A stretch of 64,000 bases of DNA, taken from Carallia brachiata (taxonomy: Eukaryota > Streptophyta > Magnoliopsida > Malpighiales > Rhizophoraceae). Of this stretch, positions 1 through 64,000 are shown in pieces (position 1 is the stretch's first letter; each line of letters starts with the position of its first letter). The notes under the pieces are model-generated. The model was given only the letters and a program-made list of their open reading frames with translations. It searched no databases and had not been told where the DNA came from. The position numbers and the translations under genes were made by a program. Where the stretch lies: contig JADCRB010000029.1 of the NCBI GenBank assembly GCA_021464245.1, forward strand, positions 372,001 through 436,000, written 5' to 3'.

Positions 1-66
1 TGGCTTTGAATCAATTTGGAACTATACAGTTAAAATTGAAAACAAATGGATTTTTGTATGGAGCAT

Positions 67-270
67 GGTTAGGTGGACGGAAAAGAGATGGAAAAAAGCC
101 TTTGTGCAACCAATAAGTTTATTTGTGCAACAAATAAATAAATTTTTGCAACAAAAATTTAAATGACAATAAGCTGTAAATTCAATTGCAATAATTGAAC
201 CTTCCGTTGCACAAATAAAGGAATTGTGTGCACAAAAATATTTTCGCGTCTTTTCCTGTCCATCTAATCC
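67..270. mobile_element. MITE-like inverted-repeat element, TTGTGCAACAA family, subfamily 1
   Basis: The two ends are imperfect inverted repeats: GGTTAGGTGGACGG on the left and, read on the other strand, GGATTAGATGGACAGG on the right. Inside each end lies TTTGTGCAAC or its reverse complement, and further GTGCAACAA / TTGCACAA words follow. There is no coding capacity. The same core word occurs at 1665-1908, 5068-5270 and 6057-6240. A non-autonomous DNA transposon is the best reading; the superfamily cannot be assigned because no clear target duplication is visible. Confidence 0.55.
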
Positions 271-434
271 TGTCCTCTTTAGTTTTTCTCTTTAAGAATA
301 ACTGATAAATGTCAAACGGACATAACAGCGATACTTTTCGTATCATTTTTTATCTATACGGTTGCATAAAAATCCATGAATTTTGCCCCCCTTGACTTTT
401 TTTAAACTAGTATAAAACAATGAAAAACTACAAC

Positions 435-562
435 AGATGGTGCAGTATAGTCTAGTGGCAAGTGTGCGTTGCCCCCCTCATTAGTCCGCGGTTCGAACCT
501 TTTGAATGAACATTCTTTTTTCACCTTCCCAATTACAATGTTACCCCAAAAAAAAAAAATTG
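435..562 (+). mobile_element. tRNA-derived SINE-like element
   Basis: A pol III type A box (TAGTCTAGTGG, 448-458) is followed 31 bp later by a B box (GGTTCGAACC, 490-499). The sequence between cannot fold as an intact tRNA, and an A-rich tract follows near 547-560. This is the layout of a plant tRNA-headed SINE. The target duplication is not clean, so the limits are approximate. Confidence 0.4.
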
Positions 563-1664
563 AAAAAATGGTTTCATTAAATTATTTCTATTTATTTTCA
601 AAATTATTTGAATAATATTGGCAAATTTTATATTCATTTTTATAAATATTTTATCTTATAATAAAATTAATTGTTATAAATGGATATTAATAATATATCT
701 AGAAACACATGGTAGATCTACACATATATTTATTTGTAAAAATGACTTTAATTTTATTGATTACAATAGTTACAGTAAAAAATATATATTATTACGATAC
801 ATAGTAAAAATAATATATTACATAATCACATTAGAAATAAAGGATTAAATAAATATTATAATTATATATACTAGTTTTAATATTTTAATTTTATTAATCT
901 ATAATCAAATATTTTTACGTAATCACATAACATTGAAAATATTAAAACTCGTATATAAATGCTATACCTTAGCAATACAATCAGGGGTATTGAAATAGAA
1001 ATGTCAAATTTCTGGGCGGCCATTGCACTTTTGAGTCCATGCACCATTATGCAACTCCATGCCCATACCCCAAAGTACTGAACTGTCCATGACTGACGGG
1101 ACCAAAATAATGAGGAGTTGACTATAATTGCTTGTAAAGGACGATCTGTGTAAGATGCTGGAGATAATTTCAGTCAGTTGTCATATTAAATGTCATAGAT
1201 AGCTGTGCACTTTTTTCTGTCCATTGTGTCACAATAACCTGGACTGCCGACTTATGGTTTCCAAATGTGCACATATTTTGTTCGAAGCTATTGTTTATTG
1301 CAGAAAATAAACAAACAAAAAATAAGAAAATATTAGTAAAACAACGCTAGAACATGTATGGGTCAGTGTTAGAACCCCAAACCAACGGTACAAGCGTATA
1401 TACACTTGGCTTTGGTTGTACGTTTGAGGCCCATGCCGAAAGCTAACTATCACACTCGTTAACGGTGTGATTGGATAGTGAAAAATTAAATAGATAATAA
1501 ATAGAAAAGAAAATAAATAAAAAAGTATACAGTAATAATGATATTATTATTGATACAAATTATGGTGTATTACATAGTGCGAAATAAAATAAATAATTGT
1601 AGTTGAGACAAAAAATACAAAGTATGTGTTTGTATTGAAAAAAAATAATACAAAAAAAATTACG
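563..1664. other. AT-rich intergenic DNA
   Basis: Very AT-rich sequence with frequent stops in all frames. The only long open frame (618-848) is composed of Ile, Tyr, Asn and Lys, as expected from AT-rich noncoding DNA. No gene, RNA or element with defined ends was recognised. Confidence 0.6.
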
Positions 1665-1908
1665 AGTACTGTTACGTGGACAGCAAAAATAAGATGCAGA
1701 ACCGACCGAAAATTTTTTTTTGTGCAAGCAGATGCTTTATTGTTTATATGAGACGCTGAATTTCTACAACAACAAATTAGGTGAAAAATACTTTCAAATT
1801 TTGTTGCAATAATTCAACATCTTGTTGCACAAATAAACCAGTTGGTTGCACAAAAAAATTTTCCCGTCTCTTTCGCGTCTCCCTTTTCTCGTCCACCTAC
1901 TTTTACTC
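1665..1908. mobile_element. MITE-like inverted-repeat element, TTGTGCAACAA family, subfamily 1
   Basis: The left end (AGTACTGTTACGTGGAC) matches the reverse complement of the right end (AGTAAAAGTAGGTGGAC). Both continue inward to GAAAATTTTTTT-GTGCAA. Internal TTGTTGCACAAATAAA words match those in the element at 67-270. There is no coding capacity. Confidence 0.5.
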
Positions 1909-3095
1909 AAAAATTAAATAGAAAAATATTTCCGTTTCATTTTTCTTTCATTTTCCCTTTCAATTTGCCAATGAATCAGTAATAATTTTAAAATTTGTTG
2001 CAGTATTTGTCATTTGTTGCAGATATAAATGAAATTATTGCACAAATTAATGTGTCGACTTCTCATTTGTTATCCTATAGGTATCAAATGGGGGGACCAC
2101 TTGTAGGGGTGTTCAAATTTTTAATAAAATATAGTTTTTTTAATAATAAGAAAAAATATTACTAATACAATAACTATTAAGAAATAAATAAATGTTAATA
2201 AAATATTATTACATCGCAAATAATCATTTATTTATTTTTATATATAATGATAGTTTATTTTTTTAAAAATATATATATATCAAAAATATATGTTTACAGT
2301 TAGATTATAATTTATACTTGTTTGGTTATTAAATTCAGTTAACCGAACCGTGAATACCCCTACCACTTACCCCTACTTCTGTAACTAGATCTGTCCTTGA
2401 ATTCAATAAAAAAAAAATCCCAACTTCTTAAATTGCACATTGTGTGCACTTTCGAAGGATTTATATGTCCACTAATTTTAGTATTTTATTTTAATGAAGC
2501 TCAAATGAACCAGGATAATATAAACATATATTAATTGTAACTTATATGTTTGCAAAAATGAGATTCCTCCAAGTAACGAACCGCTGCATACTGAACCTCA
2601 TTTTCTGCAAATTCATTAATTATCACATGTAATCCGACTATGTAAACCTCCATTTTAAAATTAAAATTTTTCTTCCAATGCTTTCACACGTATTGATGAG
2701 TATTGGTATATATCGTCTCCATTCAAATTCTATACGTCGGTATTAGAAATCAATTACATGTACCAAAAGTAATAATAAAATGCAATTAGAATTAAGCTAA
2801 TTACCCTCTCTTATAGTCGCTGAAATAATGTAGGCCAATTTTTTTCCTCATTATGCTACCAATGTAACATTTTTTTTACCTACATGCATATATGTCCCAA
2901 TTAAAAGCATAAATAAAATTGTATGATTTTTAATAGTGCCGCAAAGTTGTGCAATTGTGAAAAAAAAAAAAATTACTCATTGCATAATCGCAAACAAACC
3001 TGGTTAAAAACATTAATGAATGTCAAATTTCCCTTCAATTTCCATCCACTAAATTAAATTCGATTAAAGTTAATTAAAAGTTAAAAGCACATTTC
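1909..3095. other. AT-rich intergenic DNA
   Basis: No gene was recognised. TTGTTGCAG and TTGCACAAATTAA words at about 1998-2050 look like debris of the same MITE family as the flanking element. Confidence 0.5.
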
Positions 3096-3844
3096 CTCAT
3101 TGCACTTGTTATTTTATGGTTATTTAGGTCTGAACTTCCAAGCTGAAGGACATAAGCTACGGTATATGACTGATGGTGAAAATATTGGCTTCGCATTATC
3201 AGACATGGCTTCACATAATTTGCCTGAAGTACTGCAAACTTATTCACGAATACCAACTTCCCAGATCCTTTCCCAAACCAAGTTGATCCGCATTTAATGC
3301 AGTAGGATCCACATTACACAAAGTAGTCACTGTTCAGTCACCATCATCTAGCAGATGTAGCCCGCATATGTGTCAACAAAGTATTTGTTTGCTTCACTTA
3401 TCATCATCACCACTCCCCTCTTCGGTCTCTAAGCACACCATAATCAAGCGTTTCCCTCCAAATTTTCCCTCCCATTTCTCGTGCGTCCGATAAATGAAAG
3501 GGTATACTTCTGCCAATATAAGAAGGACATTATATAATGCCCATTCCACCTTCCAAAGCCCCAGTTGCAAATAAGCTGTGGCTTAGTAAGCTTGTATTCT
3601 CTCATACGGCAACATACAACTGCAATTGTGAGCACAATGATTTCCTCTGCGGGACTTGCATATGATGGTATGAGCCTATTTGAAGTGTGGTCTTTTTTTG
3701 CACTCTCTTTAACACAATAGTTTATGTTAATCGATGTTCATATATCAAGTACATGCCCTCATCTTTGCAACAACACCTCATCTCATACTTACACAACTAC
3801 TCAAAAGTTTACAAATCTGTGGCCCCAAATGAGGAATCCCTGAA

Positions 3845-4384
3845 GTGATCATATCACACATGCATCTCATGCATCCTATACAAACACTTGGCCTTATTTC
3901 GATGAAAAAATGTAGGCAACTAAAAGTCTTACATTTGCACTTTTATCCTTCACTGCATGTAATAGCGTCGTCATGGTTGTTTCTAGGTTCTGCTTCTCAG
4001 ATACCAAAGGAAATTGCTTCCGTGTATACGGAGACTGCATACCAAGTTTTCCGTATCGTCATGGATGAGGCATGGATGCTTAGGAACGAAATTGAAGAAT
4101 TCCTTGAAGAACTAATCAACAAACTCGGTTATCCTTGGCTGCGTTGCTTCTTATATAAAATAAGGGACCGCCTGCCTCGCATTGCCAAGGTTCTCCGGGT
4201 CTGTGCTAGGAAAAGGGCTGGGATCAAAGTTGGGAAAACAGTAATTGTACGTAATACAAGGGCACTACATAGTGTTAAAAAAGTGACAAACAACTGCTGT
4301 GTTGGCAATGGGGGGGGAGAAAATGCCACAAATGCTGGTCCACAGAATGAGGCGATCATTCTTAAATCCTCAGATTCTGACTAA
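3845..4384 (+). CDS. Unrecognised open reading frame, possible gene fragment
   Basis: An open frame of 179 codons, long for this AT-rich region. The middle part (about residues 55-130) has ordinary protein-like composition, with an acidic helix-like stretch (EIEEFLEELINKLGY) and then a basic stretch rich in Arg and Lys. The C-terminus is Gly/Asn-rich and ends SSDSD. The first 40 or so residues are less convincing, so translation may begin later or the frame may be an exon fragment. No family was recognised and no promoter or splice sites were identified. It could be a remnant of a transposon gene. Confidence 0.2.
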   Translation: MIISHMHLMHPIQTLGLISMKKCRQLKVLHLHFYPSLHVIASSWLFLGSASQIPKEIASVYTETAYQVFRIVMDEAWMLRNEIEEFLEELINKLGYPWLRCFLYKIRDRLPRIAKVLRVCARKRAGIKVGKTVIVRNTRALHSVKKVTNNCCVGNGGGENATNAGPQNEAIILKSSDSD

Positions 4385-5060
4385 TTTCTGACCTTCGTTG
4401 TAGAGGCTTCATTTTTTAAGACAGTCGGTCATGCTATTGTGTCCTCATAGTTATCAGTACATGAATTGCATGGCTTGATTGGAGCAGTTAAATTTTTTTT
4501 TTCTTCTTTATGTTGCTGACTTTTTGGGGAGAAGTGTGGGCCCTAGCTTGCTGCACGACCACTTAGCCTAGGTATGTTCATTGCACTACTGCCCAACCGA
4601 ACCAAGTCAAAAAATTTTTTGTTTTTGGGTTTATTCCCCTCTCAGTGTTAATGGGCTATATGTATCTATATTGGGCCTATTTATATACCACACTTTTATG
4701 CTCAAGATTTTGGGCTACAACATCAAACTCGAGCTGGCAATGACCAGACTATGCACTACTAATCATACTTTCCCAAATTGTAACTTATTTATCCTCAATC
4801 GCCACATACAAGTCCATAGACAGATAAGCTGGAGTAAATTTAGGCCTACTACTGAAATCAGCCCATCGTTAGTTATCTAGCAAAGTAATAACCTATGAGG
4901 GCCATAAGGCCATTTAAAAAAGGTGGATATCCTATTCTTGTTTAAAGTCTTTTCTCAACACCTGAGCAATGGCCATTTTTTCAACATTCTTTTTTTCTTC
5001 ATATATTGTTGAACTTCCTACTTCACCTCAATGCCTTTTGCACAGGCACTGGAAAAATAA
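4385..5060. other. Intergenic DNA without recognised features
   Basis: No convincing gene or repeat with defined ends was seen. The open frames at 4581-4880 and 4969-5368 have no family resemblance, and the latter reads through the MITE at 5068-5270. Confidence 0.5.
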
Positions 5061-5067
5061 AAAAATT

Positions 5068-5270
5068 AGAGTTCCAGAATCGGACATCTGCCCGAATATT
5101 TTTTTGTGCAACAAATCTATCATTTTGTGCAACAAGACTGCTTTTGTGCAACAAGAAAAATCTTTATTTTTTCATTTTTTGGTTGCAAAAACCAATGGTC
5201 TTGTTGCACAAAATCATAGTCTTGTTGCACAAAAAAATATTCGGGCAGATGCCCGATTCTGGAAGTGTAA
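5068..5270. mobile_element. MITE-like inverted-repeat element, TTGTGCAACAA family, subfamily 2
   Basis: Near-perfect terminal inverted repeats of roughly 45 bp. Both ends read CCAGAATCGG(G/A)CATCTG, then CCCGAATATTTTTTTG, then TGCAACAA. Each half contains two or three more copies of TTGTGCAACAAG in the orientation of that half, so the whole element is a long imperfect palindrome. It has no protein-coding role. The repeated internal word is a plausible transposase-binding site. Closest relatives are at 6057-6240 and, heavily mutated, at 43808-44008. Confidence 0.65.
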
Positions 5271-5280
5271 TGGCACCCCT

Positions 5281-6056
5281 AAAAAAATGGCACCGGATCA
5301 TGTTTTACTATTTATTGTACGAGTTTCAAAAAGTGGATAATCGGTACGCGCAGCCTGAGAACCGTTGACCACATCTAGATGTCCCAGTTCACTTCACTCA
5401 AATTTGAACGTATAAATTAAACAGATAATGTTCCCTTGGCAAGCATCAAACATCCTGTATGAAGGATGAAAGCATGAGCTCTCCATTACCGAAGAAAAAC
5501 ACCTTTTTATGTGTCCTTCATTAATTTTTATTATTACTATTTATTTATTGCTTAATTCAAAATTGAATATATAATTTCTTTAAAAATTACAACATATAAA
5601 TGAGAACATATGTTTCCTTTAATTTATTTCAACTAAATAGTTACCTCTATTGTTTACCAGTTCGTTTCCATATCAATAATATGACACTTATGGAATCCCA
5701 TGCAAAAAAAAATTTATTACTTTTGCTGCCAACACATTCCAACTATCGCATTAATTACATTCCCATCAAAATTTTATATACCATACATTGCAACGATTTC
5801 ATAATAATTTAAAAATACTATCTGGCTAATTTTCTATTCAGTTTTAAATCTTCATCATATCTCAGCCCAGCAATTCTTCACTCACAAACACTATACTCCG
5901 TCCAAGACAAACATAAGAGCAACGCATTGAGTCAAATTTCCCAAACAAGAACAATGTAATCTTATTTTACTTTACACCCATCCAACTAGAACTAGACATT
6001 TGTCAGGCCGATATTATAATTATAATCATGGTTGAATACCACCTGCATACATGATT
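5281..6056. other. Intergenic DNA without recognised features
   Basis: AT-rich sequence lying between two related MITEs. No gene was recognised. Confidence 0.5.
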
Positions 6057-6240
6057 GGGTGCCATTACAGCTCCAGAATCGAGCATCTGCCCAAATATTT
6101 TTTTGTGCAACAAGACTGCTATTTTGTGCAACAGAAAAATACAGATTTCTTTTGTTGCACAAAATATCAATATTGTTGCACAATATCACTGTCTTGTTGC
6201 ACAAAACACATTCGGGCAGATACCCGATTCTGGCAGCCTA
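6057..6240. mobile_element. MITE-like inverted-repeat element, TTGTGCAACAA family, subfamily 2
   Basis: Same terminal inverted repeats and internal TTGTGCAACAAGACTG words as the element at 5068-5270, about 800 bp away. The left flank GGGTGCCATTACA matches, in reverse, the sequence just outside the right end of that element. The family terminus may therefore be slightly longer than the obvious repeat. Confidence 0.65.
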
Positions 6241-6789
6241 ATTTTTTCATACATGATTTACAATCCATACACATTCAAGGGTATACACCATGATGCGCTG
6301 CTCCTATGCCATGCATGCTTGACTCAACTTTATACTTCCATATACTCCGCAATACATTGGATTTCCAATTGGAGCCCACAAATGAACCGATGGAGGGATG
6401 GCATCCCTGTGTGATAATGTTGTTGATCCTGCCATCATGGTACCACATCATCAATTGAACAACTACCTGTCATTATATTAAAGGGAAAATAAAGCAGACC
6501 TACCATATTTACCAAATACTTACTTTCCAATACAATCAATATTAGATTTCTAACATTCTACCTGAACTGGATTGTTCATTTCGCCCACACACATTCCCAT
6601 CACTGAAGATGAAGCCCTTCCTAGATCCAAATATCCTTCAGTTGCCTACATTCAACAAATACATTAGCTATTTTAATACTACTGAAATTTTGCATATTTC
6701 TCATTTCCTTTAAAACCTTTTTTTATCCACATTAACTAATAAATTAATTCACACAATCGCAGCTTTAAATTGTACTGCTAATTAACCTG

Positions 6790-9031
6790 TTGCAATAATG
6801 CTGACGCAGAAGTGCTGTGAAAGGCACTAGATCCTGCTCCTATCTTCCTCTCTACCCTTTTTTTCACATAATTCTTTTTCTTCCTTACTCGTTCAATATT
6901 GGAAACCAAACGGTTCGTCCTCGGTCTCCCCCTACGCCTAACGGTGACAGGATCTTTGTATTTTTGTCTATTGCTCTTCTTTCATCGACACTACTATTAC
7001 CTTCACCTCCCTTCCTGGTTGCGTTAGCTCTTTCTTGCCCTTGTTAGCAATGCCACTTTGGTTTGGCCATTTCTCTATCCTTTCACAGTTTTCTTTCAAT
7101 GAACCCATCAAGTAGTCAAACTTGTTCTCATCTCGTACAGCATAGCTCATTGCTGTGTAGAACACATCTTCTAATTGTTTTGCCCTTACCATCTCACTTG
7201 ACATTGATGTGCACCCCAACTTTATGCTACTATGCACACGAGCCACATCCTTCCGCCACCTACGCAGTATATACCTCTCCGGAATTACATTAACATCATT
7301 GTAAGTCAACACCTTGAACACATGAGGCATAGTATACCTTTAAATTCAAATAGCATACAATTGCATTTGGCTTCCACAGTATCACATTCATAGTTTACCA
7401 AAAACGTCAACCGAGTTGTAGTCTCATGCCCCCACTGACAATCTGTGTCACCTCATACATGGAATTCCTTGCATCAGCAGATATCAACTTCACATCACAA
7501 TACATTATGTCCACAAGATTTTTCTGCACAAGCCTGAAAATGTTGTTTGTATACGCATTTCTCAACTTCTTCTCAAAAGCCAACAAGGTTATGCACGGAA
7601 TTTGACTATTCCCTGACAAAAATCCTCTTGCATTTCCTTCTCCACCTTCTCTCTAACTGCAAGCTCATACTGCTCTGCAAACTTTGTTAGTGTTGTTCTC
7701 GAATGCACATATCCATCGAAATAAGAGTTCATACTTTCACTCCTTTGCGTAGTTGACATACCTCCCCAAAAAGATGATTTCACATATACTGGCACCCATA
7801 ATTGCTTATTTGCAATCAAATTCTCTAACCATTCGTTTGATTGCAAATTATACTGCCTTATCATGGATCCCCATTTCTCTTCAAACTCATTTCTGGTCAT
7901 AGAATCATAGACAGCACACATGATAGTGTCTCTAATCTCCTCAGCTTCTCCATTTCCTGCAAACTTTTTCGGTAGTTTTGACATTATATGCCATAAACAC
8001 CACCTATGTCGTGTGTTTGGAAAAACTTTCTTAATTGCTTCACCATTTGAGCACATTGATCTGTAATTATAGCCTCTGGATGCTTACCATCCATGCAACT
8101 TAACCATGTTTTCAAACAACCAGGTAAAAGTCTTACTCTTCTCATTGTTCAATAAAGCACATCCAAAAAGAATAGAATGTCCATGCTGATTTACACCTAC
8201 GAAGCAAGCAAACGGCATTTCATACTTATTTACTAGATAGGTTGTGTCAAATGTTATAACATCATTGAAATCCTTGTATGCAGCCCTGCACCTCCCATCT
8301 GCCCAAAAGACGTGCTTCAGCCTACCTTCTTTATCAGGCTTAATCAAATATACAAAATCTTTACTTTCCGTCTGCATTTTCCCAAAAAGATTGTGCAATG
8401 CTTCTGCATCCCCTCCCACTACTTGTAGCCTACGCACTTTGCTCACATGATTGGTAAGATCCACACTCAAACAAGGCAAATTTTCATGACCACCGGCTTT
8501 ATAAACCACGGATTTCACATTTTGACATGGCCTTAAACCTGCCATCTCATTGATTTCTAATTGCCTCTTCCTTTGAAAATCAACAACTCGATGTTGCCTA
8601 ATATAACGAGATAGTTTCGGACTAACCTCGTGATTGTGCCCCAACTTCACTTTTGTGATTATCCATACCCCTTCTAGCTTCACACAACTGATTCTAACTT
8701 TGCATCCTTCCCTACCACTCAGACGTCGTGCCAATATGTTGTTACCCTTTGCCTTGTGCTCCCTACCTTTGTTACAAGTTATCGTCAACCACCTTAATTC
8801 TCCAGTCAACACATCCCTTCTACTCCCACGCTTTGATATCCCAAATCCCTTCTCTTTTGCATATCGCTTATAAAACTCATACACTTCCTCAAGCTGCTCA
8901 AATCCCATTCCAACTTTAGGTTCCAGTTCTGCTACTCTTTCCTCTTCACCTACCATTTCCTCACCAAATTGATTGCCTTCCCCACGGGAACTCCTGTTTT
9001 CCAATCCACCCACATTTGTAACGCCATCCAT
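6790..9031 (-). pseudogene. FAR1/FHY3-related (MULE transposase-derived) gene, broken by frameshifts
   Basis: Five reading-frame pieces on the minus strand line up as one FAR1-family protein. 9031-8084: an N-terminal FAR1 DNA-binding region (EFYKRYAKEKGFGISKRGS, with Cys and His pairs ending GHNHE), then the start of the MULE transposase domain (ITFDTTYLVNKYEMPFACF). 8056-7589: the middle (NTRHRWCLWHIMSKLPKKF). 7619-7407: the following segment, then a SWIM zinc-finger core (CNCMLFEFKGILC, near 7340-7390). 7330-6968: the C-terminal region. A basic RRRGRPR tail typical of the family lies near 6915-6943 in yet another frame. Single-base shifts are apparent near 8110, 8045, 7612, 7335 and 6955. 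Family members are light-signalling transcription factors or active MULE transposases; the sequence alone does not separate these. Terminal inverted repeats were not found. The copy looks non-functional unless the assembly has many 1-nt errors. Confidence 0.8.
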
Positions 9032-9105
9032 TTTTCTCCTTCCCTTTACATTCTGCCTCTTTCACTTTCCTGCATTCAATTTAATTTCACATTAGTTTCA
9101 AATTA

Positions 9106-9312
9106 TTCTCTACCCAATTAATTTGCACTTCATCTAAATAGTTTTCATCTTCGCACCTATCTTCCCTAATTTATCCTACTATCACACTCCTTACCATAAC
9201 AGACTCATTCAATTTTTTCTCTACCTAACTACTTTTAACTTCATTAAACACATTTCATTTCAGCACCTATATTCGCCAACTTATCCTCCTATCAAACTTC
9301 TTACCATAACAG
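9106..9312. repeat. Tandem duplication, two diverged units of about 97 bp
   Basis: Units at 9106-9202 and 9217-9312 both begin TTCTCTACC and end CTTACCATAACAG. They share a diverged middle containing CACCTAT and TTATCCT. They lie about 75-280 bp upstream of the FAR1-like start codon. Confidence 0.55.
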
Positions 9313-10870
9313 TTTCTGCTTTGACTGCCTTCATTCTCCTCCTTCCTTACTGCATTCCACTAAACTAACTCATTTCGTTCATGTCATTACACCTACATTC
9401 TTTTTCTAACTACCCGCAAACTACCTTCCTCACACATTCTACTTCTTCTACCATCTACTTTTTTAACACCCCATTTTAACCCACCTATTTCTCATTGTTT
9501 TCATATTCAACTTTCATTTCTCTTCTTCATTATCTCTTTCTTTTTTCAATTTTCTTCTCAATTTTTCTGCCCCTTACCTTTTCCATTGCCAACGCTTTAT
9601 CCCTCCCACAACTTCTCTTTCTAGCATCGTACATTGTTTCTCTCCCTGACTTTCCTCTGTTTCCTCAATCTTTTACCAACCTAATCCCCACGCAGATACC
9701 CATGCATATACCCCAGCATTATCGACATTCAGTACATGCTTAATCGATTTCAACTGTGCTTTAATCAATTGGACTTACCAGTTTCTATGCTGCACGCTAA
9801 TTTCTCCTATGCCTTCCTCATATCGCTTGCTTATGCTTATGCGCCTCCACTTTTAATTTCCTGTTCCCCTTTCGCTGCCTCTTTTTTCCCTATGCAATAT
9901 ATCTAACCCCACTTTGCTTCCTAATTCCTCCGACAATCCCGAAATTTGGAGGGAATTTTCCCCCCTCTTTTGCTTTCCTGTGCACCTTCACGTGCTCTTC
10001 ATTTCCCTTTATTAAAAAATTGCATCTCACCTTTTAACCCATTTTTTATATTCCACAGCCACGTCAGATTGGTGGTCATTTGCCTCCCGCGTCTGCCCAT
10101 CTAATGATGCTCATTTCAATTGTTTGAATTTGAGGGCCATGATACTAACAATTATTATTGTGGCCTAAAGAAACTAACAATTATCATCTGCTCAAGCTAA
10201 AACCTTCATGTAGTATGTGTCTGCAAGGAATTGGTAAAAAAAAGACTGTCAAAGGAATAGATGTTTGTTGCTTTGACTTTTCGGTTTTTTTTTTTCTATT
10301 ACAAAAAAGTCAAGAAATAATAATTGAGTCATTAAAACTTGAAAAATAACTAAAAGGTCTCAATATTTTAACTAATTATATTAAAAATAAGAAATATATT
10401 TTCGCTTTTTAAAAGAGAACATTGTGAATTGATTTTTTCTTTTTCGTCTATCAGAACTGATAGCCCAGCAATACGAAGAAGTAAAAAGTGAGAGTTAAGT
10501 TTAGAATTCGTTACTCTAAATTTAAGAATTAAAAATACCTACCTTCAATCAATTGAGTTAAACTCACTATCCTACTGCAAACAGTAGTAACCGGGTTAAG
10601 ACTACTGCCATTTTTTGGGCCCTGCTTTTAAGTTGAATATCGGGAGCAAACCGTCGGGCCTCTACTAGAGGGTAGATCTGGGCAGCCAGGGCACTCTTGT
10701 TAGTCCAAGAGCTAGGCATGTTCGCAATGATGTACAAAGCCCAATAAATGGGTGTCCAAATTCTGGTGTGCACTAGATCTACGTCGTGAGACACTGTCCA
10801 TCTGGATCTAGTCCACGCGAGACCAATTAAGTCTAGCGACGCCCAAGAGAGTTATGTAATCGATTACTAA
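9313..10870. other. Pyrimidine-rich upstream DNA and intergenic sequence
   Basis: 9313-10000 is C/T-rich on the + strand and lies upstream of the FAR1-like gene, so it may hold its 5' leader or promoter. 10560-10860 has higher complexity, with an unrecognised 75-codon minus-strand frame. No gene was assigned. Confidence 0.4.
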
Positions 10871-10873
10871 TAG

Positions 10874-10985
10874 TGTAATCTAACTAGTTAAAGTATTTGG
10901 TCTTAACTGAGAGATTTTAAATTTAAGCATCACTAAATACAATCTTAAGACTGGGACTCGTTGGTGTGACGAAACTTAAGAATTC
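10874..10985 (+). mobile_element. SINE-like repeat, copy 1
   Basis: GTAATCTAACTAGTTAAAG, followed by GAGAGATTTTAAATTTAAGC and then ATCACTAAATAC. This matches a second copy at 49033-49145 (GTGGTCTAACTGGTAAAAG, GAGAGATCATGAATTCAAGC, ATCGCTAGACGC). The first block resembles a pol III A box and the second a decayed B box, so a tRNA-derived SINE is likely. Limits are approximate. Confidence 0.35.
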
Positions 10986-10999
10986 TCTGTTGTGACTTC

Positions 11000-11840
11000 T
11001 ATTATATTTATCTGCATTGTTTGCATTATTAGGATGAAGCTTAATACTATCTAATGGACCGTCGAGATACTGTTCTTATTTCTTAACTTTCAGATAAAAA
11101 AAAATTATGTAATCACTTTTGTATAAATAAAAACAAAATTGATAGCTAGATAGGAGATTTGAGAGTTCTAATACTTTTTGATAAGATTGTCGAGATACTT
11201 CCTTTATTTTTTCTTTTTTTTGAAAAAAAAAAAAAAGAGAGTGAATTATGTGACTACCCATGTATAAGCGAAAGCAAAATTGATAGCAGGATGGGAGATT
11301 TAAGACCGGAGTTTAGGTGGGAAAGAGAAACAGAGAAAGAGAAATGGTGGAACCCACCATAAGTTCTCTCAATATTTTATTTTTTAAAAAAAATTAGTGT
11401 TTTAAGTATAATAATTAAATTTAATGTACAATAAATATAATTATAAAAATTTATTAAATTTTTATGTATTAAAATTAAAGTTGATATACAAGAGATATCA
11501 TACATATAATTCAAGTTGATGTACAATAACTTAACTTTAATGTATAATATACATAAATTAAAAATATATATATTATAACTACCAGTTTATAAGACACCCG
11601 ACTGGGCATCAAATCTCAAAAGGAAATTATGCTCTCTATTCACTACCTTAAGGTTATAATCTCAAAAGGATTTAAGAATTTATTTTGATTTTTAGTTTTG
11701 AGTAGTCGATCTTTAATTTTCATTTATAAACTTACTTTATCTACGAAAAAATGATAATGCTATCATTATGATTATTATTATTATTATTGTAATTTAAAAA
11801 AAAAAAGAACGACGTTTATTTTCTTTTATTTTGTTAATTA
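11000..11840. other. AT-rich intergenic DNA
   Basis: No gene was recognised. A short ATT microsatellite lies at about 11767-11788. Confidence 0.5.
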
Positions 11841-11849
11841 AGAATTAAG

Positions 11850-11891
11850 AGCCCATCAGACTAATGTGACCCGGCCCGAAGAAAAACCCTA
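11850..11891 (+). promoter_or_regulatory. Site II-like motif and telo-box upstream of the TRM112-like gene
   Basis: AGCCCA (11850-11855, matching the site II consensus in reverse) is followed by the telo-box AAACCCTA (11884-11891). In plants this pair is typical of promoters of ribosome-biogenesis and translation genes. It fits the neighbouring gene, whose family works in rRNA, tRNA and translation-factor methylation. The motif match is direct; regulation by it is inferred. Confidence 0.5.
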
Positions 11892-11991
11892 CAACCGTCT
11901 CGTTCTACTCGCTCTACGTAGCTGCTCTCGCCTCCGCTTCACTTCTCTTCTTTCATCTCCAAGGGCCTACCGATCCACCTGATTTTCCAAG

Positions 11992-12116
11992 GTAACTCTA
12001 CCAATTTTCTTTCTTTAATTTTCTTCAATTTCTTAATCGCGTTGCCGGAGCACAAAACCTTTCTTTTCTAAACTCATTCAACTCGCAGTCAGTTGTAATT
12101 GTTCAAAATTCTACAG
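11992..12116 (+). other. Probable 5'-UTR intron of the TRM112-like gene
   Basis: The donor CAAG|GTAACT (11991/11992) and the acceptor TTCTACAG| (12116/12117), preceded by T-rich sequence, bracket 125 bp just upstream of the start codon. Splicing would leave 15 nt between the junction and the ATG. Inferred from splice consensus only. Confidence 0.5.
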
Positions 12117-12131
12117 AATTTGGAGGGAGAG

Positions 12132-12500
12132 ATGAGGCTGCTTACCCACAACATGCTGTCCTCGAATATAAAGGGAGTGGCCAACGGCTTCCCACTCCGA
12201 ATCGAGGTAGAGAAAATGATTGAGAAGCAAGTTGAATTCAACCCCGATTTTCTCAAAAACGTGTTTTCCAAGATCGAGTGGAAAGCCCTTGTCGATGCTG
12301 CTCGAACGTTGGGCTATGCCGAGCTCCCGGAGGAGGCCGACTCGTCTATGCTCGGCTCGGATGAGTTTCTGAGAAGGTTTCACCATGCACTCCTAGAGCT
12401 CCACCTGGAGGAAGGGGCTTTGGTTTGTCCGGAGACGGGTCGCAAGTTTCCAGTTAACAAGGGAATTCCCAATATGCTTCTTCATGAGGATGAGGTTTAG
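12132..12500 (+). CDS. TRM112: TRM112-like multifunctional methyltransferase subunit
   Basis: Encodes 122 residues, a normal length for the family. The N-terminus MRLLTHNMLSSNIKGV and the C-terminal EEGALVCPETGRKFPVN followed by KGIPNMLLHEDEV are hallmark TRM112 segments. The protein is a small zinc-ribbon/helical cofactor that binds and stabilises several methyltransferases modifying tRNA, 18S rRNA and release factor eRF1 in nucleus and cytosol. Only one Cys is present, so the four-Cys zinc site of the yeast protein is absent. The start was chosen at 12132 because the conserved MRLLTHN begins there; upstream in-frame sequence is probably intron and leader. The coding part has no intron. It is intact, with a telo-box promoter upstream. 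Plants often have two copies. Confidence 0.93.
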   Translation: MRLLTHNMLSSNIKGVANGFPLRIEVEKMIEKQVEFNPDFLKNVFSKIEWKALVDAARTLGYAELPEEADSSMLGSDEFLRRFHHALLELHLEEGALVCPETGRKFPVNKGIPNMLLHEDEV

Positions 12501-13340
12501 CAAAACCCGAACTTGTTCAACAAGGGGTTTGGGGTTTTTGAGGTTCTGACTTCTGAGAGCTTTGGGCACACCACACAGCAAGTTCTGAAATATGGTTACT
12601 AAAGAAACATTGTGACTTTTGGTGTTGCGGCTTGAAGTTACTTGAATTTCTGTATTATTCAATTCAGGTTATCTATCCTTATCAATTTTTCTTTTTTCCT
12701 TTCTCAACTTCGCGAAACTATATCTGTGAATGGTTTGTAATGCATCAAGTGGACTGGAGACTGAATGAGTCCCCTTTGTTAACCGCCTTGCTGAAAAGGC
12801 AACCATATTTTATGGTTGATACAATATGATTTATTTTGTTATTTTTTTAAAATTTAATTATTTAATTATTTATATTATTTTAAAATTATTTAAATTAAAT
12901 TATCAAATTTTTCCTTTTGCTGTAATCACGTTCTCGTTCATATTAAAACTTGTTTTAGCTTTTTTTTTTGGGGGGGGGGTCTAGAGAAAGGCCTCATCCC
13001 GCGAAACTGAGATTTGAAAGATCCCCGCCTCCTCTCTCACACTGGGAAATGACTAACTGTGCTAGAAAGCTGTTAATTCTTATTTACATCTTCCTTTTTT
13101 GGATATATATACTATTTACATTTTTTTTTTGGTTTAAATATTATTTACATCTTCCTTGCTCTGTAGTCACGTCTACATGTCACTCTGGCTGTTTCAGTCG
13201 AGTTTACAGAGGCAGTCCAAGACCAAAAGGCGAAAGGCTAAGGGGACTAGGCCTGAAGGGCTTGGGCCCGTTAGACCCATTTTTTCAACTTGTAAGATCC
13301 ATATCAATTGGCATGGTCAAAACTTTCCTGGATTGAGGCA
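12501..13340. other. 3' flank of the TRM112-like gene and intergenic DNA
   Basis: About 160-330 bp after the stop is likely 3' UTR. Beyond that are AT-rich DNA and a G-run at 12971-12980. The open frames at 12968-13362 resemble no known family. Confidence 0.4.
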
Positions 13341-13344
13341 GCAG

Positions 13345-13585
13345 CTTGGCTGCATTAGTTAGAGGTATTATCCTCCAACTAACTAGGCTTGTTGCCTCGC
13401 TATCCCTACCCTAATTAGTTAGTCTCCGGCTCCTAATGATTACTTGTGAGATAATTGACTGCAAGCGAATGGATAGCTATATAAATGGCCGAATGCAAGG
13501 AATATGCCTGTGTATTGTTGAGCAGAATATAAATGCTCTGTAATCGAGGGAAGAAGGTTGAGAGCGGTATAGACTCCAGTACATG
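13345..13585 (+). repeat. Possible LTR-like fragment
   Basis: Repeated AGTTAG / CTAACTA words are followed by TATATAAATGGC (13480-13491) and then a short leader-like stretch with AATATAAATG and TGTAATCGAGG. The layout resembles the promoter part of a small plant LTR. No paired LTR, primer-binding site or target duplication was found, so this is tentative. Confidence 0.25.
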
Positions 13586-15402
13586 CATTGCATGGTTGTC
13601 AAAATTGTGATTCGGATCGTAAGGTCGTATAATCCCTTGATCGCATATCAGCTAAACGATTTAAATCACTTTCATAATCATTTTAAGGTAAGATCTGTTC
13701 AGAATCGCGAATTAAATCATGAGATCGGTGAGAAATGTTATTTTCAAGTGTTCTTTTGTTTTCGCGATGATACTTTCAACTGTAAAAAGGGCAACATGGA
13801 TCTCGAAGCCTTACTCTCGGACCCTTTTTCTTTCTTCCCTCTCTTTTACTTTCTACTGAGCTTACTGAAGTTATTTAAAACTAAAATTTAAATTTGAATG
13901 AACCTTATTCTAAAACATAAAATGTAAACATTACATATGATTTGCCATGAAAAAATTTCTTTTTGAAAATTTTTTTCTAAAACAGTACAAAAAATATTTT
14001 AAATTTTTTAATGAGTGTGTATACTTCTTAATATATAATTTTTTTAAAAAAAAATTAATTACTTTTGTATTGGGCTTAGTACATATGATGCACCTATGCT
14101 CGGCGCACTTAACATAACATCAGACTTGTCACAGTTCACAAAGTAATTTCATGGTGCCACGAACCTATGGAGAAAATGTTGAAGAAGCACCACATAACTA
14201 TGAGAATTATGATGACCATATAAATCAAGGAGATAATCACAATTAATGTTGTTAATTAAGAATAATGATATATAATTTTATGTTTTATGCTTGAATTTTA
14301 ATTTAAAAAACTTATGGAATGCTTAAAACATATAAATTACATTTCAATTGATATTTTTTATTTTGTTTTTTTAATTTCAGTAAAATCTTATGATTCTAAG
14401 ATCCGATCTTATGATTCAATTCTGACGTTTCCAAAACGATCTTAGATAGAATTCCCATTTGAACAACCTTGATGCGTTGTTGATATTGCCAATGTGCTTG
14501 AAGCAATTGATAGGCTTTGGAACCTTTGTGAGCAAAGGTCGAATCTGTTTTGTGATTTTTCTCAACTGTTCGTCTAAAATTGAGCGGATGATTCAATAAA
14601 GGTTTCAAATAGCGAGGGGCGGTTATATTGATTGCTGTCAAAAGTCACTGTTTTAAATAGCCGATTCCAGGGGACACTGCAATGGCCGCAATCGTGCCAG
14701 CCATTGGAGCCAACGCGGGGCACTATTCTACCCATTGAAGTGTCTCGGCAATTTTCAAATTTCAGGCTGTTGTTTGGATCCTGAGCGAGATAAAAAGTAG
14801 AGGTAACAAAGAAACGGATTAGTTCAGACTCAGATTTAGTATCAGACTCTTAAAGTTATTGAAATTTTCACTAAATACAAATAGGATTAAATTATCTTAT
14901 TCAAGAGCTTTTGTCATCTAGAAATTTCAACAGAAACCGACTCACTATTATTGCTCCCTGTTTACTTCCCTGGTCTCGTCTCATCCATATCGCCATCTAT
15001 CTTCAAGTGCCACGTCCTTACCTTCATTCTCTCGCTAATGCTATTGCAAATGCAGATTTTAAAAAAGCAGACAAGTTGAAGAAAATTAAGAATGTAAATG
15101 AGCAATTAAAAAAAAAAATGCGAGTAGCTGGGGTGATATTATTAAACTTTTTTATTTTAACTTTTTTATTATGATGCAATATTAAAAAAGCAGATGAAAG
15201 ATTATATGTGGACCTTTTAAAGTTAATTTCTGTAATATTCTCTTCAACTTACTTTTGAAAGCTTTTAACAAAAATATCTACTTTTGTCTTTTTTTTTTTT
15301 TTTTTGTCTTTTTGTTCATTCAATCTTTAACCTTTCAGTCAAAAAAAAAAAAAAAAAAAAAAAACAAAAAAGGGAGATTTTAAGTCCGGGCAAAAGCTAT
15401 CC
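13586..15402. other. Repeat-rich intergenic DNA, unresolved
   Basis: A left segment starting GGTTGTCAAAATTGTGATTC (about 13590) and a right segment near 14400-14475 share reversed words (GGTTGTTCAAAT, GATCGGATC). This hints at a decayed DNA transposon, but no target duplication confirms it. Long A and T homopolymers lie near 15290-15370. No gene was recognised. Confidence 0.3.
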
Positions 15403-16306
15403 TGTAAACATTAAAATAAAAAAAAAATGAAAAAGAAAAAAAAAAATCAATAGTCGACTTATTCCTTTCACATGTGTGCTTTTACACGGAAAAATCGATT
15501 TATTTCTTTCTCACGCATGCTTTCACACCGAAAAGTCAGAAAAGTCGACTTATTCCTTCTCACGCGTGCTTTCACACAGAAAAGTCGACTTATTCCATTT
15601 ACATGGAAAAGTCGACTTATGCTTTTTACACGCATGCTTTCACACGAGAAGGGAAATCCTATAAATAGGTTCCTGCCCCTTAGTTCAAAACATATTCAGC
15701 AAATCTGTAAACAGAAAAATTTAGAGAATTTGAGAGAAAAAGAAAATTTCTCCTTTTCTTACGTACTTTTACTCTGCAGTATACTCTTCTAACTTCTTTT
15801 TGAGAGATATTTCAGGGGTAAAGCCCAAAAAATTTGTTGTTTCCATATCTAAAGTTATTTTTAAATTTATATTCTCGGATCGCTGTAGATCTAAATTTAT
15901 GAGAATATAGATTTAAAAATATCAAATTACTACAAATTCAGCTGAGATTAAGTCTCATACGGCCCTCAGCAAAATCCATGCAACTTATCCGAGAACAAGT
16001 CCCTTCGACCCTCGGTGAAATTAAGCCAAATCAGCTCAGATCTGGTCTCTACGGTTCTTAACTGTAGTCAAAACGTCCAAATCAGATCCGGTTTCAGTCT
16101 ACCCAGTTTAAGAAAAAGCTGTGGAAATTATTTCTGTTAAGATCAAACTCGTGCAGCCCTTGACCGAGTCAAAAACGAAATACTAATCAGAGGATCTACG
16201 GAAATTGACCCCACATAAATTTTTTTTTATTTTTACAATTTTTATTTATAATTTATTTTATATTTTTAAATTTAAATTATTTTAAACTTGTAATTTAGGC
16301 TTTAGG
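15403..16306 (+). repeat. Solo LTR, related to the Ty3/gypsy element at 53.7-63.7 kb
   Basis: It starts TGTAAACATTAAAATAAAA, like the LTRs at 53746 and 63041 (TGTAAACTAATAATTAAAA). About 360 bp from 15945 onward is clearly homologous to their R/U5 region (shared CATACGGCCCTCAGCAAAAT, CTTATCCGAGAACAAGTCC and GATCTACGG). The U3 part is unrelated: it has a tandem array (15454-15650) and TATAAATAGG at about 15661. No internal coding region or second LTR is adjacent, so it is a solo LTR formed by recombination or a remnant. Flanks TATCC and TACTCC are only an imperfect target duplication. Confidence 0.7.
15454..15650 (+). repeat. Tandem repeat in the U3 of the solo LTR, five units of about 27-50 bp
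   Basis: Each unit begins TCGACTTAT or TCGATTTAT. Most units continue with TTCTCACGC and GTGCTTTCACAC and end GAAAAG. Unit lengths differ and one unit is shortened. Repeats at this place in an LTR are commonly enhancer-like; that role is inferred. Confidence 0.65.
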
Positions 16307-17350
16307 TACTCCTCCACGCAATCAACGCTGTCACACTGATGACTGACCCCGATGCGCGTACTCATATAAGAATTATATGGAAACCGCATTAGTTACGCAT
16401 AAATGATGCGAATCACGCGCCGTACCCCTCTGGAATTGAGCCATTGGTACTCACCACTTTGTGCCTTGTGTCCATAACGTTCACGCCAAGGCGGCCCCAT
16501 TAATTATGCTGCCGTTCTCCCGCACCACACACTTGTGGTTCATTTTCTTCCATCGGCATGGGTACAAGTTTTTTCAATGAAGGATTCTCAGAGGGGGCAC
16601 CGCCCACCCACCATCGACTCTCTCATTCCCACCTTTCCGACCTTCACTTTGGTGCCAGTGCCTTGGACTTCACCCACAATATCATTTGTCAACAGAAACT
16701 AATTTTCTTATTATTGTTGATTTCAAAATCAAAAGTTAAAGATCTGATTTATTTATTGAAAAAAAAAACTCGAAAATTAACTGGTGGCTACTTCATCCAA
16801 CTAATTGGTATATGAGATAATCATAAACATTATGTGAGTATTTGATCAACCCTAACAAAAAATTTGGTTTCGGCTTTGTCTTTAAAGACCCAGTAACTTG
16901 ATTACTTGTGATTCCACATGTGGCCTTTTTAATTAATTAATTCTAATTGAGACTCGAATTATAAAGACAATTATAGTACTAATTAACCTATAGTTTATTG
17001 ATATGTGTGGTCTTCTAATTATATTAAATTTTCCACCTCAATAATTGGCTAGGGATTCTCAAGATCTAGGCACTTATCCTCGAGATATTAATTTTTAATA
17101 TTATAAAGCCAATTAAAGATTATTAGAATCTAAATATTCTCTTGTAATATCGAGAGGTTACATTTTGCTAATGGAAGAGACTGGAAAGTGCACGTGAGTA
17201 AAGCTACAATAAGGAACATAGTTTACTTTGTACCGAGTGATAATCCACAGTATTTCGAGCTTACAGGCGAAACAAAGGATATTCAGGATAAAGTTGAATG
17301 GATTCCATGCATCACAATTCGATCCATTGCCAAATTCTCAATACGCCAGC
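16307..17350. other. Intergenic DNA without recognised features
   Basis: A 85-codon open frame at 16558 has no recognisable family. The remainder is AT-rich. Confidence 0.45.
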
Positions 17351-19184
17351 GTTAATTTTAATAATACAACTATACAAAAAAAATACAGATAAGTTATTAG
17401 ATGTATTTAAATAGATCGCATGTTTGCTTATATTCTTTTAAAATAAGTTATGTAATAATGCTCTTCAAAGAATTAGCTAGTCAGCAGTTCCATAATGCTT
17501 GAATTCTTAAAGTAGGCATCAACTTATTTTAGCTCGAAAAAAGTTGTCCGATTAATGGTACACAATCAAAGCTTCAATTTTTCAAATTTGTTTCCCAAAG
17601 TATGCAATTCGAAGCATTGGGCACAATTATTAGTTACTAGTGGACGTGCAAAGCATGCAATCAATGAGCTTAGTTAATACATATGAGAAAAACAATTATA
17701 ATAAATAAAAAATGAAACAGAGAAAATGTAAAATAATAATATTATCCTTCTCGTGAAATCATATATATATATACATTTAACAGAACAAGATGTAACTTTT
17801 GAGGAGAGTTTGTGAGTTCAAAACTACATTAAATTTTTACAAAATATGGAATTTAATACAAGAAATTAAAAGTTCACAAATAATAGTTCCCTTTTCTATT
17901 GTGAACAGAATTTTATTTTTGCTTTTGTATAAGATCTTGCATCAAATATATTAAATATTTGTAAAAACAACTAAATACATGCCTGAAATTAAGTCATTTT
18001 TTCTATTTTTTTTTTTCATAATGCTTAGCAAACAAAATAGTGGCATAAATAACTTTTCATTTTTTTATTTCCTTCTAATATGATAATGCCAATATATATT
18101 TCAATCACTTCCGTAATTTCTCCTTTTAGTTTAGAATTTTTCACTTTTGTATAAATCATTTTTGTCTTCATATAAGAGCGTTTTAAACCCACATATGTAC
18201 CTAAAAATCACTTTATTACTGATGAATTAACTGGGTAGTGAGTGCCAATTTTATAATACAAACGCCACCGTCTCACTATGAACATGTCGGTAAATCTTAT
18301 GAGGATCTTCTATTCGTCCGGCATTAAAAGCCAATTAAGTTGAATTGTTGATGCAAAGACAGTTGTCGAGTTAATTAATGACCAAGGGCTGTCAATTTGT
18401 CATATAACAATTGAGAGGACTGCTTCTTGTGACTCTTTATCACCTGTCATTTTCTTCTTCCCTCCCACAAACATAATTGCGCACAGTCATCACGCAGTTG
18501 TCGTCCATCTGCAGCGAGCAAGTGGTAACGCCAATAACATCTTGGGGGTCCTATTGGAAAGAGTCATAGACGAGATTAAGTAGACGAAAAATAAATTAAA
18601 CATATTTTTTATATAATTAATTAGTTTATTTAGTCTATTTCTTTTTTCACTAAATACCGTTCACCTATATTCTTTTTATTGAAAATTGCTTGGCAGAAAG
18701 TTTCAAGATTCGCAAAATATGGTTGGCTGGCTAAAGTTATTGGGAACATGAATAAACACTTTTTTTTGTTTTTTTCATGAAATAAAAAGTTAGGAGTAGT
18801 GTCCAGCTAGACAGTATAAACCTTTGTTGGAGCCAGCGGAGTCAATAATAACTTATTGGCAACTCGAAATTAAACTAAAATAATTGTAGTCTTATATTCA
18901 TAAAAAACAATTAATCATTTCTTAAATAATTTTTTAAATTATCTACTTTGCCACATTTGAAAGAAAGTTCATAGACGGTTTTGGTCACCAGAGACCAAAA
19001 CCACTGCCGACCTGCGTACGTCATTGGTGATCAAAGTCCCCCCAGAGTTGCGTTTGCTAGCCCTTTGACACCAAACAAAAGTCAATCCCACGCGGCACCT
19101 TTGTTTTAATAAACTGGTACCCAGCCAACAATTTGCCAGCTACCTAGCCACCCTCACCAGGCAGCCACTGATCCTTAACGCCCT

Positions 19185-19192
19185 TATAAATA
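19185..19192 (+). promoter_or_regulatory. TATA box of the EXORDIUM-like gene
   Basis: TATAAATA lies 137 bp upstream of the ATG. It is conserved, with matching surroundings, in unit B (27201-27210 region), so the promoter was part of the duplicated block. Confidence 0.6.
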
Positions 19193-19328
19193 CCACTTAC
19201 AAGCCCAGTCTCTGATCTCATCAGTCATAATTTGTCATCACTAGAAAGAAATCCAAAAACAACAACATTCGCCAATTCTCTCACTTTAATTAACCTCTTA
19301 TTAGACTTCTTTAATTAGTCCCTTTTTC

Positions 19329-20258
19329 ATGGCTTGCATAATTTATCATTTCACCACCAGCTTCGCTTCACTTCTTGTACTTTTTTTGCTTCTTCTCAGT
19401 CCTCCTGCATTGGCCACAACAAGAAAGCTTGCAGCTTTGGTCCAAGAACAGCCTCTTGTGCTCAAGTATCACAATGGCCCACTTCTCAAAGGCAACGTCA
19501 CCCTCAATCTCGTATGGTACGGCAGTTTCTCACCGGCCCAGCGGTCCATTATCGTTGACTTTCTCAACTCTCTCAATTCTAGAAAAAATCCCAGCCCTTC
19601 AGTCTCCTCGTGGTGGCAAACGACTGCGAGTTACAGAGGCGGTCCCTGCACCATCACTGTAGGGAATCAAGTCCTGGACGAGAATTACTCTCTGGGAAAG
19701 TTCCTGAAAACGCCACAGATTGTGGCTTTGGCGTCCAAAGCTGGCCACGGTAAAAACACGGTGAATTTCGTTTTTACTGCCGCTGACGTGGCTGTGGATG
19801 GGTTCTGCATGAGTAGGTGCGGGACCCACGGAGCAGGTCAGGGTGAAACTGCTAAATTTGCCTACGCGTGGGTGGGTGATTCGGTGACTCAGTGTCCCGG
19901 ACAGTGCGCGTGGCCTTTTCACCAGCCTCTTTATGGCCCACAAACTCCACCGTTAGTCGCCCCCAACGGCGACGTCGGTCTTGACGGCATGATCATAAAC
20001 GTAGCCACGGTTTTGGCAGGGACCGTGACCAATCCCTTCAATGATGGATACTTCCAGGGACAAGCTGACGCACCGCTCGAGGCTGTGAGCGCGTGCACAG
20101 GTATTTTCGGTAAAGGCTCTTATCCTGGATATCCAGGCGAATTGTTGGTGGACAAAACGACCGGGGCGAGCTACAACGCGTTTGGTATCAACGGACGCAA
20201 GTATCTGCTTCCAGCAATGTGGGACCCGCAAACGTCCACGTGCAAAACCATTGTGTGA
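19329..20258 (+). CDS. EXO: EXORDIUM-like (PHI-1 family) secreted protein
   Basis: Intact, intronless frame of 309 residues, normal for the family. Residues 1-29 form a signal peptide (hydrophobic LLVLFLLLLSPPALA). Then come the family landmarks: YHNGPLLKGNVTLNLVWYG (about 47-65), FTAADVAVDGFCMSRCGTHG (about 150-170), [18 protein letters not shown] (about 187-205), then [20 protein letters not shown] (about 208-228), and [20 protein letters not shown] (about 253-272). EXO proteins are apoplastic, respond to brassinosteroid and promote cell expansion; their biochemical activity is not established. Many Cys residues suggest disulfides. The start is the first ATG, directly before the signal peptide. 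A TATA box lies 137 bp upstream. A damaged duplicate lies 8 kb downstream. Gene order suggests the orthologue of Arabidopsis EXO, but an EXL paralogue cannot be excluded. Confidence 0.93.
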   Translation: MACIIYHFTTSFASLLVLFLLLLSPPALATTRKLAALVQEQPLVLKYHNGPLLKGNVTLNLVWYGSFSPAQRSIIVDFLNSLNSRKNPSPSVSSWWQTTASYRGGPCTITVGNQVLDENYSLGKFLKTPQIVALASKAGHGKNTVNFVFTAADVAVDGFCMSRCGTHGAGQGETAKFAYAWVGDSVTQCPGQCAWPFHQPLYGPQTPPLVAPNGDVGLDGMIINVATVLAGTVTNPFNDGYFQGQADAPLEAVSACTGIFGKGSYPGYPGELLVDKTTGASYNAFGINGRKYLLPAMWDPQTSTCKTIV

Positions 20259-21317
20259 CCCTAAAATTAATTGCAAAACAAGTTAATTAGCATGTTGGTT
20301 TATATATTGTGTACATACTATAGAAATATGTATTAGTTTGATTTTGTTCAAAAAGAAAAAAAAAAGTACCGGTTTTGATTTGAATATTTGTAGCCAAGTA
20401 ATGGTTCTAGTGTTACTCTCGGATTCGATTCTCTTTGTCTAGATAATTATAGCAAATGCACGCTAGCATCAACTTGAAAGGCTCCATTCCAATTTCTGTC
20501 TTGAAAGATCCTATTGCCTTGTACTGTACTTTATTTTCGGGTAGCATCCTGAAACTTATGAATGATCCTATTTTACCGATCAAGTGTAACTCAATTAAAA
20601 TTGAAATCATTTTTAAAATTAAAAGTTTTGAGTTTGAGTGATTATTAGAGTCAATTAAAAAAAGAAAAAGAAATGATCTTATTTTTTTACTCATTTTCCA
20701 GTTGTTGTGATTGACTATAAACTTTTTTTTTTTTTGGGTAATCAAACATATGTCCTCCTTGTCCATCGATAACGAAAGATAATAAGGAAAAAGAATCAGG
20801 AAGAAAGAGTAACTTGATGGTCAATAAAATGGAAGTTTACAGTTCTCGTATTTGGACTATGATGAACTAAAAGAAGAAAAGAGAAAAATATATAGATTTT
20901 CCTTAGCCGTATATTTAGCAATGAACGAAGAGGAGAGAAAAAAAATTAAGTAATCATATTCCAATATCGAATGGTTAATTTTTGAACTAATTATTGCAAA
21001 AAATTTGTAGAGTGGTAGATGCTAGCTGGCTCAAGGATAAAGTTCTTACATGCGCCATATAGCAGGCACTTATTTATATTCTTTTAATACGTAAAATAAT
21101 TAACAGTTAATTAATAAATCATTCAAAGAAGAGAAAAAAAAAAAAAAAACAGTCGAATGACACTATAAAGATTGTAAGTATCCTTATCCAAAACTGCATT
21201 CGGCGAGCCAAAGCCCCCGAGTTGGCTGTAGCCGTCCCTCATTGGCTCAATAGTCAACAAAACTGATGTATTCGTATTGACTTGGCTATTGATTTGAGGA
21301 TTATTTAAAATAATTTT
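20259..21317. other. 3' flank of the EXORDIUM-like gene
   Basis: Shares long matching blocks with 29957-32930 in unit B. No second gene is present. Confidence 0.6.
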
Positions 21318-21610
21318 TTAACAAGAAAAAAATTGTTCAAAAATTTGTTAGTTATTAAATTTATAAATTGAGGATAAAAGTTATTTATTAATATTTTTAT
21401 CTAAATTTTTTTATAAAAAAAACTCATCAGTCTTTGATGAATCTGAACATAACTCCGTCATAATAGATACAAACGATTACTAAATTTAAAACCTAATATC
21501 TAGCCTACCAAACCTTCAAGAGGGTAAGGAAACCTATATACTCAAATATGAGAGATAAAGTGTTGGAGCGAGAATTCAACTTAAGTTCGAATTTAGGGAT
21601 TCAAACTCAT
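21318..21610. mobile_element. Retroposon-like insertion in unit A with 15-bp target duplication
   Basis: The 293-bp segment is flanked by exact direct repeats ATTTAAAATAATTTT (21303-21317 and 21611-21625). Unit B has a single copy of this word at the same place (about 32927-32941), a natural empty site. The insert ends with GGGATTCAAACTC, resembling a pol III B box, and shares words with 53140-53360. A SINE or other short retroposon is likely; the poly(A) tail is not clear. Confidence 0.6.
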
Positions 21611-22109
21611 ATTTAAAATAATTTTATGTCTTTGTTAAATTGAACGCATATATAATAAAAAATGTAAATATAATTATAAAATGAAAAATAAGTTAAATAA
21701 ATGAAAAAAATATCATTATTATTAATTGCATTTAGTTATATCAATCAAATTTATCAATTAAGATTGTTCGTTTAGGTTAGCTTTACCTTGTTTGTCACTC
21801 AAAACCCAGAGCATTAGCAGAACGCTTACGTTAAACTTGCATTTAAAATGGAGATTGATTACGTTAATTTTAATAACACAAAACTGAAAAAAAAATTATA
21901 GACAAATTATTATATGTAGTTAGATAAATTAAATATTCACTTATATTCTTTTAAAATAAATTATATAATGATACTCTTTAAGAATTAGCTAGTATGAAAT
22001 AAATGTTCAATTTTAATGTATAAATGTAAATATATGTAATATATAATTTTAAAAATAGATTTGATGAAATTATTTTTATAATATATAAATGAGTTTTTTT
22101 CAATTATTA

Positions 22110-22672
22110 TGTAGATAAATTTTTAAACGAGTTATTCACGAATTTAACCAAATTTATTTTTGCTCGGATTAAACTCATTTATTAAATGAATTTTAGATTT
22201 AAACTCATCTATCACTTGTTTAGTTAAATGAATAAACTCAAGTCATGTTCTTACCAAACCAAACTACCGAACTTTTAACGAACGTATTAACTTGCTTGCA
22301 GTTTTAATCACATATAAGTCTTGTCCAAATATGTATATTGAATAAAAGACATAACCCTAAATTGGTAACTATGTATACTAAAAGTTAAACCATACAATTA
22401 AGTATTATTAATACATTAAATGAGTTTACAACGATACATATTTAGCGAATTATTAATGATATATTTTTTGAACTCTAAACTAACTTTAAATAAGTTATTC
22501 AAGAGGCTGAATTGAACGGAACATATTTCTGTTCACGCTCTGCTCATTTATTAAATGAGTTTTATTTTTGAGTTTGTGTATTACTCATTTAGCTAAATAA
22601 ATAAGTCCCAGCTGAATTTTTACCGAGTCAAGTTACCGAATTTTTAATGAACGTATTGGTTCGTTTGTAACC
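22110..22672. repeat. Two diverged copies of a repeat not present in unit A
   Basis: 22110-22300 and 22490-22670 share, in order, CTCATTTATTAAATGA, AGTTAAATGAATAA or AGCTAAATAAATAA, TTTTTAC, CCGAA and TTTTAACGAACGTATT (TTTTTAATGAACGTATT in the second). They replace a segment of unit A. Probably a decayed non-autonomous element; no class was assigned. Confidence 0.4.
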
Positions 22673-23126
22673 CTACATGTAATCAATGAGCTTAGTTAAT
22701 ACATATGAGAAGAACAATTAAAATAAATAAAAATGAAACAGAGAAAATGTAAAATATAATATGAAGCTTCTCGTAAAATCACATATATACATTTAACAGA
22801 ACAAAATGTAAATTTTGAGGAAACTTTGTGAGCTCAAAACTACATTAAATTTTTACAAAATATGGAATTTAATACAAGAAATTAAAAGTTCACAAATAAT
22901 AGTTCCCCTTTCTAATATAAACAGATTTTTTTTTTTTTAATTTTGCTTTTGTATAAGATCTTGCATTAGTGATATTAAATATTTGTAAAAAAAACTAAAA
23001 TACATGCCCGAAATTAAATCATTTTTTCTATTTTTTTTCTTTTCATAATGCTTAGCAAACACAATAGTGCGTAAATAATTTTTCATATTTTTTATTCCCT
23101 TCTAATATGATAATGCCAATTAAGCA

Positions 23127-26046
23127 TCTACTCTAATATATCAATATTATAAATGAGTTGTTGAGAGAAAGTTTCTCCTTATTTCACTCTCTAAAATGTA
23201 GTTGAAAGAAAATTTCTCCTTTTTTCACTCCCTAAAATTAATGTAAAAAAAAATTTATCATTGTAAAAAAAAATTATCTTTCAATATTTGTTGTGACTAT
23301 CCAACTAGATGGCCCTCATTTCATAATATTTATAAAATAATTTTTACTAATGTAAGAAGAAAGTGCTCCTTATTTTCAGCTGCAACTTAATTGCATGTTA
23401 CATATGTAACAAAGAAACACTTTTTGAACCTTCCCCTCCCTCCAGCAACCTCTCTAACTATCTGTCTCTACCAAGCTCTCCATTTTCCTCAGACTTGAAT
23501 TTCCAACAATAGCCGTGGACAAGAGTTTGCCTTTTTGATTAATTTTGATTTTTTTCCTTACATAAATGGCTGATCATAGTTTCACTTGTTTCTCTCCTTT
23601 TCATGGTCACCATCGTTGTTAATATGCAACAAAGGGAAAGAAAACCTGTTTCTAAACATGGGATGGTTTCTTAGAATGCAATTCAAGATGGCAAACACGA
23701 TGAGAGAGAGATCGACATAAGATTCAAGAGACAAAGTAAGAAGTAGCCAACTACCTAATCCAAGCCGTTCCGAATCAATTGTGGAGCTCTTCTGGAAATC
23801 TTGACCGAAAGCCTCTGCAGCATTATCTGGCAACTGTCGGGGGCCATGAGCCATGGCTATTGCAGTTAATCTTCGACCAAGCATGAAATCACCATTGCTT
23901 GATCACGCTATTGGGAACATATTCTGGACCGTGTTTGCATACTGTGATCCAACATAAGTAGATGATGCAGATATTGAACTGCATTCACTGGTGAAAAAAC
24001 TAAAAGTCAATTGAAGAAATAATGGAGATTATATGAAAAGATGCAGGTGAACAAGGGATGTAGAATTGTACAAGGTCCTTCTTCTCTTCATGACAATTTG
24101 CCATTCCTATTGTCCTGACTATTCGTGTGCTTGACCATGACCTTTGATTTAATATATATTAACAAACCACAAAGATTGGGATGTAAGGACAGAGTAGAAA
24201 AAATAAAAATACAGTAGCTACATATGAATAATTGTTATTATTGCCATTATTTCTATAATGTGTAAATGTTAAATGAGATGAGTAACATAATAACCATAAT
24301 TCAGCCTTAATTATTGTCAATTTTGAAGTTGTAGTTACAGAAATCTTATAAATTGGTTGCCTAAAAAATGTCCCTTATTACTGTCATTTCTAAATTGCCA
24401 ATTATAAATTTCAAAGGCAAATATTGGCAATTCTAACTTATAGTAACAACTATCTTTAATTGTCAGTAAGTCAATAATTAAAGGTACTTATTAGAGAATA
24501 TTTTCCATTATCTGCCTAACTAGAATCATTGCTAATTTATATTATTCCAATATTATAAAACTCCCCCTTAACTCATGCTAAACATATACTTTATTATAAA
24601 TAGCAATTTAAATCTAAAAAAAGTAACATAAATTTTCCTTTTTAATTTAATTTTACATTTGATCTTGCTTGCTCCCTATTAATGTGGGTCAAAACCGTGT
24701 AGATTCCTTGTCCAATTATTTATTATTTTGTAAATTATTTTAAATTACCTAAAACCCAACTTCTCTCTCTTTCTCTCTTAAATATTACTTATTCATTTCT
24801 AAATCTTAATCGCTTAATATTATGAATAACATCATTTCCAAATTTATTCCCTTAAATTTCCTACTTTTCCTGGTTATTCTTAAATTAGTTGGTTAAGCTT
24901 TCTTGCTTTTAAAAATTTTCATATATCATTTATTGCCTTCATAATTATTTATAGTTTTCACTAACTAAAACGGCTAAAATATGAAGCAATTAAGATTAAT
25001 AATTGCCAAATCAAAATTGTTGACGTAATGTCCTACCCTACTTTTTAAAAATTTAATGGTTTATATATGTAAATAATAAATGTCTTCCTAAGAGAGTTAC
25101 CATGACAACTAAATACATACATGCACATGATTAAGATGGTTGTCAATAACTTGGAAGGTGTCTTTTCTAAATCAAAATGGTTTTAAAACTAATAACAATT
25201 TCATCCGTTAAAGTTTCTTGCTTTTAGAATAATTATCGTTTAGAATGTTGTCAATAATTGCCTTTTTTTGAATATTGTCAATAATTACCTTATTTTTTCA
25301 ATTTCTACCTTTTGCATTTAATTTTCTCCAAAAATAATTACTATTAAACAATAATTGACTTTTTTAACAAATATTCCTCATTTTAACCGAATGAGGCAGC
25401 AACGTCATTCTTATTCTCTTTTTAATGAAAAGCATATAAGAAATCAAACTAGAAAGCTTCCCCTTATTTGTAATTTTTTCTTTGATTGCCTGTAATATGA
25501 GAGAGAGAAATAATATTATGGTAATTAATTATTGGGTAAAAAAATGAATCAATTTACTATTCTTAGAATTGAATTAATTTTTGGACAATATTATTAAATT
25601 CGTTGCTAAGATTACGGACTATGTGATATAAGATTTTAATTCTGAATTTCATCCCTGTAATCAAGAGAACAATAACGAAATCCTATTAATTTTGGACAAT
25701 ATTATTAAATTAATTGCTAGGATTATGGAATATATGATATAAGATTGCTTATTCTGAATTTTATTTCTAGAAGCACAAGGATAGTAATGGAAATCCTATT
25801 AATCAAGCCGTGCTTAATTGTCATTATTAGAGGCATTTATCGCTAAATAATTGTCATTATAGTCATTTTTACTATAGTATTTAATTAACTAATTTACATG
25901 AGTAACCTCCTAGTCAAAATTCAACCTTAATTAGTTTTAATGGTTTACTTCAGTAAATTAATAAAATTAATTTTTAATATTCTAATTATTTTGAAAAAAT
26001 TAATAATAGTTACTTAAATCTATACGTTGCGCGAGTTGATTTCTGG
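23127..26046 (+). mobile_element. Helitron-like insertion in unit B
   Basis: Absent from unit A at the matching place (about 18093). It starts with TC after A (GCA|TCTACTCTAATATATC) and ends CTGG before T (TTTCTGG|TATATA). This fits Helitron rules (5' TC, 3' CTRR, insertion between A and T, no target duplication). About 10 nt before the end lies GCGCGAGTT, whose partner arm seems decayed (AATCTATAC). No Rep/helicase is encoded, so it is non-autonomous. A minus-strand frame at 23582-23884 could be a captured exon. Confidence 0.45.
23582..23884 (-). pseudogene. Possible captured gene fragment in the Helitron-like element
   Basis: A 100-codon frame with protein-like composition at its start (MLGRRLTAIAMAHGPRQLP, then DNAAEAFGQDFQKSSTIDSE) and then a hydrophobic stretch. 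Just upstream in the same strand a short peptide-like region (ECSSISASSTYVGSQYANTV) is separated by a stop. No family was recognised. Plant Helitrons often carry gene pieces, which would explain an isolated coding-like island here. Confidence 0.25.
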
Positions 26047-27336
26047 TATATATATAGATCCCTCGTACATTTCAATCACGTCCGTAATTTCTCCTTTTAG
26101 TTCAGAATTTTCCACTTTTGTATACACCATTTTTATCTTCATAAGAGCGTTTTAAACCCACATGTGTACCTAAAAATCACTTTGTTATAGCCCTTACTGA
26201 TGATTTAACTGAGTAGTGAGTGCCAATTTAATAATACAAACAGCACCGTCTCACTAGGAACATGTCGGTAAATCTTAATGAGTATCCTCTACTCGTCCGG
26301 TATTAAAAGCCAATTAAGTTGAATTGTTGACGCAAAGACAGTTGTCGAGTTAATTAATAACCAAGGACTGTCATAAGAAAAATTGATAAAAAAGGCTTAC
26401 ATTATAATCAACATATTAGATTATATAATTAAATAATTATTATTATAATAAAAAATTTATTAATTTTATTATTTTTTTACTACAAATAATAATTATTTAA
26501 TTCAATCCATTAATTATATTATAGCTCTTTTTAGTCGACTTTTTTCTTATTCGTGCATGTCTTCGTGTTGTCTATCTACCAAGCAAGTGGCAACGTTAAA
26601 ATCCTGGGGGTCCCGATTGGAAATTGCAGGATTCGACAAAACATGGTTGGCTGGCTAAATTTAGCGGGAACCTGCATTAACTCTCCCCCCACCCCTTTTC
26701 TTTTTTTTTTTTTTTTGCATGAAATGAAAAATGAGGGGTGGTGTCCTACTAGAGAGTATAAGCTTTTGTTGGAGCCAGCGGAGTCAGCAATTATGGGTAG
26801 CTTGTTAGCAACTCGAAATTAAACTAAAATTATTGTAGTATTATATTCAGAAAAAAGAATTAATCATTTCTTAAACAATTTTTAAAATTATCTACTTTAC
26901 CACATTTATAAGAAAGTTCGCAGGGGGTTTTGGTCACGAGAGACCCCGCAGCAAGAAGTTTCGAAGAGGAATGCGCCTGTCTAGCCAAAACCACCGAACA
27001 AAGGATCAGACCAAAACCACTGCCAACCTGCCTGCGTCATTAGTGACCAAAGTCCCCCAAGAGTTGCCATTGTGAGCCCTTTGACACCGAAAAAAGTCAA
27101 TCCCACGCGGCACCTTTATGTAATAAAATTGTAAACAGCCAACAATTTGCCAGCTAGCTATAGCCACCCACACCAGGCAGCTACTGATCCTTAACCACCT
27201 TATAAATACCATTTACAAGCCCAGTCTCTCATCTCATCAGTCATCTGTCATCGCTAGAAAGAAAATCCAAAAGTAACAACATTCGCCAATTCTCGCACTT
27301 TAACCTCTTATTAGACTACTTTAATTAGTCCCTTTC

Positions 27337-28323
27337 ACGGCTTGCATATATAATTCACCATTTCACCATCAGTTTGGCTTCACTTCTCGTACTTTTTTTG
27401 CTTCTTCTCAGTCCTCCTGCCTTGGCCACAACAAGAAAGCTTGCAGCTTTGGTCCAAGAACAGCCTCTTGTGCTCATAGACCACAATGGCCCACTTCTCA
27501 AAGGCAACATCACCCTCAATCTCGTCTGGTACGGCAAATTCTCCCGGGCCCAGCGGTCCATTATCGTTGATTTTCTCCACTCTCTCAATTCTGGTAAAAA
27601 TGCCAGCCCTTCAGTCTCCTCTTGGTGGCAAACGACTGTGAGTTACAGAGGCGGTCCCCGCCCCATCACTGTAGGGAATCAAGTGCTAGACGAGAATTAC
27701 TCTCTGGGAAAATCCCTAAAGACGCCACAGATTGTGTGGCTTTAGCGTCCAAAGCTGGCCACGGTAAAAACACAGTGAATTTCGTTTTTACTGCCGTTGA
27801 CGTGGCTGTGGATGGGTTCTGCATAAGTAGGTGCGGGACCCACGGGTGGGGCAGGGTGAAACTGGCAAATTTGCTTACAGATGGGTGGGTGAGTCGGTGA
27901 CTCAGTGTCCCGGACAGTGCGCGTGGCCTTTTCACCAGCCTCTTTATGGCCCACAAACTCCACCGTTAGTCGCTCCCAACGGCGACGTCGGTCTCGACGG
28001 CATGATCATAAACGTAGCCACGGTTTTGGCAGGGATCGTGACCAATCCCTTCAATAATGGATACTTCCAGGGACAAGCTGACGCGCCGCTCGAGGCTATG
28101 AGCTCGTGCACGGGTATTTTCGGTAAAGGCTCTTACCGGGATATCCAGGCAAATTGTTGGTGGACAAAACTAGGGATGGCAAAAATCCCCATCCCCGCGG
28201 GTACCCGCCCCGCCCCGCCCCGATGGGGATGGGGTCAAGCTAGTTTGACCGGGGATCGGGGATCCCCGCCCCGATCCCCATACCCGTCCCCATTACCCGC
28301 CCCGTTATTAATTTATTCTTTTA

Positions 28324-28370
<47 letters not shown>

Positions 28371-29956
28371 GCATTATCATTATTTTACTTAATCCTTGCA
28401 TTTAGGGAGCACTTATTTATTGAAAAGGCGATTACGAGACACATATGTAATTTTGTGATTTTTAATTTTTTTTATTTAAGCTCCTCAAGTTTAATCAATT
28501 GTCTTTTTTCTTCATCTTTTTGGGTTTTGTTGATTGTGGGGTATGTACATGCAGACACCGACACACACCCATTTGCCTATATTCCTGAAGGGGAAAATTG
28601 GATCTGTTGGTTTTTTTTTTAATTTTTAAATATTGGCTTCTAATTTAGTAAAATGGCTAGGAAAGGCATTAAAAAAATATCACTTGATAATTATGAAGTT
28701 GAAGATATAGTTAATAAGAATACATATTGCTTGACTTGTCACACTCCGCACATAAGTAAAAAAAGTAAAGGCCCCCTTAATTTGATGGTGTTTATGAAGT
28801 ATAATATAGACATTGAGCAAGTAAATTTTGATTTGTAATGTAATTGATACTTTTATCTAATTTAATGTCCAACATTAGCCATTGTTTCGAGTTCTTTGTT
28901 TTTTAGCTATGAAGCACGGACACAGCAACACAGACACGGGACGACACAGATACAGCGACATACTAATTTTAAAAATATTAAGATTTAGATATGGTTTGGA
29001 CATGACTATATATAAAATATAAATATAAATAAATAAATATATTATATATATATACATATGTATAAAAAAATTTAATTTATAAAATTTTTGTACATCATAA
29101 ATATATTTTAGAAAAATTTTATAAATTTTATTCACTTAAAAATATCGAAAAATTATTTTTATAATTATTATAAGTTTTAAAAATTTTTTATTTAAAGAAT
29201 ATATCGTAAAATCATTTATTCTTTATTGTGAAGTATTAAAATAGAAATGTCAAATTTTGTAATCAATTTTTTTTTTTTGTTAAAATTAAAAATAAATTAA
29301 AATTCGAACATTTTAAAAGTTATGAACAAATGGTAATATTAAATTATAACTTTTAAAATTTTTTTAATTAAAAATAATAATAATAATACTTGCTTTATTA
29401 GAACTTTTTTAGCACCACAAAAATGAATATTGAAGTCCCTGTTCTGTTTTAAAAGTTGAACAAAATGGCTCAAAGCAATAGGAAAAATACTTTCCTCTCA
29501 ATTCTTATTTACAATCTAAACTTCAATCACGACTTAGGAAAGCAAAAAAAAAAAAACAGAAAAGGGAAAAAGAAAAGAAAACAAAGAAAGTACCTGTAGA
29601 GCGTGACTACGTAGTTAAAAGATTTGTGTAATTAAATTTTGATATTTTATTAATTTAAATTTTTTTATGTAAATTAAAAACGGGGATGGGGCGGGGACGG
29701 GGATCCCCGATCCCCAGCGGGGACGGGGACGGGGATTCAAATCCCCTCCCCGCCGGGGATGGGGACGGGGACGGGGATTGCATTGAAAAGCGGGGACGGG
29801 GATCGGGGATGGCATCCCCGCCCCCGCCCCGCCCCGTTGCCATCCCTAGACAAAACGACCGGAGCGAGCTACAACATGTTTGGTATCTACGGGCGCAAGT
29901 ACCCGCTTCCAGCAATGTGGGACTCGCAAACCTCCACGTGCAAAACCCTTGTGTGA
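27337..29956 (+). pseudogene. EXORDIUM-like pseudogene (duplicate copy)
   Basis: Strongly similar to the intact gene at 19329-20258 but disabled several ways. The start codon is ACG (27337-27339) where the other copy has ATG. A 2-bp insertion at about 27734 shifts the frame after KTPQIV. A 1-bp deletion at about 27845 and an indel near 28135 shift it again. A 1678-bp hAT-like element (28171-29848) interrupts it after LLVDK. The last 36 codons and the TGA stop (29954-29956) survive after the element. The signal-peptide region (SPPALATTRKLAAL) and the [18 protein letters not shown] segment are still readable. The promoter with TATA box is retained, so transcription without a functional product is possible. 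Confidence 0.93.
28171..29848. mobile_element. Non-autonomous hAT-like element inside the EXORDIUM-like pseudogene
   Basis: Perfect 12-bp terminal inverted repeats TAGGGATGGCAA are flanked by a perfect 8-bp target duplication GACAAAAC (28163-28170 and 29849-29856), present once in the intact gene. Both subterminal regions (about 150 bp) are GC-rich arrays of GGGGATGGGGACGGGG-type words in inverted orientation. The interior is AT-rich, with a long TA microsatellite near 28322-28365. No transposase was recognised. The 61-codon frame at 28653 is of unknown nature. Confidence 0.9.
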
Positions 29957-30507
29957 CCTAAATTAATTGCAAAACAAGTTAATTAGCATGTTGGTTTATA
30001 TATAGTGTATATATACCATATAAATGTGTACCAGAAAGATTTTGTTCAAAAAAAAAGTACCGATTTTGATTTGAATGTTCTAATATTACTCTTTACTCTC
30101 GGATTCAATTCTCTTTGTCTAAATAATGCTAGCAAATGCACGCCAGCATCAACTTAAAGTCTCCATTCCAATTTCTGTCTTAAAAGATCCTACTGCCTTG
30201 CCTTCTACTTTATTTTCCGGTAGCATCTTGAAACTTATGAATGATCCTATTTTGCCAGTCTGCTATATCTCACTGAAAATTGAAATCATCTTTAGACTTG
30301 GAAGTTCAGAATTTGAGTTTCTATCAGAGTTAGTAAAAAAAAAAAAAGAAATGGTCTTATTTGTTTACCCATTTTCCAAGTAATCAAACATATGTCCTCC
30401 TTGTCCATCAATAACGAAATAATAAGTCTGTCAACAAAAAAAAAATAATAATAATAAGGAAAAAAAAAAAAAAAGGAAGAAAGAGTAATTTTATGGTCAA
30501 TGATCCG

Positions 30508-31140
30508 GGCTAATCCCTAAAGAGATGTGGGCCAGACCACTGAGGGAGAGACCTAGTTGGACTAAATTTAATGACTTCAAAAATAAAATACGACTTAAAA
30601 GTATCAGTGTAAGATTTAACGTTAATATTTTGATATTTAAATCAATAAAATAAATGATGATAAGGGATGAAGGTATTTAAAAGAAATATTAAGTTATTGT
30701 CTTGAAAATAGTATTTTTTTAAAGTGCTTAATAGTTGATTCGTAAAATTTTTATTAGCTGAGGAAGGACTGTATTTAAGAGTGATATGTACTTCTTGGTA
30801 AGTGTGCTTTGAGACGCCTAGGTAAGATCTGGGGTCTTCCGAAAGTGTCCATCCTACGGGATGGACCTTGGCCTTATGGACTTAGGCTTGTACCTAATTC
30901 TTATCAGGCTGTTAGGTAAGAAAATGGTTACGAGTGTACCGACAGAGAAAATTAGTTAGAAGAAGTGTCAATAATATAATAGTATTACTGATTTTTATAA
31001 CAAAATTAATAAAATATAGAACAAAAATCATCGCGTTATTTTTGTTGTAAAAAAAATCAACGTTATTGTAGAAATAATCTTTATTATTATATTATTGACA
31101 TTTCTTTTATCCTCCTCTATCTGCCGCCAATCTTTTTCCT
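30508..31140. mobile_element. Unclassified insertion in unit B with a nested inverted-repeat element
   Basis: Unit A reads continuously GGTCAATAAAATGGAAG (about 20820), whereas unit B has about 630 extra bp at this point. Near its right end, 30966-31100 is an AT-rich palindrome with outer arms TGTCAATAATATAATA and its exact complement, a probable nested MITE. The remainder is of unknown class. Confidence 0.45.
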
Positions 31141-31249
31141 AAGAAAATGGAAGAAAAAGGGACATTATAGTTATCATATTTGGACTATAATGAATTAAAA
31201 GAAGAGGAGAAAAGTATATAGATTTTCCTCAATTGTATATTTAGCTTTT

Positions 31250-32478
31250 AGACATACGAACGACTATTGTGCGCCTCGGCTGGCTATCGTGCACTGAGAG
31301 CCTTTAGTTGCTGCCCCATTGCTCCCTGTCTTTCGGTTGGGCGTCCGTGCTCCCCATTGAGCTCTGTACTCCTCTGTGGGGGTTCTATCCCCTTTGTTGT
31401 TGGTCGTTTTTGTTGTTAGTTGTTGCTGTCGTTGGTGGTTGCTCGGCTCCCTTTGGTGCTTCTGGTGCTTATCTTGCTTGGTTCATCTCAAGGGTTATTT
31501 GGCGACCTCCCTTGCCTCCTCCCTGTCTCTATGATGGGCCAAGCAGTGGAGGAGGGGTAGTTTTTGGTTTGAGGGAGTCCCTATACAGCTTTGTGGTTAT
31601 TTCTATTGGAGTCTCACACCTGTCGTGTGTTGTTCGTTACCACCGTTTGGGACGTCTGGCCTTGGTGCTTTGCAGCGATTGGACGATTTGTGCCTTGTGT
31701 ACAGCGTTTTGGCGTTGTCGGTATGCTTCCAATCCTTCTGATCTTCTGCTGTCGACAACCCTTCAAGGCTTGTTGGTCTCCTCTGCCTCGGTTGGTTGGG
31801 GTGTCGCCACTGTGGTGGCATAAGGAAGCCTGGCTGCTACTTTTTGGTTTCCTCTCTAGTGGGCCTTTGGGTTTATTCTCTAAGCTGTCGGCTTAGGCTT
31901 AGGCTTAGGCTCTTCTTAGGCTGCAGGACTGCTGTTGGTGTTAGACTCAGTTGGTGATGGGTGATAGTTTGTATGTACGGATGACTAAGTTGTTTTTTAG
32001 TATTTTGTTGGTGTGGTATCGACAGATCTATATGTGCTTAAGGGTGGACAATTGTCTGTCCTTAGTTTTAGTTTATTGTTCTACTTTAAAATTTTTATTT
32101 GCTCCTCCTCAATTGTTTTTATTATAAAAATTGATGTAAAAAAATTTAAATTTATATTATTATTTTTATTAAAATTTATATTTTATTTTTATTATATTTT
32201 ATATTTTACAATTTACTCTCAACCTTCTGTTTTTTTTTTAATTCAAAAGTTATTATATATATTAAAATAATATTATTTTATTATATAAATTACTATTTAT
32301 TAATAAAATGATATTAATTTATAATAAAAAATAAAAAAATTAATATCTATCTGCCTCCCTTCACTTGGATTTCTAAATTGTCACTGCGTGTGGGCTCCAA
32401 ATTGGATTGGTCCTCTTCTAAATGGTTTTAAATTTTAGTGGAAGGAAATATTACTCTTTGACAAAAAAAAAAAGGTAA
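31250..32478. mobile_element. Unclassified insertion in unit B, GC/T-rich half followed by AT-rich half
   Basis: Unit A continues TATATTTAGCAATGAACGAAGAGG, but unit B has about 1.2 kb inserted after TTTAGC. The first 650 bp is unusually rich in G and T for this window and carries a 171-codon open frame (31308-31823) with no known domain. A GGCTTA triplet repeat lies at 31890-31907. The second half is AT-rich. The composition resembles an untranslated or degenerate part of a transposon, but no class was assigned. Confidence 0.4.
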
Positions 32479-34041
32479 TGCATGAAGAGGATAAAAAAAA
32501 TATGAAGTAATCATATTTTAATATCAAAATGTTAATTTTTGAACTAATTATTGTAAAAAAAATTGGAGAGCGTAGATGCTGGCTGGCTCAGGGTAAAGTT
32601 TTCTCTCAAGTCGATGTCTGAATCGCAAAATTAACATTGGAGAGTTGTTGCCACAGACGCTTACATTCACCGTATGGCCGTCACCTATTTATCATTATTT
32701 TTTTTTTTTATATAAGAAATAGTTAACACTTAATCAATGAATTTTTAGGAAGAAACGAAAAAAAAAAAAAATCAATGACCCTATAAAGAATGCAAGCATC
32801 TCTACTCACACCTGTCGACAACCTCTAAATTGGAAGATTTGCCTCCCCCGAGTTGGCTATAGCCTGGACTTATTGGCTCAACAGTCAACAAAATTAATGT
32901 ATTGATTTGGCTATTGATTTGAGGTTCATTTAAAATAATTTTATGTCTTTGGTAAACTGAACATCTATATAATAAAACAAAGTACATATGATTATAAAAT
33001 GAAAAAATAAGTCTTGTTCAAAGAAAAAATGAAAAAATAAGTTAAACAAATAAAAAATATTTTTTTATTAATTATATTTAGTTATGTCAAACTGTTCTGC
33101 ATTTTTCATATAATCACGAAACAAAATGAATGCAACAAAAATAGTTCGGTTAGGTTAGCTTTACATTGTGCGTCACTCAAAACCCAGAGCAGTAGCAAAC
33201 AGCCTACGTTAAGCTTGCATTTCAAATGGCGATTGATACCACCAAAGGTGGTGGTAATGATCAAATTTAGACTCGATTTTTTTTAGTTTTTTAATAAATA
33301 AAATTTTATGTTAAAAAGATTGTATTAAATTTTTAATTTGTTAATATTATGGATATAAAAGGTTTATCATTTAAGGTAATAAATTAGTAATTATTCGGTA
33401 TATCTCTTTTATTAATGATTTAGATTTGATTCTCAGTATTCATGTTTGAAGGCAATACATTTTTTGACCATCAGTTTAATTATGTGTACATAGGTTAATT
33501 TTGAATTCAGTAATTACTGTAATCGATTAAAGGGTGGTCCACTTAAACTCAATAATATTTAGGTGGAAGTTTCTTTTTATGAGTTGAGTTGAATTGAGTT
33601 GAATGAAATACACATATAAAAATATTTTAACATTAATCTGTATATCCGACGGTATATTTAAAAAAAAAAAAAAATTTCAACGGATGAGGAAGGATCAATA
33701 TGGCCATCGGAGTTAGATGGTGGGTCTATTTTATTAAAAGGTTGAATGTCGGGCCACGACGGATGACCGCTGACCAAATCGCGATTGGTTTCAAGGAATG
33801 GTCAAAAAAACACCGTCGGATCAAACGGGCGAGACTAGTCTTTATCCATATCAAGGAACTACTGCCCGCCACGCGTCCATATCTTTTGTATTTTTTTTAA
33901 TTGGGGGCCACTAGTGTGCTAGCGGAGCGCATCACAAAAAATACACTAGCGTTTCTCCAAAAAGTGGAAACTTGCATCATCGCGCCTTTTCGCTCGCTCG
34001 TCGGTCACCTTTTCCGTCAATCGAAACACCGCCGAACCGAG

Positions 34042-36438
34042 ATGGAAGACCCGAAAGAGCACCACCATCACGTCTCTCCAACGTCTCCGGCGAACTCTCA
34101 ACCGTCGTGCTCTGCCAACACCTGCGCCAATTGTGGCGGACCAACCACCTTCCCTAAGTTTCCTCTGCCGCCGCAGACCTCATGGTCCGAAATCTCTCCG
34201 CCCCCAGTCTACCGTCCAATCCGTGCTCCGGCCATCAACCTCCCTCCCAACCACAGTTCCCAAGCCATAATCCTGGCTCCCGTCCCTCAGGCCCAAAAGG
34301 TCCCCACCATTTCCCCGCCGCCCTACAGGTTCGAAGCCCCTTCCAAGAAAATTCAATCTCCGGACGACATCCGCCGCTTCCACGACTCCGATTCAGGTAA
34401 GAACTTCCTCGGTTTCGTTGTCGCACTCTCCGAGTCTGTCCGCCGCCACAAAATCTCCGATCCCTGCCACGAGTCGCAGACCGTAAAAACCCTGGTGTCC
34501 ATCCTCGAAACCCTAATTCGCTGGGTCGAGGAATACCCCCGGTCGAACAAGCTTCTCGTTATGGTAACCTCGCTTATCGAACCTGGCATGAACGTTTAGT
34601 GGAAAATAGTGAGTCGTTGATGCTCCAATTTTTGCCTGATGAACTGAAAGCTTCGACGATCGAGATTGTTCCTTATTTCACAGACAGTTTTGGCAATTAC
34701 AGCCGGATCGATTACGGTACGGGTCACGAAACCAATTTCGCTGCGTGGCTGTATTGCCTGGCAAGGATGGGAGTTGTTAAAGAAGAGGATTATCACGCCG
34801 TTGTGGCCAGAGTTTTTGTCAAGTACATTGAGCTAATGAGAAAATTGCAGTTGGTTTACAGCCTGGAGCCCGCGGGTTCTCACGGTGTTTGGGGGCTGGA
34901 TGATTACCATTTCTTGCCGTTTATATTTGGATCATCCCAGTTGATTGATCACAAATACATGAAGCCGAAGTCAATTCTCAATGACGACATATTAGAGAAT
35001 TTTTCGCACGAGTATATGTATCTCTCGTGCATTGCCTTCATTAAGAAGGTGAAGAAAGGGCTGTTTGCGGAGCATTCACCCATGTTGGATGATATCACTG
35101 TGGTGCCTAATTGGAATAAGGTGAATAGTGGGTTGCTCAAGATGTACAAGGTGGAGGTTCTGGACAAAGTGCCTATTATGCAACATTTTCTGTTTGGCTG
35201 GCTCATTAAGTGGTATGGTTTTTGTTAGGTTGTATGCCCTGTCATTGCAATATTTGTTTTGTTGCATTTCAATGCAGTTATCAATGGTTCCTGGTAATTT
35301 AATTTCCGTTTTAAAGAACCGTTAGTGTCTTAGATTGGTGAGTGTTGTTTGCCATTGAAATGTTGGCTGGACTACCAATGTCTAGGCCAAACTTTGCCCT
35401 CTTTTTCTTTTTGGTATTATTTTCACATAATTTCCTTGAAGTTGAAGAAAATTGGCTGATCAGTGCTTCACATATTCATTTAGATGAAATTGAATGTGTT
35501 GCCAATAATGATATTGGAAGTTTTCATTAGTACTTGGAACAAAAATTGGAATCAACATGAACATTGACTAACGTACCTGACGTGTTTTTAAGTGGCATAT
35601 GGTCCACAGTTTTTTCCGAGATTGGGTAACATAGGCTTGAAACTAGTTGCTTATGTTTTAAGCTTAGAGCATTTGCTGCATTTTTAGTTGCTCGTTTGAA
35701 GTGATTGGCTCATCACATTAGACATACATATGGGCACTTATTATGTGTAGCGATAGCAAGATTTCAGGAGATGGAAGTAGTAATGATATTTATCATGTTC
35801 GTTGTTGCCTGATAGAGGTTTATAATTGCTCTACTTTTTTATATATTAACCTGTCATATATACTTGAAATCTGTTGCCTGCCATTTGTAATTTTGTAGTT
35901 GTGTTTGCTGAAGAATGGAATTACAATAGTCCTTTTACTTGTTCCTTCTTAGATACGTCTATTTGCTCTAACAAAGTATTACGAATAACATTGTCTATGT
36001 TGTATGATGGAGATGGTAATGGTGATGACTTTTTTTGGAATTTTTCATTATCTTTGTAGTATATAATTTGGAGTGCTCCAAGTTACATGAATGTTAAACA
36101 TGGTAATTCTTTAATGGAATTAAGTAGTTTTATATAGAATGTTGTATTCTTGCAACAGAAAATACTGGAATCATTTTTGTGGAGCTTTTAAGAATATTAT
36201 TTGGAGTTATGTTGATGTGTGTATCAATATTGTTGTTTGTATATATAGTTTATTCATCAAAGTTAGAATGATTGGAATTATACCATTTTAAATATTTGTG
36301 CGATTAACTTGAATTGCTTTGAATGCTCCATGTTACTCAGGTTGTCATAATATTTGCAGTGGTGGCTTGTTCTTTCTTTTTCATTATTGTGGTTTACGGT
36401 TCAATTGTGTTTATTCTTTTCATCCTTCCAGGGGATAG
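34042..36438 (+). pseudogene. PTPA: PP2A activator PTPA (peptidyl-prolyl isomerase family); one apparent 1-nt frameshift
   Basis: Two adjacent frames give one PTPA protein. 34042-34590: a His/Pro-rich plant N-terminus with CANCGGP, then the conserved IQSPDDIRRFHDSDS, KNFLGFVVALSESVRRHKIS and VSILETLIRWVEE. 34599-35212: ENSESLMLQFLPDELKASTI, RIDYGTGHETNFAAWLYCLA, GSHGVWGLDDYHFLPFIFG and IMQHFLFGWLIKW. The frame changes by one missing base near 34532; downstream codons then continue the family sequence without loss. A GT-AG intron (35213-36431) follows, and splicing gives K-W-G-stop at 36438. Expected length without the break is about 392 residues. PTPA is a cytosolic/nuclear factor that reactivates PP2A by remodelling its catalytic subunit, using ATP/Mg. 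The start at 34042 is the ATG opening the acidic-His N-terminus; the frame extends upstream without an ATG. Because only one base is affected and a real intron remains, an assembly error or a very recent null allele are both possible. Confidence 0.85.
35213..36431 (+). other. Last intron of the PTPA gene
   Basis: Donor AAGTG|GTATGG, acceptor CTTCCAG|GGGATAG preceded by a T-rich tract. T-rich and without coding similarity. Splicing restores W-G-stop, matching the family C-terminus. Confidence 0.7.
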
Positions 36439-39400
36439 TGTCTTTTATCAGCTATACAGGAGCATCTGAGCATGTGCAATGGAATGAAGAGGAGCCATCT
36501 TCCACCTGGTTTCACCTCCGAAACTTGCTGCGTATCCATTCTCTTTACCCTCCCCTTACCCACTCCCACCCCCAACCCCCCAATCTCTGTTTTCTGATAC
36601 CTTCCATAATAATCAATCATGCGGATGCGTTTTTAGGTCAGTTCCTGCAGTTTCTCTATACAAGTTTGTCTCAGGTTAACAGTTATGTTGCGTGGTCAAT
36701 AGGATGCTACTAATATTTCTGTGTGAAAGTTAGAGCCAATAAAGTTGACATTTTCATGGGGTTTTTTTTTGCACCCACTAGTGTTGCGCTGTACTGACAT
36801 GTTAATGGTTACCTGCTGCGAAGTATTGCTAATATGGTCTTAGCAACAGCTCACCATGTCCATAATACTACATTTGTTTGGTTGTACCATTATGCTGTGC
36901 AACTATGAGAGAGAGCTTTTCGATTGATGCCTTGCTGGCACTCTGGTTCTGTTTCATAGGAAGTTTTTTTTTTTTTTTTTATTTTAATTGACTTTTAAAT
37001 TTGACAGAGATTCATGAAACTTTTCTTGGTTCTAATATGATGTTGCCTTGGAAGTAAAAAGGCAAAAGTGTTGGTAAAAAGGGGGAGCAAACTACTTGGA
37101 GTTAGCCTCTTGCTGTTTTCTAGGGTGTAAGATGAACAGGCATTACAAGAAGGAAGCTATTATACTGTGATTTATGTTTTCGTAGCGTCAGATTAATATT
37201 CAGAATCATTTATCTACTATTTACAATAAAAAGGTAAAACCTTTAGTGTAAAACGATGCAAATGGAGCCGTTAGGGAAATAAAAGGTAGATGCTTTCTGC
37301 CATGTTGGTCGCGTTTCAGGTATGTTTCCATGTTTGTCACGTGTCCAACAAAGCATATTCATTAGTTTTGCTGTGTACGTACGTGCTAGGGAGATCTACA
37401 TATCCATTGTAACTTCTTATCCATCCTTTTTTTTTTTTTTTTTTTTTAGTAAACTTCTTATCCATCCTTTCCCACGAAGGAGAAGGCCGTTTTTGATTGA
37501 ATAACCAAATAGATGATGTTTCGATTTGGAATAGCTGAAATTTCGAGTACAAAAATTTGGAGTGTCGGTGGATTGAACTTCTGTCAATTCTTGCAAATTG
37601 ATAGCATTTGAAGATAAACATAAACGGTCGATAATTGGTGTAAACTGCAATCTGTGGGAAGACGTCCTCTCCCGAGAGAGGGAAGGGCTTTCTGAAAGAG
37701 AGCTAGCGGACAGGTGCCTGTAAATACGGTGAGAACTTTTTGTTGGGGGGTTTCGCGTTGTCTTGCCTTTTGGACTATAAGGGTACAAACAATGATTGAG
37801 GTTGAGACTATAAAAGTGGGTGTAAAGTGTTGGTGCGTGTGTGAATACTGAATGCAGAGGGCTGAACTACAGAACTCCTTTTATTTTTCGCTGTTTTTTT
37901 TTTTTTAAACAGTTTTAGCCCCGTAAATCCTGACAAAAGGAAAACCCAAGTGGAATTAAAGAACTAAAAGCAAGCTGTCGCGTTCTTTTGGTGTACCGCC
38001 TGAACAAAAGTACGCCCGACTCTGTGCACTGTTGCCACTGCTACTGGCCTCCAACTCCGGCAGGTGTAATCCATGAAGACTCTTCTGCCTGGGCTGTTCA
38101 AATTACCTGGTTATGCTTCTATAGTTTCGAGCGTAAGATCCTGTTCAAAAAAGTTGAATAATTTAACTCTTTGTGCGGAGAAGACAGAGAATGTTCCGAG
38201 GCAGAAAACATCGAGTGTCCAAACTCAATTAAACCTCTCATTTTTTTTTTTGGGATTTGGATTGGTTTCTATAGGATTCTAACAATAATACCGAGAGACC
38301 AAATTTAATTTTCTTTCATGACACGCATATCCACGTTAATTTATATATGATTCAAAGTTTCAAACCACAGGCGAGGACCCCAGCTTCGTTAAATTTACAA
38401 TAAAGGAAATACGGGCCAAAAAAAATCTGCCAGGAGCAAGTCGTAGAGTACTCTGAAATGTATAGGACCAGATCTGTGAGGTGCGTGTTAACAAGGTTTA
38501 AGCAGTTCTCCATTTCTCCTAATCGATTCTCTTCCATTCGCCATTTTTGAGCTCCTTGAGTTTGTTTTAATCTATGTAAAGACTTGATGGTTACTACTTA
38601 AACTGCTTTCTAATCAGCGATTATTAATTACAAAACTCCTTTGTATGAGATGAGACCACACATTCATGACGTCTGCCATCAGATAAACATAAAAAAGTGC
38701 TTTGGAAATTGTAATCTCAGTTTCAATGTTCGAAACGCAAACTCCATTGTGGTTAATTACGCAACTGCCTTCATTAAGATTTTAACCCAATCCACATGGG
38801 ACTTAAAAGACTTTTTTGAAGCCTCTTAAACATATCTCTGTTGATTATAATTTCCTCTTAAACATAGTCCCTTCGAAATCTTATTTAAGTTATTTCAGAA
38901 TAATCAACTTAATAAATTAGATACAAAGGGGTCTAAAAAAAAAAATTCCCCTCCATCCTCTGCGTGAGGCTCTCTCTCCGTTAAGGTTCTCAATCACGTT
39001 TGCCCAAAAGTGCTTGCTACCCTGTCCTGTTTGTCCACAATTATCAATTATCAAGTGCCCCCCTGAAAATCACATCCTAACAATCAACGCACACGTCAAC
39101 GTCTATTAACTGGTTGTGGACCCAATACTTCAACCAAAAGACTTTTGCGAGCTAAATAATAAAACTATTTCTACAATAATAATTTTCTGACAAAATAAAA
39201 TGGCCACGAATTTGGGGTTATAATCGTTTTTATAATTTTCTTTTTGTAAAAATTTAATAAGGTATAGCAATACTAAGTTTTTCTATACGTTTACTGAATC
39301 TTATCTTATTTAAATTGTGACAAATTATGAAGGGAAAAATAAGCAAAAGACAAAAAGACCAGATGTACAAAGTACGTATTAACAATTAATTATGGAAATA

Positions 39401-39600
39401 AATTCATGCACATGTGACGTTTAATTTAATTTAATATAATCTGTATAGAATAGAACTACTCATATTTAATTAAAAAAACAGTGTCAATTACCCCCCACGA
39501 GCTTGACACTTTTGAGCTTTGACTACCCAAAAACAAATAAAATAAAATAAAATAAAAATGAACTATCTTTTATCATTTTTTTTCCCTCTTTTCTTTCTCC
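36439..39600. other. PTPA 3' flank and intergenic DNA
   Basis: The first few hundred bp are likely 3' UTR. The rest has only short open frames without known domains. A T-run at 37427-37447 is flanked by 19-bp direct repeats (listed separately). Confidence 0.5.
37411..37470 (-). mobile_element. Tiny poly(A) insertion with 19-bp target duplication
   Basis: AACTTCTTATCCATCCTTT occurs at 37411-37429 and 37452-37470. The space between holds only a T-run and AGTA. This is what an extremely 5'-truncated LINE-type insertion (poly(A) on the minus strand) leaves. Confidence 0.5.
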
Positions 39601-39859
39601 CAAGTCCTCTGCTATCTTGCTTTTCACTCTTTTCGTTTGATGTTTTTTATAACTCCATCTCCTGTTCTTTTTCTGTCCCCAGCATTCAATATTTCTTGCT
39701 GTGTTGTGTTGGTTAGGTGGGTGGATGGGTTAACTTCTCTCTCTTCATCTTCTTTCTTTTCCGGCGTTTCTGGCGGAAAAAACGGCGACTTTTGTTCCCA
39801 GAATCCAAATCCCGGAGAAGGAAAGCCAGTTTCAGCGTTAATTCACTCGTTTCTTCCAG

Positions 39860-40658
39860 GTGGGTCTGCAAGATATGCTTTAACTTTTTGGTTTTCTTTT
39901 TCCTTGTCGTTTGGCTGCCGAGAAAACAGAGCTGAACGGAGATACAGTTGGTGTGTGCTGAGCTTTTCTTAGTTCCCGCATCCGTCTTGTGTGGAAAGTT
40001 TATAGTAGCAGTTGGTATCTTACTTGTACATGCAATTTCTTGGCTTTCTTGACTTCCTTTTTTCATATTTTGCAAGCGGATTTCTTGTCCTGGTGTCTTT
40101 AGCAGAATGGATCTGTGATGGGTTTGCACAACTTTTTCATTTCTGTTTTTCTTTTGGATTATTAGCTGGTTTTTTGTTCTCTAGATTCGCTGGTTTTCTG
40201 CTTTCTTTTTTTTTTTAATTTTTTTTATTCGCCTCCAGATTTGGTCCTTGCTTTGTTATAATCGAAGCAATTTTTGTTTTTCTTGGTTTTCATTTGATGA
40301 CAGAATGGCAGGTGGTAAATTATATGTAATTTAAAGTTCATATTTTTGGTTAATTACATTTACTCCGCAAAACTCTGGTTGCATGATTGTCTTATTACTT
40401 TTCGCAATTTTGGAAAGATGAAAACTTGACTGTTTATTAATGGAAACTAGTTATGGACCCAATATGCTCTTCTGCTTCTTGTAGTTGGCTGCACGGCGTG
40501 CTAGCCTCCTCGTATCTGCCACTCAAAGCCTCTTTAAACAGTTGAGGGTGGCCCTTTTCATGTGAATTTAACCTAATGAATTGAGATTTGTTACTGTCTA
40601 TTTCATGCCTGAGGAATTGGGCTAACAATCAGTTTCTTTGTCTGTTTATCTTGTTTAG
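39860..40658 (+). other. Probable 5'-UTR intron of the FBW2-like gene
   Basis: Donor TTCCAG|GTGGGT and acceptor TTGTTTAG| 18 nt before the start codon, with a very T-rich body of 799 bp. Inferred from splice consensus and composition. Confidence 0.4.
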
Positions 40659-40676
40659 CTACGTGAAGCAGATTAG

Positions 40677-41952
40677 ATGGATGGGGAAAGTGAGTATCGC
40701 CGGTGGGATGATCTCATACCAGATGCCCTCGGTCTAATATTTAAGAATCTTTCACTGCAAGATAAGCTAGCAGTGGTGCCAAGAGTGTGCAAAGCATGGG
40801 GCAGAGCAGTGGCCGGGCCATTCTGTTGGCAGGAGATTGATCTTGAAGAATGGAGTAACCGCTGCCAGCCTGACCAACTCGATCGTATGCTGCGAATGTT
40901 GATCACAAGAAGCTGTGGATCGCTTCGGAAGCTATGTGCCTCTGGTGTCCACAGTGATACTATTTTCTCATTTATCTCAGACCAGTAAGCTGAGACATTC
41001 TCATTTCTATTGCTGATCTCATTTTCTAAACTTATTTTGAGGCCATGTGTCTTGTTAGAAAACGTTAGCATCATCCTGACAGTTGGGTGTTGATTATCAT
41101 CCTTTGCGCATTTAGAAATTACCAATAAAAGATGCCAAATTAATCACATTATGATTCTACATTGCAGTCACCCACTTTGAGTGATCAATGGTATAGGGGC
41201 TTCCACTAGCGGTCGTATCTTGTGGACTCTTTATGACCAGGGTCTCTTTTTGTGTTTTTTATTTTTATTTTTTTTTTAATTTTGCAAGTGCTGGATCCCT
41301 TCAGACGTTGCGTTTGCCAAGAAGTGAGATGAGTAATTCGATGGTTGAACAGATTGCTGGAAAGCTTTCAATGATCACATTCCTAGATTTGAGCTACTGT
41401 AGTAAAATTAGTGGTGTTGCCTTATTGGCAATCGGAAAGCATTGTAAATTTCTTGTGGGTCTGTGCCGGAATATGCATCCATTGGATACAGCAGAGAAGG
41501 TCACACAAGATGATGAGGCTTATGCCATTGCTGACACGATGCCAAAGCTGAAACGCTTAGAGGTGGCTTACCTTCTGATGAGCACCAAAGGTGCTTTGGA
41601 GATCCTTTCATGCTGCCCCGATCTTGAATACATCGATTTGAGAGGATGCTGGGATGTAAAGCTTGACTGCACCTTCATCAAGGAAAAGTTCCCAAAATTG
41701 AAAATGTTGGGGCCCCTAGTCATTGACTATCATGAAATGGAAGACTGGGACGATGACTGCTCCTTCGTTTATTCAGATTCTTCTGATTACTTGCCCTGGG
41801 AATTTTTAGCAGGTGATGTTGGGGACTTTGATGACGACTACAACAGCTATGATGAAATGTGGGACGACGAGCAGAGGCTAGAGGAGCTTGAGCTCAGGTT
41901 CTATGAAGGAATTGAAGACGCAGAACTATACGGTTGGTTTCCATCTCCATAG
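40677..41952 (+). CDS. FBW2: F-box protein, FBW2-like (SCF substrate receptor)
   Basis: Two exons, 40677-40984 and 41289-41952, joined by a 304-bp GT-AG intron (donor GACCA|GTAAGC, acceptor TTGCAAG|TGCTGG), encode 323 residues. The N-terminal F-box (about residues 9-50) reads WDDLIPDALGLIFKNL then SLQDKLAVVPRVCKAW. Leucine-rich repeat-like segments follow (LQTLRLPRSEMSN, ITFLDLSYCSKISGVALLAI, DLEYIDLRGCWDV). The C-terminus is strongly acidic (EMEDWDDDC, DVGDFDDDYNSYDEMWDDEQ). F-box proteins link substrates to SKP1-CUL1 ubiquitin ligases; Arabidopsis FBW2 targets AGO1 for degradation, and that substrate is inferred here. The start is the ATG shortly before the F-box. The gene appears intact. 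Position after EXO and PTPA supports the FBW2 assignment over the related SKIP1 type. Confidence 0.9.
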
Positions 41953-42119
41953 TGTCTGTTTTCTATCAACCTTGTGGGATTTGTTCACTTTAATCTGTTT
42001 ACACCACTGGATGCTGCATGATGCATCTTTTCCCTTTATAAGTGGATGCATGTGTTCAGGAGTTGGGTTGCTTTGGTGTGTGTATTGCTACTGTTGTCTA
42101 GAACTAGAATGTTGTCACT

Positions 42120-42150
42120 TAAATAAAATAAAAGTTCCTGTATTTAAATG
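42120..42150 (+). terminator. Poly(A) signal region of the FBW2-like gene
   Basis: TTAAATAAAATAAAAG, containing AATAAA words, lies about 170-180 bp after the stop codon, a suitable place for a plant near-upstream polyadenylation element. Confidence 0.4.
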
Positions 42151-42433
42151 AAGCAAAGCACATCACAGGAGAGATGTTCATCAACCATCTCTTTGCTGAT
42201 AATGATAAATGATAATTATAGTCAACCTCTCCTCATAAATAAATGATAATTATAGTCAGACGCCAAGTAGGTGGAAATAGGGTGGTTTTTCTTCTTTTCT
42301 GATGCCATTAACTTCTCTAAGGACTGTTTTTTGATTATGAGAAAAAGGTACAAAAGAAAATAATAGGAAAGAAAGTTAGCAAATGAAAGCATTTTTCTCA
42401 TATTTGGATAGAGAAGAGAAAGAAAAAGAACGA

Positions 42434-42520
42434 AAATCAGGGGGATATTATGATCAGAGTTCCTTTTCTCAAAGAAAATCAGGGGGAAATTTTGTTCGGT
42501 GTTCCTTTTCTCGGGGAATC
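42434..42520 (+). repeat. Two-unit tandem repeat of about 43 bp
   Basis: Both units read AAAATCAGGGGGA and then GTTCCTTTTCTC, at about 42434 and 42476, with diverged middles. No function is evident. Confidence 0.5.
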
Positions 42521-43807
42521 AATGAGAAGAGTTTTTTTTTTTTTAAATGTGAAATGGCAATCGTATCCTTTCGTTTTGGATACTTAAGAACGAATTGTGG
42601 GATACTTATGTAATTTGAGTTTACATGTTTTTCTTTCTTCCTTCTCTCTCTCATTTTCAAACCAAAAAAGCAACTTTTTACTTGGTTTCTTTTCTGTTAA
42701 ATTCAAGGTAATCCAAACGTCTGTAAGATGTTACTATTTTCTGTTATCTTTTTTTCTAATTTCGTTCACACAATTTCTCTCTCAAACAATGGTTAAAGTT
42801 ACACAACCAACAGGAAAAGTGGTCCCACAATGTGATTTTCGGACGGAGGTGGAGGGTCGATGTTGAAATTGTTGACCCATCTGCTGATTATTGTTGTGAG
42901 AACTCGACCGGAGTCGGACCCAAAAAACAAAACTTGAGAGTTTTCTTACCAATCCAAGAAAATCGAACATTATTTCATGACGTGGTTAATCTCGGATTAA
43001 ACAAAAAAATCGGAGAACTTCAAAACCAAGAAAAAAAAAAAACCTGGTCAATTTCAGATTAAACTCGAAAAATTTTGTTCCCAATGCAAACGATCATGAT
43101 CATATGACCCAAGAAAAAAAGAATGTTGTTAAACATTAAACAAAATTTAAGAGACTACACCGCACCATGTTAGTATGAAATGGATGATTTATTAGCCGCG
43201 TAGAAAATTTCCGACGAATGTTTATTGGCCATAGTAAAATAATATTGAAATAAGTTTTATTATATAATTTAATTTTACATAATAATAAAATGTATTTTCT
43301 CTAACTATATTTAATAATTTATTTTTTTAATTTTAATTATTAAATTACTTATATTATTTTATTATTATTTTGTTATTAAATAAATGTTACTAAATATAAT
43401 TTTTCTTGTGGTTATTTTGTTGAGACGTGGCCCCACTCATCAAATGAGGTGGAGACACGTGAGAGAGCTTTTTTTTATAAATAAAAAAAATACTCATAAA
43501 CATATTAATTATAATATTTATGAATTAAAATCGACATTTGTATTATTATTATACTTTATTTAATTATTTTAAGAGAACAGATCTATCATTTAAATATTAT
43601 TAAGATCGAACATAATTTTTTAAGTCAATTATAATATTAATAAATTTAAAATTAATATTATTCAATACACGAATAAATTCTGCCTATAAAACACTGATAC
43701 TAAAACTGAATTTGAATTAGAGATACGATGAAAGGGAAATTGGAAATCTCACGCAGTACTTACGTACTTTTTAAAAAAAACAATGGCTAAAGTAAAAGAA
43801 AAAAAAT
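42521..43807. other. Intergenic DNA, AT-rich
   Basis: No gene was recognised. About 43565-43680 shares words with 53140-53360, suggesting another fragment of that dispersed repeat. Confidence 0.4.
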
Positions 43808-44008
43808 AGAGTTTCAGAATTCAGTATTTACTTGAATATTTTTTTATATAATAAATTTATGATTTTGTTTAATAAAATTGTTATTTTATATAATAAGAAA
43901 AATTTATATTTTTTTATTAAAAAAAATAATTTTATTATATAAAATTACAATTTTAATATATAAAAACATATTCAAAGAGATGTCAATTTTGAAAGTGTAA
44001 TGCACTCA
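43808..44008. mobile_element. Heavily mutated copy of the TTGTGCAACAA MITE, subfamily 2
   Basis: It aligns end to end with 5068-5270. For example, GAATATTTTTTTGTGCAACA has become GAATATTTTTTTATATAATA, and the right-hand GGAAGTGTAATGGCAC has become TGAAAGTGTAATGCAC. Nearly all differences are C to T or G to A, leaving almost pure A/T. This is the pattern of deaminated methylcytosine on both strands. Confidence 0.65.
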
Positions 44009-45380
44009 AAGTAAAACGTGGATACATCTATTGAAAAAAGGTGATCACATCTCTGCTCATGCTGCTACAAGAACTGTACTCCTGTAGACTGACCTGTCCA
44101 ATTAACAATTAGTCAGCTCGCTAAGCGGAAGGGGAGAAAGTCAGCCCTGCTTTCTCGAAGTGGTGCTGGGACCAAATAGTTGAAGGGGTTCCTCAACTCC
44201 AAAATCCTCTATTTAATAAAAGTTGTTTATTTTGAGTAGGTAAGGTATTAGTAATTATGTGATATTTTTTGATTCACGTTCTTTCATTTTTTTTAATAAT
44301 TAATTGATTAACTGATAATCATTACCAATATTCAGGAAGAAAAAAAAGGGCACTGGAGAAAGAACAACTAGTCGTGTGCTAGGAAAAAAAAATGTTAAGG
44401 AAATGGATTCCCGTAACGAATCTTTTCCTTTTGGTTTTTACTGTAAGATTACCATACCAACTTTTCCATTAAACGAAATTAAGTCCTTTCCTAGACGATT
44501 ATAAATGTTGCATTTTAATTACAAATCTTAATTAAGCTAATTAAAAATTAAAATATGATGGGTTATGTTAACGTTGCAGTGTAATATTAATATATATTTC
44601 ATTAGCATGGTCTGTTTTGCAAGAACAAATTTTAGCTAATACTAATTACATTCCCTAAATGACCCGTTGGCACGTTGACTGTCCAATTCACTTATATGCA
44701 GCATATATAATTTTTTTTTTTTTTAAGAATTAGGAATGTTCTTTGTCTGTCTACAGATATTTGTCTTCCTTAAAAGGTTGGTTACTAAAAACTAATCCGT
44801 AAAAGGGTATATATAATTAATTAATTTCGTGCGGGCGCCTGAGCAAGTCACATGATCGCATGTGATAATCGGGTCGCACGCTCTTCGGATCTTGTACCTA
44901 AGCATTAGCATTTTGCATTTTGGAAGAATTGAGATGCCCTTTGAAGTAAAAATCACAATAAGCATATACGAGGTTTATATTGTTATTAACTCTTTCCTTT
45001 TATTATTTTATGTTTATAATGGAAGCTGAAGGATTATGAATAGATAACACAGTTATTAAAATTTAAATACACGATTAAAATTTTTAATAAAATATTTTAA
45101 TCAATTGTATAAAAAGTATGAGATATTAGTACATTATATTTTAAAATATCATTTGATAGCATTACAATAAATAAACACTCAAATTTTAAAGAAGCAAGAA
45201 TATTTGAATCCATGTGTACTGTAGATTGTCTTAGTACATCCCGTGAAAGTTTTGAGTCCCCACCATACCAACTCGCATATTTCAAATTCATGATTTTTGC
45301 TCAAGGGTTTCATGATTTTCTGGAAAAAAAAAAAAAAAAAAGAGTTCTTTGCCTCTCAAGTCAAACTAAAAGTAATATAA
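44009..45380. other. Intergenic DNA without recognised features
   Basis: AT-rich. A non-repetitive island near 44830-44900 (GTGCGGGCGCCTGAGCAAG) has no recognised function. Confidence 0.45.
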
Positions 45381-45444
45381 ATGGCAGGTGAGATATCACC
45401 TTCCATGTAAAAAAAAAAAAGAAAGTAATATAAATGGCATGTGG
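45369..45444 (+). mobile_element. Tiny poly(A) insertion with about 18-bp target duplication
   Basis: AAAGTAATATAAATGGCA occurs twice. Between the copies lie about 26 bp, including ATATCACCTTCCATGT, and an A-run. This looks like a severely 5'-truncated retroposon insertion. Confidence 0.45.
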
Positions 45445-45835
45445 ACCATCTTGATATTCTAGAGTGGCTCAGAATGACCTCTCTCTGTATGTATCTCTGT
45501 GCAAATAACTTATTATTATAATATATCTGCCCTGCCAAGTTGCAAGAACAGAACAAATTACACATGCACCACATCAGTGAAGTGAGAGCAAGGATAAAAA
45601 TTGTGGGCCTTTTACCATTACTTCTCTTCAAGCTTTTTCTATTGTTAATTTCTCAAAGTTCTCTTTATTCAATGTTTTCAGTGGAGGGAAATTGGGGTAG
45701 TGTAGATTTGTGATTGTGTCCTGTTTAAAAGTGGCCCCATTTTTGAGCATATTTCGCAGCGGTCCCCACCTCATTTAAAGACAAAGATGCAATCAATCAG
45801 TTGGGAGATTCGTTTGCCCTTTTCTCCTGGTTTGA

Positions 45836-45888
45836 TTACGATTCCAAGGGCGTGGTTAAAAAAAAAAAAAAATTACGATTCCAAGGAC
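45836..45888 (+). mobile_element. Tiny poly(A) insertion with 14-bp target duplication
   Basis: TTACGATTCCAAGG occurs on both sides of GCGTGGTT plus an A-run. Interpreted as a truncated LINE-type insertion consisting of almost only the tail. Confidence 0.5.
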
Positions 45889-45889
45889 G

Positions 45890-48049
45890 AATGAAGCGTG
45901 TCAAACAAACCTATTGAAAAACGTTGCCGTGGGGAGCCAAAAACGAAGAAGTAAAAAGAGTCGGAGAAAATTGTGTCAAAAAAAAAAAAAAGTTAGAGAA
46001 AGTTAAAAATAATAAGGTAATCAATCAATTTTCTTTATTTTTTATTTTTAAAATAACTAATCAAAAGTTTTTAAGAAAATTTTATTTCTATTTGTACTTC
46101 TTTAACTTATAGCTAACTAGCAGTTTTCAAAATTGTAAATGAGTATTGTACAATAGTTAGAGAAATTTCATCCATTACCAACTGTTGTGATTGACGACAA
46201 GAGAACTCGTTCATTACCACGTCAAAGGTCTAAAGAATATTACTCATACTTTTTCGTTTTGTTAACAAAAAATGAAAAAAAATAAAAGAGAAATGAAAAA
46301 GGTAGACAAATATCTAAATTGTCCCAAATAGACTTGTTGAGCCGGATCCATGTTTTTTTAATCCTATTCTATGGTGAGTCAAGTTGGATGGGCTCACGTC
46401 ACAATACTCCCAAACGGGGATCTAAGTCCCCATCACCCGCTCTCATTTTTCACACCAAAAAAATGAAGAAGATTGCTCGAAAAAAAAAAAGGTTGTTAGA
46501 AGGACTTGCTTTAAGTCTTTAATCATGAGAAATACAAAGTATCATTTTTAGATCTCCATTTTTCTCACAACTTGGATTTAGTTGCCCTTTTTCTCCACTA
46601 CAATGTAATTCAGTGTGCAGGGGAACGAATGCAAGAATTGCTTGAGCAAGGGTATATCGTAACCAAAAAAAAAAAAAGGTAGTAGAGAGAGAGAGAGAGA
46701 GAGAATGGGCCAAAATGGGGTCATGTGCCTGCAATTTTTTGTGATGGCTCAACGTCATTTTGCTGACAAAATGGCTCGATCCAATCAAGGCTGGCGAATT
46801 GCAGTATTGTTCCGTTGTAAAAGGGATGGGGACCTCTTAATCGAATGGGCCAGTGGAGGACGATTAGTGGGCCAAAGTTAAAGTTTCATTTTTAAAGGGA
46901 CCGTGTATCATGTATACGGATTTGATAGGAACTTTTGAACAACGTGGAGCATTGACAAACTTGATACGGTTCAAACAATGACTCAAATTGTTGAGGGCCC
47001 AGTAGTTCTGTAATTGTTTTGTATCTGAAAGGCAGTGTCTTTTTCTTTAGGTAGTTCGTGATAGTTAGCACAGGCGCTCCTGGCCATTGCGAATTAACCT
47101 CAACAAATTCTCATACTTTTGGGACTTAGGACGAGGGATGAGAAACCTGTTTGCTTGGCTATGAAATAAATAATTTTCTATTTTTTTGAAAAAAAAAAGA
47201 ATTCGCTAAGGGTGATGGGGAACAAGGAAAAAAAATTTTATTATTTAAAAATTTATTCATATCTTATATTAATATTAATATTTTATATTCTATTAAGTTA
47301 GATAATATATTCTTTAAAATCTTATTTAAATTTATTTTCTTATAAGAGTTATATTCTAATTAGAATTTTATTGCTATTAATTTCGTTTGCCTATCTCTAT
47401 AAATAGGTTCTATAATCAGTTTTATTATTTAAATATTACTTATAAAAATTGATAATTTGATATTGAATTTTTGAACGAATGGATTTTCGTTAATTTGTAA
47501 GTAGATTCTTATGTGTGTTATGAGTGGATTCTTGTAGTTTTTTTTTTTTTATTTTTTGAGTGGATTCTCATTATTTTTTTATTTTTTGGATGAATTTCCG
47601 AGTTGTTAGTGTTCGTCCTATATCAAAGGGTGGTTTCAAACTTCCAGCAATTTCATTCCAAGAATCGATGACACATCCAGAACAATTTTGCAAGAGTGGT
47701 AAAATCTACAAGCGAGAAAATATAGGTTTCAAAGTTCAAACCCAAGTCCTTGAGGTGGTGCAAAACAGCATCAACCACTACAACAAATGATAATTCTTGG
47801 ATAGTTTAGCATATATACATTTATAATAACAGGGTTTTTTTTTGTGTGTGGGGGGGTGGGGGGGAGGGGGGAATTGAAAGAAAATGTTACCCATAATTAG
47901 AGAGCACTTGGCTCTCGTGCATATTTTTCATGGCTCTTTATCCCTTAAATTTTAATTTTCATGTACAAAAGGTCATTTATCATGCGAAGTATGGCTTCTA
48001 ATATCTGCATGACATGGATAATCTACAGTGAAAACAGAAAACCACCACA
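45890..48049. other. Intergenic DNA with simple repeats
   Basis: Contains a GA microsatellite (about 46685-46704), several A-runs and a G-run cluster (47850-47871, listed separately). No gene was recognised. Confidence 0.5.
47850..47871 (+). other. G-run cluster with G-quadruplex potential
   Basis: Seven Gs, T, seven Gs, A, six Gs, preceded by GTGTGT. The long runs can be divided into four or more G-triplets, enough for a quadruplex. It lies in gene-poor DNA with no neighbouring promoter. Confidence 0.4.
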
Positions 48050-48052
48050 TAA

Positions 48053-48188
48053 GGGCCCGTTTGGAGACGCTGTCAGTTTTTTGTTTCTGCTTTTCAATTT
48101 TTGTTTATTGTTTTTGCTGTTTGCTGAATTTTTGTGTTTATTACTGTCAAACAGAAAACAGGAAACAGAATCGTTAACAAACGGGGCC
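48053..48188. mobile_element. Tourist-like (PIF/Harbinger) MITE
   Basis: The 136-bp element has ends GGGCCCGTTTG and, on the other strand, GGCCCCGTTTG. It is flanked by TAA on both sides (48050-48052 and 48189-48191). The 3-bp TAA duplication and GGGCCCGTTTG-type ends are characteristic of Tourist MITEs. No coding capacity. Confidence 0.7.
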
Positions 48189-49032
48189 TAAACGTTTCAG
48201 CATACGATTCGTGATTGTGGGCGGTTATAGTAAGATTCTTGGGCGTTAACCCATTTTTGGTGGTCGCAGTCATGGGCCCACCGGCCCATCAACGGAAACG
48301 ACGTGGCCCTTTGCAAGAGGATTACGAATGGCCATATGCCGGGGAAACTAAAATGATTTTAGTTTTAAAAATCGGATTGACCCGACGGTCCGATAAAAAA
48401 AATTGGAGAACTGAAATCTGAAATCTGGACTAATTTGGTTTTGTCGTAGAATTGAGGTAGGAAATAAATTGTTAAAAAACCTTTTGAATCAGCTTAAATC
48501 GGTGAAATGGATGGTTCAACATTGACTCAGGTTGTTTCTCTAGAATTCTTCAAAACAGTGCTGTTTTTTATTTTTTTAGTTAAAAAGGAGAATGAATCAT
48601 ACTTATTTATATTAATGAGAAACATAATATTTTTGAATCATATGTTGATTTTATGATATTTTATTTTTGAATATAAATGTTCTAATGATAATTTTATGAT
48701 ATTTTATTTTTTATATGAATACTCTATTAATTCATTTAATTGAGAAATTATTTTAAATATTTTGTACTTTGATTCTATTTTGGTTGTAAATAGACTTCTA
48801 GTCAATTATTTTTTTATAGTTATACTGATTGTTTATTATTAAAAAAAGACAAATTAGAAGTATTTGTTATTATTTTATTAAATAAGAACTGATCTGCTTG
48901 TTCAACTGTTGGGTTATCGGTTGAACCACTAACCTGCTAACTCGACCTTCTTACTCGATCAATAACTAATCTGACTTTAAAAATTATATTAAAATCACTT
49001 GCATTTAGCATAAAACTCTAAATACTATCGTT

Positions 49033-49145
49033 GGTGTGGTCTAACTGGTAAAAGAGCTCTGAAATTAGGTGAGAGATCATGAATTCAAGCATCGCTAGAC
49101 GCGTTCTTGGGATTAAGAGCTTTTGGTGAGATTAAACTTAAACCT
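49033..49145 (+). mobile_element. SINE-like repeat, copy 2
   Basis: Matches the repeat at 10874-10985 (GGTCTAACTGGTAAAAG, GAGAGATCATGAATTCAAGC). The first block resembles a tRNA A box (TGGTCTAACTGG). The B box is weak. Limits uncertain. Confidence 0.4.
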
Positions 49146-49792
49146 CCTCCAATGCAAATTCTATCATAACCATCCAAATTATTTGTATTACTAAGAGAAA
49201 GTTGAATATTTCCTGATGGAATTGTTAAGGTACCACTTTAAAGTATAAAACTCTTAATAAGTTGGGAGGATATTTCAATAATTTGAACTATAACAGAAAT
49301 CTATTCAGTCTAATTTTGAAAGAAATAAAATTAATGAGAATAAAAAAAATTATTTTTATTATATAACTCACAATTTTTGTAAATAAAAATAGACTCACTT
49401 GGTATGTAACGCCAAGCCAAGTATTCCAAAGGGCAAGTTCCAAATTATCCCACAATTGTGAGCGAAGTGGAGGATGGGCGAACAACGTGCCTTAGCCATC
49501 TAGAGAAGCCCACATGGTTCTATCGATCAGCATTTTGTGCGATGTATACGTTATCTCATTCGGTACAGCTCAATGCAGTACACGCGCCAAAACCCAAAAT
49601 ATTGTAGCCGATCAAGCGATGAAAGAAACAAAATTATTATTTTGTTTCTCCTCGCCAAACGAGAATCGGAAGCTGAAACTGGAAGCCTCGATCAATCACA
49701 GCTGTATATTTTATTGGATTTACGAGAAAGAAGCAATTTTGTCTTTTTTTAGAAAAAGATTAATACCAAGAAAGATTTAAGTCGAAAAAGTA

Positions 49793-49937
49793 TTCATAAT
49801 ATAATAAAATTTTAATTTTAAGTAATAATATTTATAATTTATATAATAAAAAAATTATTACTTATTTTTTGTTATATAAAAATTAAAATATAAATATTAT
49901 TATTTAAATTTAAAATTTTATTATATTATAAACAATT
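49793..49937. repeat. AT-only inverted repeat
   Basis: The left arm (from ATAATATAATAAAATTTTAA) is complementary to the right arm (ending TTAAAATTTTATTATATTAT) over about 55 bp with mismatches and a short spacer. It may be a decayed MITE, similar in state to the element at 43808-44008. Confidence 0.45.
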
Positions 49938-50511
49938 TTTTGAACTAAAATTCCTGGTTACAAATCCATGGTGTTCTGTTTTTTCTTAGCCACTTAACGC
50001 GGCAGTCAAGATGTCCACAGGTTACGGTTACAGAGTTGCAGTCTAAGTTGCTCAAAGAGCTAAATCTGGCTAGCGGTCTCGTTTCATTACTGTTTTTTGG
50101 CCGGTGACTGTGAGTTATGTTATTGATCGAGAGTGGGACTGCTGAGTCTCTAATTGAATAGACACAAATAATGTTCCCATTTATTACGACTAAAAAATTT
50201 TGCAGGATCAGTAAAAGACTCAATTTTGTCGATCAAAAAAAAAAAACAAACAAACAAACAAAAAGAAAAATTTGATGAAGAAAGTTCTACAGGAAGAGAA
50301 ATGTTAACGTCGACATTTAATGAAACCAAGACAGGACATAAATTAGGTAATACAATTCAAAGTCGAGATTAAAGCCCATCCAAACAATTTCCGTCAAGGA
50401 ATTTCCCTTTCAGCCGCCTTCTTGGAACGAAAATTATATAGGTTTTGGATCATTAATTTGCAGAGTGGAGCAAATTTTCTCTCACACAAAAAGGTCCCAA
50501 GCATCAGCTTG

Positions 50512-51505
50512 TTTCTTTTTTTTTTTTTTTTAATCAAAGGATATCATTGCATTAAATAAACGTGAATTTGTACATAAGTCAATGTCGGAAAAATCTGCAT
50601 GAAGTAGGAATAAAAAATGACACCAACGGCCTATTAACATGATCAAGATGACCAATAAACAACTGAACTTAAAGTCCGTTTTGACAAAACTTTCTTTTGA
50701 AAGTACTAACTGGACTGAAATCAGTCGAACTAAATTATATAAAGTAATAAATACCGCACTTCAATGAATTTATGATAGAAATAGACTGAGAACGCTGGGC
50801 AACGAATTTCCAACAACACTAAGTGACAAATCGGACAGTACAACAAAAGCTAAACAAACAAATAGTATAACACTACTCCCCAATTCCAAAATAAGCGAAT
50901 AGCACCCATTTCCGTCAGCTTTAGAGGCGCTAGTCATTGCCAGCGGCGACGACAACAGAACTAGCTCCGGTGACCACCGTAACAAAGGTGGTAGATCTAG
51001 CGACGAGGGAACCGGCGGCAGCATATTCAGCGACAAGGGTAGCAAAGCCGGCGGCGTCGCCGTTGGGACCCTCAGCTGTGGTAGAGGGTAGAGGCAGTAC
51101 CAACTACCGTAGCAATAGAAGAAGCTATGGCTTCGGCGACAATGGAGTCTGCACTGACAGGGGAGAAGGTGGCAGAGGCGACGGCAGAGTTAGCGGCTAA
51201 GACGGCAAAAAGGATGTCCAGTTGCCGAAGGACATGAATGTGATGTCAAAAAAGTTATAAGAAACCTTTTTTGAGTTAGACCTAAGAGTGACTAAAACTA
51301 AAACATCCATTTGAGAGGGATAGAAGAAACGAAGGAGGTAAGGGAAGGAAACAAAAAATATACGTGGAGGAGAAGAGGAAATGGGATGAGAGGATAGACT
51401 ATACTGGTCGGCGGTGGTAGCTTGCCACTACCAACCAAAAGGTGTTCAGGAGTTTTGAAAAAGTAAAAGATGTAGAGAGAGTGAGAGTTTTAGAGAGAGA
51501 GAGGT
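50512..51505 (-). mobile_element. Retroposon of about 1 kb with poly(A), possible processed retrocopy
   Basis: Flanked by near-identical direct repeats AAGCATCAGCTTG (50499-50511) and AAGTATCAGCTTG (51506-51518). A T-run at the left end is the poly(A) tail of a minus-strand insertion. On the minus strand the 5' end is CT-rich like an mRNA leader. The next part encodes broken Ala/Ser/Val-rich stretches (AANSAVASATFSPVSADSIV) and a hydrophobic tail (50770-51045). No reverse transcriptase was seen. Either a processed pseudogene of an unidentified mRNA or a truncated LINE. Confidence 0.6.
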
Positions 51506-51518
51506 AAGTATCAGCTTG

Positions 51519-53600
51519 GTCGTTGGTTAGATTCTACAGTTTGAATATAGAGGTTGGAATAGTATGGAAAATTGAAAGGAAGGATTGACCCATTTATTAT
51601 TGATGTTGTCCAGCCATGACAATCTCTTTTATTTTCATTTCTTTGGAAAACGATAAAGGTGTTGGCTAATTTGCTTGGGTTTCCTTCAGTCTCTGAGTTT
51701 GACAGTTTGGTCCTTAGCCCCTGCAATTGGTGCAGTTGTTCAATGTTATTGGTAACTCTGAATAGATTTAAAGAAATGAAATTGTATATCGACTAATGGG
51801 CCAAGTTTTTTTTGTGTGATGGAAGACGCTTGACGCTAGCAAGCGAGGAAATCTCTAGAAAAAAAAAAGAAATACAACGTCATCCATTTGATGTGTCACC
51901 GCTCTTCCTACAACTTAACCAAAACTGATTAGTAGAAGATTAGTACGTACATATTGTCTCAATTGTCTATGTAGTCACACCCTTCTCACAGAGAAAAGGC
52001 TTAGACACGAACGACGGAGTCGATCGGTCTAGCAGATTTGACCTGGTGGCTAGTGGGTAGGGGTGTTAGTAGTAGGTGTGGAGCCTGTAAATAATTTTTA
52101 ACAATTATAAACGAAGTAATAAAATATAATTATTTATTAATAAAATGTAATTATATTTATATTTTGTGTATAAATTTTTATTTCCTTGAAAAAAAATTAA
52201 AATTTTTTTTAGTATATATTAATAAAATATACACTTTAAATTTTAAATTAACACTCATTTAATTTTATATTTTAATTTTAAATTTTAATTTTACTGTTTT
52301 AAATTTTATTAATTTAATTGCATTTTATTGGTAAGCTGAAAATAATTTATTTAGTACGTATCATATGAAATATATATTTTAAATTTTAATATAATATTTA
52401 TCTAATTTTAAATTTTAATTTTATCGTTTTATTTTTTTATCAATTTAATTATATTTTGTTAGTGAGTGATTTTTTTTTTCAAAAAAAAAGGGAAAGACTT
52501 TAATAGCTGCAGGCCACACCGAAATGCCACGTAAGATCGAATGTAAGGTTCGGGGTCACAGTTCGGATCCTAACCTGCACCCTTTTCTCAAATTCGAATC
52601 CTATGGGGAGACTCAAAGACAGCACCCAAGATCGCCACCATCGGGACACAAATAAACGAGGGACTTACAGTCAAAAAAAAAAAAAAAAAACGGGGGACAA
52701 CTTCTTAATTTTAATTGTATTGCAAAGTATATGTTATGACTGGACAGTAGCCAGAACTACGCACTATTCAATTCCCCACAGAGCTCGCAACTTCTAGTAA
52801 TGCAAAGCCAAATCAAAAGATTCAGGAAATAGCTTGAGTTATAGTGGATAATTTTTTCACAATAATTTAAGTATGTGTTATTTTGGGTCCGATATGATAA
52901 TACGTATGACACAAAATAATACTATTAAGACATCATTTTGATTAAAATCTATGTAAATTTTTTGGCCATATGACGACGTTCAAAGATTAATATATGGGCA
53001 ATAGTCCTCCCTTAAAATTCAAGAAAAAGAAAGAAGAATTATATTATTTGAAAAATATATAAGAGTTGCAACTAACTTTTTTTTTTAGAATAATAAAAAA
53101 GATTCATCACACTTATAAGGCCAATGTCGAAATAATTCTCATTTAAGCACTTTATTTAACTATTTTCAGTAGAATATACTTACTATTCAAATATTAATAG
53201 GACTGAACGCAATTCTTTTACAGTACACCTTACAGTTACTAAATTTAGAATCCAAATATTTCGACCAAACCTTAAGCCTATTGAGGAGTGATAATACTTA
53301 GCAACATTGACTAGACAAGAACGTTAGAATCGGGATTCGAACCCCAATTAATTGTATAAAATATGTGTTAGATTATCATTCAAACTATTATAAAATGTGT
53401 GTAGTAACCATCGTTCAATGCGCAACTATTACTTATTGTATATATTATAATAATTATTACACATTTTGTTAATTTTGTTGTACATCATATTTATTTTAAA
53501 AAATCAAAAAAAATTTTAAGCGCAGAATCCTAAGTAATTGGAGCCATGAATTAAACCCACAAAAAGTCGTCTGTGCAAACAAGCATTTTCCCCATTTGTC
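51519..53600. other. Gene-poor intergenic DNA with dispersed repeats
   Basis: 52080-52470 is extremely AT-rich and internally repetitive. 52500-52690 has retroposon-like sequence ending in an A-run (about 52673-52690). 53140-53360 belongs to the dispersed repeat also seen at 21318-21610. No gene was recognised. Confidence 0.45.
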
Positions 53601-53713
53601 GTTTATTTCATTTCATGGTATTTCTAGGAACGTTAAGTAATATGATAACTACGATGAAGAGAAAGTCAATTTTACCATGATTGGCATGGATGTAAAATGG
53701 TAAAGGCAACATC

Positions 53714-53721
53714 TATATAAA
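53714..53721 (+). promoter_or_regulatory. Probable TATA box of the extensin gene, cut off by the retrotransposon
   Basis: TATATAAA ends 24 bp before the retrotransposon. Without the element it would lie 103 bp upstream of the extensin ATG at 63774, so the transcription start would fall close to the insertion site. The role is inferred from motif and spacing. Confidence 0.55.
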
Positions 53722-53740
53722 GCGAAGGAGGGTTGGCTAA

Positions 53741-53745
53741 GAAGT
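53741..53745 (+). repeat. Target-site duplication, left copy
   Basis: GAAGT directly before the 5' LTR, identical to 63704-63708 directly after the 3' LTR. Confidence 0.9.
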
Positions 53746-54429
53746 TGTAAACTAATAATTAAAAAAAAAAAAAATATCTTGGTTGGCAGCCGCTAACCTT
53801 GAAGTCAAGGTTGGTAGCTGCCAACCTTTAATGCCACCAACTAATTGGTTGGTGGCAGGCAGGTGGGGGAGGCCTATAAATGGCCTCCCCAAATTGAAGC
53901 AAAGGCAAGCAGAAGAAAAGAGAAAAAAAGAAAAAAAGAAGGGAGCAGCGAAGCGCAGCGCAGAAAGAAGAAAGAAAAAAAAAAAGAGTGCAGAGGGCAG
54001 GCGAAAAACAAAAAAAAAAAGAGAGAGATAGTAATTAAAAAAAAATCAAAATATTACAAATCTGGCTGGGATTAAGCCTCATACGGCCCTCAGCAAAATC
54101 CAGGCAACTTATCCGAGAACAAGTCCATTCGACCCTCGGTGAAATTAAGTCAGATCGGCTCAGATCAAGTCTCTACAGTTCCTAAACGTAGTCAAAACAT
54201 CCAAATCAGACACAGTTTCAGTCTATCCAGTTCAAGAAAAAGCGGTGAAAATTATTTCTGTCAAGATCAAATTCGTGCAGCCCTTGACGGAGTCAAAAAA
54301 GGAACACTAATCGGAGGATCTACGGAGATCGACCCCACGTAAATTTTCTTTTACTTTACAATTTTTTATTGTAATTTATTTTTGTATTTTCGAGTTTAAT
54401 TGTTTTAGGCTCGAAATTTACGCTTTACA
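53746..54429 (+). repeat. 5' LTR (684 bp)
   Basis: Begins TGTAAACTAATAATT and ends TTTACGCTTTACA. U3 is short and rich in inverted repeats. The TATA box (TATAAAT, 53875-53881) is enclosed by GGGGAGGCC and its complement. A purine-rich leader follows, then the R/U5 sequence shared with the solo LTR at 15403-16306. Confidence 0.95.
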
Positions 54430-54435
54430 AATTTT

Positions 54436-54453
54436 TGGCACGTTCGGTGGGAC
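54436..54453 (+). other. Primer-binding site candidate
   Basis: TGGCACGTTCGGTGGGAC lies 6 bp after the 5' LTR. The initial TGG fits the complement of a tRNA CCA end. The tRNA itself was not identified from memory. Confidence 0.5.
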
Positions 54454-54564
54454 ATCTTCACCTCCCATCTCTTGTTCCTTAAAAGTAAAAAAAAAAAGTA
54501 AAAAGTAAAAAAGTAAAAAGTAAAAAGTAAAAAAAAAAAATTTTACAGGTGTTCAGCACATCAA

Positions 54565-55872
54565 ATGGCACCGAAAAGGAGTACAACTGCTGCCACAAAA
54601 AAGAAGGCAACGGCTCCATTGCCTGCATCAACTACCCTACCTGGGTACGCAGGTCCAGAAACCCGGGGACGGACACAATTTCTTGCCGTCCAAACCCGAC
54701 AAAATATCGAAATGGAGAGTCCACAGCTCGCACAACAGGATCTCTCCCCTGACTCTCTTGCCGCATGGAGGAGTCGATCACCCACCCCGATCGAAGTCGG
54801 GGGCAACACGACGAAAGCCTGCTCAACAAATCCAACTCATTCTGTAGATCCACAGAAGAATCAGAAGAGTTTTCTCCCCCAGTCTTTCCCGGAGCCTCAT
54901 CTGTTGCCGTCATGATGACCAACACAACCAGCACAGAGGAAAGATTTCAGAATTGGAGAACAAAATTTTGCAGCTGATCAGAGTCGTGGAGGAAAAAGAT
55001 CAACAGATCGCCGCTCTCAAAGGAAAGCCCCGATCCAAGTTGATCCCGAAATCCGCGAGGAGCAACCATATCCACCCGGTTTCACTCCAGAAGCCACACC
55101 AGCCGACGTCTTCCCTGCAGAAAAGCGACCAGGTAGTTCTACACAGCTGCCACCCTCAAATTCTGTAGCTTCGCTATCTGTTCAACAATTGCAGGAAATG
55201 ATAGCCAATACGATCCGACTGCAACAAGCTACATCCTTCCAAGGATCACAGATGTACGTCAAACCGTACACCAGACGGATCGAAAGTCTCAACATGCCCT
55301 TGGGCTACCAGCCGCCCAAATTTCAACAATTCGACGGACGAGGCGATCCCAAACAGCACATCGCCCACTTCGTTGAAACCTGCAACAACGCAGGGACTTA
55401 TGGAGATCTCTTGGTGAAGCAGTTTGTTCGTTCACTCAGGGAGACCGCTTTCACCTGGTTCATAAATCTTGAACCAGAATCGATCGACAGTTGGGAACAG
55501 CTACAACGAGAGTTCCTCAACAGATTTTTCAGCACTCGAAGGACGGTAAGTATGATGGAGCTTACCAGCACCAAACAAAAAAGGAGAGCCCGTTGTCGAA
55601 TACATCAACAGATGGCGTGCCCTCAGCTTGGACTGCAAAGATCGCCTGACGGAGACTTCTGCCGTGGAGATGTGCATCCAGGAATGCATTGGGAGCTGTT
55701 ATACATCCTGCAGGGTGTCAAACCCCGAACTTTCGAAGAACTGGCGACCCGCGCACATGATATGGAGATAAGCATCCAGACTTCCGGAGGCACGGTTCCC
55801 ATCCAGTTGGACCAGCAAGGGGGCAGAAGGGAGATTAAGAAACCCAACAGCTCCGGAAAAGGAAAGAAGTGA
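54565..55872 (+). pseudogene. gag region, frame-broken
   Basis: The first frame starts at 54565 (MAPKRSTTAATKKKA) and stops at 54915. The retrotransposon gag core is in 55189-55872, with [20 protein letters not shown] and [14 protein letters not shown] (about 55330-55500). Two compensating single-base shifts near 55578 and 55683 garble the part between. Gag would form the capsid-like particle. The N-terminal part (54953-55168) is in yet another frame. Confidence 0.8.
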
Positions 55873-56539
55873 TGACTGTTGAAGCCGCACCAGTAAAAGT
55901 GGGCGCCAAAGCTAAGGTAAATCCTCCGACCCAAATAACTCAGCCAAAACAACAGGAAAGGCGGAAGGTGACATTGCGAGAGTTGGAGCAGAAGCAGTAT
56001 CCATTCCCCGACTCAGACGTCCCCGACATTCTTGAACAACTCTGGAGGCGAAGCTGATCGAACTCCCAGAGTGCAAGCGGCCGAATGAAAAGGATCGAGT
56101 CAGCGATCCGAGATTCTGCAAATATCACCGGATAGTAAGTCATCCAACCGAGAAGTGTTTCGTCCTGAAGGAGCTAATCATGAAGCTCAAAGCCAGAATA
56201 AAATCATTCTGGACCAGGAAGGCATAACTCTGCAAACCAGACCACCATCACTTCAAAACCATCAGAAGAGGTGACACACCAAGGAGGAGCCGCTCGACAA
56301 CAAAAAGTCGACAACGGAGAAGGTATATGAAGCTCTCCAAACCCTTCTCGCTAACCCTCAGCTGTTTATAGCTTTGCAATCAACAGAAGTGTGGCAAAAT
56401 CAAGTCAGCAATACTCTCCAGACCTCAGCTGAATCAGCCATCAAATGATTCTAACTCAGCGGAGCAACAGACGGCCAAAATCACGTCGGATGTTACTCTG
56501 CTATCTCATTTTCAGATGAGGATCTCCTGCTGGGGTCCA

Positions 56540-57300
56540 AACCCCACAATCGGCCGCTGTATGTATCAGGCTATGTGAGAGAACAGAAGGTCCGACGTAT
56601 TCTGATCGACGATGGTCAGCAGTCAATATTATCCCAAAATCCACCATAAAGGAGCTCGGCATCGGTGTGATGAATTATCAGACAGCCGCTTGATGATTCA
56701 TGGCTTTAATCAAGGAGGACAGAAAGCAATTGGGATGATTCGCTTGGAGCTAACTATCGGTAATCTCACTTCTAGCACTCTATTTCACGTGATTGATGCA
56801 CGTACCACATATAAGATGTTGCTAGGACGACCGTGGATTCATGGAAATGGAGTTGTGCTCTCAAGCCTGCATCAGTGCTTCAAGTACTACAATGGTGGCG
56901 TTCAAAAGGTCAATGCTGACTTAAAGCCGTTCGATGATGCTGAATCACATTTGGCGGATGCAGTCTTCTACACTGACACAGACAATCCGAGATCATTCCG
57001 TCAAAAGCTACTTGGACTGGGGGCATCCACAAAAAGGGAAAAGCTGTCGAAGAACCTGCCAATGCCAACCCAGGCTCCAACAAATGAAAAGCTGCCACAG
57101 CCTGCTGAACTCCGTCCGAAGGATGTTGCATCTTCAAGCTCCACTCCAGTCCTACGCTATGTGCCGAAGTCACGACGCTCAGAAGGTCAACCCCCTTTCT
57201 CTTATTGTATTGATCTAAACAGGAGCAAGGACATAGCCAACCCAAACAAAGGAGCTGCACAACCTGAAGGAGACTTACACTCTGCCGATACCAAAGATTG
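56540..57300 (+). pseudogene. Aspartic protease region, frame-broken
   Basis: An IDDG active-site-like motif lies near 56605 and is followed by a frame change. The open frame 56612-57301 then carries IGMIRLELTIGNLTSSTLFH and KMLLGRPWIHGNGVVLSSLH, typical of plant Ty3/gypsy proteases. The downstream stretch to 57700 is a degenerate linker. Confidence 0.7.
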
Positions 57301-57708
57301 AGCCGGTTTTTCTTCAAAACCATTAAAAGGCTTCGTCAAACCACACACGGGGGCAGTCGAAGGCGGCTCACTTCCAGAAAGAAGAACACATGAAGGATTT
57401 GATCCTAATGCATACAAGCTTTTGGCAAGGCGGGCTATGACTTCTCAAACCCGAGCACAATGGGTACGCTGCCGTCCACACATGGCGCCTCTCAAACATC
57501 ACAGTCCCGACCTGGCTTAGGCTATCAGGAGAAGTCACCTGTGCGGATCACGCTAAAGAGCCGAAGCCGAGCAGCTGATGCACGTGCCATCACACCACCA
57601 CCACCAACAAGACAGGCTTATCCAGTCAAACAAAGAAGGTGAAGTCAGAGGTTCTGCATTTCATGTCACAATTAGCGAGGAGGCTGATCCGACTCATCAG
57701 ATGGTGAA

Positions 57709-58838
57709 GTGAAGGAGGCTCCCCCGGAACTTGAAGATGGTGGCCAAGCAACTGTTGATGAACTCAAGGAGGTCAATCTTGGCTCTCCGGAAGATCCTCG
57801 ACCTACATTTGTAAGTGCTTTACTTACTGCAGAAGAAGAGCAAGAATATGTTCAGGTATTAAGTCAATACAGGGACGTGTTCGCATGGAGTTACAAAGAA
57901 ATGCCTGGACTTGACCCAAAATTGCGGTGCATCGTCTAGCAGTAAAGAAGGGTTCGTTCTGTCAAGCAGCCACAACGACGGTTCCGCCCGGAACTCATTC
58001 CACAAATCGAGGAGGAGGTGAACAAGCTGATCAATGCTGGCTTCATCCGAGAGGTCACCTACCCAACGTGGATTGCCAACATAGTCCCGGTAAGAAAGAA
58101 GAATGGACAGTTGAGGGTATGTGTTGATTTTCGAGATCTTAACAGGGCCTGCCCGAAAGATGACTTTCCGTTGCCCATAACGGAGATCACAGTCGATGCA
58201 ACAACGGGTCACGAAGCATTGTCCTTCATGGATGGTTCTTCAGGCTATAACCAAATCAGAATGGCACCAGAAGACAAGGAGTTGACAGCATTCCGCACCC
58301 CAAAAGGTATATACTGCTACAAAGTTATGCCATTTGGATTGAAAAATGCTGGCGCCACTTAGTTGGGAGATGTAGAATGTTATGTTGAGTTGATGACTTA
58401 GTTGTCAACGTGCTATGCAAAAAAATTTTTGATGATATGCTGCACAAGATTGTAGAATGTTATGTTGATGACTTAGTTGTAAAGACTAAAAAGCGCAAAG
58501 ACCACCTCGAGGATCTCAAGACGGTGTTCGAAAGACTTCGCAGGCATCAGCTCAAAATGAACCCTCTCAAGTGTGCATTCGGTGTCACATCAGGAAAGTT
58601 TCTTGGGTTCGTGGTGCGCCATCGTGGAATCGAAGTTGATCAGTCAAAGGTTGAGGTAATTCAAAAGATGCCTGAACCTAAAAACCTGCACGAGCTGCGA
58701 AGTCTACAAGGAAAGCTGGCCTACATTCGCCGTTTCATCTCCAATTTAGCTGGGAGATGTCAACCTTTCCATCGGTTGATGAAGAAGGATGTCAACTTCG
58801 AGTGGGACGAAGCTTGCAGCAAAGCCTTTGAAGCATAA
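57709..58838 (+). pseudogene. Reverse transcriptase region, broken by frameshifts and a local insertion
   Basis: 57709-57939 holds the region before the polymerase (YRDVFAWSYKEMPGLDP). 58018-58362 holds fingers/palm motifs (VCVDFRDLNRACPKDDFPLP, FMDGSSGYNQI, MPFGLKNAGAT). 58410-58838 holds the catalytic YVDD (58461-58472) and the connection (KFLGFVVRHRGIEVDQSKVE). An extra 44 bp or so at about 58362-58405 splits the domain and introduces stops; it partly duplicates the YVDD-coding sequence. Confidence 0.9.
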
Positions 58839-59760
58839 AGAAGTACTTTCCAATCCACCGGTCCTAGGTGCTCCAATTCAAGGAAAGTCGTTGATTCTCT
58901 ACATTGCAGCGCAGGAAAGATCTTTGGGAGCCTTGCTTGCACAGGAAAATGAGCAGGGAAAGGAAGTTGCCCTGTACTACTTGAGCAGAACACTAAACGG
59001 TCCGGAGCTGAGTTATTCGCCCATTGAAAAGACATGTCTAGCACTGTTCTTTGCCATTGACAAGCTGAGGCACTACATGCAAGCTCACACGGTACGTCTC
59101 ATTGCCAGAGCTGATCCTGTCAAATATATCTTATCCAGACCAATCTTGTCAGGACGACTTGCCAAGTGGGCAGTAATCCTACAAAGCTACGACATTGTCT
59201 ACGTGCCTCAAAAAGCAGTCAAAGGACAAGCTCTAGCAGACTTCCTTGCAGATCACCCTGTTCCGTCAGATTGGGAGTTCACAGATGATCTTCCAGATGA
59301 AGAGGTCTTTTACATTGAGACACTGCCACCATGGACGATGTTCTTTGATGGTGCAGCAAGGCGTGATGGTGCTGGTGCCGGCATAGTGTTTGTCACTCCT
59401 CAACGACAAATACTACCATATGCTATCATTCTCGGTGAGTTATGTTCAAATAATGTTGCTGAATACCAGGCTTTGATCATTGGTCTTCAAATGGCTGTCG
59501 ATATGAAGATTCCAACTATAGAAGTCCATGGAGATTCCCAGCTCGTCATCAACCAACTTACAGGATTGTATGATGAAGAAAGAGGACTTGCGCCTTACCA
59601 TCAACGTGCTCGACAGCTAATGGATGAATTTGAAAGCATCACCTTGGAGCATGTGCCTCGACGAGAAAACACTCAGGCAGACGCGTTGGCTAACCTGGCC
59701 ACTCTCTTGCAAAGTCAGAAATCCAGGCTACAGTTGTTGCCGTATGCCAGAAATGGATAG
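58789..59760 (+). CDS. RNase H followed by a second (archaeal-type) RNase H domain
   Basis: One open frame of 323 codons. The first part (about 58880-59150) is the usual Ty3/gypsy RNase H (SLILYIAAQERSLGALLAQE, YYLSRTLNGPELSYSPIEKT). A tether follows (WAVILQSYDIVYVP). The second domain starts at FFDGAARRDGAGAGIVF (59341), with acidic residues in NVAEYQAL, HGDSQLVINQL and NTQADALANLA (Asp-Glu-Asp-Asp). This dual arrangement is typical of Tat retrotransposons; the second domain supplies RNase H activity for removing RNA primers or template. Confidence 0.9.
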   Translation: MSTSSGTKLAAKPLKHKEVLSNPPVLGAPIQGKSLILYIAAQERSLGALLAQENEQGKEVALYYLSRTLNGPELSYSPIEKTCLALFFAIDKLRHYMQAHTVRLIARADPVKYILSRPILSGRLAKWAVILQSYDIVYVPQKAVKGQALADFLADHPVPSDWEFTDDLPDEEVFYIETLPPWTMFFDGAARRDGAGAGIVFVTPQRQILPYAIILGELCSNNVAEYQALIIGLQMAVDMKIPTIEVHGDSQLVINQLTGLYDEERGLAPYHQRARQLMDEFESITLEHVPRRENTQADALANLATLLQSQKSRLQLLPYARNG

Positions 59761-59979
59761 TGCCACAGAAGGATGATGAAGAAACTACAGCAGCCAACGC
59801 TGTATCTGTACGTCTCGCGGAGGACGAGGATTGGCGCCAACCAATCATTGACTACCTACAGCACGGGAAGCTGCCCGAAGATCGTCGTCATAAGACAGAA
59901 ATTCAACGACGAGCTCCCCGCTTCATATATCTCAAGGATGCTCTGTATCGAAGGTCTTTTGATGGAGTTTTACTTCGTG

Positions 59980-60950
59980 CCTAGCAATGAAGAGGCAAAA
60001 CAGCTCTCTGAAGCACATTCTGGTGTTTGTGGCGGACATCAATCGGGCCTAAGTTGCACTTCCAACTCAGAAGGATGGGATACTACTGGCCAACCATGGT
60101 ACGTGATTCAATTGAGTTTGCTAAAACTTGTCAAGCTTGTCAATTTCATGCGAATTACATACATCAACCACCGGAGCCACTGCATCCAACTGTCTCATCC
60201 TGGCCCTTTGAAGCTTGGGGTCTCGACTTAGTGGGGCCCTTGCCAAAGTCATCCCTGGGTCACCTGTACATCCTCGCAGCAACCGACTACTTCTCAAAAT
60301 GGGCTGAAGCCATTCCACTTAGAGAGGTAAAGAAGGAGCATGTTGCCAATTTCATCCGGACTCAGCTGATCTATCGCTATGGAGTCCCTCGATTCATCAT
60401 CACTGATAATGGTAAGCAGTTCTACAACAGCTTATCGACAAGCTCTGCGAGAAGTTCAAGTTCAAGCAGTACAAGTCATCCATGTACAATGCCCCAGCAA
60501 ATGGCTTGGCCGAAGCATTCAACAAGACCTTATGCAACCTGTTGCGGAAGGTAGTCTCTAAATCCAAAAGAGATTGGCATGACAGAATTCCGGAGGCATT
60601 ATGGGCGTATCGTACAACTTACCGGACTCCAACACAGGCGACGCCATACTCACTTGTCTACGGTGTCGAAGCAATACTGCCGTTGGAAACACAGATTCCA
60701 TCCCTGCGCATGGCTGTTCTGGAAGGACTCACACAGGAGGAGAATGCTCGCCTACGTCTGGATGAGTTAGAAGCCTCGATGAAAGGAGGCTCGAAGCACA
60801 ACAGCAACTTGAGTGCTACCAAGCCCGGCTCACCAACACGTTCAACCGCAGGGTCCGCCCTCGATCTTTTCAAGTTGGAGACCTTGTTCTTGCAGTGCGA
60901 CGGCCCATCAACATGAAGCATCGGCCTGGTGACAAGCTTACTTCCAAATG
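59980..60950 (+). pseudogene. Integrase region, frame-broken
   Basis: The His-His-Cys-Cys zinc-binding part spans two frames (HSGVCGGH near 60016, CQACQFH near 60132). The catalytic core has Asp in GLDLVGPL (60225-60227), Asp in TDNG (60405-60407) and Glu in GLAEAFNKTL (60512-60514). The Glu lies in a different frame, with a shift between about 60425 and 60482. It ends with the usual LPLETQIPSLRMAVLE region. It would insert the cDNA into host DNA. Confidence 0.88.
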
Positions 60951-61159
60951 GGACGGGCCATACTAGTGCAGGAGGCCTACACACACGCTTACATGCTGTC
61001 AGACCAAGAAGGCGTCCGAATCGGCCCATCAATGGTAAATTTCTGAAACAGTATTATGTGTAAATATGTTTAAAAAAAAAATCAAAAAAAAAAACAAAAA
61101 AAAAAAATCAAAAAAAATCAAAAAAAAAAAAGTTCGAAGTCCGATCTGAAAGTCCAAGC

Positions 61160-61395
61160 GAAACCAAACGAAAATCCAACCCAAACACTTGAGCCCAATT
61201 CAGAGTCCAACTCAAAAGCCTGAAAACCAAATCCAAAATCCAAGTCCAAACCCAAACACTCGACCCAAATCCAAAAATCCAAGTCTAGAAGCCCAAACAC
61301 TCGACCCAAATCCAATCCAAAGCCCAAAACCCAAAAATTCCAAGTCCAACACAGTCCAGAACCCAAGTTCAAAATCCAATCCAACTCCTGGCCCG
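61160..61395 (+). repeat. CCAAACCC-type degenerate repeat after integrase
   Basis: Many imperfect copies of CCAAACACTCGACCCAAATC and AAAATCCAAGTCCAA. In one frame they encode Pro/Asn/Lys/Ser repeats (PNPNTRPKSK). It separates integrase from the homeodomain frame and is preceded by A-rich sequence (61068-61130). Confidence 0.55.
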
Positions 61396-61520
61396 CATGA
61401 GTATAAACTGTGAACGGCCCAAAAATATAAAAGCACGGAGGGTTTGAGTCTGAAACTCAGCATCAGTCTCAACCGATCTTCACCACATACCAAGACCTTT
61501 GCTCCTCTGCCACAAGAAAG

Positions 61521-61988
61521 ATGGAACCAGTTGCAGAACCTCAAGACAAGGGAGAAGAAAGGTCACCCCGCACAAGGTGGCAACCGACCATGGCACAACT
61601 GCAAATTTTGGAGGAAGTCTTCCACAACAATGGAGGTATTATTCCTAGTGCATCTCAAATTTACCAACTTGTCTCACGATTGCGCCCGCTCGGGGCAATC
61701 GAAGGAAAAAATGTGTTTTATTGGTTCCAGAATCGGAGAAGCAGGAAGAAACCAGCACTGAGAACTGCTTTTTCCAAAGAACAGTCTGTCGTTCCGATAG
61801 TAGTTCCCACTGGTACAGCTTCGCCCTCAAATGAAGCAGGTCCGAGTTCTTCCACTGCAATGGTCTCTCCACGGTATGTTCATCAAAGCCGTAGCCCATG
61901 GGAGCATGCATGCTGGTCCTGGTGGTCTTACGGAGTCAGCCAAGGGTTCATCCCTCCTAGATACTTAAGTCTAGGAGGAATTTTCTAG
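61521..61988 (+). CDS. WUSCHEL-type (WOX) homeodomain protein carried by the retrotransposon
   Basis: Intact frame of 155 residues with a canonical ATG, in the same sense as gag-pol. Residues about 17-77 form a WOX homeodomain: TRWQPTMAQLQILEEVF (helix 1), IPSASQIYQLVSRLRPLG (helix 2) and IEGKNVFYWFQNRRSRKK (recognition helix with W68, F69, Q70, N71). The extra loop residues and IEGKNVFYWFQN are specific to plant WOX/WUS proteins, which bind DNA in the nucleus and control stem cells. The C-terminal half is Ser/Pro/Trp-rich with no clear WUS box or EAR motif. No intron interrupts the domain. Capture from a host WOX transcript is the simplest explanation. It could instead be a long-standing extra gene of this retrotransposon family. 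Confidence 0.82.
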   Translation: MEPVAEPQDKGEERSPRTRWQPTMAQLQILEEVFHNNGGIIPSASQIYQLVSRLRPLGAIEGKNVFYWFQNRRSRKKPALRTAFSKEQSVVPIVVPTGTASPSNEAGPSSSTAMVSPRYVHQSRSPWEHACWSWWSYGVSQGFIPPRYLSLGGIF

Positions 61989-62153
61989 CAGAAAGGAGTT
62001 ATTCCGGCGAAACTTTGCCTCTCTTTCCAGAATATTCCGAGCATCAACCAGCCGGAAAGCGACGTCAACATCATCGGCCCACCAGACGAGGTCGAGCTTG
62101 ACTTGGAGTTGCACCTCGGGCCCCGCTAGGACGGCCGACAAGATAAGGTGCAA

Positions 62154-62245
62154 CGACTTTGGCAGCACACGGTAACGACTTCTGCAGCACACGGCAACGA
62201 CTTCTGCAACACACGGTAACGACTTTCGTGACACGCGTCAGCCGC
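62154..62245 (+). repeat. 22-bp tandem repeat, four units
   Basis: Units start at 62154, 62176, 62198 and 62220. Consensus: CGACTTCTGCAGCACACGG followed by (C/T)AA. The fourth unit is diverged. It lies between the homeodomain frame and the last open frame of the element. Confidence 0.75.
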
Positions 62246-62414
62246 TGCCTCTTTTGTCTCTTATGCAGGAAAGGGACGTGGATGGCCCTACTCGATTCTG
62301 CGTACCTTCTTTTTGACTTTTCAAAAAAAAAAAAAAAAACTTTATCGCATGTATATATATCTTGCATTCCCGAGTTATAATACTCACCCCTCAGCTCTTC
62401 TTTCTCAAAAGAAA

Positions 62415-62924
62415 ATGGCTAGTCTCTGCACTTGTCTCAGGAAGTTCTTCGATCAAGAAGTTGGAGGCGCACGAGCTAAGAAAAGAAGGAGTAGTCTTCC
62501 TCGAGGGATCCCTAACGCCATCGGTGTCATGGAGTTCCAACTACTCTCCTTAGTTCACATCTACTACAGAGGGATGAGACGCTGCAATTATCCTAATCTT
62601 CCTTTGGATGCGGCGATGTACGGGAAGTTCCAACTACTCTCCTTACGTCGAAGCAGACTTAGGAATCATCACTACAGTCAGTCTCTCTGTGTGCCGGTCT
62701 TGAAGTTCCAAGGTCTGGGCCTTCCTCTTGGGGAGGTTCAAGTTCTTTGCCTACCGGATCATCCTCACCAGAGCTTTGGAACTTCAAAGAACCTTTGCAG
62801 CCTTTGCCATGGAAGCTCGAATGCACCTGGAAGAATGTCAATTTTTATATTGGCTGGGCTGCTAACTTTCTCAAGATCGTATCGGATTCCTATTGCGATC
62901 CAACAACAGACATATCAAAGATAG
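62415..62924 (+). CDS. Unrecognised open frame near the 3' end of the retrotransposon
   Basis: About 169 codons from the ATG at 62415 (MASLCTCLRKFFDQEVGGAR). It has a basic KKRRSSLPRG segment and a repeated FQLLSL motif that comes from a duplicated GTTCCAACTACTCTCCTTA word. No known domain was seen. A different frame covers 62747-63028, so the original frame may be shifted. Position after the homeodomain frame suggests it belongs to the same extra gene region. Confidence 0.3.
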   Translation: MASLCTCLRKFFDQEVGGARAKKRRSSLPRGIPNAIGVMEFQLLSLVHIYYRGMRRCNYPNLPLDAAMYGKFQLLSLRRSRLRNHHYSQSLCVPVLKFQGLGLPLGEVQVLCLPDHPHQSFGTSKNLCSLCHGSSNAPGRMSIFILAGLLTFSRSYRIPIAIQQQTYQR

Positions 62925-63026
62925 AAGACTCCAAGATTCAATGTTCATCAGGACTTTCCAAATTTCAAACTGGACTTCAAGACTCGGTTCGAATTATCTC
63001 TGTAAAAATCTTTCTTACCGACCCTT

Positions 63027-63037
63027 GAAGTGGGGGC
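63027..63037 (+). other. Polypurine tract
   Basis: GAAGTGGGGGC lies just before the 3' LTR at 63041, the expected place of the plus-strand primer. Confidence 0.7.
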
Positions 63038-63040
63038 ATT

Positions 63041-63703
63041 TGTAAACTAATAATTAAAAAAAAAAAAAATCTTGGTTGGCAGCCGCCAACCTTGAAGTCA
63101 AGGTTGGCAGCTGCCAACCTTTAATGCCACCAACCAATTGGTTGGTGGCAGGCAGGTGGGGGAGGCCTATAAATGGCCTCCCCAATTGAAGCAAAGGCAG
63201 CAGAAAAAAGAAGAAAAAAAGAAAAAAGAAGGGAGCAGCAAGCGCAGCGCAGAAAAAAAAAAAAAAAAAGAGCGCGAAAGAAAAAAAAAAACAGAGAGAG
63301 ATAGTAATTAAAAAAAAAATTGAAATATTACAAATCCGGCTGGGATTAAGTTTCATACGGCCCTCAGCAAAATCCAGACAACTCATCTGAGAACAAGTCC
63401 ATTCGACACTCGGTGAAATTAAGTCAGATTGGCTCAGATCAAGTCTCTGCGGTTCCTAAACGTAGTCAAAACATCCAAATCAGACACAGTTTCAGTCTAT
63501 CCAGTTCAAGAAATAGCGGTGGAAATTATTTCTGTCAAGATCAAGCTCGTGCAGCCCTTGACGGAGTCAAAAAAGGAACACTAATCGGAAGATCTACGGA
63601 GATCGACCCCACGTAAATTTTCTTTTACTTTACAATTTTTTATTGTAATTTATTTTTGTATTTTCGAGTTTAATTGTTTTAGATTCGAAATTTACGCTTT
63701 ACA
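63041..63703 (+). repeat. 3' LTR (663 bp)
   Basis: Same ends as the 5' LTR; shorter mainly because of A-run and purine-tract indels. It contains a perfect 24-bp palindrome at 63126-63149 and a TATA box (TATAAAT, 63168-63174) enclosed by 9-bp complementary arms (63159-63167 and 63175-63183). The extensin gene lies directly downstream in the same sense. Confidence 0.95.
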
Positions 63704-63708
63704 GAAGT
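63704..63708 (+). repeat. Target-site duplication, right copy
   Basis: GAAGT directly after the 3' LTR, identical to 53741-53745. Confidence 0.9.
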
Positions 63709-63773
63709 ATAACCAAAACCCCACTTTTAATTGTTGTGAATTCAAGCTGGGGTGAAAAAAAGAATTCAAGTCG

Positions 63774-64000
63774 ATGGCGAAAATGGGGTCTTCAATGACC
63801 TCTCTCATTGCCAGTCTTTTAGTGCTTTCAGTCTCCCTCAGCCTGCCAACGGAAATCGCAGCAAACTACCCATCTCCACCGCCTCGCTACCACTACATAT
63901 CACCTCCTCCTCCTCCTCATCCAGTCTACCCTCCTCCACCTCCACCTTACTACAAGTACAAGTCCCCCCCACCACCTCCTCCAGTCTATAAGCACAAATA
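63774..64000 (+). CDS. Extensin (hydroxyproline-rich cell-wall protein), 5' part; runs off the window
   Basis: 75 codons are visible in one open frame from the ATG at 63774. Residues 1-30 form a signal peptide (SLIASLLVLSVSLSLPTEIA). Then comes NYPSPPPRYHYISPPPPPHP, a PPPPPPYYKYKSPPPPPPVY-type repeat and KHK. Ser-(Pro)n blocks with Tyr-Lys-Tyr define extensins: Pro residues are hydroxylated and glycosylated, and Tyr residues cross-link the protein into the wall. The start is the first ATG after the retrotransposon and directly opens the signal peptide. The 3' LTR ends 70 bp upstream, and the likely native TATA box is at 53714-53721. The C-terminal part is outside the window. Confidence 0.9.
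   Translation, partial: MAKMGSSMTSLIASLLVLSVSLSLPTEIAANYPSPPPRYHYISPPPPPHPVYPPPPPPYYKYKSPPPPPPVYKHK

Follow-up and report, generated by a model that had tools for sequence, protein, structure and literature searches.

The question raised by this locus is whether a plant LTR retrotransposon carries a gene for a WUSCHEL-type (WOX) homeodomain protein and, if so, where that gene came from and what it might do. The window, i.e. the whole stretch of DNA analysed, is 64,000 nucleotides from Carallia brachiata (contig JADCRB010000029.1, positions 372,001 to 436,000), and all coordinates below are positions within it. An earlier interpretation made from the letters alone, here called the sequence-only reading, had proposed that an intact WOX homeodomain frame lies inside a Ty3/gypsy element of the Tat clade.

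Structure, age and classification of the element

A single LTR retrotransposon occupies positions 53746–63703 of the window, and the following features were recognised in it and at its borders.

53741..53745: target site duplication, left copy, GAAGT
53746..54429, plus strand: 5' LTR, 684 bp, TGTAAAC...TTTACA
55189..55872, plus strand: gag piece (Pfam Retrotrans_gag, E 3.7e-7)
58018..58838, plus strand: reverse transcriptase (RVT_1), two open pieces in different frames
58789..59760, plus strand: RNase H, then a second, Tat-type RNase H (RVT_3, E 1.1e-24)
60027..60916, plus strand: integrase, two open pieces in different frames, with Pfam rve in the first piece only
61426..61432, plus strand: TATA-like box TATAAAA, 95 bp upstream of the ATG of the WOX-type frame
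61521..61988, plus strand: WOX-type frame, 155 aa, homeodomain at residues 17–77
61989..62129, plus strand: WOX frame continued past the in-frame TAG, 46 open codons with the EAR-like end LDLELHLGPR
62150..62237, plus strand: short tandem repeat, 22-bp spacing, about four units
62415..62924, plus strand: possible second accessory frame, 169 aa from ATG, no known domain
63041..63703, plus strand: 3' LTR, 663 bp
63704..63708: target site duplication, right copy, GAAGT

Both LTRs start with TG and end with CA, and the 5-bp duplication on either side of the element is the same at both ends (GAAGT), which bears out the earlier description of a retrotransposon with a perfect target duplication. The K2P distance between the LTRs is 0.064 (34 transitions and 6 transversions over 662 sites), corresponding to an insertion age of 2.5 to 4.6 million years at substitution rates of 1.3e-8 and 7e-9, which we assume to be applicable here. 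Five of the six gap events between the LTRs fall inside an A-rich stretch in which alignment is difficult, and outside this stretch the p-distance is 0.042, for which a calculation by hand gives approximately 1.6 to 3 million years. Inverted repeats lie directly upstream of the TATA-like CTATAAATGG of the LTRs (53779–53860 and 63072–63155), and those in the 3' LTR include TGCCACCAACCAATTGGTTGGTGGCA, which is palindromic by eye. A diverged relative of the LTRs, with ends read by eye, is found at 15401–16305 and matches at approximately 85 % over 15901–16304. No match to the non-LTR parts of the element was found in the window outside the element, and this relative is perhaps a solo LTR.

The order of Pfam matches in the element is gag, reverse transcriptase (in two pieces), RT_RNaseH (E 1.9e-23), RVT_3 and rve, and no Pfam model for a protease matched within it. 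The open pieces of pol are spread over three frames, and the end of pol was placed at approximately 61062 by eye. A second RNase H (aRH) separates Tat elements from Athila, and its location between RH and INT is a mark of Ogre and Retand (PMC6317226). Because pol includes a second RNase H, and because this domain sits between the first RNase H and the integrase, the element is, on its domain order, a Tat-clade Ty3/gypsy element on the Ogre/Retand side; the sequence-only reading had likewise called it Tat. It resembles members of this clade in the LTR-gag-pol order, in the two RNase H domains ahead of the integrase, in the 5-bp target site duplication, and in the tandem repeat and additional reading frames that follow pol ahead of the 3' LTR, but differs from them in that here a sense frame includes a WOX homeodomain. 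Among the best 120 of 1220 matches to the RNase H piece, proteins of plant elements share 53–82 % identity with it, the top-scoring match being from Castanea sativa at 70 % and the 82 % coming from a partial protein; the piece had no match in viral_contigs.

The region from the end of pol to the 3' LTR is short, at 1,978 bp. An antisense TRP28 ORF lies between pol and the 3' LTR in 97 % of Retand clusters; here TRP28 (PF04195) was absent at E values up to 1 from all five antisense ORFs of at least 80 aa in this region, a screen that a decayed TRP28 split between frames could escape. With this ORF missing and the region short, the classification stops at the Ogre/Retand side of Tat. The possible second accessory frame belongs to a run of 230 stop-free codons (62232–62924), begins with the ATG at 62415, is preceded by a TATA-like TATATAT (62352), and contains no domain detected by Pfam or NCBIfam. 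An open run of this length arises in 16 of 2000 shuffles.

The WUSCHEL-type homeodomain and its relatives

The WOX frame extends from an ATG at 61521 through 155 codons to a TAG at 61986–61988. It lies in the sense orientation downstream of the end of pol (approximately 61062) and upstream of the 3' LTR (63041), and this is where the sequence-only reading had put it, between the integrase and the 3' LTR. Pfam identifies the homeodomain (PF00046) at E 4.4e-13, with a score of 49.3 bits where the cut-off is 22.9, and a sequence search of the PDB returned WUS (6ry3, E 2.1e-18) and STENOFOLIA (6wig, E 2.6e-16). The frame includes the motif IEGKNVFYWFQN. AlphaFold2, run with a 19-row alignment, predicts three helices with block pLDDT values of 93–96 for residues 21–70, 77 for residues 71–80 and a low 48–64 elsewhere. 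When the predicted fold was used in Foldseek, all 11 matches at E≤0.001 were chains of WUS or STENOFOLIA. The profile, the PDB sequences and the predicted fold concur, and the WUSCHEL-type homeodomain frame inside this Tat element is real. The sequence-only reading had singled out a profile search devoid of homeodomain similarity as fatal to its claim, and the opposite was found. Length alone says little about the frame, since 103 of 2000 shuffles of this region contain a stretch of at least 185 open codons, but with three kinds of match in accord it is scarcely credible that the frame is open by chance or that the homeodomain was called falsely. No second WOX frame was found in the window, where the remaining three tblastn matches have E values of 0.37 to 4.4.

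Two protein searches with the frame, in which 30 and 69 candidates were scored, gave 11 and 20 matches, respectively, or 20 different proteins when combined. These searches require shared 5-residue words and a similar length, and unannotated copies of the element can escape them. All 20 proteins include the Pfam homeodomain; those with names are plant WOX, WUSCHEL-like, homeobox-domain or hypothetical proteins, and P0001, P0002 and P0008 are nameless. The frame had no match in viral_contigs or genome_contigs. No related element with a homeodomain frame was found in the protein collections or in these two contig sets, and one copy is known.

The homeodomain was aligned over 65 columns with those of the 20 matched proteins and the two PDB entries, making 23 rows. 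Against the 22 WOX rows, the element homeodomain reaches an identity of 34/64 at best. By comparison, all 17 rows of the WUS clade share 39/61 or more (approximately 64 %) with at least one row that is not identical to them. BLASTP identity reaches 58 % (P0015) over a shorter stretch that covers 28 % of the query. This speaks against a recent capture, and the frame does not look like a young copy of an ordinary WOX gene. The sequence-only reading had seen identity with a host WOX exon as pointing to a one-off capture, and no such identity was encountered among the 20 proteins found. In the tree, the branch of the element is long and emerges between the WUS clade and the intermediate clade, with support of 82/77, which is not strong, and grouping the element with the WUS/WOX5-7 rows is not rejected (p-AU 0.30; 65 columns, 23 rows). 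Its traits are also mixed, IEGKN being as in the WUS clade and RRSR as in the intermediate clade. The divergence fits either a long evolution within the element or a donor that was an unusual host gene absent from the matches.

The residues predicted to contact DNA have been retained. In structures of WUS bound to DNA, bases are read by R38, Q89, N90 and R94 (PMC7203112), and all four are present in the element frame, as are WUS I66 and F85, replacement of either of which by alanine lowers binding more than 20-fold (PMC7203112). Nineteen columns do not vary among the remaining 22 rows, and the element matches 17 of them; the probability of this is 4e-4 if each column is kept at 50 %, though relatives found by similarity are biased towards such columns. 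WUS S36 corresponds to an Arg in the element (R17), and Arg is found at this position also in the WOX10-type rows P0010 and P0011. In WUS, S36R leaves binding to TGAA about unchanged and raises binding to TAAT sixfold (PMC7203112), and by analogy the element protein would be expected to read both TGAA and TAAT sites. From its sequence, DNA binding by the protein, if it is made, is likely. The frame resembles the WUS-clade WOX proteins in IEGKNVFYWFQN, in the predicted fold, in the base-reading residues and in an EAR-like C-terminal motif, which here is located beyond an in-frame stop. It differs from them in lying in a mobile element, in being approximately 50 % diverged, in lacking a WUS box, in having RRSR in place of HKAR in helix 3, and in the Arg at the S36 position.

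The interrupted tail and evidence for selection

Past the TAG at 61986–61988 the reading frame stays open for 46 codons, up to a TAG at 62127–62129, and this stretch terminates in ...VELDLELHLGPR, which contains the EAR-like LDLELHL. EAR-type motifs have the form LxLxL near the C-terminus. LxLxLxL occurs in 0.4 % of shuffles of the tail and LxLxL alone in 4.8 %. Repression via the EAR-like tail is plausible. The frame had been described as intact, and this holds for its 155 open codons, but a TAG followed by 46 open codons with an EAR-like end makes intactness doubtful; to judge from this single copy, the 155-aa product may be a truncation of a longer protein. The WUS box is of the TLELFP type, a form that matches the consensus of the WOX alignment, and no L.LFP is found in either part of the frame, before or after the TAG.

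There is no intron in the frame from the ATG through the EAR-like tail. An intron from a canonical-looking donor at GT 61874 to the AG before AATATTCC (approximately 62031) was considered and rejected, as it leaves the EAR frame, and this reading was dropped because the EAR tail is already in the frame of the ATG without splicing. WOX genes have 2–4 exons in cotton and 1–4 in Arabidopsis (PMC5501002). A frame without introns fits passage through an mRNA but is not proof of it.

The sequence-only reading had also drawn attention to a frame that is uninterrupted while gag-pol is broken. As a description this is accurate, pol being in three frames, but as evidence it carries little weight. In a simulation using half of the LTR divergence and substitutions only, 49 % of runs left 155 codons without a stop, and the 739 codons of pol gained 2.3 stops on average. 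When indels are included, the frame survives in approximately 32 % (indel rate from outside the A-rich part of the LTR) or approximately 6 % (mean LTR rate), which puts chance survival at 6–32 %. Hence, an open frame beside a broken pol is a weak sign of selection after insertion.

The longer history of the frame is more telling. In simulated neutral drift to 47–55 % homeodomain identity, 155 codons remained stop-free in 0.4–1.3 % of runs, and when half or less of the divergence is placed on the element side (0.2 and 0.1 substitutions per site), in approximately 3–13 %. Because neutral drift to this identity seldom leaves 155 codons open, selection probably acted on the frame during much of its divergence, be it within the element or, prior to capture, within a host gene. 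Codon usage was also tried. The 155 codons score 0.031 in their own frame versus 0.055 in another frame; the homeodomain part scores best in its own frame, unlike the part that follows, and the tail scores lower than a frame on the minus strand. Control pieces of pol were only weakly separated as well, and codon usage was dropped as evidence of coding because it is too weak.

Origin, possible role and surroundings

The reading that we favour, with somewhat more belief than doubt, is that this Tat element includes an accessory gene derived from a host WOX mRNA, captured before the present insertion and encoding a DNA-binding and probably repressing regulator. Template switching in the course of reverse transcription would have brought the host mRNA into an ancestor of this copy. 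From then on, the gene would have been copied with the element until the homeodomain was approximately 50 % diverged, with the DNA-binding surface retained. The divergence could also predate capture, having arisen in an unsampled host WOX gene. Expression of the frame could be from the TATAAAA at 61426–61432, a candidate internal promoter put forward from one TATA match, or via spliced or read-through RNA. The protein would bind TGAA/TAAT-type sites and repress through the EAR motif, and its targets might be the element's own LTR, in a feedback, or those host genes that render meristem cells permissive to it. This copy of the gene is itself decaying, as is the rest of the element. Counterpoints to this accessory-gene reading are that one copy is known, that the TAG cuts the EAR-like tail off and that there is no WUS box. 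The broader proposal, that a Tat family has a conserved and selected WOX-derived repressor binding sites in host meristem genes and/or the LTRs, with which the element steers stem-cell fate, or its own transcription, in cells that form the germ line, we regard as unlikely.

Alternatively, a host WOX cDNA was transduced once or into a few copies as a passenger without any use to the element, as with the genes transduced by maize Bs1, and we give this a substantial though lesser chance of being correct. Only one copy is known here and there is a stop inside the frame, both of which suit a passenger, as do documented cases of sense genes transduced into LTR elements (PMC7264820) and reports of 672 genes inside LTR elements in rice and 1,343 in sorghum (PMC3726574). 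Against this, a recent passenger should closely resemble its donor and an old one should have lost its frame, but the homeodomain shares at most 34/64 with the 22 WOX rows and is not firmly placed in any WOX subgroup, and its base-reading residues have been kept. The donor could be an odd host gene that is missing from the matches. It is also conceivable, but very improbable, that the mRNA was copied by another retroelement and that the resulting processed WOX retrogene landed inside this element by chance. The lack of an intron would agree with such an origin, and there is a run of 17 A at 62323–62339, approximately 190 bp past the second stop. But no 7–10 bp direct repeat is shared by 61063–61530 and the 40 bp after the A-run, neither AATAAA nor ATTAAA is found in 62130–62330, and the element has 14 A-runs of at least 10 in any case, though in old copies such marks can vanish.

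For possible self-targeting of the LTRs, four motifs were tested in three stretches. TAAT occurs 14 times in the 5' LTR versus 6.7 expected and ranks fourth of 136 tetramer classes; the TAAT counts in the LTRs were reached in 3 of 500 and 2 of 500 dinucleotide shuffles, the two LTRs not being independent of one another. TGAA is not enriched in the LTR, and the LTR relative at 15401–16305 has no excess of TAAT (9 versus 16.5). Hence, with TAAT only fourth of 136 and the excess missing from the relative, LTR self-targeting is a lead only. A scan for sigma-70 promoters, a method that is not meant for plants, found 2 versus 1.7 expected.

Accessory ORFs in Tat elements are already known. Extra ORFs are common in the clade, mostly between pol and the 3' LTR, and seldom include known domains (PMC6317226, PMC7264820, PMC11963269). 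A survey of 2,735 recently active Retand elements reported no sense ORF with a known domain between pol and the LTR (PMC11963269); it covered ORFs of at least 600 bp. A close parallel is with orchid Tat-type elements, which likewise have an extra ORF from a cellular family that acts on nucleic acids, an AlkB-type RNA demethylase, but the domain is a different one and many consensus sequences and an enzyme assay stand behind it (PMC9289625). The same paper describes a plant B3 transcription-factor domain captured in Aegilops tauschii alongside the RNA demethylase of orchids. The section on its screen of 121 genomes names PMD, G-patch, AIR1, DUF1409, YgdH, KOW, B3, ArgoL2 and 2-ODD and includes no homeodomain, 15 domains being reported in all, with the full chart in a supplement (PMC9289625). 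No word beginning with "homeo" occurs in the main text of PMC6317226, PMC9289625, PMC11728184 or PMC3726574. Among the matches listed in a search of open-access journal articles, no title or abstract opening mentions a homeodomain-bearing plant LTR element. What is unusual here is an accessory ORF that is WOX-derived, seen in a single copy.

Extra frames of obscure role are often found in plant LTR elements, and most have no recognisable domain. Here the DNA-binding domain of a stem-cell regulator can be read, which makes function testable via the sites bound, in the LTRs versus host meristem genes, and hints that some plant mobile elements may have taken over a developmental switch. If the gene is conserved, an element would be reaching the germ line by way of developmental control, and some unusual WOX genes annotated in plants might come from elements of this kind.

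The surroundings of the element were also examined. Its left end lies approximately 31 bp beyond position 53714, where a TATATAAAG box begins, and its right end 65 bp before the ATG (63774) of an extensin-like gene for a proline-rich SPPPPP protein. The insertion appears to be near the transcription start and to have put 10 kb between the extensin-like gene and its core promoter. Elsewhere in the window there are a FAR1 plus MULE transposase domain ORF on the minus strand (8084–9031), an EXORDIUM-like (Phi_1) gene (19329–20258) with a partial second Phi_1 match approximately 8 kb on (27831–28622, profile positions 142–235 of 276 only), and a match to PTPA (phosphotyrosyl phosphatase activator) at 33901–35228, in two adjoining ORFs in different frames that represent either exons or a frameshift.
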